IMG/VR virus record: IMGVR_UViG_3300032278_004048
Span: 1-50,592 of that record
Direction: 5' to 3' (one strand)
Length of the DNA stretch: 50,592 nt
DNA from: a virus
The position numbers and the translations under genes are program-made. Position 1 is the first letter of the stretch; every line of letters starts with the position of its first letter. Positions 1 through 50,592 of the stretch are shown piece after piece. The notes beneath the pieces are model-generated. The model searched no databases, was not told the origin of the DNA, and was given only the letters and a program-made list of their open reading frames with translations.

Positions 1-310
1 TAGACAGCCCGGGTCCGGAGATGGATGCTGGGTCAAAGATTTAAAAACCCCGACCATGGGTGCACTGCTCACTCTACCGCGACAGCGGAAATGTCTGGAG
101 CCGAGAGGCTAGGCACCATGGTTGCTCTTTGAAATTGTTAGATGTGAAGATGACTGTCGGTGGCAGGTGAAATCCCTGACCCTTAAGTTCAAACCCCTCG
201 GCCGCTAAAACCGGAGACACCGCGGGAAGGGAAGAGCGGCTAGTTGAACCCCTTGCTGGAACACGGACGGCACGCCGGCATTCTTCTTCACATCTAACAG
301 TTCCAAAAGT
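1..310 (+). ncRNA. Candidate structured noncoding RNA (5' part outside window)
   Basis: No convincing reading frame is present, but base pairing is dense. Bases 136-150 are the exact reverse complement of 285-299 (15 bp), closing a 134-nt domain, with a few further pairs outside (131-135 with 300-304). Inside it, GTTCAA 187-192 pairs with TTGAAC 244-249 and GCCGCT 201-206 with AGCGGC 235-240, a nested cruciform-like layout. Upstream, 53-63 pairs with 113-122 through one bulge and encloses a CCGC-GACA-GCGG hairpin at 77-88. The stretch is richer in G+C than most of the window. Large ornate RNAs of the GOLLD/ROOL type occur in phages, but I cannot assign this to a known class. The strand is inferred from the neighbouring genes. 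Confidence 0.45.
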
Positions 311-340
311 GTAATGAAATTAACGGCTTAGGAGGATACG

Positions 341-532
341 ATGTTTGAAGTTAGACACGCAGACGACGCTTGGGAATTGGGAGTCCTGCATACCGCTAGT
401 CGCGTTGAAGGGACCGCCACTGAATTGGGAGTCCACGCAGAGCTCGTTGAGTTCTTCGAAGCCGGTCAACACGATCACGCTGCTTTGAGCGAAGCTCGAG
501 TCGAAGGTCTTGCTGCTCGCTGGACTGTGTAA
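341..532 (+). CDS. Small hypothetical protein (63 aa)
   Basis: This short acidic protein has a strong ribosome binding site (taggaggatacgATG), which is the main reason to accept it. It is rich in Ala, Glu and His and has no membrane segment or Cys. The DNA repeats the 13-mer gaattgggagtcc twice (from about 371 and 422), giving a repeated peptide W/T-E-L-G-V in the first half. It sits directly after the structured RNA candidate and before a run of other tiny genes. I do not recognise the family. The long frame on the opposite strand here is taken to be a shadow. Confidence 0.6.
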   Translation: MFEVRHADDAWELGVLHTASRVEGTATELGVHAELVEFFEAGQHDHAALSEARVEGLAARWTV

Positions 533-559
533 AGATTCTTGCGCGGTTAAAAACAAAAA

Positions 560-766
560 ATGCTTAAGAGGTTCGAACCCGGAGACATCGTGACGGTAAG
601 CATCCCAGATACAGACGGCAACTACGGGTACTGGGTCGTGGTCGAGCACAGGGAAGAGTCAGATAGAGACAGGTACAGGACGTGGGTCAAGTGTCTCAGT
701 CCCTGTGGCCGGTTCGTCGACTGGTCTCCCAGGTACGTCAGTCATACGATGTCACGTGACAGTTGA
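560..766 (+). CDS. Small SH3/KOW-like barrel protein (68 aa)
   Basis: The sequence opens with a pattern typical of small SH3-type barrels: a G-D-I-V-T-V strand at residues 8-13, a turn with GNYGYW, a hydrophobic strand WVVVEH, then R-T-W-V-K-C-L and a final DWSPRYV. Such folds often bind nucleic acid or act as small adaptors, but nothing here shows a specific ligand. The ribosome binding site is weak (A-rich leader), so the exact start is less certain than for the neighbours. Similar short barrel-like proteins lie at 1208, 2052 and 2288, which suggests a local family of mini-genes. Confidence 0.5.
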   Translation: MLKRFEPGDIVTVSIPDTDGNYGYWVVVEHREESDRDRYRTWVKCLSPCGRFVDWSPRYVSHTMSRDS

Positions 767-1017
767 TAGCTATAGCCATCCCGTAGTCGCTATGCCATTG
801 TGGCAGCCAGGTAACTGTGCTCTGACTAAACAGGAAAAGGCCAATGATTACAAACGGTTAGATGCGGCGTCGCAGATAGCCCCTATTGGGGCCTAAAATT
901 GGGGCCTCTATTTCATCCCTGACCGCCCCTCTAGAGCCCCTCTGGGATACTCTGTGGGACCTCTGCGGGCGGTGGGCGCAAAGGCAGTGAGCATTTTTTT
1001 CACGGGAGATTTTGAAA
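767..1017 (+). other. Noncoding stretch with hairpins
   Basis: I see no supported gene. A 34-codon frame from the ATG at 792 ends at 896 but has no ribosome binding site. Two hairpins are visible: GCCCC 879-883 with GGGGC 888-892 (loop TATT), and a longer one with ACCGCCC 922-928 pairing with GGGCGGT 967-973 plus inner pairs AGAGCCC 933-939 with GGG 956-958 and CTCT 961-964. A T7 tract at about 994-1000 follows 20 nt later, so the second hairpin is only a weak terminator candidate. It may instead be part of an RNA element. Confidence 0.35.
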
Positions 1018-1125
1018 ATGGGACCTAAAATACTGGCGCAAGCAAAAAAGAAAACCCCCCACACGCCAAAAAAATTCTCGGGTAAATTTCGGAAACGAAA
1101 AGGTAAAGTAACAAGAATAACATGA
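1018..1125 (+). CDS. Tiny basic peptide (35 aa)
   Basis: A short frame with a good ribosome binding site (cGGGAGAttttgaaaATG). The product is extremely basic, with Lys/Arg making up over 40 percent of residues, concentrated in the KKFSGKFRKRKGK part near the C-terminus. It could bind RNA or DNA, or be a chance frame in A-rich DNA. A second, even shorter frame (1122-1181, 19 codons, also basic) begins at an ATGA overlap with its stop, which slightly favours real translation of both. No family is recognised. Confidence 0.3.
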   Translation: MGPKILAQAKKKTPHTPKKFSGKFRKRKGKVTRIT

Positions 1126-1181
1126 GACGGCTAAAAGAAAAAAATGGCGCCAAAAGTCGTGTAATGTTCAGGTCAACGTAG

Positions 1182-1187
1182 TATAAT
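1182..1187 (+). promoter_or_regulatory. Candidate -10 box (TATAAT)
   Basis: A perfect TATAAT inside GTATAATAG lies about 20 bases before the start of the next gene. No good -35 hexamer is seen at the usual spacing. Similar CTATAATAG/CTATAATAT sequences occur in the intergenic regions near 33920 and 14075, so it may be a recurring promoter core in this genome. Confidence 0.35.
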
Positions 1188-1207
1188 AGATCTATAGGAC
1201 GGTAAAA

Positions 1208-1429
1208 TTGAACAGGCACGCTAAGGGAGACTGGGTGAGCCACAGGTACGATCACTACGATTTAGGGGTTATACTTGAGGTCAATGAACGGCTTAACCGC
1301 TACATTGTCCAGTGGGACCAGGGACCCGTGCTTGATTACCCGGGCTTCATCCTGAAGCCAACGGCAGAACGAGGCGCCGAAAAGCTTCCGAAGGAGAAGG
1401 ATGAAAAAGCGTATGTCGGTGAGCCATAA
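1208..1429 (+). CDS. Small SH3/KOW-like protein (73 aa)
   Basis: The likely start is TTG at 1208, preceded by aGGACGGtaaaa; no ATG is available upstream of the conserved part. Residues 6-52 follow a barrel-like plan: K-G-D-W-V, then LGVILEV, RYIVQWDQG and DYPGFILKP. The pattern resembles KOW or SH3 domains in small phage proteins of unknown role. The C-terminal 20 residues are charged (Lys/Glu-rich) and overlap the next gene by 29 bases. A TATAAT box lies just upstream, so transcription may begin here. Confidence 0.55.
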   Translation: MNRHAKGDWVSHRYDHYDLGVILEVNERLNRYIVQWDQGPVLDYPGFILKPTAERGAEKLPKEKDEKAYVGEP

Positions 1430-1739
1430 GCCACATTACTCAGAGGTGTGCTGCCTAGACGGCTTTCACATGAGTGTTCAGGCGAGCGAGACGCATTACT
1501 GCGAACCACGTGATAACATCGGTCCGTATGACTCGGTTGAGATCGGATACCCAAGCATGTATGACATTAACCTGATTCAGCATGCTGAGGACCCTGCTGC
1601 TCCGACTGAGACCATCTACGGCTGGGTCCCGGGGTACGTTGTTCGCATGGTCATCGATTCTCACGGTGGCATGGAATCGGGGGAACTGCCCCCATTAATC
1701 TATAAGGAGCCTGAAGATGGCAAGGAAACTGAGGTCTGA
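1401..1739 (+). CDS. Hypothetical Cys/His-bearing protein (112 aa)
   Basis: The start at 1401 directly follows AAGGAGAAGG; a second ATG at 1413 (MSVSHKPHYSEV) has the better spacing to the same site and may be the true one. The N-terminal third holds CC at about 17-18 and a later Cys in HYCEP, followed by a Y-D-S-V-E-I-G-Y-P-S segment. This looks like one of the conserved small orphan proteins of phages, but I cannot name a function. The 3' end overlaps the next gene by 23 bases, typical of translational coupling. Confidence 0.6.
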   Translation: MKKRMSVSHKPHYSEVCCLDGFHMSVQASETHYCEPRDNIGPYDSVEIGYPSMYDINLIQHAEDPAAPTETIYGWVPGYVVRMVIDSHGGMESGELPPLIYKEPEDGKETEV

Positions 1740-2055
1740 GATCATGATTGATCCCGCAACTGGCCAGCACGAATCCGGGTGGGCGGGTCCCATTCCATAT
1801 CAAGGGTACAATGTTGATTTCATTGCCCAATATCTGTACGAGAACCCGGGGAGCGGTATGACGAAGATTCGGACTGCGTTAGCCAAGAGTCGTGGCATGG
1901 ATCGCCTTCCCCCCGGTTGGCATACCGATTACTTCTATTCGAACCGTCCAGGCACTCGGTGGGCCGGTCGTCTTTGGAGACGCGTGGATGATAGTCAACC
2001 TAGGCGCGGCTGGGTCCTGACTCTGCGGGGCTACGGTCGGGTCAAGAACCCATGA
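1717..2055 (+). CDS. Hypothetical protein, possibly winged-helix-like (112 aa)
   Basis: ATG at 1717 is preceded by aAGGAGcctgaag. Residues about 30-108 suggest a small winged-helix arrangement: a helix FIAQYLYENP, a helix KIRTALAKS, then a segment rich in Trp and Arg (RWAGRLWRR) and a final strand pair WVLTLRGYGRV. This hints at nucleic-acid binding but is only a fold-level guess. The C-terminus is basic. The gene overlaps its upstream neighbour by 23 bases and its downstream neighbour by four (ATGA). Confidence 0.6.
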   Translation: MARKLRSEIMIDPATGQHESGWAGPIPYQGYNVDFIAQYLYENPGSGMTKIRTALAKSRGMDRLPPGWHTDYFYSNRPGTRWAGRLWRRVDDSQPRRGWVLTLRGYGRVKNP

Positions 2056-2288
2056 GTCGGTGGTGTTGGCCCAATCCCGGTGATATCGTTCGCATCAAGG
2101 CTTTGCGTAACCCGGATGATGAGAAACCCTGGATCCAAGTTTGTAGTCAACTCGGTACTCCGCTGGTCTACGTCGGTCGCGCCGTTATTAACGGTCGGGG
2201 TACGGCGTGGTGCGAGGTCATGCTGCCCGAGGGAGACACCCGGCGGATCTGGCCCGATAAGCTGACGACTCGGATGCGGAGGAAGTAA
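2052..2288 (+). CDS. Small SH3/KOW-like protein (78 aa)
   Basis: It starts within the ATGA overlap with the preceding stop. After a Trp-rich start comes P-G-D-I-V-R-I-K-A-L, a classic first strand of an SH3/KOW barrel, then LVYVGRAVI, WCEVMLPEG and RRIWPDKL, consistent with a five-strand mini-barrel. It ends with a basic tail RMRRK. The function is unknown; nucleic-acid or ribosome contacts are common for such folds. The next gene starts inside its stop codon (TAATG). Confidence 0.6.
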   Translation: MSRWCWPNPGDIVRIKALRNPDDEKPWIQVCSQLGTPLVYVGRAVINGRGTAWCEVMLPEGDTRRIWPDKLTTRMRRK

Positions 2289-2464
2289 TGGTTGAGAAGG
2301 GTAACTTAGTGTATGCTTTGGCGCCTCCGATCCGTGGTGAGGGTTGGCCGGGGCTTGAGGTCCTTGGTGTTGTTTATGCTATCGCTAAGGAGGGCATCTG
2401 GGTCGAGTGGCCTGGCGGTATTGTCTGTTTGCATCACTTCACTGATCTCACTAGCATCGACTGA
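2288..2464 (+). CDS. Small SH3-like protein (58 aa)
   Basis: This 59-codon frame starts in a TAATG overlap with the preceding gene, which supports real coupled translation. The product begins MVEKGNLVYAL, then has VLGVVYAI, GIWVEWPGG and LHHFTDL, the same strand order as the other mini-barrels in this cluster (G-x-x-V, then GVVY, then V-x-W-x-x-G). No catalytic motif, Cys pair or membrane segment is present. It is the last gene of the G+C-richer opening section. Confidence 0.55.
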   Translation: MVEKGNLVYALAPPIRGEGWPGLEVLGVVYAIAKEGIWVEWPGGIVCLHHFTDLTSID

Positions 2465-2662
2465 TTGGGATAGACGCGTATCACCCCTGTGTGCTTGCTG
2501 AGTTGGACACTGTGTGGTGTCCGGGCGAAGCAAGATCTCTCGTATTATCGTGTATACACGCGAAAAAGCGTGTGAAAAAACCTCGCGCGAAACTCCCTTC
2601 AAAAAAAAAGTGGGCCGGTCTCCTCCCTCGTGCGTTATTTTTTAACTAAATGAGGGGCGCTA

Positions 2663-2691
2663 TTACAATTATATAGTATAGTTAGTATATG
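2663..2691 (+). promoter_or_regulatory. Candidate promoter upstream of the array
   Basis: TTACAA at 2663-2668 could serve as -35 and TATATG at 2686-2691 as -10, with 17 bases between. The spacing is ideal, but the hexamers match the bacterial consensus only partly, and the A+T-rich sequence offers alternatives such as TATAGT at 2672 or 2677. It sits at the composition change just before the long array. Confidence 0.3.
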
Positions 2692-2692
2692 A

Positions 2693-2772
2693 AGTGGGAT
2701 TGTTTGGTCTGTGCCCACTATAAAATAAAATGGGATCCGGCATACCAGTTAAGTTATTTGCTGCCGATCCCA
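2693..2772 (+). promoter_or_regulatory. Attenuator-like set of competing hairpins
   Basis: Four segments can pair in alternative ways. AGTGGG 2693-2698 pairs with CCCACT 2714-2719. TGGGATCCGGCA 2731-2742 pairs with TGCCGATCCCA 2762-2772 through one bulge. Instead, CCCA 2714-2717 can pair with TGGG 2731-2734, and the first segment can pair with ATCCCA 2767-2772. This 1:2 + 3:4 versus 2:3 layout is typical of attenuators and leader switches. It ends about 30 bases before the first array gene. No T tract follows, so any effect is more likely on translation or RNA stability. Confidence 0.35.
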
Positions 2773-2803
2773 TGCAACGTGTGGTCAAAAAGGCGGTTAA
2801 ACA

Positions 2804-3073
2804 ATGAAAATCACAAAACGACAGTTAAGAAGAATCATCAGAGAAGAACGGGCTAGGCTCTTAAAAGAGGAAACTACCCCAAGCATAGAAACTCACGGTG
2901 CTCCGCGAATGGGTGCCGGCATGAATCCGACGCAAGCTCAAGCTCGTCTTGAAGAGATCCTTACAGAAATCGAAGATAGCTCCGCAGACGATTGGTCTTC
3001 GAAGATGGCGGGTGAAGGACTTGATATGTTGTATACGATGATTGGTAGCCCCGGATTTGGAAAAGGAGCGTGA
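2804..3073 (+). CDS. Motif-array protein 1 (89 aa)
   Basis: First member of the array. The motif covers residues 1-15 and continues to LLKE at about 22. The body has a Pro/Met-rich linker (HGAPRMGAGMNPT) and then one acidic helix (ARLEEILTEIEDSS) and a short hydrophobic end (LDMLYTMIG). No catalytic residues, Cys or membrane segment are present, and I recognise no family. The upstream leader with hairpins may set its expression. The next gene starts two bases after its stop. Confidence 0.8.
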   Translation: MKITKRQLRRIIREERARLLKEETTPSIETHGAPRMGAGMNPTQAQARLEEILTEIEDSSADDWSSKMAGEGLDMLYTMIGSPGFGKGA

Positions 3074-3075
3074 TA

Positions 3076-3396
3076 ATGAAAATCACAAAGAGACAACTAA
3101 GAAGAATCATCAAGGAAGAGAAGCGGAAACTATTATCAGAGAAAAGGTTCACTGACGATCGAGCATTCATGGACGCGATGAAAACTATAATAGATACCTT
3201 GATGCAATTAGACCCAAAGTCTAGAGTTAAAAATGCTGAATCGCTTATTCAGAATATTGAGACTATTATAGATCAAGCTAGTAAAGAAACACAAGGTGGA
3301 GTTCCACCTAAAACTCACCGTACAGCGACCGAAGAAGAGAGCGGAATACCCGATTCTCAAAGATCAGTCATTCACAATAGAAGACCAAATTGGTAG
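3076..3396 (+). CDS. Motif-array protein 2 (106 aa)
   Basis: The ATG at 3076 is chosen because the shared motif begins there; an in-frame GTG lies six bases earlier. After the motif and LLSE come two amphipathic helices, AFMDAMKTIIDTLMQLD and ESLIQNIETIIDQ, which could form a helical hairpin. The last 35 residues are polar and rich in Thr, Arg and Glu, probably unstructured. Function unknown. Confidence 0.8.
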   Translation: MKITKRQLRRIIKEEKRKLLSEKRFTDDRAFMDAMKTIIDTLMQLDPKSRVKNAESLIQNIETIIDQASKETQGGVPPKTHRTATEEESGIPDSQRSVIHNRRPNW

Positions 3397-3403
3397 GAAA
3401 TAA

Positions 3404-3643
3404 ATGAAAATCACAAAACGACAGTTAAGAAGAATTATCAAAGAAGAGAAGGCCAGAATTCTCAAAGAATCTGAAAATCCTGCAAACGAACTGGATGCCA
3501 TTGTCGACGAGCTACGGGCTCAAGGACTTGAAGATCTGGCAGCCCGTCTTGAAGACTGGTTTGAGCCCATGAGATTTGACTGGGAGCCACCTGATCCGTA
3601 CGGAGCCAGGCATACCCGCCGGAATCAGTATAGGACAAAATAA
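3404..3643 (+). CDS. Motif-array protein 3 (79 aa)
   Basis: The motif is followed by ARILKESENP, then an acidic amphipathic helix (LDAIVDELRAQ, LEDLAARLEDW) and a short tail that is aromatic and then basic (RRNQYRTK). It fits the pattern of a cleavable basic leader and a compact helical body. The stop codon overlaps the next start as TAATG. No family recognised. Confidence 0.8.
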   Translation: MKITKRQLRRIIKEEKARILKESENPANELDAIVDELRAQGLEDLAARLEDWFEPMRFDWEPPDPYGARHTRRNQYRTK

Positions 3644-3993
3644 TGAAGATCACAAAAAGACAGTTAAGAAGAATCATCAGAGAAGCAGTTGAGCAAACAG
3701 GACATGCTGCTTTCGTAAAAGATTTTGATGCCGCTTATAAGCAACCAGACGGATCATATAAGGGCCATCCGGATGAAGCTGTTGATCCACCTCGAAGCAA
3801 GGGCGCCAGGGCTCGTATGAATTCCAAAGGTTATCAGGATGGTCTGGATGGGGTAATGCCTGTATCTATGAGTAGCTTGAAAGATCCTGACTACATGGCA
3901 GGAAAAAAAGCTGGATCAAGAGACAGGTCGAATGATCCGTACGCAAATCACAGTTTTACCGAACTCGATCTAGATACATGGGAAGAAAGGTAA
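3643..3993 (+). CDS. Motif-array protein 4 with RMF-like domain (116 aa)
   Basis: The motif is short here (IIREA at residues 11-15). Residues 61-91 resemble ribosome modulation factor: SKGYQDGLDG, a Pro/Ser linker, then DPDYMAGKKAG, matching the paired GYxAGxxG and GGWREA-like halves of that family. RMF binds 30S subunits and promotes inactive 100S ribosome dimers in bacteria. If the likeness holds, this protein could act on host translation. The likeness is read by eye; the family is short and low in complexity, so chance is possible. A second RMF-like member lies at 6746. Confidence 0.75.
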   Translation: MKITKRQLRRIIREAVEQTGHAAFVKDFDAAYKQPDGSYKGHPDEAVDPPRSKGARARMNSKGYQDGLDGVMPVSMSSLKDPDYMAGKKAGSRDRSNDPYANHSFTELDLDTWEER

Positions 3994-3996
3994 ACA

Positions 3997-4344
3997 ATGA
4001 GAATCACAAAACGGCAACTAAGAAGAATCATTAAAGAAGAGAAGCAGAGACTGTTAAATGAACAAGATGCCGACGCTTTTAATGCAGCTTTAGAAGAGCT
4101 TAAATTCGTAGTTGAAGAAATTGACGCCTACGCCGGCGCAGCAAGTCGCCACCACCTACGTGATGACCAGTCCGGTGAAGGTAGGGAAGCTTCTAGGGTC
4201 GAGCAAGAAGTTTATGAAAGCGTTCACGATTCTTTGCTCCCGGTGCTAAAAATGTTTGAGAAGTTACGAAGCAAGCAATCAGATATGCCAACGAAAGCAT
4301 CATCCACCTGGGTGCCGCCTTCTCCCACTCATGGCATGGAATAA
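3997..4344 (+). CDS. Motif-array protein 5 (115 aa)
   Basis: The motif starts MRITKRQL and runs to LLNE at residue 22. The body is mostly helical: AFNAALEELKFVVEEID, then a polar loop with two His (RHHLRDD), then a second helix around VYESVHDSLLPVLKMFEKL. The C-terminal 20 residues are Ser/Thr/Pro-rich. No known family is recognised. Confidence 0.8.
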   Translation: MRITKRQLRRIIKEEKQRLLNEQDADAFNAALEELKFVVEEIDAYAGAASRHHLRDDQSGEGREASRVEQEVYESVHDSLLPVLKMFEKLRSKQSDMPTKASSTWVPPSPTHGME

Positions 4345-4359
4345 AGGAGAACCAAGATA

Positions 4360-4653
4360 ATGAAGATCACCAAACGACAACTTAGAAGAATCATTCGAGA
4401 AGAGCGTAAGAGATTAATCGAGCAAGGGATGACACCAGGCGCTAGAGCGTTGGGCGCTTTTGCTCCTACAGATCAGGTTGATAGAATCAAGACCGGTTTG
4501 AGCAGACTGCACGGTGGCATGGTCAATGATATCATTGCAGAAGAAGGTGTTATGACGGGAGAAGCCGAAGACATGGCCGCTGAAGGTATTGTTGAGCTAG
4601 TCAGAGAATTTTTGGATTCAATAGGCTACAGACATATGATTGACGAATATTGA
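4360..4653 (+). CDS. Motif-array protein 6 (97 aa)
   Basis: It is preceded by aAAGGAGaaccaagata, the clearest ribosome binding site in this part of the array. The motif is followed by KRLIEQ. The body is Gly/Ala-rich with a helix around DRIKTGLSRLHGG and a C-terminal helix GIVELVREFLDSIGYR. It has no Cys, signal peptide or membrane segment. Function unknown. Confidence 0.8.
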   Translation: MKITKRQLRRIIREERKRLIEQGMTPGARALGAFAPTDQVDRIKTGLSRLHGGMVNDIIAEEGVMTGEAEDMAAEGIVELVREFLDSIGYRHMIDEY

Positions 4654-4661
4654 GAATTTAA

Positions 4662-4949
4662 ATGAAAATTACAAAACGACAGTTAAGAAGAATCATCAAG
4701 GAAGAGAAAGCACGCCTCTTAAAAGAGCAAGCGCCCAATCCGGATGACGCGATGTATGCAGCCAATACAGCTGGAGGCAGCTTGTTTGATGCTCTTGAAG
4801 ATCTAGGTGCCGATGCACAAACAGCTCGGGAAATTCATAATCTTCTTAAGACCACAACTTGGTTAGATGACGCGCTTGATCAAGCGCTTAACAGCTATTT
4901 GAAAAAACTAAACATGATGGGCGGTACGCCAAAACCCAGGAGCATATAA
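4662..4949 (+). CDS. Motif-array protein 7 (95 aa)
   Basis: Full-length motif ending LLKEQ. The body has two predicted helices, SLFDALEDLGADAQTAREI and LDDALDQALNSYLKKL, joined by a TTTW turn, and a short Gly/Pro tail. It reads like a small helical bundle. The last base of its stop codon is the first base of the next start. No family recognised. Confidence 0.8.
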   Translation: MKITKRQLRRIIKEEKARLLKEQAPNPDDAMYAANTAGGSLFDALEDLGADAQTAREIHNLLKTTTWLDDALDQALNSYLKKLNMMGGTPKPRSI

Positions 4950-6205
4950 TGAAGGTCACAAAGAGACAGCTAAAAAGAATGATCAGAGAAATGCATCCAC
5001 GAGCAGGTGTAGATGATGCTATATTCGAATATGAAGAGTGGGCACGCGAAAGAGGTTCACCTCCAGGCGCTAGCTCAGTTATTGCTAGCTACTTCATTTC
5101 CCTGGGTAATTGGTCGGCGCCTGATATGCGAATGTTGGGTGATCACTACGGCATTTCGTCAGAGGATATCCAAAGGGAAGTTAGTATACAACGAGAAGAA
5201 ATAGCAGCAGACGGTGACTTTAAATACGCATCTATGCCACCAATGCAGGGACCAAGAACTAAGGGAGCCAGTCCACCGCGAGGAATGCCGGACGGTAGAT
5301 TGGGCAGATTAGGAGAGTCTAGAACTAAGGTCACCAAGAGACAACTAAGAAGAATCATTAAAGAAGCTAGTTCTGATGATTGGGCGAATCGTAGAAATCG
5401 TTGGGCTAAATTTAAGCATCACATGGCTCGAGAACCGCAGTTATATTTAGACTGGGTTGAAAAGAGTGGACATGCCTCTCCCGCTTCCTCCTCTGTGATG
5501 GCTACATATTTTTTAGAAATGGGGCTTGAAAACGAACACAAGATTCACAAAAAATTAGCCAGTGAAATTGGTTTAGATCACGAAGACGTAATGCGCGATC
5601 TTAAAATACAGCAATCTGAACGTTCTATTAATATGGGAGAATCTAAAGTGAAGATTACTAAACGCCAGCTAAGAAGAATAGTTAGGGAAGAGACAGTTAA
5701 ATCAACTGAGAAGTATGACGATGACTCTGCTTTAGTCGGAGACCAAGATAAGCTTCATGATAAGTTACAAAAAGCAATTATCGATAAGACGGTTGGTGAC
5801 CGCAAAAAAAGGAAAAACGAATCTATGAAAAGAATTACAAAGAGACGGTTAAGAAAGGTCATTAGAGAAGCTTGTGGCCTCGCTATGGATGTTCCGGAAG
5901 CTTCTTTAGATTTTACACCCGCAATTGAAGAACCATCAGCAGACGTTCCAGTCCCAGGGGATTACGATGCTGTTAGGGATCTATTAGACAATAATTCTGG
6001 GCTTGTTGATCTAGCATTATCTTTTGTCATGATCAAAGCAGGGACTCATTGCGAGAAATCATCCGCACAAGCAATCATTGATCACTTACAAGACAAGGTC
6101 AGTGGTGGAGTAGAAGAAGAACCGCTTGAGTGGGAAACCGATGGCATGCCCGGAAACGAAGTATTTGGAATTAGCTTAGAGGCTAGAAAGAGAAGACTAA
6201 GATGA
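4949..6205 (+). CDS. Motif-array polyprotein with four motif copies (418 aa)
   Basis: One uninterrupted frame with the motif at residue 1 and again starting near residues 127, 235 and 293. The copy at 127 has no start codon of its own, so it must be translated as part of the fusion; the others have GTG (5648) or ATG (5825). Each junction reads x-E-S just before the new motif (LGES, MGES, KNES), compatible with cutting after L/M-x-E. Units 1 and 2 carry related domains: a PPGASSVIASYF / SPASSSVMATYF core followed by a helix and IQRE- or IQQSE-type endings. Unit 3 is short and charged, and unit 4 has a hydrophobic helix LVDLALSFVMIK. Separate cassettes appear to have been joined. Confidence 0.8.
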   Translation: MKVTKRQLKRMIREMHPRAGVDDAIFEYEEWARERGSPPGASSVIASYFISLGNWSAPDMRMLGDHYGISSEDIQREVSIQREEIAADGDFKYASMPPMQGPRTKGASPPRGMPDGRLGRLGESRTKVTKRQLRRIIKEASSDDWANRRNRWAKFKHHMAREPQLYLDWVEKSGHASPASSSVMATYFLEMGLENEHKIHKKLASEIGLDHEDVMRDLKIQQSERSINMGESKVKITKRQLRRIVREETVKSTEKYDDDSALVGDQDKLHDKLQKAIIDKTVGDRKKRKNESMKRITKRRLRKVIREACGLAMDVPEASLDFTPAIEEPSADVPVPGDYDAVRDLLDNNSGLVDLALSFVMIKAGTHCEKSSAQAIIDHLQDKVSGGVEEEPLEWETDGMPGNEVFGISLEARKRRLR

Positions 6206-6510
6206 AAATCACAAAGAGACAACTAAGAAGAATCATCAGAGAAGAGAAGGCTAAAATCTTAAGGATGACAGAAAGTTATGGCGAGCCGCTTTCTCCTCCT
6301 ACCCCCGCTGCGGCCGGTAAATTCGCAGTTAAAATGGATGCTGCGACCGCTGATGCCGTTCAAGAGCTACAGACAGCGTATATTAATTTAGAAGATCTCG
6401 CGAGTGGTATAAGATCTTACCCCCGCGGGTCGGAGACCTCTGATGAAATTCTTATGAATCTGGAATTAGTAAAGAATGCGATTCACTTGCTGGGCGCGGT
6501 GTCACCATGA
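6202..6510 (+). CDS. Motif-array protein 9 (102 aa)
   Basis: It starts in an ATGA overlap with the polyprotein. The motif is followed by KAKILRM, then a Pro/Ala-rich linker. The body (ADAVQELQTAYINLEDLA ... LVKNAIHLLG) shares the order LQ-x-AY-x-NL and AI-x-x-LG with the array member at 8827, suggesting the two bodies are related. This is one of few cases of body similarity within the array. Function unknown. Confidence 0.8.
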   Translation: MKITKRQLRRIIREEKAKILRMTESYGEPLSPPTPAAAGKFAVKMDAATADAVQELQTAYINLEDLASGIRSYPRGSETSDEILMNLELVKNAIHLLGAVSP

Positions 6511-6746
6511 AGATTACAAAGAGACAACTGAGAAGAATTATCAAAGAAGAAAAGCAGAAACTCTTGAATGAGGGTAATCCGCTAAGCTTAGAAAATAAGA
6601 TCATAGGTGATCTTCATGCCGCTCTTCGATTGGCTGAGGCTAGGGCAGGAGACGAACGAGGAACGACAGCTTCAGCTTTGGTTGAAATGCTACGTGAGGT
6701 TCTTCAAGATATTAACAAATATATGGATCAACAAAGGGGATTCTAG
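6507..6746 (+). CDS. Motif-array protein 10 (79 aa)
   Basis: Four-base overlap with the preceding gene. After the motif and LLNEG, the body is an Ala-rich helical pair, IIGDLHAALRLAEARAG and ALVEMLREVLQDINKYM. It may be a distant relative of the 6202 and 8827 bodies, which have the same helix-loop-helix size. It ends at a TAG whose last base overlaps the next GTG start. Confidence 0.8.
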   Translation: MKITKRQLRRIIKEEKQKLLNEGNPLSLENKIIGDLHAALRLAEARAGDERGTTASALVEMLREVLQDINKYMDQQRGF

Positions 6747-7027
6747 TGAAAATTAGAGAAGAAAAATTAAGAAGAGTTATTCGTGAGGCTTTAATCCAAG
6801 AGTTGTTTGGTTTTGGTGGTAGCAAGGAAAAGAAAGACGATTTTGCAAGAAGGGGCGATGGTTTTGTCAAGTGGAGCAAACTATCAGACGAGGAAAAATC
6901 TGAATATAAACTTGGCAAGAAAGCGCACGGGGAAGATGTTCCAAAAGATGACGTAAAGGGTGAATCACCAGCCTATAAAGCCGGTTGGGATGATGCTCAG
7001 AGAAAACTAGCATCTGAGCAGTTTTAG
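6746..7027 (+). CDS. Motif-array protein 11 with RMF-like domain (93 aa)
   Basis: GTG start at 6746. The motif is diverged (MKIREEKLRRVIREA), keeping the Leu/Arg/Ile pattern and I-R-E. Residues 52-86 again resemble ribosome modulation factor: EYKLGKKAHGED, a short linker, then SPAYKAGWDDA, close to the GxxAG...GGWREA plan. It is probably related to the domain in the 3643 gene, though the linker differs. The inferred role is ribosome interaction or hibernation-like silencing of the host; this rests only on short motif likeness. Confidence 0.75.
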   Translation: MKIREEKLRRVIREALIQELFGFGGSKEKKDDFARRGDGFVKWSKLSDEEKSEYKLGKKAHGEDVPKDDVKGESPAYKAGWDDAQRKLASEQF

Positions 7028-7043
7028 TTAAAGGAAGATTATA

Positions 7044-7373
7044 ATGAGAATCACCAGAAGACAGCTTAGAAAAACTATCAGAGAAGCATTACTTAGAGAA
7101 ATGACGATCTCTACCACAGACGCTGAGCAGTATCTCAGGGACAATGCTGAAACGTATCGATCGGATCCGAACATGTCTGGTAGCTCGATGAGAATGTTGC
7201 TGATGGATGATTTCATGGATGATTTGGGTCACCAATTAAACATCGAAGACTTTCAAGATCTAATCGATGAGTTATCACTTGATACGCCGGCGCCAGCAGG
7301 TTTATCTCAAGAGGTAGAAGAATTACCGCTACCCAGGAGATCGTCCTGGCAAGCTAGAAAAGAGAGAAGGTAA
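7044..7373 (+). CDS. Motif-array protein 12 (109 aa)
   Basis: The motif variant is MRITRRQLRKTIREA followed by LLREM. The body is acidic and Met-rich: a helix DAEQYLRDNAETYR, a loop with SGSSMRMLLMDDFMDDLG, a helix IEDFQDLIDELS, and a basic Arg-rich tail. It could be a small acidic domain that binds basic partners. A ribosome binding site AAAGGA precedes the start by about ten bases. No family recognised. Confidence 0.8.
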   Translation: MRITRRQLRKTIREALLREMTISTTDAEQYLRDNAETYRSDPNMSGSSMRMLLMDDFMDDLGHQLNIEDFQDLIDELSLDTPAPAGLSQEVEELPLPRRSSWQARKERR

Positions 7374-7378
7374 ACATA

Positions 7379-7747
7379 ATGAAGATTACAAAAAAGCAAC
7401 TTCAAAGAATAATCAAAGAAGAGAAGCGGAAGCTTTTAAGAGAATATGATGAAGCAGACGCACCGGCACCGACAAATGATGAACATCATTGGCCACGCGT
7501 TGACTGGTCTAACGTCGGTGAGTTAGTTGATAAGTGGACAAAAATGGAAGAAGATGCTTGGGATACAGGCGATCCCTCCATGAATCCGGATGATGTTTCT
7601 AACTCGGAAGCAAAGGGACATTGGGGCGATCAAGTAGAAGGCGCAGCCATGGATATGGAGGCTGAGCTAACTCTTCGAATTCGGAAAGTAGCACTTGCGA
7701 CTATGAAAGAGTTTACTGACAAGCTTATCAACGGGGACTACGCATAA
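7379..7747 (+). CDS. Motif-array protein 13 (122 aa)
   Basis: The motif is MKITKKQLQRIIKEE ending LLREY. The body is acidic and rich in Trp, with HHWPRVDWSN, ELVDKWTKMEEDAWD and GHWGDQVEGAAMDM segments, then a helix TLRIRKVALATMKEF. The regularly spaced Trp residues suggest a folded domain, but I do not know it. The next start lies one base after its stop. Confidence 0.8.
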   Translation: MKITKKQLQRIIKEEKRKLLREYDEADAPAPTNDEHHWPRVDWSNVGELVDKWTKMEEDAWDTGDPSMNPDDVSNSEAKGHWGDQVEGAAMDMEAELTLRIRKVALATMKEFTDKLINGDYA

Positions 7748-7748
7748 A

Positions 7749-8012
7749 GTGAAAGACGAAGATGTAGTTTTGCTTAAACTTGGTCTTCGTTTTGGTCCGG
7801 GAGAGATCGATAAGATCATCGATGATGCAATTGCTAGGAAAGGCAGGCATCTTTTAGAGAATTACCACTTGTTAGTTAAAGATTTGAAAAGGCTAAAAAA
7901 AAAGAGGTTAAACAAGAATGAAGATGACGAAACGCCAGTTGAGAAAAATTATCGTAGAAGCTTTAGCGTTAGACCTCGAAGTTGGCGATGTAATCTTGAC
8001 TGGACGCTTTAA
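7749..8012 (+). CDS. Small gene without the motif; probable frameshift at an A-tract (87 aa as read)
   Basis: GTG start right after the previous stop. The first 50 residues form a normal-looking helical protein (IDKIIDDAIARKGRHLLENY, LLVKDLKRLKKK). From 7904 on, this frame runs 95 bases into the next gene in a different frame, and that part looks unnatural. The sequence CTA AAA AAA AAG holds a canonical A-AAA-AAG slippery heptamer (7898-7904) in the zero frame. A -1 shift there gives five more codons and a TGA at 7919-7921, overlapping the next ATG as ATGA. The true product may therefore be about 57 aa. A sequencing indel in the A9 run is the alternative. Confidence 0.55.
   Translation: MKDEDVVLLKLGLRFGPGEIDKIIDDAIARKGRHLLENYHLLVKDLKRLKKKRLNKNEDDETPVEKNYRRSFSVRPRSWRCNLDWTL
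7898..7904 (+). other. Slippery heptamer A-AAA-AAG
   Basis: It sits in the zero frame of the 7749 gene in the same phase as the E. coli dnaX site. Slipping -1 leads to a stop that creates an ATGA junction with the next gene, matching the overlap style used throughout the array. No obvious downstream stem-loop was seen; a GAAAAGG stretch just upstream could act as a weak Shine-Dalgarno stimulator. Confidence 0.45.
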
Positions 8013-8157
8013 GAATAAGCGGACTGTTGTTAAGAAGATCGGAACTGATGACTTGGGACAACCGACCGTAAACGGAATGAAAGTTCTTAGCTTTAGGATA
8101 GAGAAACTGATGCCGAGATCAAAGTGGAGCAAGAAGTCTTTAGAGGAAGAAGAATGA
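7918..8157 (+). CDS. Motif-array protein 14 with SH3/KOW-like domain (79 aa)
   Basis: The motif variant is MKMTKRQLRKIIVEA. The body begins LEVGDVILTGRFKNKR, then VVKKIGTDDLGQPTVNG and VLSFRIEKLMP, a clear small beta-barrel pattern like the mini-barrels at 560-2464. It shows that the same motif has been joined to a barrel domain that also occurs without it. The role may be nucleic-acid or protein binding. It ends in an acidic tail whose TGA overlaps the next ATG. Confidence 0.8.
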   Translation: MKMTKRQLRKIIVEALALDLEVGDVILTGRFKNKRTVVKKIGTDDLGQPTVNGMKVLSFRIEKLMPRSKWSKKSLEEEE

Positions 8158-8504
8158 AGATCACGAAGAGACAGTTAAGAAGAATCATTCGCGAAGAGTT
8201 GCAATTAGAAATGACTAGTTATGAGAAAGAAGTAGGAGAACCCTCTGAATTCATAGAAGCTAACTGGATACTTTGGGCGAAAGAAAATGACATCGACCCT
8301 GCGCGGGGTGCGATTTTTGACGATTTAGCTAGATATCTAGGTGCTCAAGATCGATCATGGTTAGATGCTAAACCTCCAGCTGCTGGACCGATAGCTACGG
8401 AAATAGAAGAATTTGTGCGAATGACTGCTGGTCACGCTAAAATGCGTGCAAAGATGAGCCCAGAGGCAAATAAATGGAGATATCCAGAGAGAAAGTGGGA
8501 TTAA
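8154..8504 (+). CDS. Motif-array protein 15 (116 aa)
   Basis: The start at 8154 is set by the motif and the ATGA overlap; an in-frame ATG lies 30 bases earlier. The body (EANWILWAKENDIDPARGAIFDDLARYLG, here split over helices) follows the same plan as units 1 and 2 of the 4949 polyprotein: aromatic-W-helix, P-A/G-x-x-x-I/V-x-x-x-x-Y-F/L, then a second helix. This looks like a third diverged copy of that domain. The C-terminal 30 residues are basic. Function unknown. Confidence 0.8.
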   Translation: MKITKRQLRRIIREELQLEMTSYEKEVGEPSEFIEANWILWAKENDIDPARGAIFDDLARYLGAQDRSWLDAKPPAAGPIATEIEEFVRMTAGHAKMRAKMSPEANKWRYPERKWD

Positions 8505-8505
8505 A

Positions 8506-8823
8506 ATGAAGATTACAAAGAGACAACTAAAAAGAATTATCAAGGAAGAGAAGACCAAGATCCTCCGCGAATCGCTAGCCGATACACAGTTCATGCAGGA
8601 ACAGCTCGAGAAGATCGACAACATCGTCGGTGCTTGGGCCGAGATGATGGATGGGATGTTTGAGGAGGATCCAGAGGCGTTCGCCGGTCGTTCCACCAAA
8701 GAACAGTGGACACAGCAGGTCGATGATGCTCATGATGCGCTCTCGGTGGCCATCAAAGCGGCGGCTGAGACAGCGATGGAGCGCGTCGAGATGGAGCTCC
8801 ACGATGGACAATTTGCGAAGTAA
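8506..8823 (+). CDS. Motif-array protein 16, atypical composition (105 aa)
   Basis: The motif end ILRES joins a body with a clearly different base composition: from about 8560 to 8820 codons are G/C-ending (gcg, gtc, gag, atc), unlike the A/T-ending codons of its neighbours. The product is a Met/Ala/Glu-rich helical protein (IVGAWAEMMDGMFEED, VAIKAAAETAMERVEMEL). This mix suggests a recently acquired body grafted onto the local leader. No family recognised. Confidence 0.8.
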   Translation: MKITKRQLKRIIKEEKTKILRESLADTQFMQEQLEKIDNIVGAWAEMMDGMFEEDPEAFAGRSTKEQWTQQVDDAHDALSVAIKAAAETAMERVEMELHDGQFAK

Positions 8824-8826
8824 ACT

Positions 8827-9051
8827 ATGAAAATCACAAAGAGACAACTAAGAAGAATTATCAAAGAAGAGCGAGCTAGACTTTTAAAAGAAAGTGAAGA
8901 CCCTGTAGATTTGCTACAAATTGCTTATGGAAATCTTGCTGCAGTTTCTCAGAATATGGATACATGGGCAGTTGCCGAAATAAGGTCTGAGGTGAATGAA
9001 TGTATAGAGCTAGTAAGAGATGCTATAATTGGTTTAGGGGGGCGAATCTAA
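8827..9051 (+). CDS. Motif-array protein 17 (74 aa)
   Basis: Short member. The motif ends LLKES, then a single helical body LLQIAYGNLAAVSQNMD ... CIELVRDAIIGLGG. The order LQ-x-AY-x-NL and AI-x-x-LG resembles the 6202 member, so the two are probably paralogues. It has one Cys, no signal peptide and no membrane segment. Confidence 0.8.
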   Translation: MKITKRQLRRIIKEERARLLKESEDPVDLLQIAYGNLAAVSQNMDTWAVAEIRSEVNECIELVRDAIIGLGGRI

Positions 9052-9052
9052 G

Positions 9053-10072
9053 ATGAAGATCACAGAGAGACAACTGAGAAGAATCGTTCGAGAAAAAACG
9101 CGGCGATTACTTGAATCGGAACGCGGTTATGATCCTCCATTTGAAAGACTCTATAATCCCGACATGAGTGATGCAGTAGATAGGGAAGCTAGCATTGAGG
9201 TTGACTGGGCCGGAGATCTTCGTGAGCTCCAATCATTACCACCTGGTTTATCGGGGAAAGTAATCAGTCAAACTGGTGGTGGCGGGGGATGGCCGGTTGT
9301 CTTGATTCAAGGAGATCGCCGAGCTTTGGAGGATTGGTATATCAACATTTATTCCGGTGGAGATCGGCAAGCTGCTGGAGATTTTGGTGAACTTGTAAGG
9401 GAATCGAAATTAGTCAAAGAAGCTTTTGGCCCTCCCGATGCGGGAGGAAATATTATAGGGATGATCAGCGCAGATATTGATGGTGATCCTCGTTATAATC
9501 AGAGACTTACCGTGACGCATGATCCTAGTACCGATGAGGTGACTATCCTTGTACAAGATGCCGGTGCTGTTGGTGGTATGGATTATCAGGGTCCTGGTGA
9601 GGGTCGGGGTAAATACCACACGATCGGTAAGCAGGTTCTTCCAGCCGGAACAAATGGGAAAGGTCTAGTTGCAGCAATTAAGCATATGATTAAAAGAAGA
9701 GCTGATACGATAAAACAGTATGGCCGACCAACGAAGAATTTTGTCTGGGGAGAGAGTATGTATTCCTCGGGTCCAAAAGGTATGAGCGCGGGATTGGCTG
9801 CAGCTGCGCTGCAACAGTCTCGTGGGGTAGTAGAAAATATAAAGATTACAAAGAGACAGCTTAGAAGAATTATTCGCGAAGAGGTATCTCGCTTAAATGA
9901 GACCCGACCCAGGCACGGAATCGATCCAAGAGAATTCGGTCGTAAAGTAATACACCTCCGTGATGGACGATCTGGTGTAGTTGTTGCCGTGACAAGAGAT
10001 ATAATTTTGCTTCAGAGCGGAGAGCAGATTATTCCCGGTCAAGTTGACTGGCCCAAGACTAACAGGATATAA
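9053..10072 (+). CDS. Motif-array polyprotein with two motif copies (339 aa)
   Basis: The motif at residue 1 is MKITERQLRRIVREK, ending LLES. A second copy begins at K264 (KITKRQLRRIIREE, ending RLNET), directly after V-V-E-N and without its own start codon. Unit 1 is large: residues 30-110 hold a Gly-rich turn and GDRRALEDWY, and residues 125-250 read as a beta-rich domain (IIGMISADIDGD, VTILVQDAGAVGG) with a helix KGLVAAIKHMIKRR. Unit 2 (about 76 aa) has REFGRKVIHLRDGRSGVVVAV and DIILLQSGEQIIPG, again a small KOW-like barrel. Processing into two proteins is inferred. Confidence 0.8.
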   Translation: MKITERQLRRIVREKTRRLLESERGYDPPFERLYNPDMSDAVDREASIEVDWAGDLRELQSLPPGLSGKVISQTGGGGGWPVVLIQGDRRALEDWYINIYSGGDRQAAGDFGELVRESKLVKEAFGPPDAGGNIIGMISADIDGDPRYNQRLTVTHDPSTDEVTILVQDAGAVGGMDYQGPGEGRGKYHTIGKQVLPAGTNGKGLVAAIKHMIKRRADTIKQYGRPTKNFVWGESMYSSGPKGMSAGLAAAALQQSRGVVENIKITKRQLRRIIREEVSRLNETRPRHGIDPREFGRKVIHLRDGRSGVVVAVTRDIILLQSGEQIIPGQVDWPKTNRI

Positions 10073-10073
10073 A

Positions 10074-10349
10074 ATGAAGATCACAAAGAAGCAGTTAAGA
10101 AGAATCATAAAAGAAGAGAAGCGACGCATACTCCGAGAACAAACTATCGAACAGGATGCAGCTGACTACTATGCAAAGCATCCATACGGAGAACCCCGAC
10201 CTGGCGAACGGTCGACTGCTGACTTCAATGATCTGGTAGAGGACTTGAGAAACGTTTTGGGCGAAGCGCTGAGCAAAGGCTTAGGTATGGGAGATGCCGA
10301 GGATGCTTGGAATGAAGCTATAGAATATGTAAAGATAATAAATCAATGA
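10074..10349 (+). CDS. Motif-array protein 19 (91 aa)
   Basis: The start is set by the motif (MKITKKQLRRIIKEE, ending ILREQ) one base after the preceding stop; an in-frame ATG upstream lies inside that gene. The body has a short acidic segment AADYYAKHPYGEPRPGE and a helix DFNDLVEDLRNVLGEALSKGL, ending in an aromatic helix (WNEAIEYVKIINQ). No family recognised. Confidence 0.8.
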   Translation: MKITKKQLRRIIKEEKRRILREQTIEQDAADYYAKHPYGEPRPGERSTADFNDLVEDLRNVLGEALSKGLGMGDAEDAWNEAIEYVKIINQ

Positions 10350-10699
10350 AACTTACAGAAACGCAGCTTAGAAAGATCGTTAGGAAAGAGCTTTTAAGAG
10401 AGATGAGAATAAAACAACCCATCCCGTTAGAGGAATTACAGTTCACTCCTTCCGAACAACGAGGGGACATGGCTTTACCCGGAGTCGGTGCTTATAAGGT
10501 CGTTCGTACGCTAGAAGAATTTGAAAATTGGAAAGCAGACTTCTTGAATCGCTATGGCCCAACGATGATTAGCCGTGATCATAACGGGTGGAATGTACAG
10601 AATGAAAAATTCAAAGCTGAGCAAGATGATGAGAATAAACGGTTTATGACACACCACCGTGGGATGGAAAAAAGACTCGGAAGGAAGTTGAGTTATTAA
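10346..10699 (+). CDS. Motif-array protein 20, diverged motif (117 aa)
   Basis: ATGA overlap with the previous gene. The motif is the most changed intact copy (MKLTETQLRKIVRKELLRE): it loses I-x-E at 12-14 but keeps L-R-E at 17-19. The body has PLEELQFTPSEQ, a Gly-rich turn, then EEFENWKADFLNRYGP and a His-containing charged tail (KRFMTHHRGMEKR). It looks like an alpha/beta mini-domain; function unknown. Confidence 0.75.
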   Translation: MKLTETQLRKIVRKELLREMRIKQPIPLEELQFTPSEQRGDMALPGVGAYKVVRTLEEFENWKADFLNRYGPTMISRDHNGWNVQNEKFKAEQDDENKRFMTHHRGMEKRLGRKLSY

Positions 10700-10700
10700 A

Positions 10701-11135
10701 ATGAAAATCACAAAGAGACAGCTAAGAAGAATTATTCGAGAAGAGAGAACCAGATTACTAACGAAAAACTGCCGCAAGCTTTTTGAGAGATCTAGCGGTG
10801 ACATTGCGATGGATGAGCTTCGTAGTGAAGATCTCATAGGCATGATTCGCGACTATTCAAAGGAGTTGACTGGTCGTAGAGATACTTATGGCAGTTTTGA
10901 TAGGCTTGAACGTCTCAGTGTTGAAGAACTTGAAGACCATTACAACGACATGACAAACTCTCCAGAGGCTCAAGATTTGGCGGCTAAATTCCAAGGTGAG
11001 GAAGATGCTGCTCTTGGTCACCAAGAAGATCTAACTTCTATAGAAAGAAGTCCAAGAAGGCAAGGGATGGGTCGCAGGACTGAATCGATTCGCAGGATAA
11101 AAAAAATTATTAGAGAGGTTTTAAGAAATGATTGA
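10701..11135 (+). CDS. Last motif-array protein with a second, C-terminal motif remnant (144 aa)
   Basis: The N-terminal motif is canonical (REERTRLL). The body is charged and helical: SGDIAMDELRSEDLIGMIR, RLERLSVEELEDHYNDM and a Gln/Glu-rich end. The final 18 residues, RRTESIRRIKKIIREVLRND, repeat the Arg-Ile-Ile-R-E core and look like a decayed or reversed-position motif copy, as if a further cassette had been cut off there. The stop overlaps the next gene start by eight bases, which closes the array. Confidence 0.8.
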   Translation: MKITKRQLRRIIREERTRLLTKNCRKLFERSSGDIAMDELRSEDLIGMIRDYSKELTGRRDTYGSFDRLERLSVEELEDHYNDMTNSPEAQDLAAKFQGEEDAALGHQEDLTSIERSPRRQGMGRRTESIRRIKKIIREVLRND

Positions 11136-11541
11136 AGTATTAAATACATGTTACAAATTTGTCGTAGATCTTGGAGTAGAGCTTATTGCACTTTGTGCAT
11201 CTATCATGACATGGGCGGGAGACTTGTTAGTCCAGCTTGATCACGACTGGCCAAGAACGACAGGGCTCTTGATTGGTATTACACTAGCGTGGTTGATGAT
11301 GCGACGAGATCGCCACCCATTTATCAGAGCTATCAGTGCTCCATTAAAGTTAGTAGTAGATATTCTTGATCTAGCATGGGATCATTCGGTAGAATTTGTC
11401 GGTGACACTCTGGGAACTGTCTGGGGCTGGTGTAAAGGTTCTGTTGGCTGGGGTTGGTCTAAAGTCACTGGGGGTTGTTCTTGGGTTGTCGGGTGCTTAG
11501 AAAACGCTAAGAGTAAATTGACTAAAGCAAAAGATGATTGA
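11128..11541 (+). CDS. Predicted membrane protein (137 aa)
   Basis: No motif. Two hydrophobic stretches are seen near residues 13-30 (VDLGVELIALCASIMTWAG) and 47-60 (GLLIGITLAWLMM), with basic RRDRH after the second, consistent with two membrane segments. The C-terminal half is Trp/Gly-rich and amphipathic (TVWGWCKGSVGWGWSKV) and ends in a Lys-rich tail. The shape would allow a holin-like or inner-membrane role, but no family is recognised. Its start lies inside the last array gene and its end overlaps the next start (TGATG). Confidence 0.65.
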   Translation: MIEVLNTCYKFVVDLGVELIALCASIMTWAGDLLVQLDHDWPRTTGLLIGITLAWLMMRRDRHPFIRAISAPLKLVVDILDLAWDHSVEFVGDTLGTVWGWCKGSVGWGWSKVTGGCSWVVGCLENAKSKLTKAKDD

Positions 11542-11954
11542 TGCGTTACTTCTTAACACTCTTACTCTTATTCGGTTTTAGTTGTGGTAACCCCCAACAA
11601 AAATCGTTGCAAGAACGAGAGCAACCTAGATATGCTACAGCACAACAGGTAAAAAAAGTATTAGATGATCAATTCGAGGGTCGACGTAAAAAAGCTATAC
11701 ACGTTATTTTTTCTACAGACTGGTGTCCATCGTGCAAACATTTGCGTAAGCTTTTACGAGATGCCGAGATTGAAAACCAAGTAATTTTTGTAGATGTTGA
11801 TAGGACTTGGGCATTCTTGTTCTCAAAGCAAGTTGGGGTAAACGGAATACCAACGCTAGTGATAATCAAGAGTGACAGAACAATAGAAACAAGAGATGAC
11901 ATAAATAAAATTTTAGTTTATTTGCTAGCAAACGTTGATAAGAAGAATGAGTAA
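11541..11954 (+). CDS. Thioredoxin-like exported lipoprotein (137 aa)
   Basis: ATG at 11541 overlaps the preceding stop as TGATG. The N-terminus is a signal peptide (MRYFLTLLLLFGFSC), with Cys 15 as a plausible lipid-attachment site although the box (G-F-S-C) is imperfect. The body is a thioredoxin fold: the active site WCPSC after VIFSTD, and the cis-proline segment NGIPTLVIIK. It would act in the periplasm or at the outer face as a disulfide reductase or isomerase. With the secreted protease downstream it hints at envelope modification in the infected cell. A phage gene with a lipoprotein signal is unusual but not unknown. Confidence 0.8.
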   Translation: MRYFLTLLLLFGFSCGNPQQKSLQEREQPRYATAQQVKKVLDDQFEGRRKKAIHVIFSTDWCPSCKHLRKLLRDAEIENQVIFVDVDRTWAFLFSKQVGVNGIPTLVIIKSDRTIETRDDINKILVYLLANVDKKNE

Positions 11955-11960
11955 ATTAGC

Positions 11961-12188
11961 ATGGATGACGATGATGATCCGACGTTGGATAAAGAATTAA
12001 TAATTAGAATCGAAGAAGAGATACAAGAGGGTGAGATAGAGACTGATATTTTACCGATGATAGATAATGAAACTATTTATCCAGATGAAAATCATGATGA
12101 TATAGAAATTTACGAAAAAAGTATTTTAGATTATCTTCGTGATCGATTGATATCAGTTTTTAAGAAGAGGGTTAGAAGTAAAAATTAA
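11961..12188 (+). CDS. Small acidic protein (75 aa)
   Basis: The start MDDDDDPT opens a very acidic protein (many Asp/Glu) with a basic C-terminal tail FKKRVRSKN. It has no Cys and no signal. Its 3' end supplies the ribosome binding region for the next gene: GAGGG at 12167-12171 precedes a putative ATT start at 12184. Highly acidic small phage proteins sometimes mimic DNA or bind basic host proteins, but there is no motif to claim this here. Confidence 0.6.
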   Translation: MDDDDDPTLDKELIIRIEEEIQEGEIETDILPMIDNETIYPDENHDDIEIYEKSILDYLRDRLISVFKKRVRSKN

Positions 12189-12729
12189 CGTTTTACACAT
12201 ATTTGATTTTGATGATACTTTAGTACATTCAGACTCGAGTATTGTCATCGATCACGCTGACGGTACTCAATCTGTATTAACATCTGATGAATATGCGACA
12301 TATGTTGAGCAACCAGGCGACGAGATGGATTTTGGTGAATTTGACAGATATCCTGAGAATGCGAAATTAATAGATGACGTATTCACAGAGCTTGAAAACG
12401 CTATCGCTAGAGATGGTTTGGGATCTGTAGTTATCCTTACCGCTCGTAGTAATCCCACCCCAGTAAAACAATTTTTAGATGATCATGGGGTTGGTGGGGT
12501 TGAAGTATACACAACTGGCAGCAGCAATCCCATGATGAAAGCTAGGTATGTGTTATCTCGTATAAAAGAAGATGACATAGATTTAGTTAAAGTTTTTGAA
12601 GATAACGCAAAAAACATTCGAGCAATCCGTAAAGTTGTTCGAGCAACAGGCGAAGTCAGTTTACAGTCTCACAGGATTGTGAACGGTAAGATTGCTAGTG
12701 TTAGCAAGATGCAACCTAAAAACGCGTAA
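12184..12729 (+). CDS. HAD-family phosphatase (about 181 aa), likely ATT start
   Basis: The HAD signature is complete only if translation begins before the first ATG (12325). Motif I, IFDFDDTLVHSDS, lies at residues 7-18 counted from 12184; motif II is ILTARS with T86; a lysine follows, and motif IV is VFEDN with D140. These enzymes use the first Asp as nucleophile on phosphate esters; phage versions act on polynucleotide ends or nucleotides. In this frame the sequence is open back to 12151 without ATG, GTG or TTG, and the best start is ATT at 12184, 12 bases after GAGGG and overlapping the previous TAA. A sequencing error is the alternative. Confidence 0.75.
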   Translation: MNVLHIFDFDDTLVHSDSSIVIDHADGTQSVLTSDEYATYVEQPGDEMDFGEFDRYPENAKLIDDVFTELENAIARDGLGSVVILTARSNPTPVKQFLDDHGVGGVEVYTTGSSNPMMKARYVLSRIKEDDIDLVKVFEDNAKNIRAIRKVVRATGEVSLQSHRIVNGKIASVSKMQPKNA

Positions 12730-12829
12730 CTCTTAAAACAAAATATAAAATCAAACTTTATTGTAACAAGCACAATCGTATATTTATAATCGTACGACTC
12801 TACTCAGACGGAGGGTTCAATACATATCA

Positions 12830-13288
12830 ATGGATAAAGACAGAGAAATCAGGCGTCTGAGAGAATACATTCACCTTCAACTCAGGCGCGAGACAAAGGG
12901 GGATAATGATGAAAGATCTAGAATACTCTTTCTTCTTGAGGAAGGCATTACTAAATCTCGAAAGAGCCAAGCACGTAGCGTCACGTCACGCACAGCTAGA
13001 AGAAATAAAAAGGCTCAACAAGATAATGCTGGAAATCAAAAAAGAGTTAAAAAAATAAAAGAAGAAATTGGAAGAAACCTGCATACCGCTAATGCTGGAC
13101 CTTACCAATTTGATCAAATCTACGATGATGTTGAAATTGATATATTTCCAATCTACATGGGAGATCGATATCAGGTAATTTTAAAATCTAAAGATACTGA
13201 ATTAACAAAGCGATTTAAAGATGAAGAAGAAGCTCGGTTGTGGGCTCGTAATACTGCTTTAAAGTTATCTAAAAAAATCACTCAATAA
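12830..13288 (+). CDS. Hypothetical protein with disturbed reading frame (152 aa as read)
   Basis: The ends read naturally: an N-terminal helix (REIRRLREYIHLQL) and a C-terminal alpha/beta part (IYDDVEIDIFPIYMGD, YQVILKSKD, RLWARNTALKL). The middle (about residues 27-72) is Ser/Arg-rich and unlike a real protein. Between 12906 and 13058 another frame encodes a convincing coiled coil instead. Switching frames at the G5 run (12898-12902) and back at the A7 run (13049-13055) would give one smooth protein of similar length. Two homopolymer indels, or programmed slippage at the second site, are possible. A strong GGAGGG lies upstream of 12830. No family assigned. Confidence 0.6.
   Translation: MDKDREIRRLREYIHLQLRRETKGDNDERSRILFLLEEGITKSRKSQARSVTSRTARRNKKAQQDNAGNQKRVKKIKEEIGRNLHTANAGPYQFDQIYDDVEIDIFPIYMGDRYQVILKSKDTELTKRFKDEEEARLWARNTALKLSKKITQ
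12906..13058 (+). other. Overlapping +1 frame encoding a coiled coil, ending at an A-AAA-AAA slip site
   Basis: From ATG-ATG at 12906, preceded by aaGGGGGata, this 50-codon frame gives MMKDLEYSFFLRKALL, NLERAKHVASRHAQLEE and IKRLNKIMLEIKKELKK segments, a regular heptad-like helix. It ends TTA-AAA-AAA-TAA; the heptamer A-AAA-AAA is in phase for a -1 slip, which would rejoin the frame of the 12830 gene at ATA-AAA-GAA. It could be a separate overlapping gene or the true middle of the 12830 protein. Confidence 0.45.
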
Positions 13289-14063
13289 TGTGTTCTATAT
13301 CATCTTTAACAATTTCTTCATACCGATCTAGTGCGTTTCCAAGATCTTGAAATTTTATTGATAGTGTAATTTCTTTAAACATCATATTAGTTCTCTGAAT
13401 TATTCCGACAATATGATTATTTGAATTGTAAATCGGTGCTCCTGATGCACCAGGCGCTGTTGGGATTGTATAAAATGACCATCTTTGGCTATCTCCCTGG
13501 TATCTACCCTCATAAACGGGAACCATTCCTGTGGCAAAGATCCCAGCTGGAGCAGAAACAGAGTAAAACTTTTGATTTTTTTTAGGCTTTATCTTCGAAA
13601 AAGTTGGTAAATCTTGATTTGATAATTTTGGATGCGTAATATCAATAATACAGATATCATATTTAATATTGACGTAACGAATTTTTCCTTTTATCACTTT
13701 GCCAGTGTAAGAGTTTAACGTTATGCTTGTTATCACTTTTGATTTGTTTGGTAAGTCTTTCCAAATTTCAAATGCCGGACCCAAACAGACATGCCCAGCG
13801 CTTAAGAAAGCTTTGACATTTTTGTACTTAAAAAAAGTTCCGGAACCCAGGGCTGTTTTTTTACCCAAATCTTTCATTTCACAAGACTTTTCTTTTGTCT
13901 TTTCGTCAACTTTACAATCTGGAACTTTAACTTGAACTGTTGTTCTAATGTAAGCAAACGCTTTTCTGTTCGGTCTTATTTCGCTTATTTGTACGGCGCA
14001 GCTAACTAGTAAGGATGAAACTAACAGCAAAATCAAACTTACTTTATTTTGATTTTTTTTCAT
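13278..14063 (-). CDS. Trypsin-like serine protease, exported lipoprotein (261 aa)
   Basis: The N-terminus is a signal peptide with a good lipobox (SSLLVSC, Cys 22). The chymotrypsin-fold triad is visible: His in LSAGHVC, Asp in KYDICIIDI and Ser in PGASGAPIY, with the oxyanion-hole Gly just before the Ser. A short insert between the signal and the domain has two Cys (VPDCKVDEKTKEKSC), perhaps a disulfide loop. It would act on envelope proteins outside the cytoplasm. It is one of only three genes on the - strand and faces away from the helicase gene across 137 bases of A+T-rich sequence. The 3' end overlaps the 12830 gene by 11 bases. Confidence 0.85.
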   Translation of the reverse strand: MKKNQNKVSLILLLVSSLLVSCAVQISEIRPNRKAFAYIRTTVQVKVPDCKVDEKTKEKSCEMKDLGKKTALGSGTFFKYKNVKAFLSAGHVCLGPAFEIWKDLPNKSKVITSITLNSYTGKVIKGKIRYVNIKYDICIIDITHPKLSNQDLPTFSKIKPKKNQKFYSVSAPAGIFATGMVPVYEGRYQGDSQRWSFYTIPTAPGASGAPIYNSNNHIVGIIQRTNMMFKEITLSIKFQDLGNALDRYEEIVKDDIEHIIE

Positions 14064-14200
14064 AAAGTGCTCTCTATAATATAACTATATGGTTTTTTGA
14101 GGATACCATAAAATACAGAATAAATTTTTAGAATATCTCTAGTTAAGATCACCTGAACTGATTGCTATTTTTTGTTAGAATTCTCTTTAAGGAGAATACA
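14064..14200. promoter_or_regulatory. Divergent intergenic region
   Basis: 137 A+T-rich bases separate the - strand protease and the + strand helicase. CTATAATATAAC at about 14074-14085 could provide a -10 element on either strand, as its complement reads TTATATTATAG some 20 bases before the protease start. The helicase has a good ribosome binding site (aAGGAGAatacaATG). No clear -35 boxes or operators are seen. Confidence 0.35.
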
Positions 14201-15799
14201 ATGAACCCGATGTTTCCTCACGAAGAAATAAGGCCACAACAAGAAATAGCTATTGATTTTTTGAACAAGACGTTTAAGGAAGAAAAGAAGAAATTTTGCG
14301 TTATTGAAGCCGGGACTGGCGTGGGGAAGAGCGCGCTGGGACTCTATGCTGCTAATTTACTAGCAAATAATTTCTCAGAAAAAGAAGCCGGAGCTTATTT
14401 TTTAACCACACAAAAAATACTGCAAGATCAGTACGTAAAAGATTACAGCAGTCAAAACTTATTTTCCCTCAAATCATCTTCAAACTATCAGTGCAAATAC
14501 TACAAGGGAAATTCGTGTGGAGAAAGCTTAAGGTTACTAAAGACCGCTGATAAAAATTCTCAGTTTTTCAAGTGTTGCACTATTAACTGCATCTATAAGA
14601 AAGAAAAAGAAAACTTTATCAACAACAGAAAGGGAGTAACAAACTTTTCGTATTTTTTGGCCGAGACGGTTTATGCCGGCCAGCTTAAGCCACGAAATCT
14701 TTTAGTGATTGATGAAGCTCACAACACCGCTGATGAGCTTTCCAAATTTATAGAAGTAACAATATCAGAAAGGTTTTGTAGATCTCAGAAAATAAATTTC
14801 CCGGAGAGCTTTACTCAGTTACAAGCATTTACCTGGATTAAAAAAACGTATTACCCACACATCAGCTCTAGATTAAAACACATGCAAAAATTTTTAGAAC
14901 AGCACGTCGGTCTTAAGGAAAAATTAAAAGATCTGCAAAGCGTTTCAAAGAATTTTGATTTGCTAGATAAGCACGTCTGTAAAGTCAAAAGGTTTATCGG
15001 TAGGTACGAAAAAGAAAATTGGGTATTTAGCTTAATTGAAGCACGCGGTCGGTCAATGAGAAAATTAGAATTTAAGCCAATTGACGTTTCAAAATACGCT
15101 CACGAATATTTATTCGATAGAGCCGATCACGTTCTTTTCATGAGCGCTACTATTTTAGACAAAAAAGCTTTTTGTCAGCTGTTAGGAATTGATGCAGAGA
15201 ATTGTAACTACCTTAGTTTACCTAGTCCGTTCCCAATAGAGAACAAACCAATTATTCCCGTGGGCATTGGAAGAATGTCAGCTCAACATATCGATAATTC
15301 TTTACCCAAATTAGCAAAGGCAGTAGAGTCAATTATCGAAGAACACAAAAACCAAAAGGGAATAATTCACTGTCACTCTTATAAGATAGCTCATTTTCTA
15401 AGAAAGAATATCAGAAAAGGAAAAAGCAGATTAATATACCACACCTCTGAAGATAGAGACGAGGCACTAGAGAGGCACAAAAATTCTACTAAACCGACTA
15501 TTCTCTTATCGCCATCAATGACTGAGGGCGTTGATCTAAAGGATGATTTGAGCCGTTTTCAAATCATTTGCAAAGTACCTTACCCATACTTGGGTGATAA
15601 GCTTATTAGAAAAAAAATGAACAAGTGGAAATGGTGGTACCCGTTGCAAACATCTAAAACGATAATTCAATCAGTCGGAAGATCGGTTAGATCGAAAGAT
15701 GATTACGCGACTACTTATATTCTAGATGACGATTGGCAAAAATTCTTTAACATGAACTATCGTTTTTTTCCAGAAGATTTTCACAACGCGATCAAATAA
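14201..15799 (+). CDS. DinG/XPD-type superfamily 2 helicase (532 aa)
   Basis: ATG at 14201 follows AAGGAGA; an upstream in-frame TTG is not needed. Walker A is GTGVGKS (residues 38-44), the DEAH box is at 171-174, TEGVDL marks motif V and QSVGRSVR (490-497) motif VI. Between Walker A and DEAH lie clustered Cys residues (YQCKYYKGNSC, FKCCTINC) that match the iron-sulfur site of DinG/XPD helicases. Such 5'-3' helicases unwind DNA or R-loops in repair and recombination; in a phage the likely role is replication or repair. It starts a long + strand run of accessory genes. Confidence 0.9.
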   Translation: MNPMFPHEEIRPQQEIAIDFLNKTFKEEKKKFCVIEAGTGVGKSALGLYAANLLANNFSEKEAGAYFLTTQKILQDQYVKDYSSQNLFSLKSSSNYQCKYYKGNSCGESLRLLKTADKNSQFFKCCTINCIYKKEKENFINNRKGVTNFSYFLAETVYAGQLKPRNLLVIDEAHNTADELSKFIEVTISERFCRSQKINFPESFTQLQAFTWIKKTYYPHISSRLKHMQKFLEQHVGLKEKLKDLQSVSKNFDLLDKHVCKVKRFIGRYEKENWVFSLIEARGRSMRKLEFKPIDVSKYAHEYLFDRADHVLFMSATILDKKAFCQLLGIDAENCNYLSLPSPFPIENKPIIPVGIGRMSAQHIDNSLPKLAKAVESIIEEHKNQKGIIHCHSYKIAHFLRKNIRKGKSRLIYHTSEDRDEALERHKNSTKPTILLSPSMTEGVDLKDDLSRFQIICKVPYPYLGDKLIRKKMNKWKWWYPLQTSKTIIQSVGRSVRSKDDYATTYILDDDWQKFFNMNYRFFPEDFHNAIK

Positions 15800-15843
15800 G
15801 CTGGTTTCTATCTGAAAATCTTCTCTTAGTGTGGGGAGAGAAA

Positions 15844-16269
15844 ATGAGTAAGATCAAAATGGGTCCAGGACCTGGGGCCGGGCTTATCATTGTTAAGAAT
15901 CGAAATAAAAAAAATATTAAAATTCTTGCCCTTATTAATCACGACGGAAGCTACGATTTACCGAAGGGTGCTTTAGATAAAACTGATGCTAGTTTTTTAG
16001 ACTGTGCTAAAAGAGAATGTGAAGAAGAATGTAGCATCAAGATTAAGAATCACGATCTTATCAAATCAATCCCAATAATATCATCGGGTCGGTTAATTGT
16101 CTTTGTGGCAAAAACTGACCAAAAGCCAAAAATTAAAAAAAATCCGCACTCTGGTATTTTAGAACATGCTGGATATGAATGGGTAACTACCAGCATATTT
16201 AAAAAAAATACCTCTAAATTTCTAGAGGGAGCGATTAAAAAATTCGAGAATTATACGTTCTTGATCTGA
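15844..16269 (+). CDS. NUDIX hydrolase (141 aa)
   Basis: ATG at 15844 is preceded by gGGGAGAgaaa; a GTG 15 bases earlier is less likely. The Nudix box is present with small changes: PKGALDKTDASF then AKRECEEECSI, keeping R-E-x-x-E-E for metal binding but with Asp for the first Glu and Ser for the usual Gly. These enzymes hydrolyse nucleoside diphosphate derivatives such as oxidised nucleotides, ADP-ribose, Ap4A or RNA caps; the substrate cannot be told. The size is typical of single-domain NUDIX proteins. Confidence 0.85.
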   Translation: MSKIKMGPGPGAGLIIVKNRNKKNIKILALINHDGSYDLPKGALDKTDASFLDCAKRECEEECSIKIKNHDLIKSIPIISSGRLIVFVAKTDQKPKIKKNPHSGILEHAGYEWVTTSIFKKNTSKFLEGAIKKFENYTFLI

Positions 16270-16295
16270 GGATAGAATTTAAAAAATAATATATT

Positions 16296-17474
16296 ATGGC
16301 TACTTTTAAAGAAAATAAAAATATATCTGATCGATCTGCTTCTGACAGGCTCAGACATAAAGAAAAGATTGAAAAAGCAATCCGCGAAGGTATACATGAC
16401 ATCGTTGCTGATGAATCTATAATTGGTCAAGACGGGAAAAAACGAGTAAAAATTCCAGTAAAGGGGATCAAAGAGTGGCGGTTTGTCTACGGCGAAAACG
16501 AAAAAAGAAAGAATGTCGGATCGGCGTCGGGAAAAGATATTGCTCGTGGTCAAAAAGTAGGTGAGAAAGATCGAAAGATGCCGGGATCACCCGGAGGCGC
16601 GGGTAACCAAAGAGGCGAAGAGTATTACGAAGTTGAGATAACGCTTGATGAGTTAGCAAAATATTTATTTGAAGATTTAAACCTGCCCAACTTAGAGAAG
16701 AAAAAATTTAAAGAGATATCAATAAAATCTTTTAAACGACACGGGTATCGTAACCAGGGAATTAGACCCAGGCTTGATAAAAAAGAGACAATAAAGAAAA
16801 AAATAAAACGTAAAAAGAAAGCTATCAAAAACAAAACGTATAACCCAGATGATGATGAACGTTTTGGTTTTCACGACGATGATCTGAGATATCGATACAT
16901 CAAAGAAAAAAAGAAACCCACATCAAGCGCTGCGATATTTTTTATTATGGATGTATCTGGATCAATGACAAAAGATAAGAAATTTCTAGCTAGAAGTTTT
17001 TTCTTTCTACTGTATCAGTTTATCAGATCTAAATATGAAAATGTAGAACACGTTTTTATCTCGCATGATGTGGGCGCGCAAGAAGTAAACGAGGATGATT
17101 TCTTCGGTAAAAGCTCTCATGGTGGGACAATAGTTTCCTCAGGTTTAGAAAAATGCATGTCAATCATAGAAACAAGATACCACCCGAACGTTTGGAACAT
17201 ATATACCTTCCAATGTTCTGATGGGGATAACTGGCCAGAAGATAATGAGCGAGTATTAGAATCTGCTAGTCAGTTAATTCACTTAAGCCAATTTTACGGT
17301 TATTGCGAAATAGAACCTAGAAGCGAAAGGAAGGGACAACGGTGGTTACAGCTATCTACGCTATCAGAGCTGTTTAGCACTTTAGTTTCTTCATCTTTTA
17401 AAATAGCTGAAATCAGAAAAAAAGATGATATTTGGCTAGCTTTTCAGAGATTTTTTGGAGTATTTCGTGAGTGA
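16296..17474 (+). CDS. yeaH: YeaH/YhbH-family protein (DUF444, von Willebrand A-like) (392 aa)
   Basis: The N-terminal part has the family hallmarks: a charged SASDRLRHKEKI helix, IKGIKEWRF-like strand, and a Gly-rich GSPGGAGNQRGEEYYEVEI stretch. The C-terminal vWA-like domain has a MIDAS site DVSGSM (219-224), with SHGGT as the likely Thr motif. In bacteria it is encoded beside PrkA (yeaG-yeaH) and works in sustained stress and nitrogen starvation. Here it forms an operon with SpoVR and PrkA; its end overlaps the SpoVR start region. Length fits the family (about 390-430 aa). Confidence 0.88.
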   Translation: MATFKENKNISDRSASDRLRHKEKIEKAIREGIHDIVADESIIGQDGKKRVKIPVKGIKEWRFVYGENEKRKNVGSASGKDIARGQKVGEKDRKMPGSPGGAGNQRGEEYYEVEITLDELAKYLFEDLNLPNLEKKKFKEISIKSFKRHGYRNQGIRPRLDKKETIKKKIKRKKKAIKNKTYNPDDDERFGFHDDDLRYRYIKEKKKPTSSAAIFFIMDVSGSMTKDKKFLARSFFFLLYQFIRSKYENVEHVFISHDVGAQEVNEDDFFGKSSHGGTIVSSGLEKCMSIIETRYHPNVWNIYTFQCSDGDNWPEDNERVLESASQLIHLSQFYGYCEIEPRSERKGQRWLQLSTLSELFSTLVSSSFKIAEIRKKDDIWLAFQRFFGVFRE

Positions 17475-18771
17475 TTGGGCAATAAAAAACCTAGAAGAGT
17501 GGGATGAAAAAATTATTGAGTTGGCAAAGTCTCACAATCTAGATTGGTTTCCAATCTCATATGAGATATGTGATTACTACGCGATGATCGGTAATATGGC
17601 ATATCACGGCATGCCTCTTCACTACCGGCACTGGAGTTACGGCAAGTCTTTCGAGAGAACTCATCAGATGTATAATTTAGGTGCTGAGGGTTTGCCCTAT
17701 GAATTGATCATAAATAGCGATCCATCAATTGCATATCTTATGCGAGAAAATCCTTTTCATTTGCAGCTTTTAATCATGTGTCACTGTGTCGGCCACTCAG
17801 ATTTTTTCAAAAACAATTTAACTTTTTCTGATACTGGGCCAGAGACAATCATACAAAGATTTAAAAATGCCAAAAAAAGAATTGATAGCTACATAGAAGA
17901 TCCAAGCATTGGTATTGGAAAAGTTGAAAGAATTTTAGACGCTGCTCATGCTCTATCAATGCACGTTCCACCAAGCTGTAAAACTTATATTCCTCACAGA
18001 GAAAGAAGAAAAGAGTTAATCAGCAAAATAAAATCCGGTGATGAAGAATACCTCGATAGAGATCCAGATTTTTACCCGATAGTTTTAGAACCTGATTTGC
18101 TAGCTTTTATATCAGAAATGTCTATCAACATAGAAGATTGGGAGAGAGATATCGTTGAAATTGTTCGGTTGGAATCGATGTATTTCATGCCTCAGATTAG
18201 AACAAAAATCATGAATGAAGGATGGGCTTGTTTTTGGCACTATCGATTGATGCATGAGTTAGATCTACCACAGAAATATCACATCCCATTTATCAAAAGT
18301 CACAATCAAGTTGTTCGTCCGCACTTGGGAAGAATCAATCCCTATCACTTAGGATTTTACCTATTTAACAAAATAGAAGAGCGTTATGGTTTGGAAGAAT
18401 GTTTCATAGCTAGAGAAGTTTGCCATGATGAATCTTTTATTAGGCAATATTTAACTCAGGAAGATTGTTATGAATTAAATTTATTTTCTTACTCTCTTTA
18501 TAAAAAAGACTATATCATCAATGAAGTGTCAGATGATGATGGATGGAAAGCGATTAAAAATTCTTTAATTCAACAGATTGGTTCAAACTCTATTCCAAAA
18601 ATAGCTATTAGCGAAATGAAAAGCAATAACGTTTTAAAAGTGAAGCACGAACACGACGGAAGAGATTTAGAATTAAGTTACGCAGAGAAGGTTGTTGATT
18701 ATATTAGTACTCTGTGGGGTGGGGTGGTACGACTAGACACCGTTATAGAAGATGAGCCTTTCGAAATTTAA
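17467..18771 (+). CDS. spoVR: SpoVR-family protein (434 aa)
   Basis: The GTG at 17467 is chosen because GGAG lies six bases upstream; a TTG at 17455 is the alternative. The protein matches the SpoVR/YcgB family: DWFPISYEICDYYAMIG near the start, MPLHYRHWSYGK, YELIINSDPSIAYLM, the CHCVGHSDFF segment and NEGWACFWHYRLMHEL further on. The His-rich positions may bind metal. In Bacillus it affects the spore cortex; in other bacteria it groups with PrkA and YeaH in a stress module whose biochemistry is still unclear. It starts within the YeaH gene end, and PrkA follows after 14 bases. Confidence 0.9.
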   Translation: MSDWAIKNLEEWDEKIIELAKSHNLDWFPISYEICDYYAMIGNMAYHGMPLHYRHWSYGKSFERTHQMYNLGAEGLPYELIINSDPSIAYLMRENPFHLQLLIMCHCVGHSDFFKNNLTFSDTGPETIIQRFKNAKKRIDSYIEDPSIGIGKVERILDAAHALSMHVPPSCKTYIPHRERRKELISKIKSGDEEYLDRDPDFYPIVLEPDLLAFISEMSINIEDWERDIVEIVRLESMYFMPQIRTKIMNEGWACFWHYRLMHELDLPQKYHIPFIKSHNQVVRPHLGRINPYHLGFYLFNKIEERYGLEECFIAREVCHDESFIRQYLTQEDCYELNLFSYSLYKKDYIINEVSDDDGWKAIKNSLIQQIGSNSIPKIAISEMKSNNVLKVKHEHDGRDLELSYAEKVVDYISTLWGGVVRLDTVIEDEPFEI

Positions 18772-18785
18772 TACACGGAGATGAT

Positions 18786-20714
18786 GTGAGCAAAAAAAAT
18801 TTTTTAAAGCTAATACAGGAACAGAGAAAGAATTCAAAAAAAGAAAAATTTGAAGGCAATTTTCTTGATTTCCTAGGAAAAGTTAAAGAGCAACCAGAAT
18901 TAGCTGATCCTGCGCATAAAAGATTATACGATACATTAGTCAGCCACGGTGTTAATGCTATGCTAGATAGCAACCCTAGAAAAAACAAGATATTTGACGG
19001 AGAAAATATAAAAATATACGATTATTTTAAGGATGAATTCTTTGGAACTGAGAGAGTTATTTCTAAAATAATGAGATTTTTAAAGTCTGCTGCGTTAAAG
19101 GGCGAAGAATCTAGGCAAGTTTTACTGCTGATGGGACCTGTTGGCGCCGGCAAATCTGCTATTACCGAGCACATTAAAAGCTCTCTTGAGGGAGTTAGTT
19201 ACTTTCATATTGATGGAGATCCCCAGCGCGGTAATCCGTTGCACTTAGTCCCAAGAAGTTTAAGAACAACATTTGAAGAAGAGCTTAACGTTAAAATTGA
19301 TGGGGATGTTTCTCCGCCGGTTAGGTATTCTTTGCTTAATGACTTAAACGGAAAATATGAAGACTTTAAAATAGTTGAAACAACGTTTTCCCAAAGGGGA
19401 AGAAGAGGAATTGCGTCAGTTCCACCCATGGATGCAAACAGCCAAGATGTTTCAGTCTTGATAGGTTCGGAAGATATTTCAAAACTAGACTTGTACTCAG
19501 AAGATGATCCAAGGGTTCTTTCTCTCAACGGTGCATTTAATATTGGGAATAGGGGAATAGTAGAATTCATAGAACTCTTTAAGAATGAAATTGAGTTTCT
19601 TCACACGATTATTACTGCAACTCAGGAAAAAAGAGTACCTGCTCCTGGTAGACATGATATGATCCACTTTGATGGGGTTATCATTGCGCACTGCAACGAG
19701 GCTGAGTGGAATCGATTTCAGAGCGAACATACTAACGAAGCTATCTTAGATAGAGTTGTAAAGATTAACGTACCCTACGTTTTAGAGTTAGACCAAGAAA
19801 TTAAAATATACGAAAAACTTTTATCGAGATCTAATTTTGACAGTCACATTGCTCCTCACACTTTAAGAGTAGCTTCGATGTTTTCTGTTCTTTCTAGGTT
19901 AAAGTCATCGGGTAAGTGTGACACTTTGACAAAGATGAAGATTTATAACGGTGAAGATGTTATTGAAAAGGGTCGAGTTAAAAAGATTGACATAAAGGAT
20001 TTAAGGGAAGAGTCTAATCACGAGGGGATGAGCGGAATTTCTACTAGGTTTATTATGAAGTCAATTGATTGTGCCCTTTCAGATAGCGATAAAGGGTTCA
20101 TCACGCCTATATCGATAATGGATACCATAGCAAAGAACTGTAAAGAGCAAATAGTCGATGATGCTTTCAAACAAGAGTGCTTAACCCTATTACAAGACGT
20201 TGTCAGAAAAGAGTACCTCAGGATACTGGAAAATGAAATTGCTAAAGCTTTCGTAGCTGCTTACGAAGAACAAGCACAGTCTCTTTTCGAAACTTACCTT
20301 GATAATGCTGAAGCGTTTGCCATGAGATCAAAAATTAAAGACCGGATAACCAACGAAGAAATGGTGCCGGATGAAAAATTTATGACCACTATTGAAGAAG
20401 CTATCGGGATAGTCGGTTCAGCTAAAGAAGGGTTTCGAGCAGACGTTACAGCTTACATGTTCGCAAAAGTCCGGCGCGGTGGGACTGTAGATTACAGAAG
20501 TTACGAACCGCTGAAAGAGGCTATTGAAAGTTACCTCATTAACAGCGTTAAAGACATGGCAAGAATTGTTACAAAATCTAAAACTAGGGATGAAAAACAG
20601 AAGAAAAAATACAATAATATGATAAAAACCATGATAGATGATTATTGTTATACAGAGGACTCCGCTGAGGAGATTCTCGTGTATGCTAGCAATAACCTTT
20701 GGAGGGACTCATAA
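18786..20714 (+). CDS. prkA: PrkA-family serine protein kinase / AAA protein (642 aa)
   Basis: GTG start with acACGGAG upstream. The sequence follows PrkA (YeaG) end to end, and 642 aa is the expected length. An AAA-type ATPase part comes first, with Walker A GPVGAGKS (117-124) and a PSVP-like IASVPPMDANSQD loop, followed by HFDGVIIAHCNEAEW and an LDRVVKINVPYVL segment; the C-terminal kinase-like part has the GISTRFIMKSID region. PrkA is a stress-linked kinase, possibly also protease-like, acting with YeaH and SpoVR. Having all three side by side in one phage suggests a whole functional unit was acquired. Confidence 0.92.
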   Translation: MSKKNFLKLIQEQRKNSKKEKFEGNFLDFLGKVKEQPELADPAHKRLYDTLVSHGVNAMLDSNPRKNKIFDGENIKIYDYFKDEFFGTERVISKIMRFLKSAALKGEESRQVLLLMGPVGAGKSAITEHIKSSLEGVSYFHIDGDPQRGNPLHLVPRSLRTTFEEELNVKIDGDVSPPVRYSLLNDLNGKYEDFKIVETTFSQRGRRGIASVPPMDANSQDVSVLIGSEDISKLDLYSEDDPRVLSLNGAFNIGNRGIVEFIELFKNEIEFLHTIITATQEKRVPAPGRHDMIHFDGVIIAHCNEAEWNRFQSEHTNEAILDRVVKINVPYVLELDQEIKIYEKLLSRSNFDSHIAPHTLRVASMFSVLSRLKSSGKCDTLTKMKIYNGEDVIEKGRVKKIDIKDLREESNHEGMSGISTRFIMKSIDCALSDSDKGFITPISIMDTIAKNCKEQIVDDAFKQECLTLLQDVVRKEYLRILENEIAKAFVAAYEEQAQSLFETYLDNAEAFAMRSKIKDRITNEEMVPDEKFMTTIEEAIGIVGSAKEGFRADVTAYMFAKVRRGGTVDYRSYEPLKEAIESYLINSVKDMARIVTKSKTRDEKQKKKYNNMIKTMIDDYCYTEDSAEEILVYASNNLWRDS

Positions 20715-20956
20715 TGAACCTTAATACCAGTTCAATTTTAATTTTATCTGCAGCTATTTTTTCTTTTACTCATTCCACATTAGCAATCACAGCATTTAGC
20801 CTCGGGGTTTTTGGTGCTTTTATAAATTATTGCGTTGAGCTTGGAGAAAGACAACAAAAAGTAAAAGAAGTAGAAAACGCCACAGAAAACATATCGACTA
20901 TTATCTCTAATTTAGCATCCGGAATATCGGGTAAAGACAAAGATAACTTTCACTAA
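20714..20956 (+). CDS. Small membrane protein (80 aa)
   Basis: It starts at the last base of the PrkA stop, with GGAGGG upstream. Two hydrophobic stretches (SSILILSAAIFSF and AITAFSLGVFGAFINY) form a membrane hairpin, followed by a charged coiled-coil-like tail with ENATENISTIISNLASG. It may be a holin-like, membrane-anchored partner of the stress module, or unrelated. No family recognised. Confidence 0.65.
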   Translation: MNLNTSSILILSAAIFSFTHSTLAITAFSLGVFGAFINYCVELGERQQKVKEVENATENISTIISNLASGISGKDKDNFH

Positions 20957-20963
20957 GCTTCAC

Positions 20964-22157
20964 GTGAATAACATCCAACAAAGAACTGATTCTTTTTTTA
21001 AAGAGCTTGAAATTTTTTGTGATCAGCAACGAGAAAATAAACTAATCTTAGCGGATCACAGCAATATTAGCAATATTTCGTTTGTTGAAACATACCGAGC
21101 TTTTATAGATTTTAATTTTAGTGATTCTGTGATAAGAGATTTATTTCTTTCTCAGTTAGAATCAATACAGGCTTACAGCCCTACTGCCGCGGCATACTTT
21201 CCATTTTTTTGCCAGATCTTTATCGACAAAAACTTTGATCAAAAACACGAAGACTTAGAACTAATAACTGAAGAGCCTAGTGCTAAAGCTATAGCGGATA
21301 TCTTAAAAAGCGCATTCAGGTATTCAAGCTTGATAAAAGCAGAAGATGCTGAATGCATCTTTCAAAAAAACGGGTTTGTTTCTAATTTTGATATCAAACC
21401 ATCAAACGGTTTTCAGACGGCATGTGTTTTTAATTCTGGGTATCACATAGGTGGGTCAATCCCGAAGATGATTAGTAAGTATTTTGATCTAAGCTTAGAA
21501 TCGCTGATTGATTACTCGCTGATAGTCTACGATGGTTACATTCAAGAAGTATCTGAGCTCAATAAGATTCTGTCAATATCTAATTCTCACAAAGAGAAAT
21601 TTTTCATAATATGCCAGGGATCAAGCAAAGATGTTCAGTATACTTGCTCTGTCAATAAGAGTATGCAGAAAACTGATGTTTTGATATTTCATCCCGTGCT
21701 TTCTTTCTGGTCAGAGCAAAGTGATTATGTTTGTAAGAATTCGGGAAACGTAAAATACGGATCCGAAACCGGTATTCTTTTAAGCAGCGTAGAACCAGAA
21801 TCTTTAAACCGCTTAAATTTACTTAGCAATGATGCCGGCATTTTTATTAAAGATAAGAAGTTTGGTGTTAATAGAGAAGCTAGCACTTCATTTTACATAT
21901 CCGAAAATCACGTTGGAAAAAAAGGGTTAATAGAAGATCAGCTTAACTTTTTGAAAGCAACATTGCAGCAAATTGCAACGTGCGGGATCGTTAAAAATAG
22001 CAATGTTTTAGAGACTACCGGATCAGATATTAATAAACTGACCGGTTTAAACTCAGATTATCATCCAGCTTTTGCAGTTTTTAGAGCCATGAATGAAGCT
22101 AATAAGCTAATAGATAAGATACTTAATATCGGGTACATCATTAGAAAAGAAAACTGA
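20964..22157 (+). CDS. Divergent GroEL-like chaperonin (397 aa)
   Basis: GTG start. The middle part resembles the GroEL apical domain: GGSIPKMISKYF (compare the substrate-binding lip), YSLIVYDGYIQEVSELNKIL, KFFIICQGSSKDV and the TCSVNKSMQKTDVLIFHP segment, matching the order of strands 'DKKISNIRELLPVL / KPLLIIAEDVEGEAL'. A long helix with NFLKATLQQIATCG corresponds to the intermediate region. The equatorial ATP-binding motifs (GDGTTT) are not visible, so it may not hydrolyse ATP normally. Phage chaperonins can help fold the major capsid protein. The assignment is by pattern only. Confidence 0.5.
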   Translation: MNNIQQRTDSFFKELEIFCDQQRENKLILADHSNISNISFVETYRAFIDFNFSDSVIRDLFLSQLESIQAYSPTAAAYFPFFCQIFIDKNFDQKHEDLELITEEPSAKAIADILKSAFRYSSLIKAEDAECIFQKNGFVSNFDIKPSNGFQTACVFNSGYHIGGSIPKMISKYFDLSLESLIDYSLIVYDGYIQEVSELNKILSISNSHKEKFFIICQGSSKDVQYTCSVNKSMQKTDVLIFHPVLSFWSEQSDYVCKNSGNVKYGSETGILLSSVEPESLNRLNLLSNDAGIFIKDKKFGVNREASTSFYISENHVGKKGLIEDQLNFLKATLQQIATCGIVKNSNVLETTGSDINKLTGLNSDYHPAFAVFRAMNEANKLIDKILNIGYIIRKEN

Positions 22158-22158
22158 C

Positions 22159-22623
22159 ATGATTCAAGAGGGTTGGAAAAATTCTTATGGTAAAGAGTTT
22201 AGCTTTCATGAGATGATTGAAATAATCAAAAGATTTCCAACCGTTCAAATACATGTCGGAACTGATTCTCACTTTAGGGCTGACAAGCTGGTGTTTGCGA
22301 CTGTTATCGCTATTTACTCTCCGGGTTTGTGTTCTCGGTATTTTTTTAAAAGAACGAAAGAATCAAGAAATAAAGATATACCTCTTCGAATGCGTCTTCT
22401 TAGAGAAGTTCAAGATTCAATAACGGTGGCTATAGAAGTTCAAGAATACTTTAACGAAAGCAGAAAAATATCAGTGCATGCAGATATTAGCGAAAATAAA
22501 AAAAACAAAAGCAGTATCGTCTGTGATCAAGCTAAAAACTGGATCAGAGCAATGGGCTTTGAGTGTAAGATGAAACCGATATCATGGGCATCATCATCTA
22601 TCGCAGATTTACACGCCAAATAA
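22159..22623 (+). CDS. YkuK-like ribonuclease H fold protein (154 aa)
   Basis: Residues 29-45 (TVQIHVGTDSHF) hold the first Asp of an RNase H-like active site, followed by VFATVIAIYS as the second strand. ISVHADISENKKNKSS carries a second Asp/Glu pair, and the C-terminal SWASSSIADLHAK has another Asp. This matches the DUF458/YkuK family, a compact RNase H-fold group found in bacteria and many phages. The likely action is on RNA or DNA ends, but substrates are not established. It follows the chaperonin-like gene after one base. Confidence 0.75.
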   Translation: MIQEGWKNSYGKEFSFHEMIEIIKRFPTVQIHVGTDSHFRADKLVFATVIAIYSPGLCSRYFFKRTKESRNKDIPLRMRLLREVQDSITVAIEVQEYFNESRKISVHADISENKKNKSSIVCDQAKNWIRAMGFECKMKPISWASSSIADLHAK

Positions 22624-22641
22624 AAACAATAAATTAAACTT

Positions 22642-23112
22642 ATGGATTCAGTCAATCACTTAATAGAGTGTCAATGCATTTTACCACAATACAAAAGATT
22701 TGAAGATCCTCCCTTTCATAAGTTTGTCGTGTTTTCTGTCATCGATGAATCAGATTCTGTTTTGGAAAAATTTTCGCAATGTAACAACTGCGGGATCGTT
22801 CACCGGGTTTATGATATCTGTAAATCTGATATTTCTTTTGGTCGCGAGTCGCTTAACAGTTTACCGACCAAAGAAGACTTCTCTCTAATGTTACCATCGA
22901 GCGTATCTGATATGCTTAACAGTTACAGTTGTGATCTTTACAAATGGGAGAATATTGCGTTCATCATCAACAACGAAAAAGTCGGAAACAAAATAATCTT
23001 AGCTAAAGACGAGATAGAGGGAAAAGTACAAGGAAAATTTTTAACGTATAAGGGGGGTGGAAAATTTGTCATAGAACCATTCATATTAAGCTCGGAGGTT
23101 ACCAGTGGATGA
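22642..23112 (+). CDS. Hypothetical zinc-binding protein (156 aa)
   Basis: The N-terminal half has Cys10 and Cys12 (ECQC), then CNNCGIVHRVYDICK, consistent with one bound zinc in a treble-clef or rubredoxin-like knuckle. The second half is beta-rich (AFIINNEKVGNKIILAK, KVQGKFLTYKGGGKF), perhaps a small barrel. Proteins of this kind are common as orphans in T4-like marine phages, but I cannot name a function. The 3' end overlaps the next start by eight bases. Confidence 0.65.
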   Translation: MDSVNHLIECQCILPQYKRFEDPPFHKFVVFSVIDESDSVLEKFSQCNNCGIVHRVYDICKSDISFGRESLNSLPTKEDFSLMLPSSVSDMLNSYSCDLYKWENIAFIINNEKVGNKIILAKDEIEGKVQGKFLTYKGGGKFVIEPFILSSEVTSG

Positions 23113-23311
23113 TTTAAAAGAAACCGCCAAAAGCTTATCTAAATGCCGAGAAATTAAAGCTGAGATTTTACGATACGGTATAAAACAATTAGAAATTGAA
23201 CAGCTAATAAAACTTTTAGCTATGGAACTTGTGGATAGAGAGAAGATGTTATCCATAATTTCAGCTTTAGAACAAGGTAGTTCAGCTAGTATATTGATAC
23301 CGGAGGATTGA
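23105..23311 (+). CDS. Small helical protein (68 aa)
   Basis: GTG start at 23105 with cGGAGGttacca upstream. The product is almost wholly helical (ETAKSLSKCREIKAEILRY, EIEQLIKLLAMELVDREKML) and would fit a small dimeric coiled coil. One Cys, no signal peptide, no membrane part. Overlapping coupling with the gene before suggests joint expression. Function unknown. Confidence 0.6.
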   Translation: MDDLKETAKSLSKCREIKAEILRYGIKQLEIEQLIKLLAMELVDREKMLSIISALEQGSSASILIPED

Positions 23312-23316
23312 TTAAA

Positions 23317-23499
23317 ATGGAAAACAGCTTGGTTAACAAATGGCAAGAATTAAAAACACTCATTGAAAGCTTAGAAGTTGATATCATCAAAAACGCGAAT
23401 GGTAATGCTTCTGCTGGAGTTAGAGCACGACGAGGGTTAAGAGCTCTCAAGGGCGAAGCTTCTTCGCTAGTTAAGATTTCACTAGAAAAAGATAAATAA
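23317..23499 (+). CDS. Histone H1/Hc1-like protein (60 aa)
   Basis: ATG at 23317 follows cGGAGGattgatta. Residues 8-45 (WQELKTLIESLEVDIIK, then GNASAGVRARRGLRALKG) match the core of bacterial Hc1-like histones, whose signature is a helix followed by GNxAAGxRxRKxxxxLK. These small proteins bind DNA and compact nucleoids; phage copies may pack the genome or silence host DNA. The Lys/Ala-rich tail of chlamydial Hc1 is missing, but short forms without it occur in other bacteria. Confidence 0.65.
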   Translation: MENSLVNKWQELKTLIESLEVDIIKNANGNASAGVRARRGLRALKGEASSLVKISLEKDK

Positions 23500-23500
23500 A

Positions 23501-23547
23501 GACAAACTCTGGCGCCGACTCACCAACTCAAGGATTAAGAGTTTGTT
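23501..23547. terminator. Inverted repeat between converging genes
   Basis: ACAAACTCT 23502-23510 is the reverse complement of AGAGTTTGT 23538-23546, with one more G-U pair outside and a 27-base loop containing the palindrome GGCGCC. It lies just after the + strand Hc1-like gene and covers the end of the - strand gene, where a two-way terminator would be expected. The loop is long and the T tract on the + side (TTCTTTTTAA, 23564 on) lies some distance away, so this is only moderately convincing. Confidence 0.4.
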
Positions 23548-23779
23548 CAAAACTCAAAAGTTTCTTTTTAATCGATTTTTCTATTTGACAGATTCTCATC
23601 CTAGTAACACCGAAAATATCACCAATCTCTTGAAGGGTCTTTGGACCCTCTTCAGCAGATATCAAAGTACAGTTCTGATTACAAGAATAATTAATCCAGT
23701 AACGACACGTCGTCTTTTGACACGGGACTTCAAATTTCTTGTGAGCATTAAAACATGTTAATTCGCTTTCTTTTTTCAT
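23528..23779 (-). CDS. Sigma-region-4-like HTH protein with Cys cluster (83 aa)
   Basis: The ATG at 23779 is preferred, with GGAG 13 bases upstream; a GTG 21 bases earlier is possible. The C-terminal part, GPKTLQEIGDIFGVTRMRICQIEKS, is the helix-turn-helix of sigma-70 region 4 (the -35 reader). The N-terminal part has a Cys set (LTCF, VPCQKTTC, YSCNQNC) likely to bind zinc. It lacks region 2, so it cannot be a full sigma factor and may instead bind -35-like DNA or host polymerase as a regulator. It is one of three genes on the - strand. Confidence 0.7.
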   Translation of the reverse strand: MKKESELTCFNAHKKFEVPCQKTTCRYWINYSCNQNCTLISAEEGPKTLQEIGDIFGVTRMRICQIEKSIKKKLLSFEQTLNP

Positions 23780-23852
23780 TAAAACAATATTACTCCACAC
23801 CTTCTTACATAAATGATAACTTTAATTTTGCAAATTTACAGAGAGAACACTC

Positions 23853-25139
23853 GTGAAAAGAAAAACTTTCGTTTTAGATACTAACGTACTGCTATATGAT
23901 AAAACATCAATACACTCATTTCCTGGCAACGATGTTGTTATACCACTGCTAGTGTTAGATGAGCTTGATCGATTCAAGGAAAAACCCGGAGTGGTGGGAG
24001 AAGCTGCTCGATATGTCAACCGGCTGCTAGATAGCTTTCGAGAAATAGGAAGATTAGATCACGGTATTGAATTACCGGAAGAATATTCTAGAAAACAGAC
24101 AATCAGGGTCATTATCGGAGAACACGCTGCACCGTTTGGATTGACGGACAATCACGGTGATAACCTGATAATTGCTGCAACGTTATCCGAGGGAAGGGAA
24201 CACCCAAAAAAGCCAATCATCTTAGTCACCAAAGATATTAACCTTCGAGTCAAGTGCGATGCGCTAGGGATAAGATCAGAAGATTATTACAAAGATCACA
24301 TAACGAGTGAAGATGCCGAGTATCGTGGTTTCCAAGAATTGCTTATGGAACAAGAAGAAGTTGATTTATTCTATCAACAAGGATTTTTAGAGATAGGTGA
24401 TTCTGGGTATTTCCCTAACGAGTATATAGTTGTCAACCCAGGAAAACATGCGACAATTCTAGCTAGGTACAGAGATGGTCTGTTACACAATCTAGTAGGT
24501 CCACCCGGTCGGATAGGGAACATAGTCGCAAAGAACAAAGAACAAAGCTTCGCTATCGATGCTCTGATGCAAGATATACCGCTAGTCACAATGACTGGTA
24601 TCGCCGGATCCGGAAAGACGTTTTTGACTTTATTGGCCGCGATGGACGGGGCGATGTCAAAAAAATACAGCAGGATCGTGATCAGTAGATCGATAATGCC
24701 GGTCGGACAAGATATCGGGTTCTTACCCGGGGACTTGAATGAAAAAATGGATCCGTGGCTGGCTCCGATCAAAGATAATTTTCAGACAATGTTTAACGAT
24801 ATAACTTATTTTGAAGCCATGAAAGAAAAGGGGCAGATCGAGGTTGCTCCGTTAGCGTTTATTCGTGGTCGATCTTTTAATAATTCTTTTGTTATCGTTG
24901 ACGAAGCCCAGAACGCGACAGTCCACGAGTTAAAGACTCTTATCACTCGAGTCGGCAAGGACTCAAAGATAGTCTTGCTGGGTGACACAGACCAAATTGA
25001 TACACCATACATTGACAAAGTATCTAATGGGTTATCGATAATGGTTGATCGATTTAAGAAGACAAAACTGTCCGCGCACATCCACATCCCCCACGGGCAG
25101 AGATCGGAGCTAGCTACTTTGGCATCAAACATCTTATAA
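23853..25139 (+). CDS. phoH: PIN-PhoH fusion ATPase (428 aa)
   Basis: GTG start at 23853. Residues 1-140 form a PIN nuclease domain (FVLDTNVLLYD with D9, LDELDRF, and the acidic GDNLIIAAT and LVTKDINLR sites). Residues 230-428 form a PhoH ATPase with Walker A GIAGSGKT (249-256) and Walker B VIVDEAQN (D350, E351). This two-part type (PhoH2) is known as an RNA helicase/nuclease in bacteria; phoH genes are widespread in marine phages. The gene stands alone on the + strand, facing away from the sigma-like gene. Confidence 0.9.
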   Translation: MKRKTFVLDTNVLLYDKTSIHSFPGNDVVIPLLVLDELDRFKEKPGVVGEAARYVNRLLDSFREIGRLDHGIELPEEYSRKQTIRVIIGEHAAPFGLTDNHGDNLIIAATLSEGREHPKKPIILVTKDINLRVKCDALGIRSEDYYKDHITSEDAEYRGFQELLMEQEEVDLFYQQGFLEIGDSGYFPNEYIVVNPGKHATILARYRDGLLHNLVGPPGRIGNIVAKNKEQSFAIDALMQDIPLVTMTGIAGSGKTFLTLLAAMDGAMSKKYSRIVISRSIMPVGQDIGFLPGDLNEKMDPWLAPIKDNFQTMFNDITYFEAMKEKGQIEVAPLAFIRGRSFNNSFVIVDEAQNATVHELKTLITRVGKDSKIVLLGDTDQIDTPYIDKVSNGLSIMVDRFKKTKLSAHIHIPHGQRSELATLASNIL

Positions 25140-25164
25140 ACATAATTACTTATAGGAGTTTACC

Positions 25165-25611
25165 ATGGCAAGCAACGACAACAAGTCAACAACATTCAAG
25201 AAATACGATCGAAACAGATTTCGAAAAATCTATCCAGTAAATCGACAGCCGGCTAGCAATTCTTTTCGAAGCAATGAGTCGGTGGTAATGGAAAGCTTAT
25301 CGATACCGTTTTACGCAAACGCTGGTGAGCACGGTGTTGAGGGTGTCACACGTGGATCTATATCCGCGACGGGAGCTTTAAAAGAGGTGTACACGAAGAT
25401 ACCGACAGTCATGGTATCAACGAAAATCCCACCGGCAGCTGAATTTAATGCCATGGCCGCGGCCGAACAAACTATGATCAGAGATACGATGAACGTTAGC
25501 TTGTTCATTTCAACAATCACTCTTAACGCTGATGGGAAAGTTGAATTTACAATCGAGGCTAGTGACTGGTTTGCCGGCGATGCGGCGGTCACGGTATTGG
25601 GATTGGGTTAA
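25165..25611 (+). CDS. Probable virion protein, fibre block (148 aa)
   Basis: Good ribosome binding site (taGGAGtttacc). The N-terminus is basic and polar; from about residue 40 the protein is beta-rich with VMESLSIPFYANAGEHG and LFISTITLNADGKVEFTIEAS. It opens a block of four closely spaced genes ending with the two giant fibres, and the last base of its stop is the first base of the next start. A tail or fibre accessory role is inferred from place alone. Confidence 0.6.
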   Translation: MASNDNKSTTFKKYDRNRFRKIYPVNRQPASNSFRSNESVVMESLSIPFYANAGEHGVEGVTRGSISATGALKEVYTKIPTVMVSTKIPPAAEFNAMAAAEQTMIRDTMNVSLFISTITLNADGKVEFTIEASDWFAGDAAVTVLGLG

Positions 25612-25880
25612 TGGCGGATTTTAACCAATCGCAAGTTGAGACAGGACGGGTGACTTTCACAGCTGGATATGCTGCAGAGGTGGATGATAAGCTGCAAGTA
25701 ACTTTCAAGTCCAAGTTTAATTACGTACCGAACGTATCGATCATAATTGAGAACTCAAACAAGGTAGCAATTGCAGATAATATCAACACAGTCGGGTTTG
25801 AGTTAATACTTAGCGATAGTGGGTTTGATAACGAATTGGAAACTTTTGTCGTTCACTACATGGCAGTATCAGTTTTTTAA
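25611..25880 (+). CDS. Probable virion protein, beta-rich (89 aa)
   Basis: Short protein that is almost entirely alternating strands (RVTFTAGYAAEVDDKLQVTFKS, VSIIIENSNKVAIAD, ETFVVHYMAVSVF). The shape is typical of small domains attached to phage fibres or neck parts. Its VTF...Y.P.V plan resembles H-type lectin-like modules found in fibre proteins, but that is a weak match. It lies ten bases before the giant fibre gene. Confidence 0.55.
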   Translation: MADFNQSQVETGRVTFTAGYAAEVDDKLQVTFKSKFNYVPNVSIIIENSNKVAIADNINTVGFELILSDSGFDNELETFVVHYMAVSVF

Positions 25881-25889
25881 GGAAAGAAA

Positions 25890-28800
25890 ATGGCTAGAGA
25901 TTTTAGAGCAAAAAATATAAGAACATCGCTAGTGATAGGATCGGGTTCTATCGATGCTGTTGCTAGCCCACAATTGCGGCTGGCTTTCTACCCGAAAGAA
26001 AGGGCAACTAACCACGACGGTGCACGAACTGATTTTAATCTCTCAGCAGATGCTATCGGTGACGATGTCTGGTGCGTATTCGGTTCTTCGCTAGCCAACG
26101 GTGCTGGAGATCCTGCTGGCGAGTTTCCTAATCCAGATTTTAACACAGAACATACCGGAAATGAAAGAGCTAATGGATCTTCTGTTCTCTTTACTGGCAA
26201 TTTAGTAGTTAGCGGTAGTCTTTATGCTGAGCGCCAGATTATCGAAGTTGATAACACAACTAACGGAGATTTTTATACTCCCACAAACTCTGCTCATTAT
26301 CTAGCTGGTGGGTTTGGATCAACTGGCGTTACGATTGCAAATACTGGAGACATATCAACTAACGGTTTTGTTAGGACTGGAATACTAAAAAACGTTTCAG
26401 CTAACCTAGATGTTAAAACCGAAACTAGCGGTGATGTTCATATCAACCCGCAATCTGGTATTACGAAATTTATGGTAAACGGTGATGCGGATGATTTATG
26501 CACCCTGACTGTTGCCGCCGGTTCTGGAGCAACAACTATAGCTACAGCAGATGCTGGTGCTACAGCGGGTCATCTTACCCTCGACATCGATGGTGATATA
26601 AATCTAGATGCTGAAACTGGTATAGTTTCTCTTAAAGATAATGGCGTTCAATTTCTTAAATTCGTAAACAATTCTGCAGATGTTGAAATCCACAACGGGG
26701 CAGCTGATAAAGATATTATTTTTAAAGATGCCGGTGGCGAAGAAGTTTTTAGAATGGATGGTGGTCTAGAATCTCTCCTCGTGGCATCCACTAAAAAACT
26801 TATGCTTGGTGCAGCTGAAGAATACCTCTCCGGTGATGGGACTGATATTAACATCGGTGTTGGTGAAGGGGGCAATATCAATATACCGCAAGATATCGGT
26901 CTTATGTTTGGTGCTGATACTGAGAATATCGAGGGCAAAGGTAGCGGTAAGCTTTTAATTAATGCCAACACAGAAATAGAGGTTGGGACGGGGATGTTGG
27001 ATATCAACTGTGCGACGGGAGTCACTATCGATACAGGGATAACAACGATAACTTCAGCGATTGCTTCAATAATCTCAAACTCTTCCCTAACGCTAGCATC
27101 AACGGGGGCGAAGAAAGGTATTCTATTAAGAGATACTGGGATTCATATAGGTCCAGCGGCCGGGGGAGCAGGCGTCGCTACAATTGCAGCTTCTGGTTCG
27201 CCGATTAGAATATGGAAAGCTACGGGGACAGCGAAGCATGCCGATGGAGGTAGCACTAGCCACGCGGATTTTCCTTTTAATAATGGGGCTGATATTGCTG
27301 GTACAGGTGCTGGAACCCTGATGATCTCAAACCGAACTAGTCTAGATGGGAGCAGCGAAGCTAACGGTGTTATATACCTAGACGGTTCAGTGCTTATCGG
27401 CGGGCTTACAGCTGACAACCTTACAGTTACTGGTAACCTCGAAGTTCAGGGCACAAGCACTACGCTTAACGTTTCAACGATGACAGTCGTTGATCCTATT
27501 ATCAACATTGGTGGGATCGATGACGGTGCTGCACCCGTTGGCGCTACAACAAAAGATAGAGGGATAGCTTTTCAGTATTACGATTCAGCTGCAAGGGTTG
27601 GATTTCTTGGTTGGGATGACGATCAAGAAGTTTTAGCTTTTATACCTCGGGCAACTATTAATGCAGAGGTAGTTTCGGGTGACTTAGGAACAGCGAGGTT
27701 TGGTAAAGTTGAATACGGTGATAGCGGAACGTATATCAATCAATCCGGGGATGGAAAATTAGTAATTGAATCTGATGATGAGCTTACGCAACAGGCGACT
27801 AATAAGATATATTTTAAACGATTAGGTGATACTGCGCGAGCGGCGGCGTTTCGTGGTTTTTTCACAATTCAAAACGAAAGTTTAGATCCTATCAGTGATG
27901 TTGGCGTACCAGCTAATTATCACCTAAATATTAGATCGAGTAATAGTGGAAATGCCGGTATAGCTTTTACGAATAGTACATCAATTAATGTAAGCGCTGC
28001 AATAATAGCAGAAGACGTAGGTGCTGAGGGTGTGAGCGACCTTCTTTTCTACACAAAGGACGGGACTAATTCTGGGGATGACCCTGTTAAACGTTTGGCT
28101 ATCAAATCTGGTGGTAATATTGGTATAGGCGTTGGCGATCCGGATGCTAAACTAGAAGTGTTTGCAACCACGACCCAACAAAAATGGTCATATGACGCTA
28201 ATAGTTTTGCAACGATGACTGTTGCTGATGCTAGCCATGCAACCTTAGCGACCGGTGAAACAGGCAATTTTATACTAGATTCAGGTGGTAACATTGAGTT
28301 AAATGCCGGTGGTGGAGATATTACGCTTAAAGATGCCGCTAATGTAGCGTTCTCAATCAACGCAGCAGTAGCTAACACCGGTATTTTTAACGATCAGGCA
28401 GGTAATGAAGTCTTTAGGATAACCAACAACCTTGTCAGGATGGCCTCGGGTAAGCAGCTTCAGTTCGCGGATACTGGCGAATATATTTCTGGAAACGGGA
28501 CAGACTTGACAATTGCTTCTGGTGGTGATATCACTTTAACTCCAGCGGGAACAGAAGTCACTATCAGTAATGCCGCTGCGCAGTTGAATTTTAATAGTAA
28601 TGCTCATAAAATTTATAGAAACTCTAACTTTGGTGGCGATGATGTTCTCATGTTTGATGATGCAACAACTGGGCCGCACAGCTTAGAAGCTTTAGCGACT
28701 GTTTCCCTAGCTAGCGGAGATGGTTTTAAGTGGGTTACAGGGACTCCCAATAAAGCAAAAACAATCCACACTATGCTCTTTAATTACGGGGGCGATAATA

Positions 28801-29450
28801 CGGGTTCTGATTGGTTAGACAATCACGCAGGAGCAAGGTATCACTTTTACGTAAAATCTTCAGTTGGTGCTTATGATCAAGTTGGGATAGAGAGTCACTT
28901 AGATTTAATCAAGACATTATCAATAAAAGACTCAACTGGTGGCTCATTGGGAGAAGCAGTCTTTTCTCAAGATGATGCATTCACGAGGATCGGGTTTCAC
29001 GCCGATGGTTCTTACAGTAACGGAGCAGCACCAGCAACGAGAGTGATACAGAAGATCGTGGCTCTGAAAGCTGGTGGAGCAGCTGTTGGAGGATTGTTCT
29101 TAGAAGCAAATCAGTCTCTATTCTTTTCCGATGGAGCGGCTGATACAGCTGTCAATATCCAGCGGGTGTTACTTACCGTTGAAGGCAATGCTAGCCAGAA
29201 ATGTATTCAGACTCAAGGGCACATCCTCCCACAAGCTGATAACAGTTTCAACCTGGGAACAGCTGATCGACGGTTTGCTAACTTGTACACAGGCGACTTA
29301 CACCTCTGCAACGAGGGTGGTGGCAATGATATTGACGGTACGTCTGGCAACTGGACTGTTCAAGAGGGCGAGGATAGTTTATTCGTGATCAATAATAAAA
29401 CGGGAAAGAAGTTTAAGATGATGTTGCAACCGGTAGAGGACGAGGAGTAA
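25890..29450 (+). CDS. Giant tail-fibre-like protein (1186 aa)
   Basis: The N-terminus (ARDFRAKNIRTSLVIGSGS) is the probable virion attachment part. The rest is a long beta-rich shaft with recurring units of the form 'xYxSGNGTDLxIxxGGDIxLxP' (for example near residues 307-330 and 865-885) and many VSGSLYAE or TVTGNLEVQGTS stretches typical of trimeric phage fibres. The end holds ADNSFNLGTADRRFANLYTG, a segment common in marine phage fibres. No S74 protease domain is visible, unlike the next gene. It likely binds host surface glycans or proteins; receptor unknown. Confidence 0.8.
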   Translation: MARDFRAKNIRTSLVIGSGSIDAVASPQLRLAFYPKERATNHDGARTDFNLSADAIGDDVWCVFGSSLANGAGDPAGEFPNPDFNTEHTGNERANGSSVLFTGNLVVSGSLYAERQIIEVDNTTNGDFYTPTNSAHYLAGGFGSTGVTIANTGDISTNGFVRTGILKNVSANLDVKTETSGDVHINPQSGITKFMVNGDADDLCTLTVAAGSGATTIATADAGATAGHLTLDIDGDINLDAETGIVSLKDNGVQFLKFVNNSADVEIHNGAADKDIIFKDAGGEEVFRMDGGLESLLVASTKKLMLGAAEEYLSGDGTDINIGVGEGGNINIPQDIGLMFGADTENIEGKGSGKLLINANTEIEVGTGMLDINCATGVTIDTGITTITSAIASIISNSSLTLASTGAKKGILLRDTGIHIGPAAGGAGVATIAASGSPIRIWKATGTAKHADGGSTSHADFPFNNGADIAGTGAGTLMISNRTSLDGSSEANGVIYLDGSVLIGGLTADNLTVTGNLEVQGTSTTLNVSTMTVVDPIINIGGIDDGAAPVGATTKDRGIAFQYYDSAARVGFLGWDDDQEVLAFIPRATINAEVVSGDLGTARFGKVEYGDSGTYINQSGDGKLVIESDDELTQQATNKIYFKRLGDTARAAAFRGFFTIQNESLDPISDVGVPANYHLNIRSSNSGNAGIAFTNSTSINVSAAIIAEDVGAEGVSDLLFYTKDGTNSGDDPVKRLAIKSGGNIGIGVGDPDAKLEVFATTTQQKWSYDANSFATMTVADASHATLATGETGNFILDSGGNIELNAGGGDITLKDAANVAFSINAAVANTGIFNDQAGNEVFRITNNLVRMASGKQLQFADTGEYISGNGTDLTIASGGDITLTPAGTEVTISNAAAQLNFNSNAHKIYRNSNFGGDDVLMFDDATTGPHSLEALATVSLASGDGFKWVTGTPNKAKTIHTMLFNYGGDNTGSDWLDNHAGARYHFYVKSSVGAYDQVGIESHLDLIKTLSIKDSTGGSLGEAVFSQDDAFTRIGFHADGSYSNGAAPATRVIQKIVALKAGGAAVGGLFLEANQSLFFSDGAADTAVNIQRVLLTVEGNASQKCIQTQGHILPQADNSFNLGTADRRFANLYTGDLHLCNEGGGNDIDGTSGNWTVQEGEDSLFVINNKTGKKFKMMLQPVEDEE

Positions 29451-29454
29451 TAAT

Positions 29455-32400
29455 ATGCCAATATATACAAGCGAACTTAAAAAGACGGGTGACGCAGTAG
29501 TACATAATTCTGGTACTGGATCAACTATTAATGCTAACTTTGTCCTAGGGGGTGGAGAGCATAATGGGATGCGATCAAGAAGCAATATTGCTTTTGTCCT
29601 AGGCGCAACAGGGGAGAATGTACCAACAGGAACAGATGCTTATGTAATTTCTTTAACTCATGGTACACTCAAAATAAACGGCGGAAATGTTATATCATCC
29701 GGAAAGGTTGTAACCATCGAATTTTGGAGCGTGGGCCCGGGTAATAGTTATAATGCTGGAAAAGGGTTTACAACTGGCGCAGATAATGAAGCAGAGCAAG
29801 GTGAGAATGATGATCTTATTCTTCAATCAGCTGCGTCTAGCGATTCTGGCTTTTCATCTCCATCTACCGTGGAAGTTTATTGGCAAAAATCAACGACTAA
29901 CCTCGACCCAAGTTTATTCTCTAGTTTAGGAACTTTAGGCAAAATAAGACCAGATGATTTTTCTAAATACACTGGTGGTGGTGGAGCTTCAAATGCGACG
30001 AACAACCTAGTCTTGCATGCTTATAAAGTGACTTTCAAACTTGATGCGAATAAATTTATTAGGCTTAAAAAAGATGGGCATGCGGGCGGACTGGCTGATC
30101 ATGTATTTTTGTACGATATCAAAGTTATCATAGAAGACGACGATGATGAAAATACTGACAAAATTTCTTCTCGTGAATCCTTAACTCTTCAAATTGACAA
30201 GGACGATTCTAGCATAGGCGCCGCTGAAAAGTTTAGTTTTACTGCCGGAGATGCTGGGACTGAAGTCGCGAACATCGATGAAAGCGGAAACTTGCAGATG
30301 GACGGTGATCTAACTGTCTCTGGGGATCAGATCACGTTCGGTAACGGTGCAACAATTGTTAATACTGATGCAGATACCCTGACCGTGACTGAAGCTAATA
30401 TTGCTGTTGCTGGCAACTTTTCAGTTTCCGGTGATACCACAACATTTACTTCTGCAAATGCTAACGATCCATTAGTCATTATTAAAAATACTACAAATGA
30501 TGCTAATAGCGCACGGCTTCAGTTTGTCAAAGTCAAGGGCGCTGCTGGCGCTGACGATGATGTTGCTGGTCTTATTGAATTTTACGCTGACAATAGCCAG
30601 CAGATGCAAATAAAATGGGCAGAAATTAAAGCAGAAGTAAAAGAGGCTGCGCGATTCACCGCAGGTGGTAAGTTTACTATCTCTGTTGCTGAACATGATG
30701 GAACTTCAACAGCCGGTTTAGTGATAGAAGACGGTGACGCTAACGGAGAGCTTGATGTAACAATTGGTGCTGGTGCTGCTTCATTAACTACTGTTGCTGG
30801 CAGATTGGCTATTTCTGGTGATATTACTGGTGATACTAACACGTTTACTTCTGCAAATGCTAACGATCCGCTAATCATCATCGAGAACACTGCTAATGAT
30901 GCAACTAGCGCAAGGCTTAAGTTTAACAAGAACCGAGGGGTCGATGGCGTGGATAGTGATGACATCGGTGATATTCAATTTTGGAGTTACGATGATGGTA
31001 CACCAAGCGTACAACAATATGCTGGCATCCTCGCTGAAATTTCAGATGCAACTTCTGGCCAAGAGGGTGGCAAGTTAAGTCTTAGAGTTGCTTCGCATAA
31101 CGGTACCGTGACTTCTGGTTTAGTGATAGAAGACGGTAACGCTAACGGAGAGCTTGATGTAACGATCGGGGCAGGGGGATATTCGTTAACTACTGTTGCT
31201 GGTAAATTGTCTGCTGGGGGTACCTATAGTAGCAATCCAATCCAGTTTTTTGAATTAGACAGTAGTCTTGCTGATGTTAAGTTTTGTGTTGCTACAGCAC
31301 AGAAGATGAAAGGTATTCATTTAGGTAATGGAGGAAAACAGACTGACTGTTTTATTGGTGGACCACTTTATGTTGGTGGCGGATATGATTTAACTGAGCT
31401 TTTTTCTGGTGGCTCTGGCGATGGTTATTATAATGCTTCCGGTACCCTGACAATTTGGGCTAGATTTTGGTCTACGCCAATTGATGCATCAGGCGGGGGT
31501 CATACTTTAACTCCACCTGGTTCTAATATTACTTTAGACTATAGCACCGACGGAAATGCCTATGGTAATGCAAGAGGTATGCCAGCCGCTCGGTGGGGTA
31601 TAGATAGTAATAATCCTATCACGGTAGCGGATCACTCAGATTTTACCTTCACAGACACGCTTGGGCTTACTATTTCTTTTTGGTTGTATATACCAGATGA
31701 AGCATGGAAGACTGCCAACGACGGCCACGTGATTGCTTCAAAAGGTGGGGCTGATAATGAGTTGGAATGGTTCATTTATTGGACAAATGCCGGTTCCGGC
31801 ACAAATCCGGCTCTATGGTTTATTAGAAAAGATGTAAGCGCCGGTGCGTTTAAAGGCAGCCGGTATCAAGACTTAGACGGTGCGAATGATTTCGCACCGG
31901 GTTGGCACCATATCGTTATAGTCGACGGTACCACAGCGGGTGGTAATGATGTTACTTTTTATCGTAATGGCACCGCCGTGGTGGATAATTCTGCCAATAT
32001 TGTGGACTGGACATTTGAACCCTCGGACGCATATACAGCAACAGAAAATTTAAGTGGTGACTTGTATATTGGCGGTGGATATTCTCCTTATGCAGATGGC
32101 GGAATTGGTGACGGCGCAAGACTTGCAGAGTTTGCGATTTGGAGAAGCGTACTTGATGCTGATGATATCACCGCGGTGTGGTCTGCATCTAGATTCGGGT
32201 ATGGGAGTAATACTACTTCCCATTTAGCAGTTACGTATGCTGGAGTTTTTTCGAAAAAATCTTATGAAATAACAACCTCAAATGCAGCGAATATGGAAAT
32301 CGCTTCAACTGGGCTTATAAGACGTGCGACATCCGATCGTCGGGGTAAAAAAGAGATAGAAGAGTTAAAATGCTCTCTAGAAGAAGTATGTAATTTAATC

Positions 32401-32619
32401 CCTAGAAGCTTTTATGATATTAAAGATGAAAATAACGAATGTAAATCTGTAGGTTTTGTTGCAGACGAAGTTGAACCAACCTTCCCAGAGTTAATTCCTG
32501 AACGAGACCTTGAGACAGAAATTTATCGATCTGTTTCATATTCTAGAATAACAGCGTACATAGTGTCTGCGTTAAAAGAAATTAAAGAAAGACTTGAAGT
32601 TCTAGAGTCTAAACTATAA
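29455..32619 (+). CDS. Giant tail fibre with LamG-like domain and S74 chaperone end (1054 aa)
   Basis: Residues 1-250 form the base. Residues about 330-585 hold a tandem duplication (see repeat). Around residues 720-910 is a concanavalin/LamG-like sandwich: DFTFTDTLGLTISFWLYIPD, GWHHIVIVDG, VTFYRNGTAV and LAEFAIWRSVLDADDI. The C-terminus is a peptidase S74 intramolecular chaperone: ATSDRRGKKEIEEL, GFVADEV and SVSYSRITAYIVSALKEI, which trims itself after helping trimerisation. The LamG part probably binds sugar or host surface. The very end may be cut short by a frameshift (see 32627-32662). Confidence 0.85.
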   Translation: MPIYTSELKKTGDAVVHNSGTGSTINANFVLGGGEHNGMRSRSNIAFVLGATGENVPTGTDAYVISLTHGTLKINGGNVISSGKVVTIEFWSVGPGNSYNAGKGFTTGADNEAEQGENDDLILQSAASSDSGFSSPSTVEVYWQKSTTNLDPSLFSSLGTLGKIRPDDFSKYTGGGGASNATNNLVLHAYKVTFKLDANKFIRLKKDGHAGGLADHVFLYDIKVIIEDDDDENTDKISSRESLTLQIDKDDSSIGAAEKFSFTAGDAGTEVANIDESGNLQMDGDLTVSGDQITFGNGATIVNTDADTLTVTEANIAVAGNFSVSGDTTTFTSANANDPLVIIKNTTNDANSARLQFVKVKGAAGADDDVAGLIEFYADNSQQMQIKWAEIKAEVKEAARFTAGGKFTISVAEHDGTSTAGLVIEDGDANGELDVTIGAGAASLTTVAGRLAISGDITGDTNTFTSANANDPLIIIENTANDATSARLKFNKNRGVDGVDSDDIGDIQFWSYDDGTPSVQQYAGILAEISDATSGQEGGKLSLRVASHNGTVTSGLVIEDGNANGELDVTIGAGGYSLTTVAGKLSAGGTYSSNPIQFFELDSSLADVKFCVATAQKMKGIHLGNGGKQTDCFIGGPLYVGGGYDLTELFSGGSGDGYYNASGTLTIWARFWSTPIDASGGGHTLTPPGSNITLDYSTDGNAYGNARGMPAARWGIDSNNPITVADHSDFTFTDTLGLTISFWLYIPDEAWKTANDGHVIASKGGADNELEWFIYWTNAGSGTNPALWFIRKDVSAGAFKGSRYQDLDGANDFAPGWHHIVIVDGTTAGGNDVTFYRNGTAVVDNSANIVDWTFEPSDAYTATENLSGDLYIGGGYSPYADGGIGDGARLAEFAIWRSVLDADDITAVWSASRFGYGSNTTSHLAVTYAGVFSKKSYEITTSNAANMEIASTGLIRRATSDRRGKKEIEELKCSLEEVCNLIPRSFYDIKDENNECKSVGFVADEVEPTFPELIPERDLETEIYRSVSYSRITAYIVSALKEIKERLEVLESKL
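30440..31205 (+). repeat. Tandem duplication within the fibre gene
   Basis: Two units of about 400 bases lie head to tail. Both start with acttctgcaaatgctaacga (30448 and 30847) and later share a nearly identical stretch around 30715-30761 and 31117-31163 encoding GLVIEDG[DN]ANGELD. The proteins read ANDPL[VI]II[KE]NT ... SLTTVAG in both. The middle parts have diverged, so the duplication is old. Such modules lengthen fibre shafts. Confidence 0.75.
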
Positions 32620-32626
32620 TTTTTTT

Positions 32627-32662
32627 AAGGCCAGGATTGAAGCGTTAGAGGCTAATTCTTAA
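32627..32662 (+). pseudogene. Out-of-frame remnant of the fibre C-terminus
   Basis: After the fibre stop (TAA 32617-32619) and a T7 run, the +1 frame reads KARIEALEANS then TAA. This continues the coiled-coil style of the S74 end (ERLEVLESKL) exactly as expected for an intact longer protein. It suggests that an indel near the T7 run moved the stop codon forward, or that a sequencing error did. The remnant's stop overlaps the end of the - strand Mur ligase gene. Confidence 0.4.
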
Positions 32663-33825
32663 TCCACGTACTCATGAGCCTTCATCATATTATACTGGTT
32701 ATTGATGACCCAAGTTAACACTGTCTCGTGATCGTTATACGGGTACTTGATCCCATTGACATCGATGCAGTCTTCGTTACCCTTACCGGCAATCACTATC
32801 ACGCTGTTTTGGTTTTCAGTTAAAGCCACCTTAATAGCTTGCCCCCTGTCTAGGGTGATATCAAACTTCGTTTTATCTTTGACATCTTTCATGATATCTT
32901 GCACAATCTTGTAGGGTTGCTCTTTTCTGGGGTTATCGTTAGTTATGATAACTTTATCGGCGTACTCTTCAGCGATCAGACCCATGGGAGAACGTTTTTG
33001 GATCGACTTATTACCACCGCAACCGAAGATACAGACTAGGCTTTTGTTGCTAATCTTCTTGACTGTCTGTAAAATCTCTTCTAAGCTACCCTGAGTATGA
33101 GCGTAATCGATGATAACTTCTGTGTTGGTATCCGGTATCCTGTATATGTTACCACGACCCTTTAACCCAGCAAAATCTTTCATGATTTTAGCAGCATCTT
33201 CGATTGTCATATCGCCGTATTCACTAGCTGCGATCAAGCATGCTGTAAGATTTAGCATATTAGCGTTACCGATCATCGGTGATATGACTTCTACCGATAG
33301 ATCCTGATACGCTATACTAAATGTTGATCCGAGCAGTTTGGTGTCCATGCGAGAGACTACGTAATCAGATTCTGGATGAGTTCCGTAAGTCACTATCTTA
33401 GCTTCAACACCCTCAATTATCTGATCAAACTCTTCGATATCTCGACAGATTATAGCTAACCCATCTGGCTTTAAGTAAGAAAAAATACCTTTCTTAGCCT
33501 GAAGATATGTTTCCGAATCGTTGTGAAGCTCCATGTGTTCTGAACCATCAAACGAAGCGAATATGATAGCATCTATAGAGTTGACTGGGTACGTACCTTT
33601 TTGAATCACATAGCTAGTTGCTTCTGTCAAGATGTAGTCTGACGGCTTAGCTACAAACAGGTAGTTTTCAGCATCATCTCTTTTTTCGTATATTTTACCG
33701 TTGTGATATCTTCCGTCAATGCCAAAAGAACCCCAGACAGATTTTTTCTTTGCTAAAAACGCGTGTTGTAAAGCTCTTAAAGTTGTGCTCTTTCCCTTTG
33801 TACCAGTAACGGCTATGTGTATCAT
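32659..33825 (-). CDS. MurE-like Mur ligase lacking the N-terminal substrate domain (388 aa)
   Basis: The start (ATG 33825, AAGGGG upstream) leads straight into the ATP loop GTKGKST (8-14). DYAHT (240-244), TNDNPRKE (D297-R300) and AGKGNE mark the central and C-terminal Mur ligase domains. DNPR is the motif that recognises meso-diaminopimelate in MurE. Normal MurE enzymes are about 490 aa; the missing 90-100 residues hold the UDP-MurNAc site, so the substrate may be a free peptide or a different acceptor. It would join an amino acid to a carboxyl group with ATP. Cell-wall ligases are rare in phages. It stands alone on the - strand between the fibres and the sugar genes. Confidence 0.85.
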   Translation of the reverse strand: MIHIAVTGTKGKSTTLRALQHAFLAKKKSVWGSFGIDGRYHNGKIYEKRDDAENYLFVAKPSDYILTEATSYVIQKGTYPVNSIDAIIFASFDGSEHMELHNDSETYLQAKKGIFSYLKPDGLAIICRDIEEFDQIIEGVEAKIVTYGTHPESDYVVSRMDTKLLGSTFSIAYQDLSVEVISPMIGNANMLNLTACLIAASEYGDMTIEDAAKIMKDFAGLKGRGNIYRIPDTNTEVIIDYAHTQGSLEEILQTVKKISNKSLVCIFGCGGNKSIQKRSPMGLIAEEYADKVIITNDNPRKEQPYKIVQDIMKDVKDKTKFDITLDRGQAIKVALTENQNSVIVIAGKGNEDCIDVNGIKYPYNDHETVLTWVINNQYNMMKAHEYVD

Positions 33826-34071
33826 TTCAGCCCCTTAAAATCGATTTGATAGTACATTATATCCACTAATATGCAAAAAATACAAAAAAAATATGTACAT
33901 TTTGATTTACACTTTTAATCTATAATAGAGAACTGAATCTGATATATCTGTTATTCTTTATCTCTAATATATCTTTTATTCTAATCTCTTATCTCTAAGA
34001 TCTGTAGATCTATACTATAGTAAAGATCAGAAAATATTAATCTATAGATCAGAAAGAATTATAATTTAAAC
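33826..34071. promoter_or_regulatory. Divergent A+T-rich promoter region with short direct repeats
   Basis: This 246-base gap separates the - strand Mur ligase from the + strand sugar cluster. AGATCAGAAA is repeated at 34024-34033 and 34046-34055, exactly 22 bases apart (two helical turns), close to the first sugar gene. TTATCTCTAA also occurs twice (about 33958 and 33989). CTATAATAG near 33920 and ATTATAAT near 34060 are possible -10 boxes. The repeats look like binding sites for a regulator on one face of the DNA. Confidence 0.4.
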
Positions 34072-35982
34072 ATGTTTGATAATAGCCCATTTGGCCAACC
34101 CACTAAAGTTAACGATCCAGACGTAATAATAGTCGCTGATTTTTTCGCAAAAGATATTCCAGGCGGAGCTGAGTTAACCACTCAAGCTTTAATCGATTCG
34201 ATCCCAAACGGTCTAGCGGTTCAACCCCTGTATTGCCGTGAAGTCACGCTAGAAACGCTTGAAGTTTTTAAAGATAAGTACTGGATCTTTACCAACATAT
34301 CGATGCTCAACATCAACCTCATTCCGACGATCGCTGCAAACTTAGATTACTCAGTTATAGAGTATGATTACAAGTTCTGTCAGTATCGTTCTATAGAGAA
34401 ACATAAGTTTGCTGAAAAAACCGAGTGTAACTGTCACGAAGAAATCCATGGCAAAATTATCTCAGCTTTCTTTCTTGGAGCAAAGAATATCTGGTGGATG
34501 TCAGAAGCTCAGGAGAAACGTTACACAGACCGGTTTCCGTTTCTATCGGGAGTCGAATCTATCGTTTTAAGTTCCGTTTTTGATGAACGATTTTTTGCAA
34601 AAGTTAACCTCTTAAGATTAAATGAAAAAGATTTAGAGCGTTCCGGCTGGTTAGTTTTAGAATCTAGCAGTTGGATCAAGGGTACTGAAGATGCTATTGA
34701 CCATTGCGAAAAGAATAATTTAGAGTATAAGAAGCTATCAGGTCTGACCCATGATCAGGTTCTAGAAGAGTTAGCCCAAGCTGAGGGGCTGGTATATTTG
34801 CCTCGAGGTGGTGATACCTGTCCAAGATTAGTCATCGAAGCAAAGATGTTGGGCTGTGAGCTTGTCATTAACGAGAACGTGCAGCACAAAGAAGAAATCT
34901 GGTTTAACACCGAAGATTCTTTCGATACAGAAGCCTACCTGTACGCAGCAAGGGAACGGTTTTGGAGCGGCATTATCTCAAAAATGAATTGGCAACCGAC
35001 AATTTCCGGTTACACGACAACTTACAACTGTATTGTTGGTGAGTACCCATGGGAAAAATGCATTGAATCGATGCTGGGATTTTGTGATGAAGTGGTTGTC
35101 ATGGATAGTGGTTCAGATGATGGGACTTGGGAAAAGATTCTAGAGCTAGCAGAAAAAGAACCAAGAATTGTAGCTGAGCAGAACGTTATCGATTGGGACC
35201 ATCCTCGATTCGCGTATCACAGTGACGGTATGCAGAAAGCCCGGGCTCGTTCACTCTGTACCAGCGATTTCTGTTGGCAGATGGATAGCGATGAGTTTAT
35301 TCTACCGAAAGATTACAAAAGTATTAAAAGCTTAGTCAAAAGATTTCCATCTCTCGGAGAGTTAGTGGCTCTTCCGATTTTTGAATTTTGGGGTAGCTTA
35401 AGCAAAGTAAGGGTCGATGTTAATCCGTGGAAGTGGCGAATTTCTAGAAACTTACCGCACATCACTCACGGCATCCCTAAAGAGCTGAGACAGTTTGATG
35501 ATGATGGTAACCTTTACACCGCGCCAGGCAGCGATACATGTGATTACATTCACAACGAAACATTTGAGAGAATAAAATTCATAGCTTATTATTCCGAAGA
35601 GATAGAGAATCTTAGAGTCAACGCGTTATTGGGAGATAAGAATTCTCTTGAAACGTATCAGGATTGGGCTAACAAAGTTATCGACAACGTTCCGACAGTT
35701 TACCACACTTCTTGGCTAGACATGAAGAGAAAGATTGTTCTGTACAAGAATTACTGGTCCAAGTTTTGGCAGTCACAGTACAACACGGAACAGGAAGATA
35801 CTCCGGAAAACAACATGTTCTTTGACAAGAGCTGGTCTGACGTAACTGATAAAGAGATCGATCGCTTAGCTAATAAATTGTCTGAAGAGTTGGGCGGTTG
35901 GATATTTCATCAAAAAATTAACTGGGAAGCTAAAACCCCGCACATAACGATCGATCACGATTGCAAGAGGTTTCTTGAGTAA
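34072..35982 (+). CDS. Two-domain glycosyltransferase, GT4-like plus GT2 (636 aa)
   Basis: Residues 20-300 resemble a GT4-type (GT-B fold) domain: VADFFAKDIPGGAELTTQAL near the start, SSWIKGTEDAI, and PRGGDTCPRLVIEAKMLG as the donor-binding end. From about residue 315 a GT2 (GT-A fold) domain follows: TTYNCIVGEYPWEKCIESML, EVVVMDSGSDDGTWE and the metal-binding WQMDSDEF. Two transferases in one chain would add two sugars in turn or act on one polymer. It is the first gene of the sugar cluster, directly after the repeat-bearing promoter region. Donor and acceptor are unknown. Confidence 0.85.
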   Translation: MFDNSPFGQPTKVNDPDVIIVADFFAKDIPGGAELTTQALIDSIPNGLAVQPLYCREVTLETLEVFKDKYWIFTNISMLNINLIPTIAANLDYSVIEYDYKFCQYRSIEKHKFAEKTECNCHEEIHGKIISAFFLGAKNIWWMSEAQEKRYTDRFPFLSGVESIVLSSVFDERFFAKVNLLRLNEKDLERSGWLVLESSSWIKGTEDAIDHCEKNNLEYKKLSGLTHDQVLEELAQAEGLVYLPRGGDTCPRLVIEAKMLGCELVINENVQHKEEIWFNTEDSFDTEAYLYAARERFWSGIISKMNWQPTISGYTTTYNCIVGEYPWEKCIESMLGFCDEVVVMDSGSDDGTWEKILELAEKEPRIVAEQNVIDWDHPRFAYHSDGMQKARARSLCTSDFCWQMDSDEFILPKDYKSIKSLVKRFPSLGELVALPIFEFWGSLSKVRVDVNPWKWRISRNLPHITHGIPKELRQFDDDGNLYTAPGSDTCDYIHNETFERIKFIAYYSEEIENLRVNALLGDKNSLETYQDWANKVIDNVPTVYHTSWLDMKRKIVLYKNYWSKFWQSQYNTEQEDTPENNMFFDKSWSDVTDKEIDRLANKLSEELGGWIFHQKINWEAKTPHITIDHDCKRFLE

Positions 35983-35984
35983 AG

Positions 35985-36692
35985 ATGGTAAGCAAAGTAT
36001 CTGTAATCATCCCGGCCAAAGATTGCGAAGAAACTATCGGAACTGCAATTATCTCTGTCTTAGAACAGACATATCGGAATTTCGAAATTATAATTGTTGA
36101 TAACAACTGTGGCGATAACACCATAGAGAAGGCTAGAGATTTAGCCAAGGATAAACTGAAGGTATACAGGTGTACTGAACCCGGTATAGTCCCTGCTCTT
36201 AATACTGGGCTTCAGAACGCTGGTTGCGACTTCATCGCGCGGCAAGACGGGGATGATTGCTGGTATCCGGAAAAGCTTGAGTTACAGATGAAGCATTTCG
36301 AAACCCACCCTGCTACCGACATATGTGGCACTCAGATCAGACTAATGTCTGCGACTAGAGATGTTGTTGACGATAAGTTTAGGTACCCAATCCATGACCA
36401 AACAATAAAGTCGTGGTTGCTCACCGGTCGAAATGCGCTAGCGCACCCATCAGTTGTCTTCAAAAAGAAGATACTCTTGAGGGTCGGTGGCTATGATGAT
36501 ACTTACCCGATTGCTGAAGATCATCACATGTGGTTGAGGTGCATCCGTTGGTTTAATTTCGCAAACATACCCGAAGTCATGGTTGATTACACATCAACTA
36601 ATAACCCAAGTTACGATGCAAAATACCCGTTGCTAGCTTCGGAAGCACAGTTTAAATCGTTGCAACACATGGGGTTCTTAAAAATATGTTAA
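35985..36692 (+). CDS. GT2-family glycosyltransferase (235 aa)
   Basis: The N-terminus is the classic GT2 opening: VSVIIPAKDCEETIGTAI and VLEQTYRNFEIIIVDNNCGDNT. The DXD-type metal site is in ARQDGDDCW, and the acceptor region has VVFKKKILLRVGGYDD and EDHHMWLRC. Such enzymes move a sugar from a nucleotide sugar to a glycan, with inversion. It starts two bases after the preceding stop and overlaps the fucosyltransferase gene by seven bases, so it is likely part of one operon. Confidence 0.88.
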   Translation: MVSKVSVIIPAKDCEETIGTAIISVLEQTYRNFEIIIVDNNCGDNTIEKARDLAKDKLKVYRCTEPGIVPALNTGLQNAGCDFIARQDGDDCWYPEKLELQMKHFETHPATDICGTQIRLMSATRDVVDDKFRYPIHDQTIKSWLLTGRNALAHPSVVFKKKILLRVGGYDDTYPIAEDHHMWLRCIRWFNFANIPEVMVDYTSTNNPSYDAKYPLLASEAQFKSLQHMGFLKIC

Positions 36693-37468
36693 CTAGCTTA
36701 CAAATTGGTAGTAACGGTCGCCTAGGCAACCAGATGTTTCAATATGCTGCTCTGCTTGCTACGGCATTTGTCAGGGGCTATGACTGGAAACTGCAAGATA
36801 ATGATAGCATTGAGTTAAGAAAAGTTTTTAAGATGCCCAATGCTAAAATTCTTTTAGAGGAAGAATTATCACAGCTACAGTTTCGGTACACGGAACCGAG
36901 CTTTGATTTTAGTCCCGGTGTGTTTTTGTCAACGGACTTTACAGATCTTGTTGGGTACTTTCAATCTCCATTATATTTCTCCGATGCTTTCAATTATTTG
37001 AAGGAAGATTTCGATTTTATCGATAGCATTAAAGAGACAGCCCAGGATCAAATTGATAGCTTAAGACAGGGAAAAAATATTTGTTCTATTCATGTTAGAA
37101 GAGGTGATTACCTAGAAAAACAAGATTACCACCCTCCATGCTCTTTAGAGTATTATCAAAAAGCAAAGAATATAGTGATAGAAGCTGCCGGCGATAATGT
37201 AAAGTTTCTCTGTTTTGGTGACGACCACGAGTGGATATCTGATAATTTAATTGATGATAATTCAGAGTTAGTTTCCGGTAACTCTCCGGAAGTTGACTTT
37301 TGTATGATGTCATTGTGTGATGCTCATGTCATTGCAAATTCATCTTTTTCTTGGTGGGCCGCAGCTTTAGGAAATGTTGAAGCTGTAATTGCACCGGCTC
37401 AGTGGTTCGGTCCAAAGGGTCCGGAAAAGTGGCAGACAATTTATGCTGGTGGTTGGGTAATAATATGA
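36686..37468 (+). CDS. GT11 alpha-1,2-fucosyltransferase (260 aa)
   Basis: The family marks are clear: GRLGNQMFQYA at residues 11-21, HVRRGDY at 136-142 (the GDP-fucose binding HxRRxD motif) and ANSSFSWWAA at 217-226. GT11 enzymes transfer fucose from GDP-fucose to galactose in alpha-1,2 linkage, making H-antigen-type ends. GDP-fucose can be made by the two enzymes encoded at 39170 and 40114. It overlaps the GT6 gene (ATGA), which fits one sugar being built upon the other. The length is slightly below the usual 280-300 aa. Confidence 0.9.
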   Translation: MLTSLQIGSNGRLGNQMFQYAALLATAFVRGYDWKLQDNDSIELRKVFKMPNAKILLEEELSQLQFRYTEPSFDFSPGVFLSTDFTDLVGYFQSPLYFSDAFNYLKEDFDFIDSIKETAQDQIDSLRQGKNICSIHVRRGDYLEKQDYHPPCSLEYYQKAKNIVIEAAGDNVKFLCFGDDHEWISDNLIDDNSELVSGNSPEVDFCMMSLCDAHVIANSSFSWWAAALGNVEAVIAPAQWFGPKGPEKWQTIYAGGWVII

Positions 37469-38211
37469 AAAAAGTAGGTATTATTTTTATAGGTACGGGA
37501 TTGTACGCCGGTTTTTTTGATGGTTTTTATAAACGAATAAATCGATATTTTTGTGCTAAACAAGACAAAAAAATATTTGTGTTTACCGATTTGATCGATC
37601 ACCCGAATTTTTTGGGTAAAGACGATGTTGATATGAATGAGATATCTCACGCCGAGTGGCCATTTATAACTTTACATCGGTTTAAATTCATGCACAGCAT
37701 AAAAGAAAAGCTATCAGAAATGGACTATGTAATTTTTATCGACGCTGATCTGTGGCCGATTGAAGAATCTAGCTTAGAAGACCTGTTACCTAGTCACATG
37801 AGCAAAGATTTTTTCGGTGTTCAACACCCTGGTTTCATTAACGAACAAGGTACATTCGAAGATAACAAAGATTCTCACGCTTGTGCTTATGATCAGGGGT
37901 TTGATCTTTCTAATTACTGGCAAGGTTGTTTCTGGGGTGGTAAAACTAAGAAGATTTTAGAAATGATACAAATCTTAGATCAGCATGTGGATGAAGATTA
38001 TGATAAAGGCATCGTTGCTAAGTGGCATGATGAGTCTCACATGAATAAATTTTTTCTAGAAAACAAAGATAATGTGCACACACTTCATCCAGGCTTTGCT
38101 TTACCAGAAGCTAGCGGTTATGAGTATGTGTGGGAAGCTTTTCCACCACGAATGATGCATTTGAACAAAGATCCAAAAAGCTTCCCTAGATTTCAGGGCG
38201 TAAAATCATGA
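37465..38211 (+). CDS. GT6-family (ABO-type) glycosyltransferase (248 aa)
   Basis: ATG at 37465 overlaps the fucosyltransferase stop; the in-frame start 63 bases earlier is rejected. GT6 features: FVFTDL, IDADLW with a DAD metal site (93-95), NYWQGCFWGG (150-159, acceptor and donor loop) and WHDESHMNKFF (H188-H192 region), plus an ending HPGFALPEASGYEYVW. GT6 includes the human ABO transferases, which add Gal or GalNAc alpha-1,3 to fucosylated galactose. Most bacterial members have NxN here; a DxD as in animal enzymes is known from a cyanophage GT6. The donor cannot be told from sequence. Confidence 0.85.
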   Translation: MKKVGIIFIGTGLYAGFFDGFYKRINRYFCAKQDKKIFVFTDLIDHPNFLGKDDVDMNEISHAEWPFITLHRFKFMHSIKEKLSEMDYVIFIDADLWPIEESSLEDLLPSHMSKDFFGVQHPGFINEQGTFEDNKDSHACAYDQGFDLSNYWQGCFWGGKTKKILEMIQILDQHVDEDYDKGIVAKWHDESHMNKFFLENKDNVHTLHPGFALPEASGYEYVWEAFPPRMMHLNKDPKSFPRFQGVKS

Positions 38212-39167
38212 AATTCTGCATTGTAGGTCCAGGTATACAACCGATCCCACCGACGGGATGGGGCGCTATTGAGATTCTAACGGATGATATTAGAAAATCT
38301 CTACAAAAAGCGGGACACCAAGCTGAGATTATAAATGTTAAAAACATGAAGCTTGGTGCCGCGTTAATTAATCACATGAAGCCGGATGTAGTTCACATTC
38401 AGTACGATGAGCACATCGATATCGCTAAACTTATTAAATGTAAAAACATTGTAGTGACTAGTCACTTTGCGTATATGGGGAATAGGCAAAAGTGGGGTGG
38501 GTATTATTATAGAATTTTTTCTAAAACAACTACTTCTGATGTTAGGATTTGTTGTCTATCATCGGGGATTAAAGCAACTTACATTGATGGATGCGTTGAA
38601 GAAGATCGGTTGTTTGTCGTTCCGAATGGTGTCCGAACTGATTTGTTTGACTGTAATATCGAATGCCCCCGGCCGAATGATTCAATTTATTTAGCAAAAG
38701 TAGAAAACAGGAAAAGGCAGTACATTTATCACGGTATTGAAAATTTGTATTATGCCGGCCGGATCGTAGATGAGAAATTCCCGCAAGACCATCCCCGGCA
38801 TCTGGGCGAGTGGTCCAAAGAATTTCTCTACAAGAATCTAACCAATTTTGCTAACTTAGCTTTATTATCAGATGGTGAAGCCCATCCTCTTGTCTGCACC
38901 GAAGCCATGGCTGCTGGACTAGGCGTAGTAGTTTCAGAACCAGCTAAAGCTAATTTAGATCTAGATTTGCCATTCATTGATGTGATCCCAGATGAAAAAT
39001 TAGATGATACTGATTACGTCGCTAGCATATTAGAAAAAAACAGAAAAATATCGGTGACTATGCGAGATAAAATTAGAGAGTATGCTGTTAATAATTTTGA
39101 CTGGTCTCACGTGATAAATAATATTTACGTCCCCGAAATTAAGAGGATCATGAACGTTAAAGAGTAG
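38208..39167 (+). CDS. GT4-family glycosyltransferase (319 aa)
   Basis: ATGA overlap with the GT6 gene. GT-B features: PGIQPIPPTGWGAIEILTDDI at the start (acceptor side), VVHIQYDEH, VVPNGVRTDLF between the domains, and LSDGEAHPLVCTEAMAAGLGVVVSE as the GT4 donor motif, with the two Glu spaced E-x7-E. It would transfer a sugar with retention. The specificity is unknown; its place between GT6 and the GDP-fucose genes suggests it works on the same glycan. Confidence 0.87.
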   Translation: MKFCIVGPGIQPIPPTGWGAIEILTDDIRKSLQKAGHQAEIINVKNMKLGAALINHMKPDVVHIQYDEHIDIAKLIKCKNIVVTSHFAYMGNRQKWGGYYYRIFSKTTTSDVRICCLSSGIKATYIDGCVEEDRLFVVPNGVRTDLFDCNIECPRPNDSIYLAKVENRKRQYIYHGIENLYYAGRIVDEKFPQDHPRHLGEWSKEFLYKNLTNFANLALLSDGEAHPLVCTEAMAAGLGVVVSEPAKANLDLDLPFIDVIPDEKLDDTDYVASILEKNRKISVTMRDKIREYAVNNFDWSHVINNIYVPEIKRIMNVKE

Positions 39168-39169
39168 CC

Positions 39170-40117
39170 ATGGAAGTTTACGTCACTGGGGGTACCGGTT
39201 TAGTGGGTACCGCGTTTTATAATCACAAAGATCCAAGCATCAATTATACCGTCATTCCAGGTCCCTCAGCTGGTGGTCCAGATTTTTCTATTAGAGAAGA
39301 AACTCTAGATTTTTTTTCAAATAAAAAAATAGATGCTTTGGTTCATACCGCAGCCCGGGTCGGAGGTATCAAAGCTAATATCGATAACCCATTAGATTTT
39401 TACTCTCAAAATACTCGAATCAACACGAATGTTCTGGACGCAGCCGCAACTAATAACATTAAAAAATGCGTTTCATTTTTATCTACATGCGTTTACCCGA
39501 ATAAGTCAGAGTATCCGTTAATGGAAAAAAATATCCACACCGGTGAGCCTCATGAATCTAATTTTTCTTATGCTTATTCTAAGAGAATGCTAGACATTCA
39601 TTCAAGGGCAATCAATAAGCAGCTGGGATACCAATATTTTTGTGTGTCACCAAACAACCTTTATGGTATTAACGATAATTTCGATACTGACGATTCTCAC
39701 GTCATTCCAGGTATCATGATAAAGATACAAAACGCTAAGTTACAAAAAAAAGATACGGTAAACTTATGGGGAGACGGATCGCCTTTAAGAGAATTTACTT
39801 TTGCCAGTGATATTCCCGATCTGATTAGTTTTTTATTGAACAAAAACAATGTTGCTGGAGTGATTAATATCGGTAATACTACAAGCGAAATATCGATTAA
39901 AGAATTAGCAAAAAAGATAAAAAATGCTTTTAACTATCAGCTAAATTTATCTTGGGATTTAGAAAAACCAAACGGTCAGTTTCGAAAACCATCATCTAGT
40001 AAAAAATTAGAAGAACTTGGATATGATTTATCTATGTTTACGAATATAAACCATGGTATAACAAAAACCACCAGCTGGTTTCTAGAAAATTACCCAAACA
40101 TTAGGGGTGTAAGATGA
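39170..40117 (+). CDS. fcl: GDP-L-fucose synthase (315 aa)
   Basis: A short-chain dehydrogenase/epimerase: TGGTGLVGTAF at residues 6-16 binds NADP(H), HTAARVGGIKAN is typical of GDP-fucose synthase, STCVYP and the catalytic YAYSKRM (Tyr-x-x-x-Lys) follow, and LWGDGSPLREFTFASDI is a family hallmark. It turns GDP-4-keto-6-deoxymannose into GDP-L-fucose. The length matches the usual 310-325 aa. With the next gene it forms the full route from GDP-mannose to GDP-fucose, feeding the GT11 transferase. Confidence 0.92.
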   Translation: MEVYVTGGTGLVGTAFYNHKDPSINYTVIPGPSAGGPDFSIREETLDFFSNKKIDALVHTAARVGGIKANIDNPLDFYSQNTRINTNVLDAAATNNIKKCVSFLSTCVYPNKSEYPLMEKNIHTGEPHESNFSYAYSKRMLDIHSRAINKQLGYQYFCVSPNNLYGINDNFDTDDSHVIPGIMIKIQNAKLQKKDTVNLWGDGSPLREFTFASDIPDLISFLLNKNNVAGVINIGNTTSEISIKELAKKIKNAFNYQLNLSWDLEKPNGQFRKPSSSKKLEELGYDLSMFTNINHGITKTTSWFLENYPNIRGVR

Positions 40118-41085
40118 AAACTGCTCTAATAACCGGAGTAACCGGTCAAGATGGTTCTTATTTGGCTGAGCACCTATTATCATTAGGCTATTATGTAGTG
40201 GGCCTGAAAAGAAGAACTAGCTTAATCTGCACTGACCGGATCGATCAGATATTTGAGCACCCTAATTTTGAGCTAGAATATTTTGAGCTGGATGATCCAG
40301 GCGTAATATACCGCCTTATCAACAAGCACAAACCCCAAGAGATTTATAACTTAGCAGCTCAATCTCACGTAAGGGTAAGCTTTGATATCCCGCTATCGAC
40401 TACTAACACGATCGTCACTGGCGTTCTGAATATATTAGAAGCGATACGAAACACTGACCCTAGCATTAAGTTCTACCAAGCTAGCTCTTCAGAGATGTTT
40501 GGTGATAACCCAGACGTACCGCAAGATGAGTGGACTCGTTTATCTCCAGCTAGCCCGTACGCATGTGCCAAAGTGTATGCCCATCACTTAGTCAGAAATT
40601 ACCGAGAATCGTACGGTATTTTTGCGTGTAGTGGGATTCTTTTCAATCATGAATCTCCCAGGCGAGGAGAGACCTTTGTGACTAGAAAAATCACAATGGC
40701 TGCTGCTAAAATAAAAATGGGACTGCAAGAGAAGCTTTACCTCGGAAACTTAGAGTCTTTAAGGGACTGGGGTTATGCTGGTGATTATGTTAAAGCGATG
40801 CATTTGATGTTACAGCACAAGAAAGCTGATGATTACGTTATTGCTACCGGTAAATCGCGTTCGGTAATGGATTGGCTCGAAACTGTTTTCAATATTGCTG
40901 GTATTTCTATAGAAGAACATGTGGAAACAGATCAAAGGTTATTCCGTCCGCACGAAGTCCCACACTTACTCGGTAACGCTAATAAAGCAAAAGAAGTCTT
41001 GGGCTGGGAACCGGAAGTTACGTTTGAAGAATTAGCAAAAATGATGTATAAAGAGGATTTAATCGGTGTAAAAAGCGTGGATTAG
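40114..41085 (+). CDS. gmd: GDP-mannose 4,6-dehydratase (323 aa)
   Basis: ATGA overlap with fcl. TGVTGQDGSYLAEHLL (residues 7-22) is the NADP site, YNLAAQSHVRVSFD and SSSEMFGD are highly typical, and SPYACAKVYAHH holds the catalytic Tyr-x-x-x-Lys. NHESPRRGETFVTRKI and SLRDWGYAGDYVKAM confirm the family. It removes water from GDP-mannose to give the 4-keto-6-deoxy intermediate used by fcl. The gene order here is fcl then gmd, the reverse of many bacterial clusters. The length is a little short of the usual 340-370 aa. Confidence 0.93.
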   Translation: MKTALITGVTGQDGSYLAEHLLSLGYYVVGLKRRTSLICTDRIDQIFEHPNFELEYFELDDPGVIYRLINKHKPQEIYNLAAQSHVRVSFDIPLSTTNTIVTGVLNILEAIRNTDPSIKFYQASSSEMFGDNPDVPQDEWTRLSPASPYACAKVYAHHLVRNYRESYGIFACSGILFNHESPRRGETFVTRKITMAAAKIKMGLQEKLYLGNLESLRDWGYAGDYVKAMHLMLQHKKADDYVIATGKSRSVMDWLETVFNIAGISIEEHVETDQRLFRPHEVPHLLGNANKAKEVLGWEPEVTFEELAKMMYKEDLIGVKSVD

Positions 41086-41100
41086 TATTATAATTAATTA

Positions 41101-41979
41101 ATGTCTATAGATACGAATAACGAGTTGCCTATATTACCCAACCACAAACCCCACATTTCATATTCTGAAATCCGTAACTGGAAAGAATGCGCTTGGCGTC
41201 ACAAATTAGCCTATATCGATAAGCTTGATGTTTTTGAGTACTCACCGTACCTCTCATACGGTACAGCTATACATGACGGAGTTGAGAATTTTCTTTTAAC
41301 CGGTAAGATGGATATCCAGAAAGTTTTAGATAACATAACTAATGCGTGGGAAAAGCACGGGTTTGATACTGACAAGCATATCCAAGAGCAAGCCGCTATT
41401 AGATCAGCTAATTGCTGGAAACCAAAAGAGCATGTCTGGTTAGATACTTGGCTCGATTATGCTAGAACAACGCTAAATGACCTCCCAGATTTTCTAAAAG
41501 AAACCTTTGGCGATTATGAAGTAGTCAGCGCTGAAGAACAGCTGTATGAGCATGTTCCAGCTGTTAATACTTATTTCAAGGGTTTCATAGACGCTGTAAT
41601 CAAGACAAAAGACAAAAAAGGCAAAGAAACTTATTGGGTAATCGATTGGAAAACAGCTGGTGATAAAGGGTGGTATGCATCAAAGAGAAGAGATATTCTT
41701 ACTTGGGCTCAAATAGCACTTTATAAACATTTCTGGCGAAATAAAAACAACATTGATATAAAATCTGTCAAGTGTGGTTTTGTTCTTTTGAAACGGGGCG
41801 CACCAGCCGGTGAGACCTGCGAATTAGTAAAAGTTTCAGTCGGTCCCAAAGCCGAAGAAAAATGTACCGCGATGCTACGTAGCATGGTTCTCTCGATGAA
41901 GAGAGGTCTTTTTCTTAAAAATAGAAATTCTTGCTTATTTTGTAATTTTAAGGGAACAGAAAATTGTCCGGGTAGTTAA
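41101..41979 (+). CDS. PD-(D/E)XK nuclease, RecB/Cas4-like with Fe-S cysteines (292 aa)
   Basis: Start after an A+T-rich gap. SYSEIRNWKECAWRHK opens the RecB-type nuclease, GTAIHDGVENF follows, and the active site is E (SAEEQ), D in FKGFIDAVI and D-W-K in YWVIDWKTA; QIALYKHFW is the QxxxY-like motif. One Cys near the start (KECAW) and three near the end (CLFCNFKGTENC) match the four-Cys iron-sulfur site of Cas4/AddB-type enzymes. It likely trims DNA ends in recombination or replication. It is an odd member among the sugar genes. Confidence 0.85.
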   Translation: MSIDTNNELPILPNHKPHISYSEIRNWKECAWRHKLAYIDKLDVFEYSPYLSYGTAIHDGVENFLLTGKMDIQKVLDNITNAWEKHGFDTDKHIQEQAAIRSANCWKPKEHVWLDTWLDYARTTLNDLPDFLKETFGDYEVVSAEEQLYEHVPAVNTYFKGFIDAVIKTKDKKGKETYWVIDWKTAGDKGWYASKRRDILTWAQIALYKHFWRNKNNIDIKSVKCGFVLLKRGAPAGETCELVKVSVGPKAEEKCTAMLRSMVLSMKRGLFLKNRNSCLFCNFKGTENCPGS

Positions 41980-42019
41980 CTCTACAAATTAAATTCTTAA
42001 TATTTTTCAGGTGGTAAGA

Positions 42020-43273
42020 ATGGAAAAATACAAAATACTCTTAATATCTGATCATGCCCTAAGCCCATCGGGCGTCGGGACACAATCACGCTTTTTAGCT
42101 CATGGGCTAATCGAAAAAGGGTGCTGGACATTTCGGCAACTCGGCGGTGCTTTAAAACACGATGATTACAACATGGTCCAAGCGGGAGATGATTTTCTAA
42201 TCAAACCAGTTGATGGTTTTGGTACCGTTGAGATGATTCGCTCTTTGCTAGTTTCAGAAAAACCAGATATCATCTTGCTCTTCACAGACCCCAGGTTTTT
42301 TGTGTGGCTTTGGCAGATCGAAGATGAGATTCATCAGGTATGCCCAATAGCATACTGGCATGTTTGGGATAATTACCCCCGGCCAGATTTCAATGACAAG
42401 TATTACGAATCAACTGACTTGATTAACTGTCATTCTTATTTATCATACGAAATTGTTAAAGAGAAGTGGCCCGAAAGAGCAAACTTTATTCCCCATGCTC
42501 TTCCGAAAGATGTTTTTTATAAAATAAGCGATAATAAAATAAAGCTAGCCAGAAGAGATTTGCTTGGAAAAGATAGGGAAGATGATTTTGTTTTATTTTG
42601 GATCAACCGGAATGCAAAACGAAAGAGACCTTCCGACTTGCTTTGGGCTTGGAAAAAATTTCTAGATCAAATCGAAGATAAAAACGGAAGAAAACCCGCT
42701 ACATTAGTGATGCACACTGATCCCTATGATCAAGAGGGTCCGAACTTAGTTGAAATAGCTAGAAAGCTTGATATAGAAGATAATATCTTTTTCTCAACTC
42801 AACGCGTCGGTTTCGAAGAAATCAACATTCTTCATAACACGGCTGATTGTTGCATTAATATATCTTACGCTGAAGGTTTTGGTTTAGGAACCCTAGAAGC
42901 AATGCAGACCGGGACTCCGATTATTGCTACTAAGACCGGCGGGTTAACACGTCAAGTAGAAGATCACCGAGATGGTACAGAGAACGGAGTGGCTTTACCG
43001 GTAGAGATGCAATCTTTGGTTGGTTCTCAAAATGTTCCTTTTATTTATGAAGATTACGTTAGCGTAGATACGGTAGCTAGTGCCATTAAATCTATTTACG
43101 ATTTAAGCCCAGAAGAACGAGAGAAGCTTGGCAAAAAATGCATGGATTATGTCGATTCAGAGTTTGCTTTTGAAGACACTGTTGATAAGTGGCATGATAC
43201 TTTGTTAAAAACTATAAACGATTGGAAAGAGGGAAAATCTGTAACAAACAGGTTTGATTTAATAGAGATATGA
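42020..43273 (+). CDS. GT4-family glycosyltransferase (417 aa)
   Basis: ATG at 42020 is favoured because AGGTGG lies five bases upstream; GTG at 42011 is the alternative. GT-B signs: ISDHALSPSGVGTQSRFLA at the start, FWINRNAKRKRPSDLLWAW at the start of the second domain, and ISYAEGFGLGTLEAMQTGTPIIATKTGG as the nucleotide-sugar site with E-x7-E. It is a retaining transferase of unknown sugar. ATGA overlap with the next gene points to an operon. Confidence 0.88.
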   Translation: MEKYKILLISDHALSPSGVGTQSRFLAHGLIEKGCWTFRQLGGALKHDDYNMVQAGDDFLIKPVDGFGTVEMIRSLLVSEKPDIILLFTDPRFFVWLWQIEDEIHQVCPIAYWHVWDNYPRPDFNDKYYESTDLINCHSYLSYEIVKEKWPERANFIPHALPKDVFYKISDNKIKLARRDLLGKDREDDFVLFWINRNAKRKRPSDLLWAWKKFLDQIEDKNGRKPATLVMHTDPYDQEGPNLVEIARKLDIEDNIFFSTQRVGFEEINILHNTADCCINISYAEGFGLGTLEAMQTGTPIIATKTGGLTRQVEDHRDGTENGVALPVEMQSLVGSQNVPFIYEDYVSVDTVASAIKSIYDLSPEEREKLGKKCMDYVDSEFAFEDTVDKWHDTLLKTINDWKEGKSVTNRFDLIEI

Positions 43274-44430
43274 AAAACGTATTAATTCGTGGACCTTTGT
43301 TGAATTCAGCTGGATATGGTGTTCATTCCAGGCAGATTTTTTCTTACGTGGAAAGTAAAGAAAACTGTACAATAAGCTCTCAAGTTACTCCGTGGGGTAT
43401 TTGCCCGTTTTATCTAGATGGAACTCTTGAAAACGGTTTGATCGGTAGGATAATAAATACTTCTTTACCGTCTGATTACTCAGCCAACGTATCACTTCAG
43501 ATTCAGCTTCCAAATGAGTGGGATCCTAATATTGCAGATTTTAATATTGGTATCACCGCTGGTGTTGAGACAGACCGGTGTTCTAAGGAATGGGTTGATT
43601 GTGTGAATGCGATGGATTTAGTTATCGTACCATCATCTCACACTAAGAAAAGCTTCGAGAACTCTGGCGAAATAAAAACAAGAATTGAGATAGTCCCAGA
43701 GTACATCCAGCCAGCAATGCTCGAGCAAAAGTTAGAACCGATGAATCTTGATGTGAAGACGAAATTTAACTTTTTAATGTTTGGATTGATAACGGGTCAA
43801 ACTCCAGAATCAGACAGGAAAAATACTTTTTACGGGATCAAGTGGTTGTGTGAAACGTTCAAAGATGATAAAGACGTTGGTATAGTGGTTAAAACCAACT
43901 TGGGAAGAATGAGCGTTATCGATCGAAAAGATACCGAGTTTATCCTGAGGAAGTTAATCGAAGAAGTCCGTGTCGGGGAGTACCCAAAAGTTTACTTATC
44001 TCACGGGATGATGACGGATCACGAAGTGTCGGCTTTGTATAGAAGCAAAGATATCCATGCTTTAGTCTCATTTACTCGAGGTGAGGGTTACGGTTTGCCG
44101 TTGCTAGAAGCCGCAGCTAGCGGCTTACCAGTCATGGCGACGAAGTGGTCGGGTCACATGGATTTCTTAAGTAGCATCAGGTTTTCTGGGTTTGAGTATG
44201 ACATGATCGACGTCCACCCGTCGCGAATTGACGATCACGTATTCATACCCGGTTGCCGCTGGGCTCACCCGAAAGAGAAAGAGGCAAAAAAACGTCTCAA
44301 AAAAATAAAAGATTCTTATAAAGTTCCGGTTGAATGGGCACATTCTGGTGCAGAGATACTGAAAAATAAGCTAAATTCTGAAAAAGTCTTCGAAATTTAC
44401 GACAAGGTACTGCAAGATATATTATCATGA
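43270..44430 (+). CDS. GT4-family glycosyltransferase (386 aa)
   Basis: GPLLNSAGYGVHSRQIF at the N-terminus marks the acceptor side, GVETDRCSKEWVDC and VPSSHTKKSFENSG follow, and the donor site is FTRGEGYGLPLLEAAASGLPVMATKWSG. The C-terminus is Lys-rich and helical. It probably works in series with its neighbour at 42020. The gene after it starts within its stop, linking the sugar genes to the late sigma gene by overlaps. Confidence 0.87.
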   Translation: MKNVLIRGPLLNSAGYGVHSRQIFSYVESKENCTISSQVTPWGICPFYLDGTLENGLIGRIINTSLPSDYSANVSLQIQLPNEWDPNIADFNIGITAGVETDRCSKEWVDCVNAMDLVIVPSSHTKKSFENSGEIKTRIEIVPEYIQPAMLEQKLEPMNLDVKTKFNFLMFGLITGQTPESDRKNTFYGIKWLCETFKDDKDVGIVVKTNLGRMSVIDRKDTEFILRKLIEEVRVGEYPKVYLSHGMMTDHEVSALYRSKDIHALVSFTRGEGYGLPLLEAAASGLPVMATKWSGHMDFLSSIRFSGFEYDMIDVHPSRIDDHVFIPGCRWAHPKEKEAKKRLKKIKDSYKVPVEWAHSGAEILKNKLNSEKVFEIYDKVLQDILS

Positions 44431-44750
44431 GCGTAACAGCTATTATTATAATAACAGTACTTTCGCTGCTTTTGGGTGCATCAACATATTTTGCTTTCAA
44501 GTTTGCAATGATTTTACTGAATGTAGAAGACGCATTAGAAGAGAGCTTAGATGTTTTGGATGAAAGATACGCATCAATATCTAGAGTATTAGAGATACCA
44601 GTATTTTATGACAGCCCAGAAGTAAAACAGGTAATTTCGGATATTGATGAGTGTCGTGATGCAATTCTTGGAATAGCTTCTTCTTTGTCAAGCAATGTTT
44701 CTTCTAAGGACAATGAGGAAACGTACCTTGAAGAAGAAAAGAAAGATTAG
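44427..44750 (+). CDS. Small membrane-anchored protein (107 aa)
   Basis: A single N-terminal membrane segment (TAIIIITVLSLLLGASTYFAF) is followed by an acidic helix (VEDALEESLDVLDERY) and a polar, acidic tail. Proteins of this build are found next to gp55 in marine T4-like phages, but no function is known. It overlaps the late sigma gene by about 38 bases and the preceding transferase gene by four. Confidence 0.65.
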   Translation: MSVTAIIIITVLSLLLGASTYFAFKFAMILLNVEDALEESLDVLDERYASISRVLEIPVFYDSPEVKQVISDIDECRDAILGIASSLSSNVSSKDNEETYLEEEKKD

Positions 44751-45456
44751 AAGAAATCCTGGCCAAAAAAGGAACATGTATTTTAATAAAGATACTCAAG
44801 CAGCAATAATTGAGTTTCAGGGTTTAGAATGCCAAAAAGAAAAAGAAAAACTTTATAACGAAAAAATACATCAAGCGTTTGAGAAGTTGGCTGAGAGCCT
44901 GATCTTTGTTTACGGTTTCAAAGCAGGCTCAGACCGCATTGAGACGATAAAAACCGACTGCGTATCTTTCCTTTATGAGACTATCCGAAAGTGGGACCAC
45001 ACCCGCGGGACAAAAGCGTTTTCTTACTTTAATGTTGTTGCGAAGAATTGGCTAATAATAAATTCTAGGCAACACAGAAAAAACACTATTCGAAACGTAA
45101 GTCTTTCTGACATGGAAACTATGTCAAAAAAAGATAAGTCCGCAGTCGCTTCTTCTCAAATTGCCGAGGCTCCAGATCAGATCATGATTGATGCTGGCAG
45201 GAGAGAGGAGATTGTAAAAGTTTTAGAGATCATTAAAAAACGAGTCACTAAAGAGAACGAAAAGCTTTGCATCCACGCCATCACTGCTGTTTTCGAAAAA
45301 ATAGATCACTTAGATTTTTTAAACAAGCGTGCTATTTATGTCTATGTAAGGGAAATATCTGGCCTCACTCCGAAAAAATTATCCGTGGCAATGTCTTCGA
45401 TTAGAAAGCACTATAAAGATATTGTTCATGATAAGAGGTTAGTAGATATTTTTTAG
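44713..45456 (+). CDS. 55: Late-transcription sigma factor, T4 gp55-like (247 aa)
   Basis: ATG at 44713 follows tAAGGAca. The order KLAESLIFVYGFKA, then TIRKWDHTRGTKAFSYFNVVAKNWLI, is the sigma region 2-like core of gp55-type proteins, and RKNTIRNVSLSDME follows. gp55 replaces the host sigma factor, reads only a TATAAATA-type -10 box and works with the sliding clamp and gp33. It is longer than T4 gp55 (185 aa), as is usual in phages from marine T4-like groups. It sits just before the baseplate genes that it should help to express. Confidence 0.8.
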   Translation: MRKRTLKKKRKIRRNPGQKRNMYFNKDTQAAIIEFQGLECQKEKEKLYNEKIHQAFEKLAESLIFVYGFKAGSDRIETIKTDCVSFLYETIRKWDHTRGTKAFSYFNVVAKNWLIINSRQHRKNTIRNVSLSDMETMSKKDKSAVASSQIAEAPDQIMIDAGRREEIVKVLEIIKKRVTKENEKLCIHAITAVFEKIDHLDFLNKRAIYVYVREISGLTPKKLSVAMSSIRKHYKDIVHDKRLVDIF

Positions 45457-45463
45457 GTTTATA

Positions 45464-45832
45464 ATGATGATGGACGAATTAACAACAGCTTTAGATAAAG
45501 TCAAAAAGATAGAAGAGAAGACTAAGAAGTTCGAAGAAATGCTTTCTGAATTAGTTTCTTCTGGCGATAGAAAGAAACTGCTGTGGAAAGAGATTTATGA
45601 GAATGCTAACTTAGACAGGCAGAATGCTTATGTGTTATTTGTGGAAGCATACACACAGATGCGGACTGGAATTGCTGAACACGCGGCCGTCGGCGCAATC
45701 CTTTCCAAATACCTAGAGAGAATGGGAAAGTCAAACGAGCAGTTATTAAAGTTATCCGAGATCATAGCTCGAGCAGAACAAGAAAACAGTAAGATAGATC
45801 CCGATGACCTATTTTCTCAGATTAAAGATTAA
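45464..45832 (+). CDS. Hypothetical coiled-coil protein (122 aa)
   Basis: Mostly helical, with heptad-like stretches LTTALDKVKKIEEKTKKFEEM and YLERMGKSNEQLLKLSEII. No Cys or membrane part. It lies eight bases after gp55 and four before the gp5-like gene, where T4-like marine phages often carry a small conserved protein. It might be a baseplate assembly factor or a gp33-like co-activator; the sequence does not decide. Confidence 0.6.
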   Translation: MMMDELTTALDKVKKIEEKTKKFEEMLSELVSSGDRKKLLWKEIYENANLDRQNAYVLFVEAYTQMRTGIAEHAAVGAILSKYLERMGKSNEQLLKLSEIIARAEQENSKIDPDDLFSQIKD

Positions 45833-45835
45833 ATT

Positions 45836-47734
45836 ATGCCTATAAATGAATCAGGCAAAACAGCTGTTGGTCTTTCTCCGACGCTTGAAGATCTAGTCGG
45901 ATCAGAGGTATTTACTCAAGCTGTAGTGATAGATGTTATTTATGATCCCGGTGCTTTTCTAAAGCAAGATCCCGATTATTTGAAAGCTAAATACCCAGAT
46001 GTAGATGAACCTTTACTAGCGAGAGCGCCTCGAAATGCTATAATTGCTCGTATCTTAAACCAGGGTGCTGCAAAATCAGGCGGAAGAAATATTTTATGCT
46101 TGCCGTTTTTCCCACCTCATTTATGTTTTCCCGTTAAACCAGGCGAGCACGTTTGGCTTACTTCCGCTGGAGGCCACGGCACTGCAACTAATGTCTTATT
46201 CTGGCTGTGCCGTGTACCATCGTGGGATGATACTGATGATCTGAATTACACGCATGATTCTCGAGCAGATAATTATGGTGTCGCCCTACCGGCTTCGGAA
46301 GCAGATGAAGCTGAAGGTGATAACCCAAAATCTAAATTAGCTACTAGCGAGTTGATTTTTGGGTATCCTAATGGTCGAGCAAAAAAAGAAGAAACTTTTA
46401 ACATAGATGGCGGCCCCCATGCTTACACGAATATAATCTTAAAGTCTTTGGCTTATAAATCTTTTAAGCCTGAACCAGTTCCCAGGTTAACCAAGCGACC
46501 CGGTGATTTTGTGATCCAGGGTTCTAATAACACCAGCATATCATTAGGAACGACAAGAGGTTTCCCTGGGGGTTTTGCTGAAGCAGCTGATGAAAAAACT
46601 CGATTAGATAAAGGTTTTACCCCAGAGAGCACAATCAAATTATCTGAAGATGAGAAAAATATAGGATCAACCGCGACATTGTCAGATCCGTCAGATCCTG
46701 ATTCTAAACCAGCGTTAAAGGATATAGCTGCAGCTATCGATATTGTTGTGGGAAGGGGATTAAGGGTAAGAGCAGCGGGTGGTCCAAAGTTACCAACAGC
46801 CGACGCTGACCCGCCATTAGATGCCATGGCAGATGGCCACCCACCAACATATCCAAGAATTAAATTGGCAGTAAATCCAAAAGATTCTGTTGAGAAGAAT
46901 GATGATGATTCGGATAATAAAGGTGAAGATCGTAACGTAGCATCCGATGCTCAACCTGAGATTGTTGAGACTTCAAAAAACCCTCAAGCTTATGTAGATG
47001 ATGTCCAAGATAACGCATTTGATAATATCACTGAGGGAGATCCCGATTTTCGTTACGATGCTAGCCGAATTTACATGACTGCTGATTCTAAACCAGACGA
47101 AGATTTCGGTTTAAGTGATCAGATGGGAGAGATCGGTGGCGTAAATCTTGTAGAACAGAATCACGAGGGCGCGTCTATCATTGTAAAATCAGATAACATT
47201 CGAATCATTGCAAGAAAAGATCCGGATGATACTGAGAAGAAATTTTCTAATGGTTCTATCAGGATCATCAAAGAGGGAAAGGTGCCAGATGCGGCAGCTG
47301 GAGCTGAATCAGCCGACGAACGTGCAATAATATCTATAGAACCAAACGGAACAATCTATATTGATGGCCCGAGGATAGTAATTGGAAACGGTCGACCCAC
47401 CCCACCCGGCCCTGTACCGATGGAACACGGTGGTAACGGCCAACATGTTTTTATTGGTGGAGAAGACGCAACTGAGTCGATGGTACTGGGCGAAGCTTTC
47501 GCTGATGCGATACTTGCTGGCTTTACCGATATAATATCAGCAATAGGCGGTACCGCTACATCACCGGCAATGGTGACAGAAACGAAATCCGATCCAGCCG
47601 GCTTAGCCGGTCCACCCGCCCTCGGAAACATGGGTACCCCGATCCACTTAACAGCACCTACAGGCCAAAATATTTTAGATAAGCTTGCTGAAAATTTAAC
47701 AAATGCTTTAAGCCAAGTCGGAAAGACAAAGTAG
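45836..47734 (+). CDS. 5: Baseplate hub / gp5-like protein (632 aa)
   Basis: The N-terminal part (FTQAVVIDVIYDPGAFLK, ILCLPFFPPHLCFPVKPGEHVWL) looks like the OB-fold domain at the base of the gp5 spike. The C-terminal part has SIEPNGTIYIDGPRIVIGNG and Gly/Asn-rich strands consistent with a spike or beta-helix. No lysozyme catalytic signature (E-x8-D/C-x5-T) is visible, so it may lack the cell-wall enzyme that T4 gp5 carries. The long polar middle (Asp/Glu-rich) is unusual. Its place just before gp25 and gp6 fits a central hub protein. Confidence 0.65.
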   Translation: MPINESGKTAVGLSPTLEDLVGSEVFTQAVVIDVIYDPGAFLKQDPDYLKAKYPDVDEPLLARAPRNAIIARILNQGAAKSGGRNILCLPFFPPHLCFPVKPGEHVWLTSAGGHGTATNVLFWLCRVPSWDDTDDLNYTHDSRADNYGVALPASEADEAEGDNPKSKLATSELIFGYPNGRAKKEETFNIDGGPHAYTNIILKSLAYKSFKPEPVPRLTKRPGDFVIQGSNNTSISLGTTRGFPGGFAEAADEKTRLDKGFTPESTIKLSEDEKNIGSTATLSDPSDPDSKPALKDIAAAIDIVVGRGLRVRAAGGPKLPTADADPPLDAMADGHPPTYPRIKLAVNPKDSVEKNDDDSDNKGEDRNVASDAQPEIVETSKNPQAYVDDVQDNAFDNITEGDPDFRYDASRIYMTADSKPDEDFGLSDQMGEIGGVNLVEQNHEGASIIVKSDNIRIIARKDPDDTEKKFSNGSIRIIKEGKVPDAAAGAESADERAIISIEPNGTIYIDGPRIVIGNGRPTPPGPVPMEHGGNGQHVFIGGEDATESMVLGEAFADAILAGFTDIISAIGGTATSPAMVTETKSDPAGLAGPPALGNMGTPIHLTAPTGQNILDKLAENLTNALSQVGKTK

Positions 47735-47735
47735 C

Positions 47736-49334
47736 ATGCCGCCAGAAGAAGAAAACGGAGAGGAAGAGGGACAGGAAGAAGAAGAAGAAGCCAAAGGTCC
47801 CATATCTGGCCTTCTACCTTCGATCGGTGATCTTTTAAGCATAGTTCAAATATGCAAGTGTTTTGGCATGCCACCCGACGCATGCTGTCCCAAGGTTCTT
47901 CCACCTGGAGCTGGTAAAGAAGGTTCTCCTCCACCTCCCGCAGAGAACCCAGAGCGTACTGGCTTATGCACGATGCTTGAAGCTAACATCGGTATGCAAT
48001 TGGGTCCTTGGATGGGCTTTATTAAAATCGGTGAAATAGTATTAGATATTCCTCCAGGCGTACCAAGTTTTCCTTTCCCCCCACCGTTACCGATGCTAGG
48101 ATTACCAGACCTACCTATGCCGTCATTTTCGATACCTGGTCTACCGATACCCGGAATAGATATCCCAGGATTAGACATTCCTGGATTCTTTCCAGAATTT
48201 AGCTTAGATATACCACCATTTCCTGGCATGTCGCTCTTTGGGTTGACCCTCTGGCCGATTGATTTTGCTCTCGGCCTCTTTACCTTAGACTTAAAAATAC
48301 CGATCCCAACTGCTGATCCATGCGATCTAATCAAGGCTATAAACATACAGTGCCCAGATATTCCTGGCATACCGATGTTAAGCATTGGCTTGTGCATATT
48401 AATGATTTTGTTGTTAATACTTATGATAGTCTTACCACTACTAGTGATATTGATGGGTGCAGGTGGCGAAGAGGGAGAAGTTGAGCGAGTTGTTTTAATC
48501 GAGCCTGCAGCTCGGTATGACGTTAAAGTTGTTAAACCCCCTCCACCAGTAATAATAAAAAATCCTGAATCAGCTCGACCTGATAAAATTCAGCATTTTG
48601 ATCTTAATGTAACTGCTCGATTTGTAGCTAAAAAGTTTGATCTTAAAGAATCTTTTGATTCTCCTACATTTCTGCTGTTTTTAGCTTCTGAACCAGTTGA
48701 TGAACAAGACGGCCAGCGCCAGGGACCCGATGAAGGAGACGAAGGGCAATTAATACCAACTGAAGAAGATACAGATATCCGATATGATTGGAGGGTATAC
48801 GGAGAGGTAGAACTAGATGATACTGATATTATAACGTTTATGCAATCAATGGGTATCGTCACTGAGGGCCCGGATGCTGGTACAATGTCAGCCCCCCCGC
48901 TATCTCAGAGAATACCAGTAAAACATCAATTAGGTTCAGGCGCATCTGGTCGAAACTTATCATTTAGGTTTACCAAACCCGGCTTGTACGAAGTTATGTG
49001 CTTTGCTACCAAGGGTAACGAAACAGTGAAGTTGCAAGTTATTGTCGAAGCTGGCGATAAAGAAAAGTGGGGCCCGGATTCTGAGTTGCCTAGCGTTTTA
49101 AGCGAAATGAGAATGCCGGCAGAACTAGCTCACATAAAAAGGACTAAACCTGAAGACTATCCAATTCCCGTTGTTTCCAAAGCTATATCAACTAAGCAAC
49201 CCTCTGGCTCGGTGCCCGATCTCGCTCTCCCCCCTTCCCGCCCGGCTCCCGAACCCAAAAAAGAAGCTCCAACGCCTCGAACAACAAGGGCAGTGTTAGA
49301 TGCTGCGGATTTTGATGACACTGAGGGAATTTAA
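47736..49334 (+). CDS. Pro-rich membrane-segment protein in the baseplate block (532 aa)
   Basis: The N-terminus is Glu-rich (positions 3-19). Residues 100-165 hold a repeat of I/L-P-G-x-x-I/L-P (SIPGLPIPGIDIPGLDIPG, then FPEFSLDIPPFPG). A single strong membrane segment follows near residues 215-240 (LCILMILLLILMIVLPLLVIL). The C-terminal half is soluble, with an Ig-like part (LSFRFTKPGLYEVMCFA) and a Pro/Lys-rich tail. Several Cys (ICKCFGMPPDACCPK) lie near the start. I recognise no family. Being encoded between a hub gene and baseplate wedge genes, it may be a virion part that enters the host membrane during DNA delivery. Confidence 0.65.
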   Translation: MPPEEENGEEEGQEEEEEAKGPISGLLPSIGDLLSIVQICKCFGMPPDACCPKVLPPGAGKEGSPPPPAENPERTGLCTMLEANIGMQLGPWMGFIKIGEIVLDIPPGVPSFPFPPPLPMLGLPDLPMPSFSIPGLPIPGIDIPGLDIPGFFPEFSLDIPPFPGMSLFGLTLWPIDFALGLFTLDLKIPIPTADPCDLIKAINIQCPDIPGIPMLSIGLCILMILLLILMIVLPLLVILMGAGGEEGEVERVVLIEPAARYDVKVVKPPPPVIIKNPESARPDKIQHFDLNVTARFVAKKFDLKESFDSPTFLLFLASEPVDEQDGQRQGPDEGDEGQLIPTEEDTDIRYDWRVYGEVELDDTDIITFMQSMGIVTEGPDAGTMSAPPLSQRIPVKHQLGSGASGRNLSFRFTKPGLYEVMCFATKGNETVKLQVIVEAGDKEKWGPDSELPSVLSEMRMPAELAHIKRTKPEDYPIPVVSKAISTKQPSGSVPDLALPPSRPAPEPKKEAPTPRTTRAVLDAADFDDTEGI

Positions 49335-49603
49335 TGGTAGATAAAAAAAAGCCGTGTCAATCTTGCAAAGAATCTATTGATTTAGGCCAAATCGGTGAGG
49401 GGTGGTCGGCGTTATCGATGCATATGATGGGAATGCTTGATAAAGAATCCGCCAATCAGGCCAATAGCAGAAGAAAAATATGCGATGAGTGCGATCAATT
49501 AACTAAAAGCAAAGTACAATTTCTGATGTGCAAGCAATGTGGTTGTTACTATCCGATGCTGGCATACGCTAAATCTAAGTCATGTCCATTGGGAAAGTGG
49601 TAA
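49334..49603 (+). CDS. Small zinc-finger protein (89 aa)
   Basis: Three Cys pairs: CQSCKES near the start, CDECDQL in the middle and CKQCGCYYPML near the end, followed by SCPLGKW at the C-terminus. The C-terminal CxxCGCxxxxxxxxxxxxCPxxKW pattern is seen in small proteins of T4-like marine phages located next to gp25. It likely binds two zinc ions. Its role may lie in baseplate assembly or late transcription. Starts in the stop of the preceding gene. Confidence 0.7.
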   Translation: MVDKKKPCQSCKESIDLGQIGEGWSALSMHMMGMLDKESANQANSRRKICDECDQLTKSKVQFLMCKQCGCYYPMLAYAKSKSCPLGKW

Positions 49604-49664
49604 TTTTATAGTGCTTGTAATACAAATAAATTTGTTTAACTAGATATTTATACACCAGAGGTGC

Positions 49665-50168
49665 GTGGTGGCAAGCAGAGATAGAACACAAAATCAAAAA
49701 GCGTTTCAGTTTAAGTCTGCTGGTCAGCTAATAGAAACTGAAAAAAAGTACGCTGAAGATTTATTTTTTACCAAGCTAATCGGTATTAAAACACCGATCC
49801 AGTTCGGTGGAGGTCGCGACGGTTTATTTAAGATGCATTCTAATTTAAAGGATCAAGTCAGGGATAACTTTAGAAACCTAATTCAAACTAACCACGGAGA
49901 CAGGCTGGGAAATTATCACTATGGCGCAAATTTAGCAGAGTTAGCTTTCGAATTAAGCGAATCTGACGTTAGACAAGAAGCTGTCAACAGAATAAATTTT
50001 GCTATAGATAGATTTATGCCATTTATTACGCTCAATGACTTTAGCTTTTTTACCGAAAGAACAGATAATGAGCATATTGCGAAATTGGGAATCGAAGTAT
50101 TTTACGGCATTCCTAGACTTGGAGTCACAAATCAAAAGATTGAAGTTATTTTGAGAGTTGCTGGATAA
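49665..50168 (+). CDS. 25: Baseplate wedge protein gp25-like (167 aa)
   Basis: GTG at 49665 (or 49668) after ccAGAGGTGc. Residues 45-165 match the GPW/gp25 family: TPIQFGGGRDGLFKMHSNLKDQVRDNFRNLIQTNHGDRLGN is cut here into IQFGGGRDGLF and RDNFRNLIQTNHGDR, the typical 'N-L-x-x-L-L-x-T-x-x-G-E-R' type core, then RQEAVNRINFAIDRFMP. gp25 joins wedge proteins and starts sheath assembly. The preceding 61-base gap holds the palindrome ACAAATAAATTTGT (49622-49635). Confidence 0.88.
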   Translation: MVASRDRTQNQKAFQFKSAGQLIETEKKYAEDLFFTKLIGIKTPIQFGGGRDGLFKMHSNLKDQVRDNFRNLIQTNHGDRLGNYHYGANLAELAFELSESDVRQEAVNRINFAIDRFMPFITLNDFSFFTERTDNEHIAKLGIEVFYGIPRLGVTNQKIEVILRVAG

Positions 50169-50592
50169 TGGAAAAAGATACAAAAAGTAAAAATACGAAA
50201 ATAGTTAAAAGATCTTATTTAGCAAGAGATTTTGATTCTTTTAAATTAAATTTAATAAATCACGCTAAGACTTTCTTTCCGGATAACATCGAAGATTTTT
50301 CCGAAGCCGGCTTGGGTGGAATGTTTGTTGATATGATATCATACATCGGTGATTCGATGTCATTTTATCTAGATCACCAATTTAATGAATTAAATTGGTC
50401 TGAAGCTGTCGAAGTTCAAAATATAAAGAAACATATTGAACTCGCCGGTGTTCCAATATACGGCGCTAGTCCTGCAACTGTTTATGTTAACTGTTATATT
50501 AGGTTACCATGGACTCGCACTAATGGTGTCAAAAACTATAAAACAACAGCTATGCCAACTATAAAAAAGGGAACAAAGTTTCGTGCTAATAA
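50168..50592 (+). CDS. 6: Baseplate wedge protein gp6-like, 5' part only
   Basis: It starts at the last base of the gp25 stop and runs off the window after 141 codons. SYLARDFDSFKLNLINHAK, then FPDNIEDFSEAGLGGMFVDM and SYIGDSMSFYLDHQFNE, are the standard opening of gp6/gpJ-type wedge proteins, followed by the KKHIELAGVPIYGASPA strand. gp6 forms the inner ring of the baseplate. T4 gp6 is 660 aa, so most of the gene lies beyond the end. Confidence 0.88.
   Translation, partial: MEKDTKSKNTKIVKRSYLARDFDSFKLNLINHAKTFFPDNIEDFSEAGLGGMFVDMISYIGDSMSFYLDHQFNELNWSEAVEVQNIKKHIELAGVPIYGASPATVYVNCYIRLPWTRTNGVKNYKTTAMPTIKKGTKFRAN

Follow-up and report, generated by a model that had tools for sequence, protein, structure and literature searches.

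The window, a stretch of 50,592 nt from a marine bacteriophage, contains an array of 21 small co-directional genes (2804-11135, + strand) whose products share an N-terminal peptide. This peptide is very probably a capsid-targeting leader of the same kind as in T4 internal proteins, and the bodies that follow it would be packaged, trimmed, and delivered. The interpretation is based on the leader, its site pattern, the head protease of related phages, a leader in their head operon, gene order, and the turnover of the bodies. Putative packaging in the prohead and putative trimming by the protease are strongly supported; we infer delivery into the host and anti-defense roles of the bodies.

The Array and Its Leader

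As an earlier note on this DNA had claimed, and as direct reading bears out, all 21 genes open with a motif of the M-K-I-T-K-R-Q-L-R-R-I-I-(R/K)-E type. The array begins with gene 1 (2804-3073; leader MKITKRQLRRIIREERARLLKE), gene 2 (3076-3396; leader ...IIKEEKRKLLSE), gene 3 (3404-3643; ...IIKEEKARILKE), gene 4 (3643-3993; IRE at 12-14 only), gene 5 (3997-4344; ...IIKEEKQRLLNE), gene 6 (4360-4653; LIE at 19-21), and gene 7 (4662-4949; ...IIKEEKARLLKE). Gene 8 (4949-6205) is a fused ORF of 418 residues with four leaders and is followed by gene 9 (6202-6510), gene 10 (6507-6746; ...IIKEEKQKLLNE), gene 11 (6746-7027; GTG start, degenerate leader VKIREEKLRRVIREALIQE), gene 12 (7044-7373; MRITRRQLRKTIREALLRE), gene 13 (7379-7747), gene 14 (7918-8157; MKMTKRQLRKIIVEA), gene 15 (8154-8504), gene 16 (8506-8823), and gene 17 (8827-9051; ...IIKEERARLLKE). 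Gene 18 (9053-10072), a second fused ORF of 339 residues with two leaders, precedes gene 19 (10074-10349; ...IIKEEKRRILRE), gene 20 (10346-10699; degenerate leader MKLTETQLRKIVRKELLRE), and gene 21 (10701-11135), of which the C-terminal tail, RRIKKIIREVLRND, is motif-like too. The intergenic gaps are mostly -4 to +16 nt. The earlier description of the genes as consecutive is nearly right, the reservations being a 170-nt stretch after 7747 that may hold one motif-less ORF (7749-8012) and the degenerate copies in genes 11 and 20.

An I-x-E sequence is present at residues 12-14 in 19 of the 21 genes, and the two exceptions are as first reported: the N-terminal copy of gene 18 has V-R-E, and gene 20 has V-R-K and a later L-R-E. 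The further claim that most genes have L-x-E at 20-22 is too strong, because this exact register is found in only about half (10/21); a second (L/I)-x-E is present in 14/21 once registers 17-19 and 19-21 are also counted. The first site is in most cases followed directly by Glu (residue 15). The leaders have a charge of about +4 over residues 1-14, and the bodies have a median pI of 4.8. The bodies are largely unrelated, as the note had stated, except that genes 13 and 16 are distant paralogues. In the AlphaFold model of gene 13, the leader is a separate helix (residues 5-26) that is joined by a low-confidence linker to a helical body.

Four more leader copies, overlooked previously, lie inside the two long ORFs, at 5327, 5648, and 5825 in gene 8 and at 9839 in gene 18. 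The E-S or E-G sequence preceding these copies was considered as a protease site and rejected, because the DNA there is what is left of a GGAGA-type ribosome-binding site, now read in translation; the multi-leader ORFs therefore represent fused neighbors. These internal copies do not fit a purely N-terminal tag.

Conservation of the Leader in Related Phages

A profile of 25 leader copies, a check proposed in the earlier note, gave 629 matches above 18 bits in ~28,700 ORFs from the window and its relatives and no match once these ORFs were reversed, which excludes chance as the source of the motif. Of 599 motif ORFs in sister phages, 592 carry the leader at the N terminus. Site statistics were taken over 534 non-redundant leaders, in which conservation declines to background by residue 23, past the second (L/I)-x-E. 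The first (L/I)-x-E, at residues 12-14, is present in 96% of leaders. The second, at residues 16-30, is present in 59% as compared with 23% of shuffles (~2.5-fold commoner), and (L/I)-x-K, -D, and -Q in the same interval show no enrichment over shuffles. Among other genes of the same phages, (L/I)-x-E occurs in 18% versus 14%. Helix-like N termini of other genes have it in 53% versus 35% in shuffles, so that part of the excess in leaders (89% versus 40%) reflects helix composition. Leader-tagged genes number about 20-35 per phage and account for up to ~8% of the genome. The sister lineages contain at least two further putative leader classes, MKxLFENWRKxLNE and RKNKxIDPRYFMDE.

It is extremely improbable that the conservation of the 5' end mainly reflects a recombination or expression cassette acting at the DNA level, with a peptide of little importance. 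Synonymous codon agreement is 0.54 between loci and 0.59 within loci versus 0.41 expected from the 5'-end codon usage of other genes, and the leaders therefore probably descend from copied DNA. Silent variation is nevertheless plentiful, and the presence of I12 and E14 at 95-96% across lineages in spite of it indicates selection on the peptide. The DNA-cassette and peptide readings are compatible.

Head Genes of the Relatives

G003, G005, and G009 share their gene order with the window; the collinear relatives are marine phage contigs of 270-293 kb with legible T4-type head modules, and PhoH is 46-61% identical in the relatives. T4-type baseplate wedge genes at the end of the window (49665-50592, + strand; the second is cut by the window end) provide the collinear anchor. 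Head genes, including a gp21-type protease, are absent from the 50.6-kb window, a fragment that ends before the head module, and the link to a protease therefore runs through the relatives, in which the head module is located ~36-54 kb beyond the wedge anchor. Of the 19 large related contigs, three of which are collinear with the window, 17 encode a gp21-type Peptidase_S77 that exceeds the curated cut-off. The relatives have a gp20-like portal, gp21, an acidic scaffold, and gp23 in that order, as in the T4 head lineage.

The gene directly after gp21 starts with MAK(I/M/L)(T/S)xxxLKx(I/L)(V/I)KECLVEILxEG in 14 aligned head operons. Comparison of the array leaders with these post-gp21 leaders by hhalign gives a probability of 94% (E 1.3e-7, 24 columns), and when a profile of the 14 post-gp21 leaders is run against the 72 ORFs of the window, the top 20 are 20 array genes. 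In 19/19 copies the propeptide of the major capsid protein terminates with (V/I/L)-L-(R/K)-E at residues 59-63, near the T4 gp23 cut, and the scaffolds have net charges of -28 to -69 and an excess of (L/I)-x-E. The diverged leader on a conserved gene after gp21 and the L-(R/K)-E of the capsid propeptides support the likeness to T4 internal proteins suggested in the earlier note. Because the same kind of tag is found next to the head protease of the relatives, it most likely sends the array proteins into the head.

Array-type genes directly adjoin the protease in a sister lineage. One motif gene (L046:3986-4885, - strand) overlaps the start of gp21, another (L096:6609-7358) is located 24 nt before gp21, and five follow gp23 (L201:14959-16900). 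In G003 and G005, ~100-120 kb separate the main syntenic array from gp21. Several features run against the capsid-targeting reading: not all array genes are near head genes; the capsid site is followed mostly by Ala or Ser, unlike the Glu at leader residue 15; the fused ORFs contain internal leader copies; part of the (L/I)-x-E excess is compositional; the protease link runs through relatives; and a T4 late promoter is not apparent.

Alternatively, the leader could dock the proteins to some other partner of phage or host origin, such as the nucleoid, a membrane, RNA polymerase, or a replication factory, and the proteins would remain unpackaged and act in the infected cell. A basic amphipathic helix is able to bind nucleic acid, membranes, and acidic partners, the main arrays are distant from head genes, and the bodies are orphan proteins. 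However, a leader of the same kind is present on the conserved gene adjoining gp21, motif genes occur within the head operon in sister phages, and the specific excess of (L/I)-x-E together with the sharp end of conservation near residue 22 fits a removed peptide better than a permanent tag. A docking role of this kind is thus very unlikely.

Properties of the Bodies

The 526 bodies fall into 361 clusters, 293 of them singletons. The 146 longest motif proteins of the relatives are nearly all orphans in Pfam, PHROGs, PADLOC, and NCBIfam, the exceptions being one match each to Zeta_toxin, Peptidase_M78, and AAA_33 and two to DUF5824. A Foldseek search of viral structures with the gene 13 model (six sequences) returned nothing better than E 0.5. 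The T4 late promoter TATAAATA is not enriched upstream of the array or other genes, and a sigma-70 promoter scan did no better than shuffles. No match to the 23-residue leader was obtained by tblastn against phage records, a search in which the low-complexity filter may mask the leader, and the motif string was not found in a literature search.

The packaged proteins might be mainly structural core fillers, similar to T4 gp67 and gp68 or in part to IPIII, that are degraded or retained in the head and not injected. T4 core proteins have the same cleavage sites (PMC9026906), and the leader-bearing gene of the head operon is conserved and resembles a core component. This role is somewhat unlikely for the array proteins, since such extreme turnover suits variable cargo and a few bodies contain P-loop kinase-like or IrrE-like metalloprotease motifs.

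Comparison with Known Systems

The leader of T4 itself, which we take to be MKTYQEFIxE-like, looks different from the array leader; the claim is therefore of the same mode of action and not of the same leader family. The array leader is also somewhat longer, a basic helix MKITKRQLRRIIREE of ~14-22 residues, and is carried by 20-35 genes per phage as compared with three or four in T4; leader fusions within one ORF are a further difference. The array products have the leader at the extreme N terminus, with (L/I)-x-E at its end and unrelated bodies behind it. Similarly, T4 IPI, IPII, and IPIII (and Alt) are otherwise unrelated small proteins with a common short leader ending in (L/I)-x-E, their gene sets are variable, and T4-type gp21, scaffold, and gp23 are present in the relatives of the window. 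In published work, a packaging leader is all that T4 internal proteins have in common; cleavage follows (L/I)-x-E, and the proteins are injected (PMC9026906, PMC12373910). They are basic (PMC9026906), whereas the array bodies are mostly acidic.

Head proteins in the relatives are of the T4 type, unlike those of phiKZ and SPN3US. The packaged head and ejection proteins of the latter phages are larger than the array proteins and, to our knowledge, have no single short leader in common across a gene array. The resemblance is that many proteins enter the heads of these large phages along with the DNA and are trimmed by a protease related to gp21 (PMC5694885, PMC10052503, PMC9026906). Phage P1 DarA, DarB, and Hdf are few and large, and their genes do not form an array united by one short leader. 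We know of no gp21-type (L/I)-x-E leader in them. Like the proposed cargo, they are reported to be packaged with DNA, and to protect it in the new host (PMC12810830).

Proposed Mechanism and Implications

The basic amphipathic helix (residues ~2-14) would attach each protein to its probable partner, the acidic scaffold core in the forming prohead, and the gp21-type prohead protease would then cut after (L/I)-x-E at residue 14 and/or ~17-22. The freed, mostly acidic body would stay in the head and enter the host along with the DNA, where it may have a host-takeover or anti-defense role. The array may represent a fast-turning cargo bay in which place and leader persist while the bodies come and go and are sometimes fused. 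The chances appear evenly balanced that the leader is an interchangeable 5' cassette that makes new bodies into packaged effectors, with fused ORFs cut apart in the prohead, and that the resulting set of effectors delivered from the virion is possibly larger than in any other phage.

A recent study showed that T4 internal proteins specifically inhibit different restriction enzymes (PMC12373910). Proteins of this type are hard to find because the leader alone is conserved. With the leader described here as a sequence tag, hundreds of orphan genes in uncultured marine phages can be recognized as cargo that is probably packaged, and "hypothetical proteins" that make up as much as ~8% of a genome become listed candidates for a role in host takeover or anti-defense. 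The leader might also serve as a new means of loading proteins into phage heads. If the interpretation is correct, each genome of these marine phages would encode 20-35 different leader-tagged proteins, many of them in a syntenic cargo array.

The leader array

The 21 leader-starting genes claimed for window positions 2804–11135 in the earlier note were recovered from the DNA; they share the + strand, and most of them overlap or are separated by gaps of a few bases. Each begins with MKITKRQLRRII(R/K)E or a close variant, with I-x-E at residues 12–14 in 19 of the 21; as reported before, ORF 9053–10072 carries the variant V-R-E, and the sole (L/I)-x-E-type site of gene 10346–10699 is a later L-R-E. 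L-x-E at residues 20–22 is also present, but its attribution to most of the genes was a little strong because the exact register occurs in 10 of 21. Four additional copies are internal to ORFs, three within 4949–6205 (418 residues) and one within 9053–10072 (339 residues). Ahead of these copies lie residues translated from what remains of a ribosome-binding site, and the ORFs therefore look, judged from sequence, like adjacent genes joined in frame. A fused protein in the relative locus L048 has two bodies (the remainder after the leader) joined via a degenerate leader, whereas the window and L256 carry these bodies unjoined.

A profile built from the 25 window copies gave 629 matches above the cut-off of 18 bits when run on the ORFs of the window and relatives; reversing those ORFs left no match. 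A motif-like basic helix, e.g. RRIKKIIREVLRND, also lies at the C-terminal end of some motif proteins (window 10701–11135, L060:1671–2093, and L015:4972–5514) and perhaps marks a site of C-terminal cleavage like the one published for T4 Alt.

Conservation and spread of the leader

A pattern scan of IMG/VR matched at least 119 stretches, and each of four large contigs has 22–35 motif genes; the motif string was not found in a text search of papers. In the collected loci, 592 of 599 motif-bearing ORFs have the leader at their N terminus. Among 534 non-redundant leaders, I12 is conserved in 95% and E14 in 96%, and conservation equals background from residue 23 onward. A second (L/I)-x-E is present at residues 16–30 in 59% of leaders versus 23% of shuffles, with no enrichment over shuffles of (L/I)-x-K, (L/I)-x-D, or (L/I)-x-Q in that region. 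The (L/I)-x-E frequencies are 18% versus 14% in other genes of the same phages, 53% versus 35% in helix-like N-termini lacking the motif, and 89% versus 40% in helix-like leaders; the last two comparisons indicate that helix composition accounts for part, not all, of the excess. Synonymous codon agreement in the leaders is 0.54–0.59 versus 0.41 predicted from 5′-end codon usage, pointing to copying of leader DNA, despite plentiful silent variation.

Two further shared N-terminal leader classes were seen in sister loci. MK(K/Q/L)(L/I)(F/M/L)ENWRK(H/F/Y)(L/I)(N/T/V)E, also ending in (L/I)-x-E, precedes unrelated bodies in ~20 cases (L016, L018, L038, L054, L078, L094, L096, L099, and L127), with a P-loop domain attached in one case (L042). 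M(A/P)xRKN(K/T)K(F/R)IDPR(Y/W)F(M/L)(D/N)EKT starts 16 ORFs with unrelated bodies (L016, L038, L039, L054, L077, L094, L109, and L116). Leader arrays are also present on contigs that had been assigned to bacterial genome bins (L278–L284, including Methylococcaceae TMED69, 305 kb, and Halobacteriovorax, 101 kb), which are probably misbinned phages.

Link to head assembly

No head genes were found in the window, a 50,592-base fragment from IMG/VR that ends in T4-type baseplate wedge genes. Its 14–50-kb region is collinear with three large marine contigs, G003 (62–118 kb), G005 (171–119 kb, reverse), and G009 (28–77 kb), in which a gp21-type protease lies ~36–54 kb past the point matching the window end. 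A syntenic motif array is located just upstream in G003 (47.6–56.6 kb) and G005 (184–189 kb), with few counterparts among the window bodies. The last window gene and the capsid protein of G007, a relative, have their isolate relatives in common (Microcystis phage Mel-JY01, Flavobacterium phage immuto, and huge phage LR756508).

Two other gene groups were observed in the window. Three adjacent genes (16296–20714) resemble YeaH, SpoVR, and the serine kinase PrkA/YeaG and are kept in G003, G005, and G009 at 54–72% identity; the kinase occurs among deposited phages chiefly in Thermus phages and huge phages. Judged only from their translations, a series of glycosyltransferase-like and sugar-nucleotide enzyme-like genes (34072–44430) lies between tail-fibre-like and baseplate genes.

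Of 19 large contigs, 17 have a Peptidase_S77 (T4 gp21) match above the cut-off, as do 15 of 40 contigs, of any size, chosen from motif-bearing loci; the two sets overlap by a few contigs. In the head operon, the portal is followed by a conserved gene of 274–310 residues and gp21; a gene for a small beta protein usually comes next, and then a leader gene and a small gene with a basic product. After some further genes come the strongly acidic scaffold (net charge −28 to −69) and gp23, the major capsid protein. The leader gene begins MAK(I/M/L)(T/S)xxxLKx(I/L)(V/I)KECLVEILxEG in 14 aligned members, and hhalign matched these leaders to those of the array over 24 columns (probability 94%, E 1.3e-7). 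With a profile from the 14 alone, the 20 array genes defined by the array profile, a set that leaves out the degenerate gene at 6746, took the first 20 ranks among the 72 window ORFs. In 19 of 19 copies, (V/I/L)-L-(R/K)-E closes the capsid propeptide at residue 59–63; query residue 74 aligns with residue 19 of mature T4 gp23 (gp23*), which places the T4 cut near this site. In the scaffolds (L/I)-x-E is in excess on average (mean z 2.8).

In sister phages, motif genes lie within or adjoining the head operon: one overlaps the gp21 start (L046), one is 24 nt before gp21 (L096), others are shortly before terminase (L198 and L110), and five consecutive ones follow gp23 (L201). Two loci, L211:12645–16500 and L212:12700–16581, each have two tandem, very similar gp23-type genes.

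Bodies and comparison with T4

Clustering of 526 bodies gave 361 clusters, 293 of them singletons, and their median pI is 4.8 versus 6.1 for other genes. Known domains were scarce in Pfam and similar searches; one body is P-loop kinase-like and one is an IrrE-like metallopeptidase with HELGH. The model of gene 13 (7379–7747, +), with a mean pLDDT of 77 from six sequences only, predicts that the leader forms a helix of its own, which a disordered linker sets apart from the helical body.

In T4 internal proteins, leaders of 10–19 residues provide targeting to the scaffold core, and gp21 cleaves them after (L/I)-x-E (PMC9026906). T4 Ip1–3, which have no homology except the leader, are injected and inhibit different GmrSD enzymes (PMC12373910). 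The array appears to fit this scheme in all testable features, although its leader sequence looks different and the gene numbers of the array phages are far larger. Packaging and trimming of the array proteins are considered quite likely. With moderate confidence, we infer that they would also be delivered into the host and may serve there in anti-defence or takeover.
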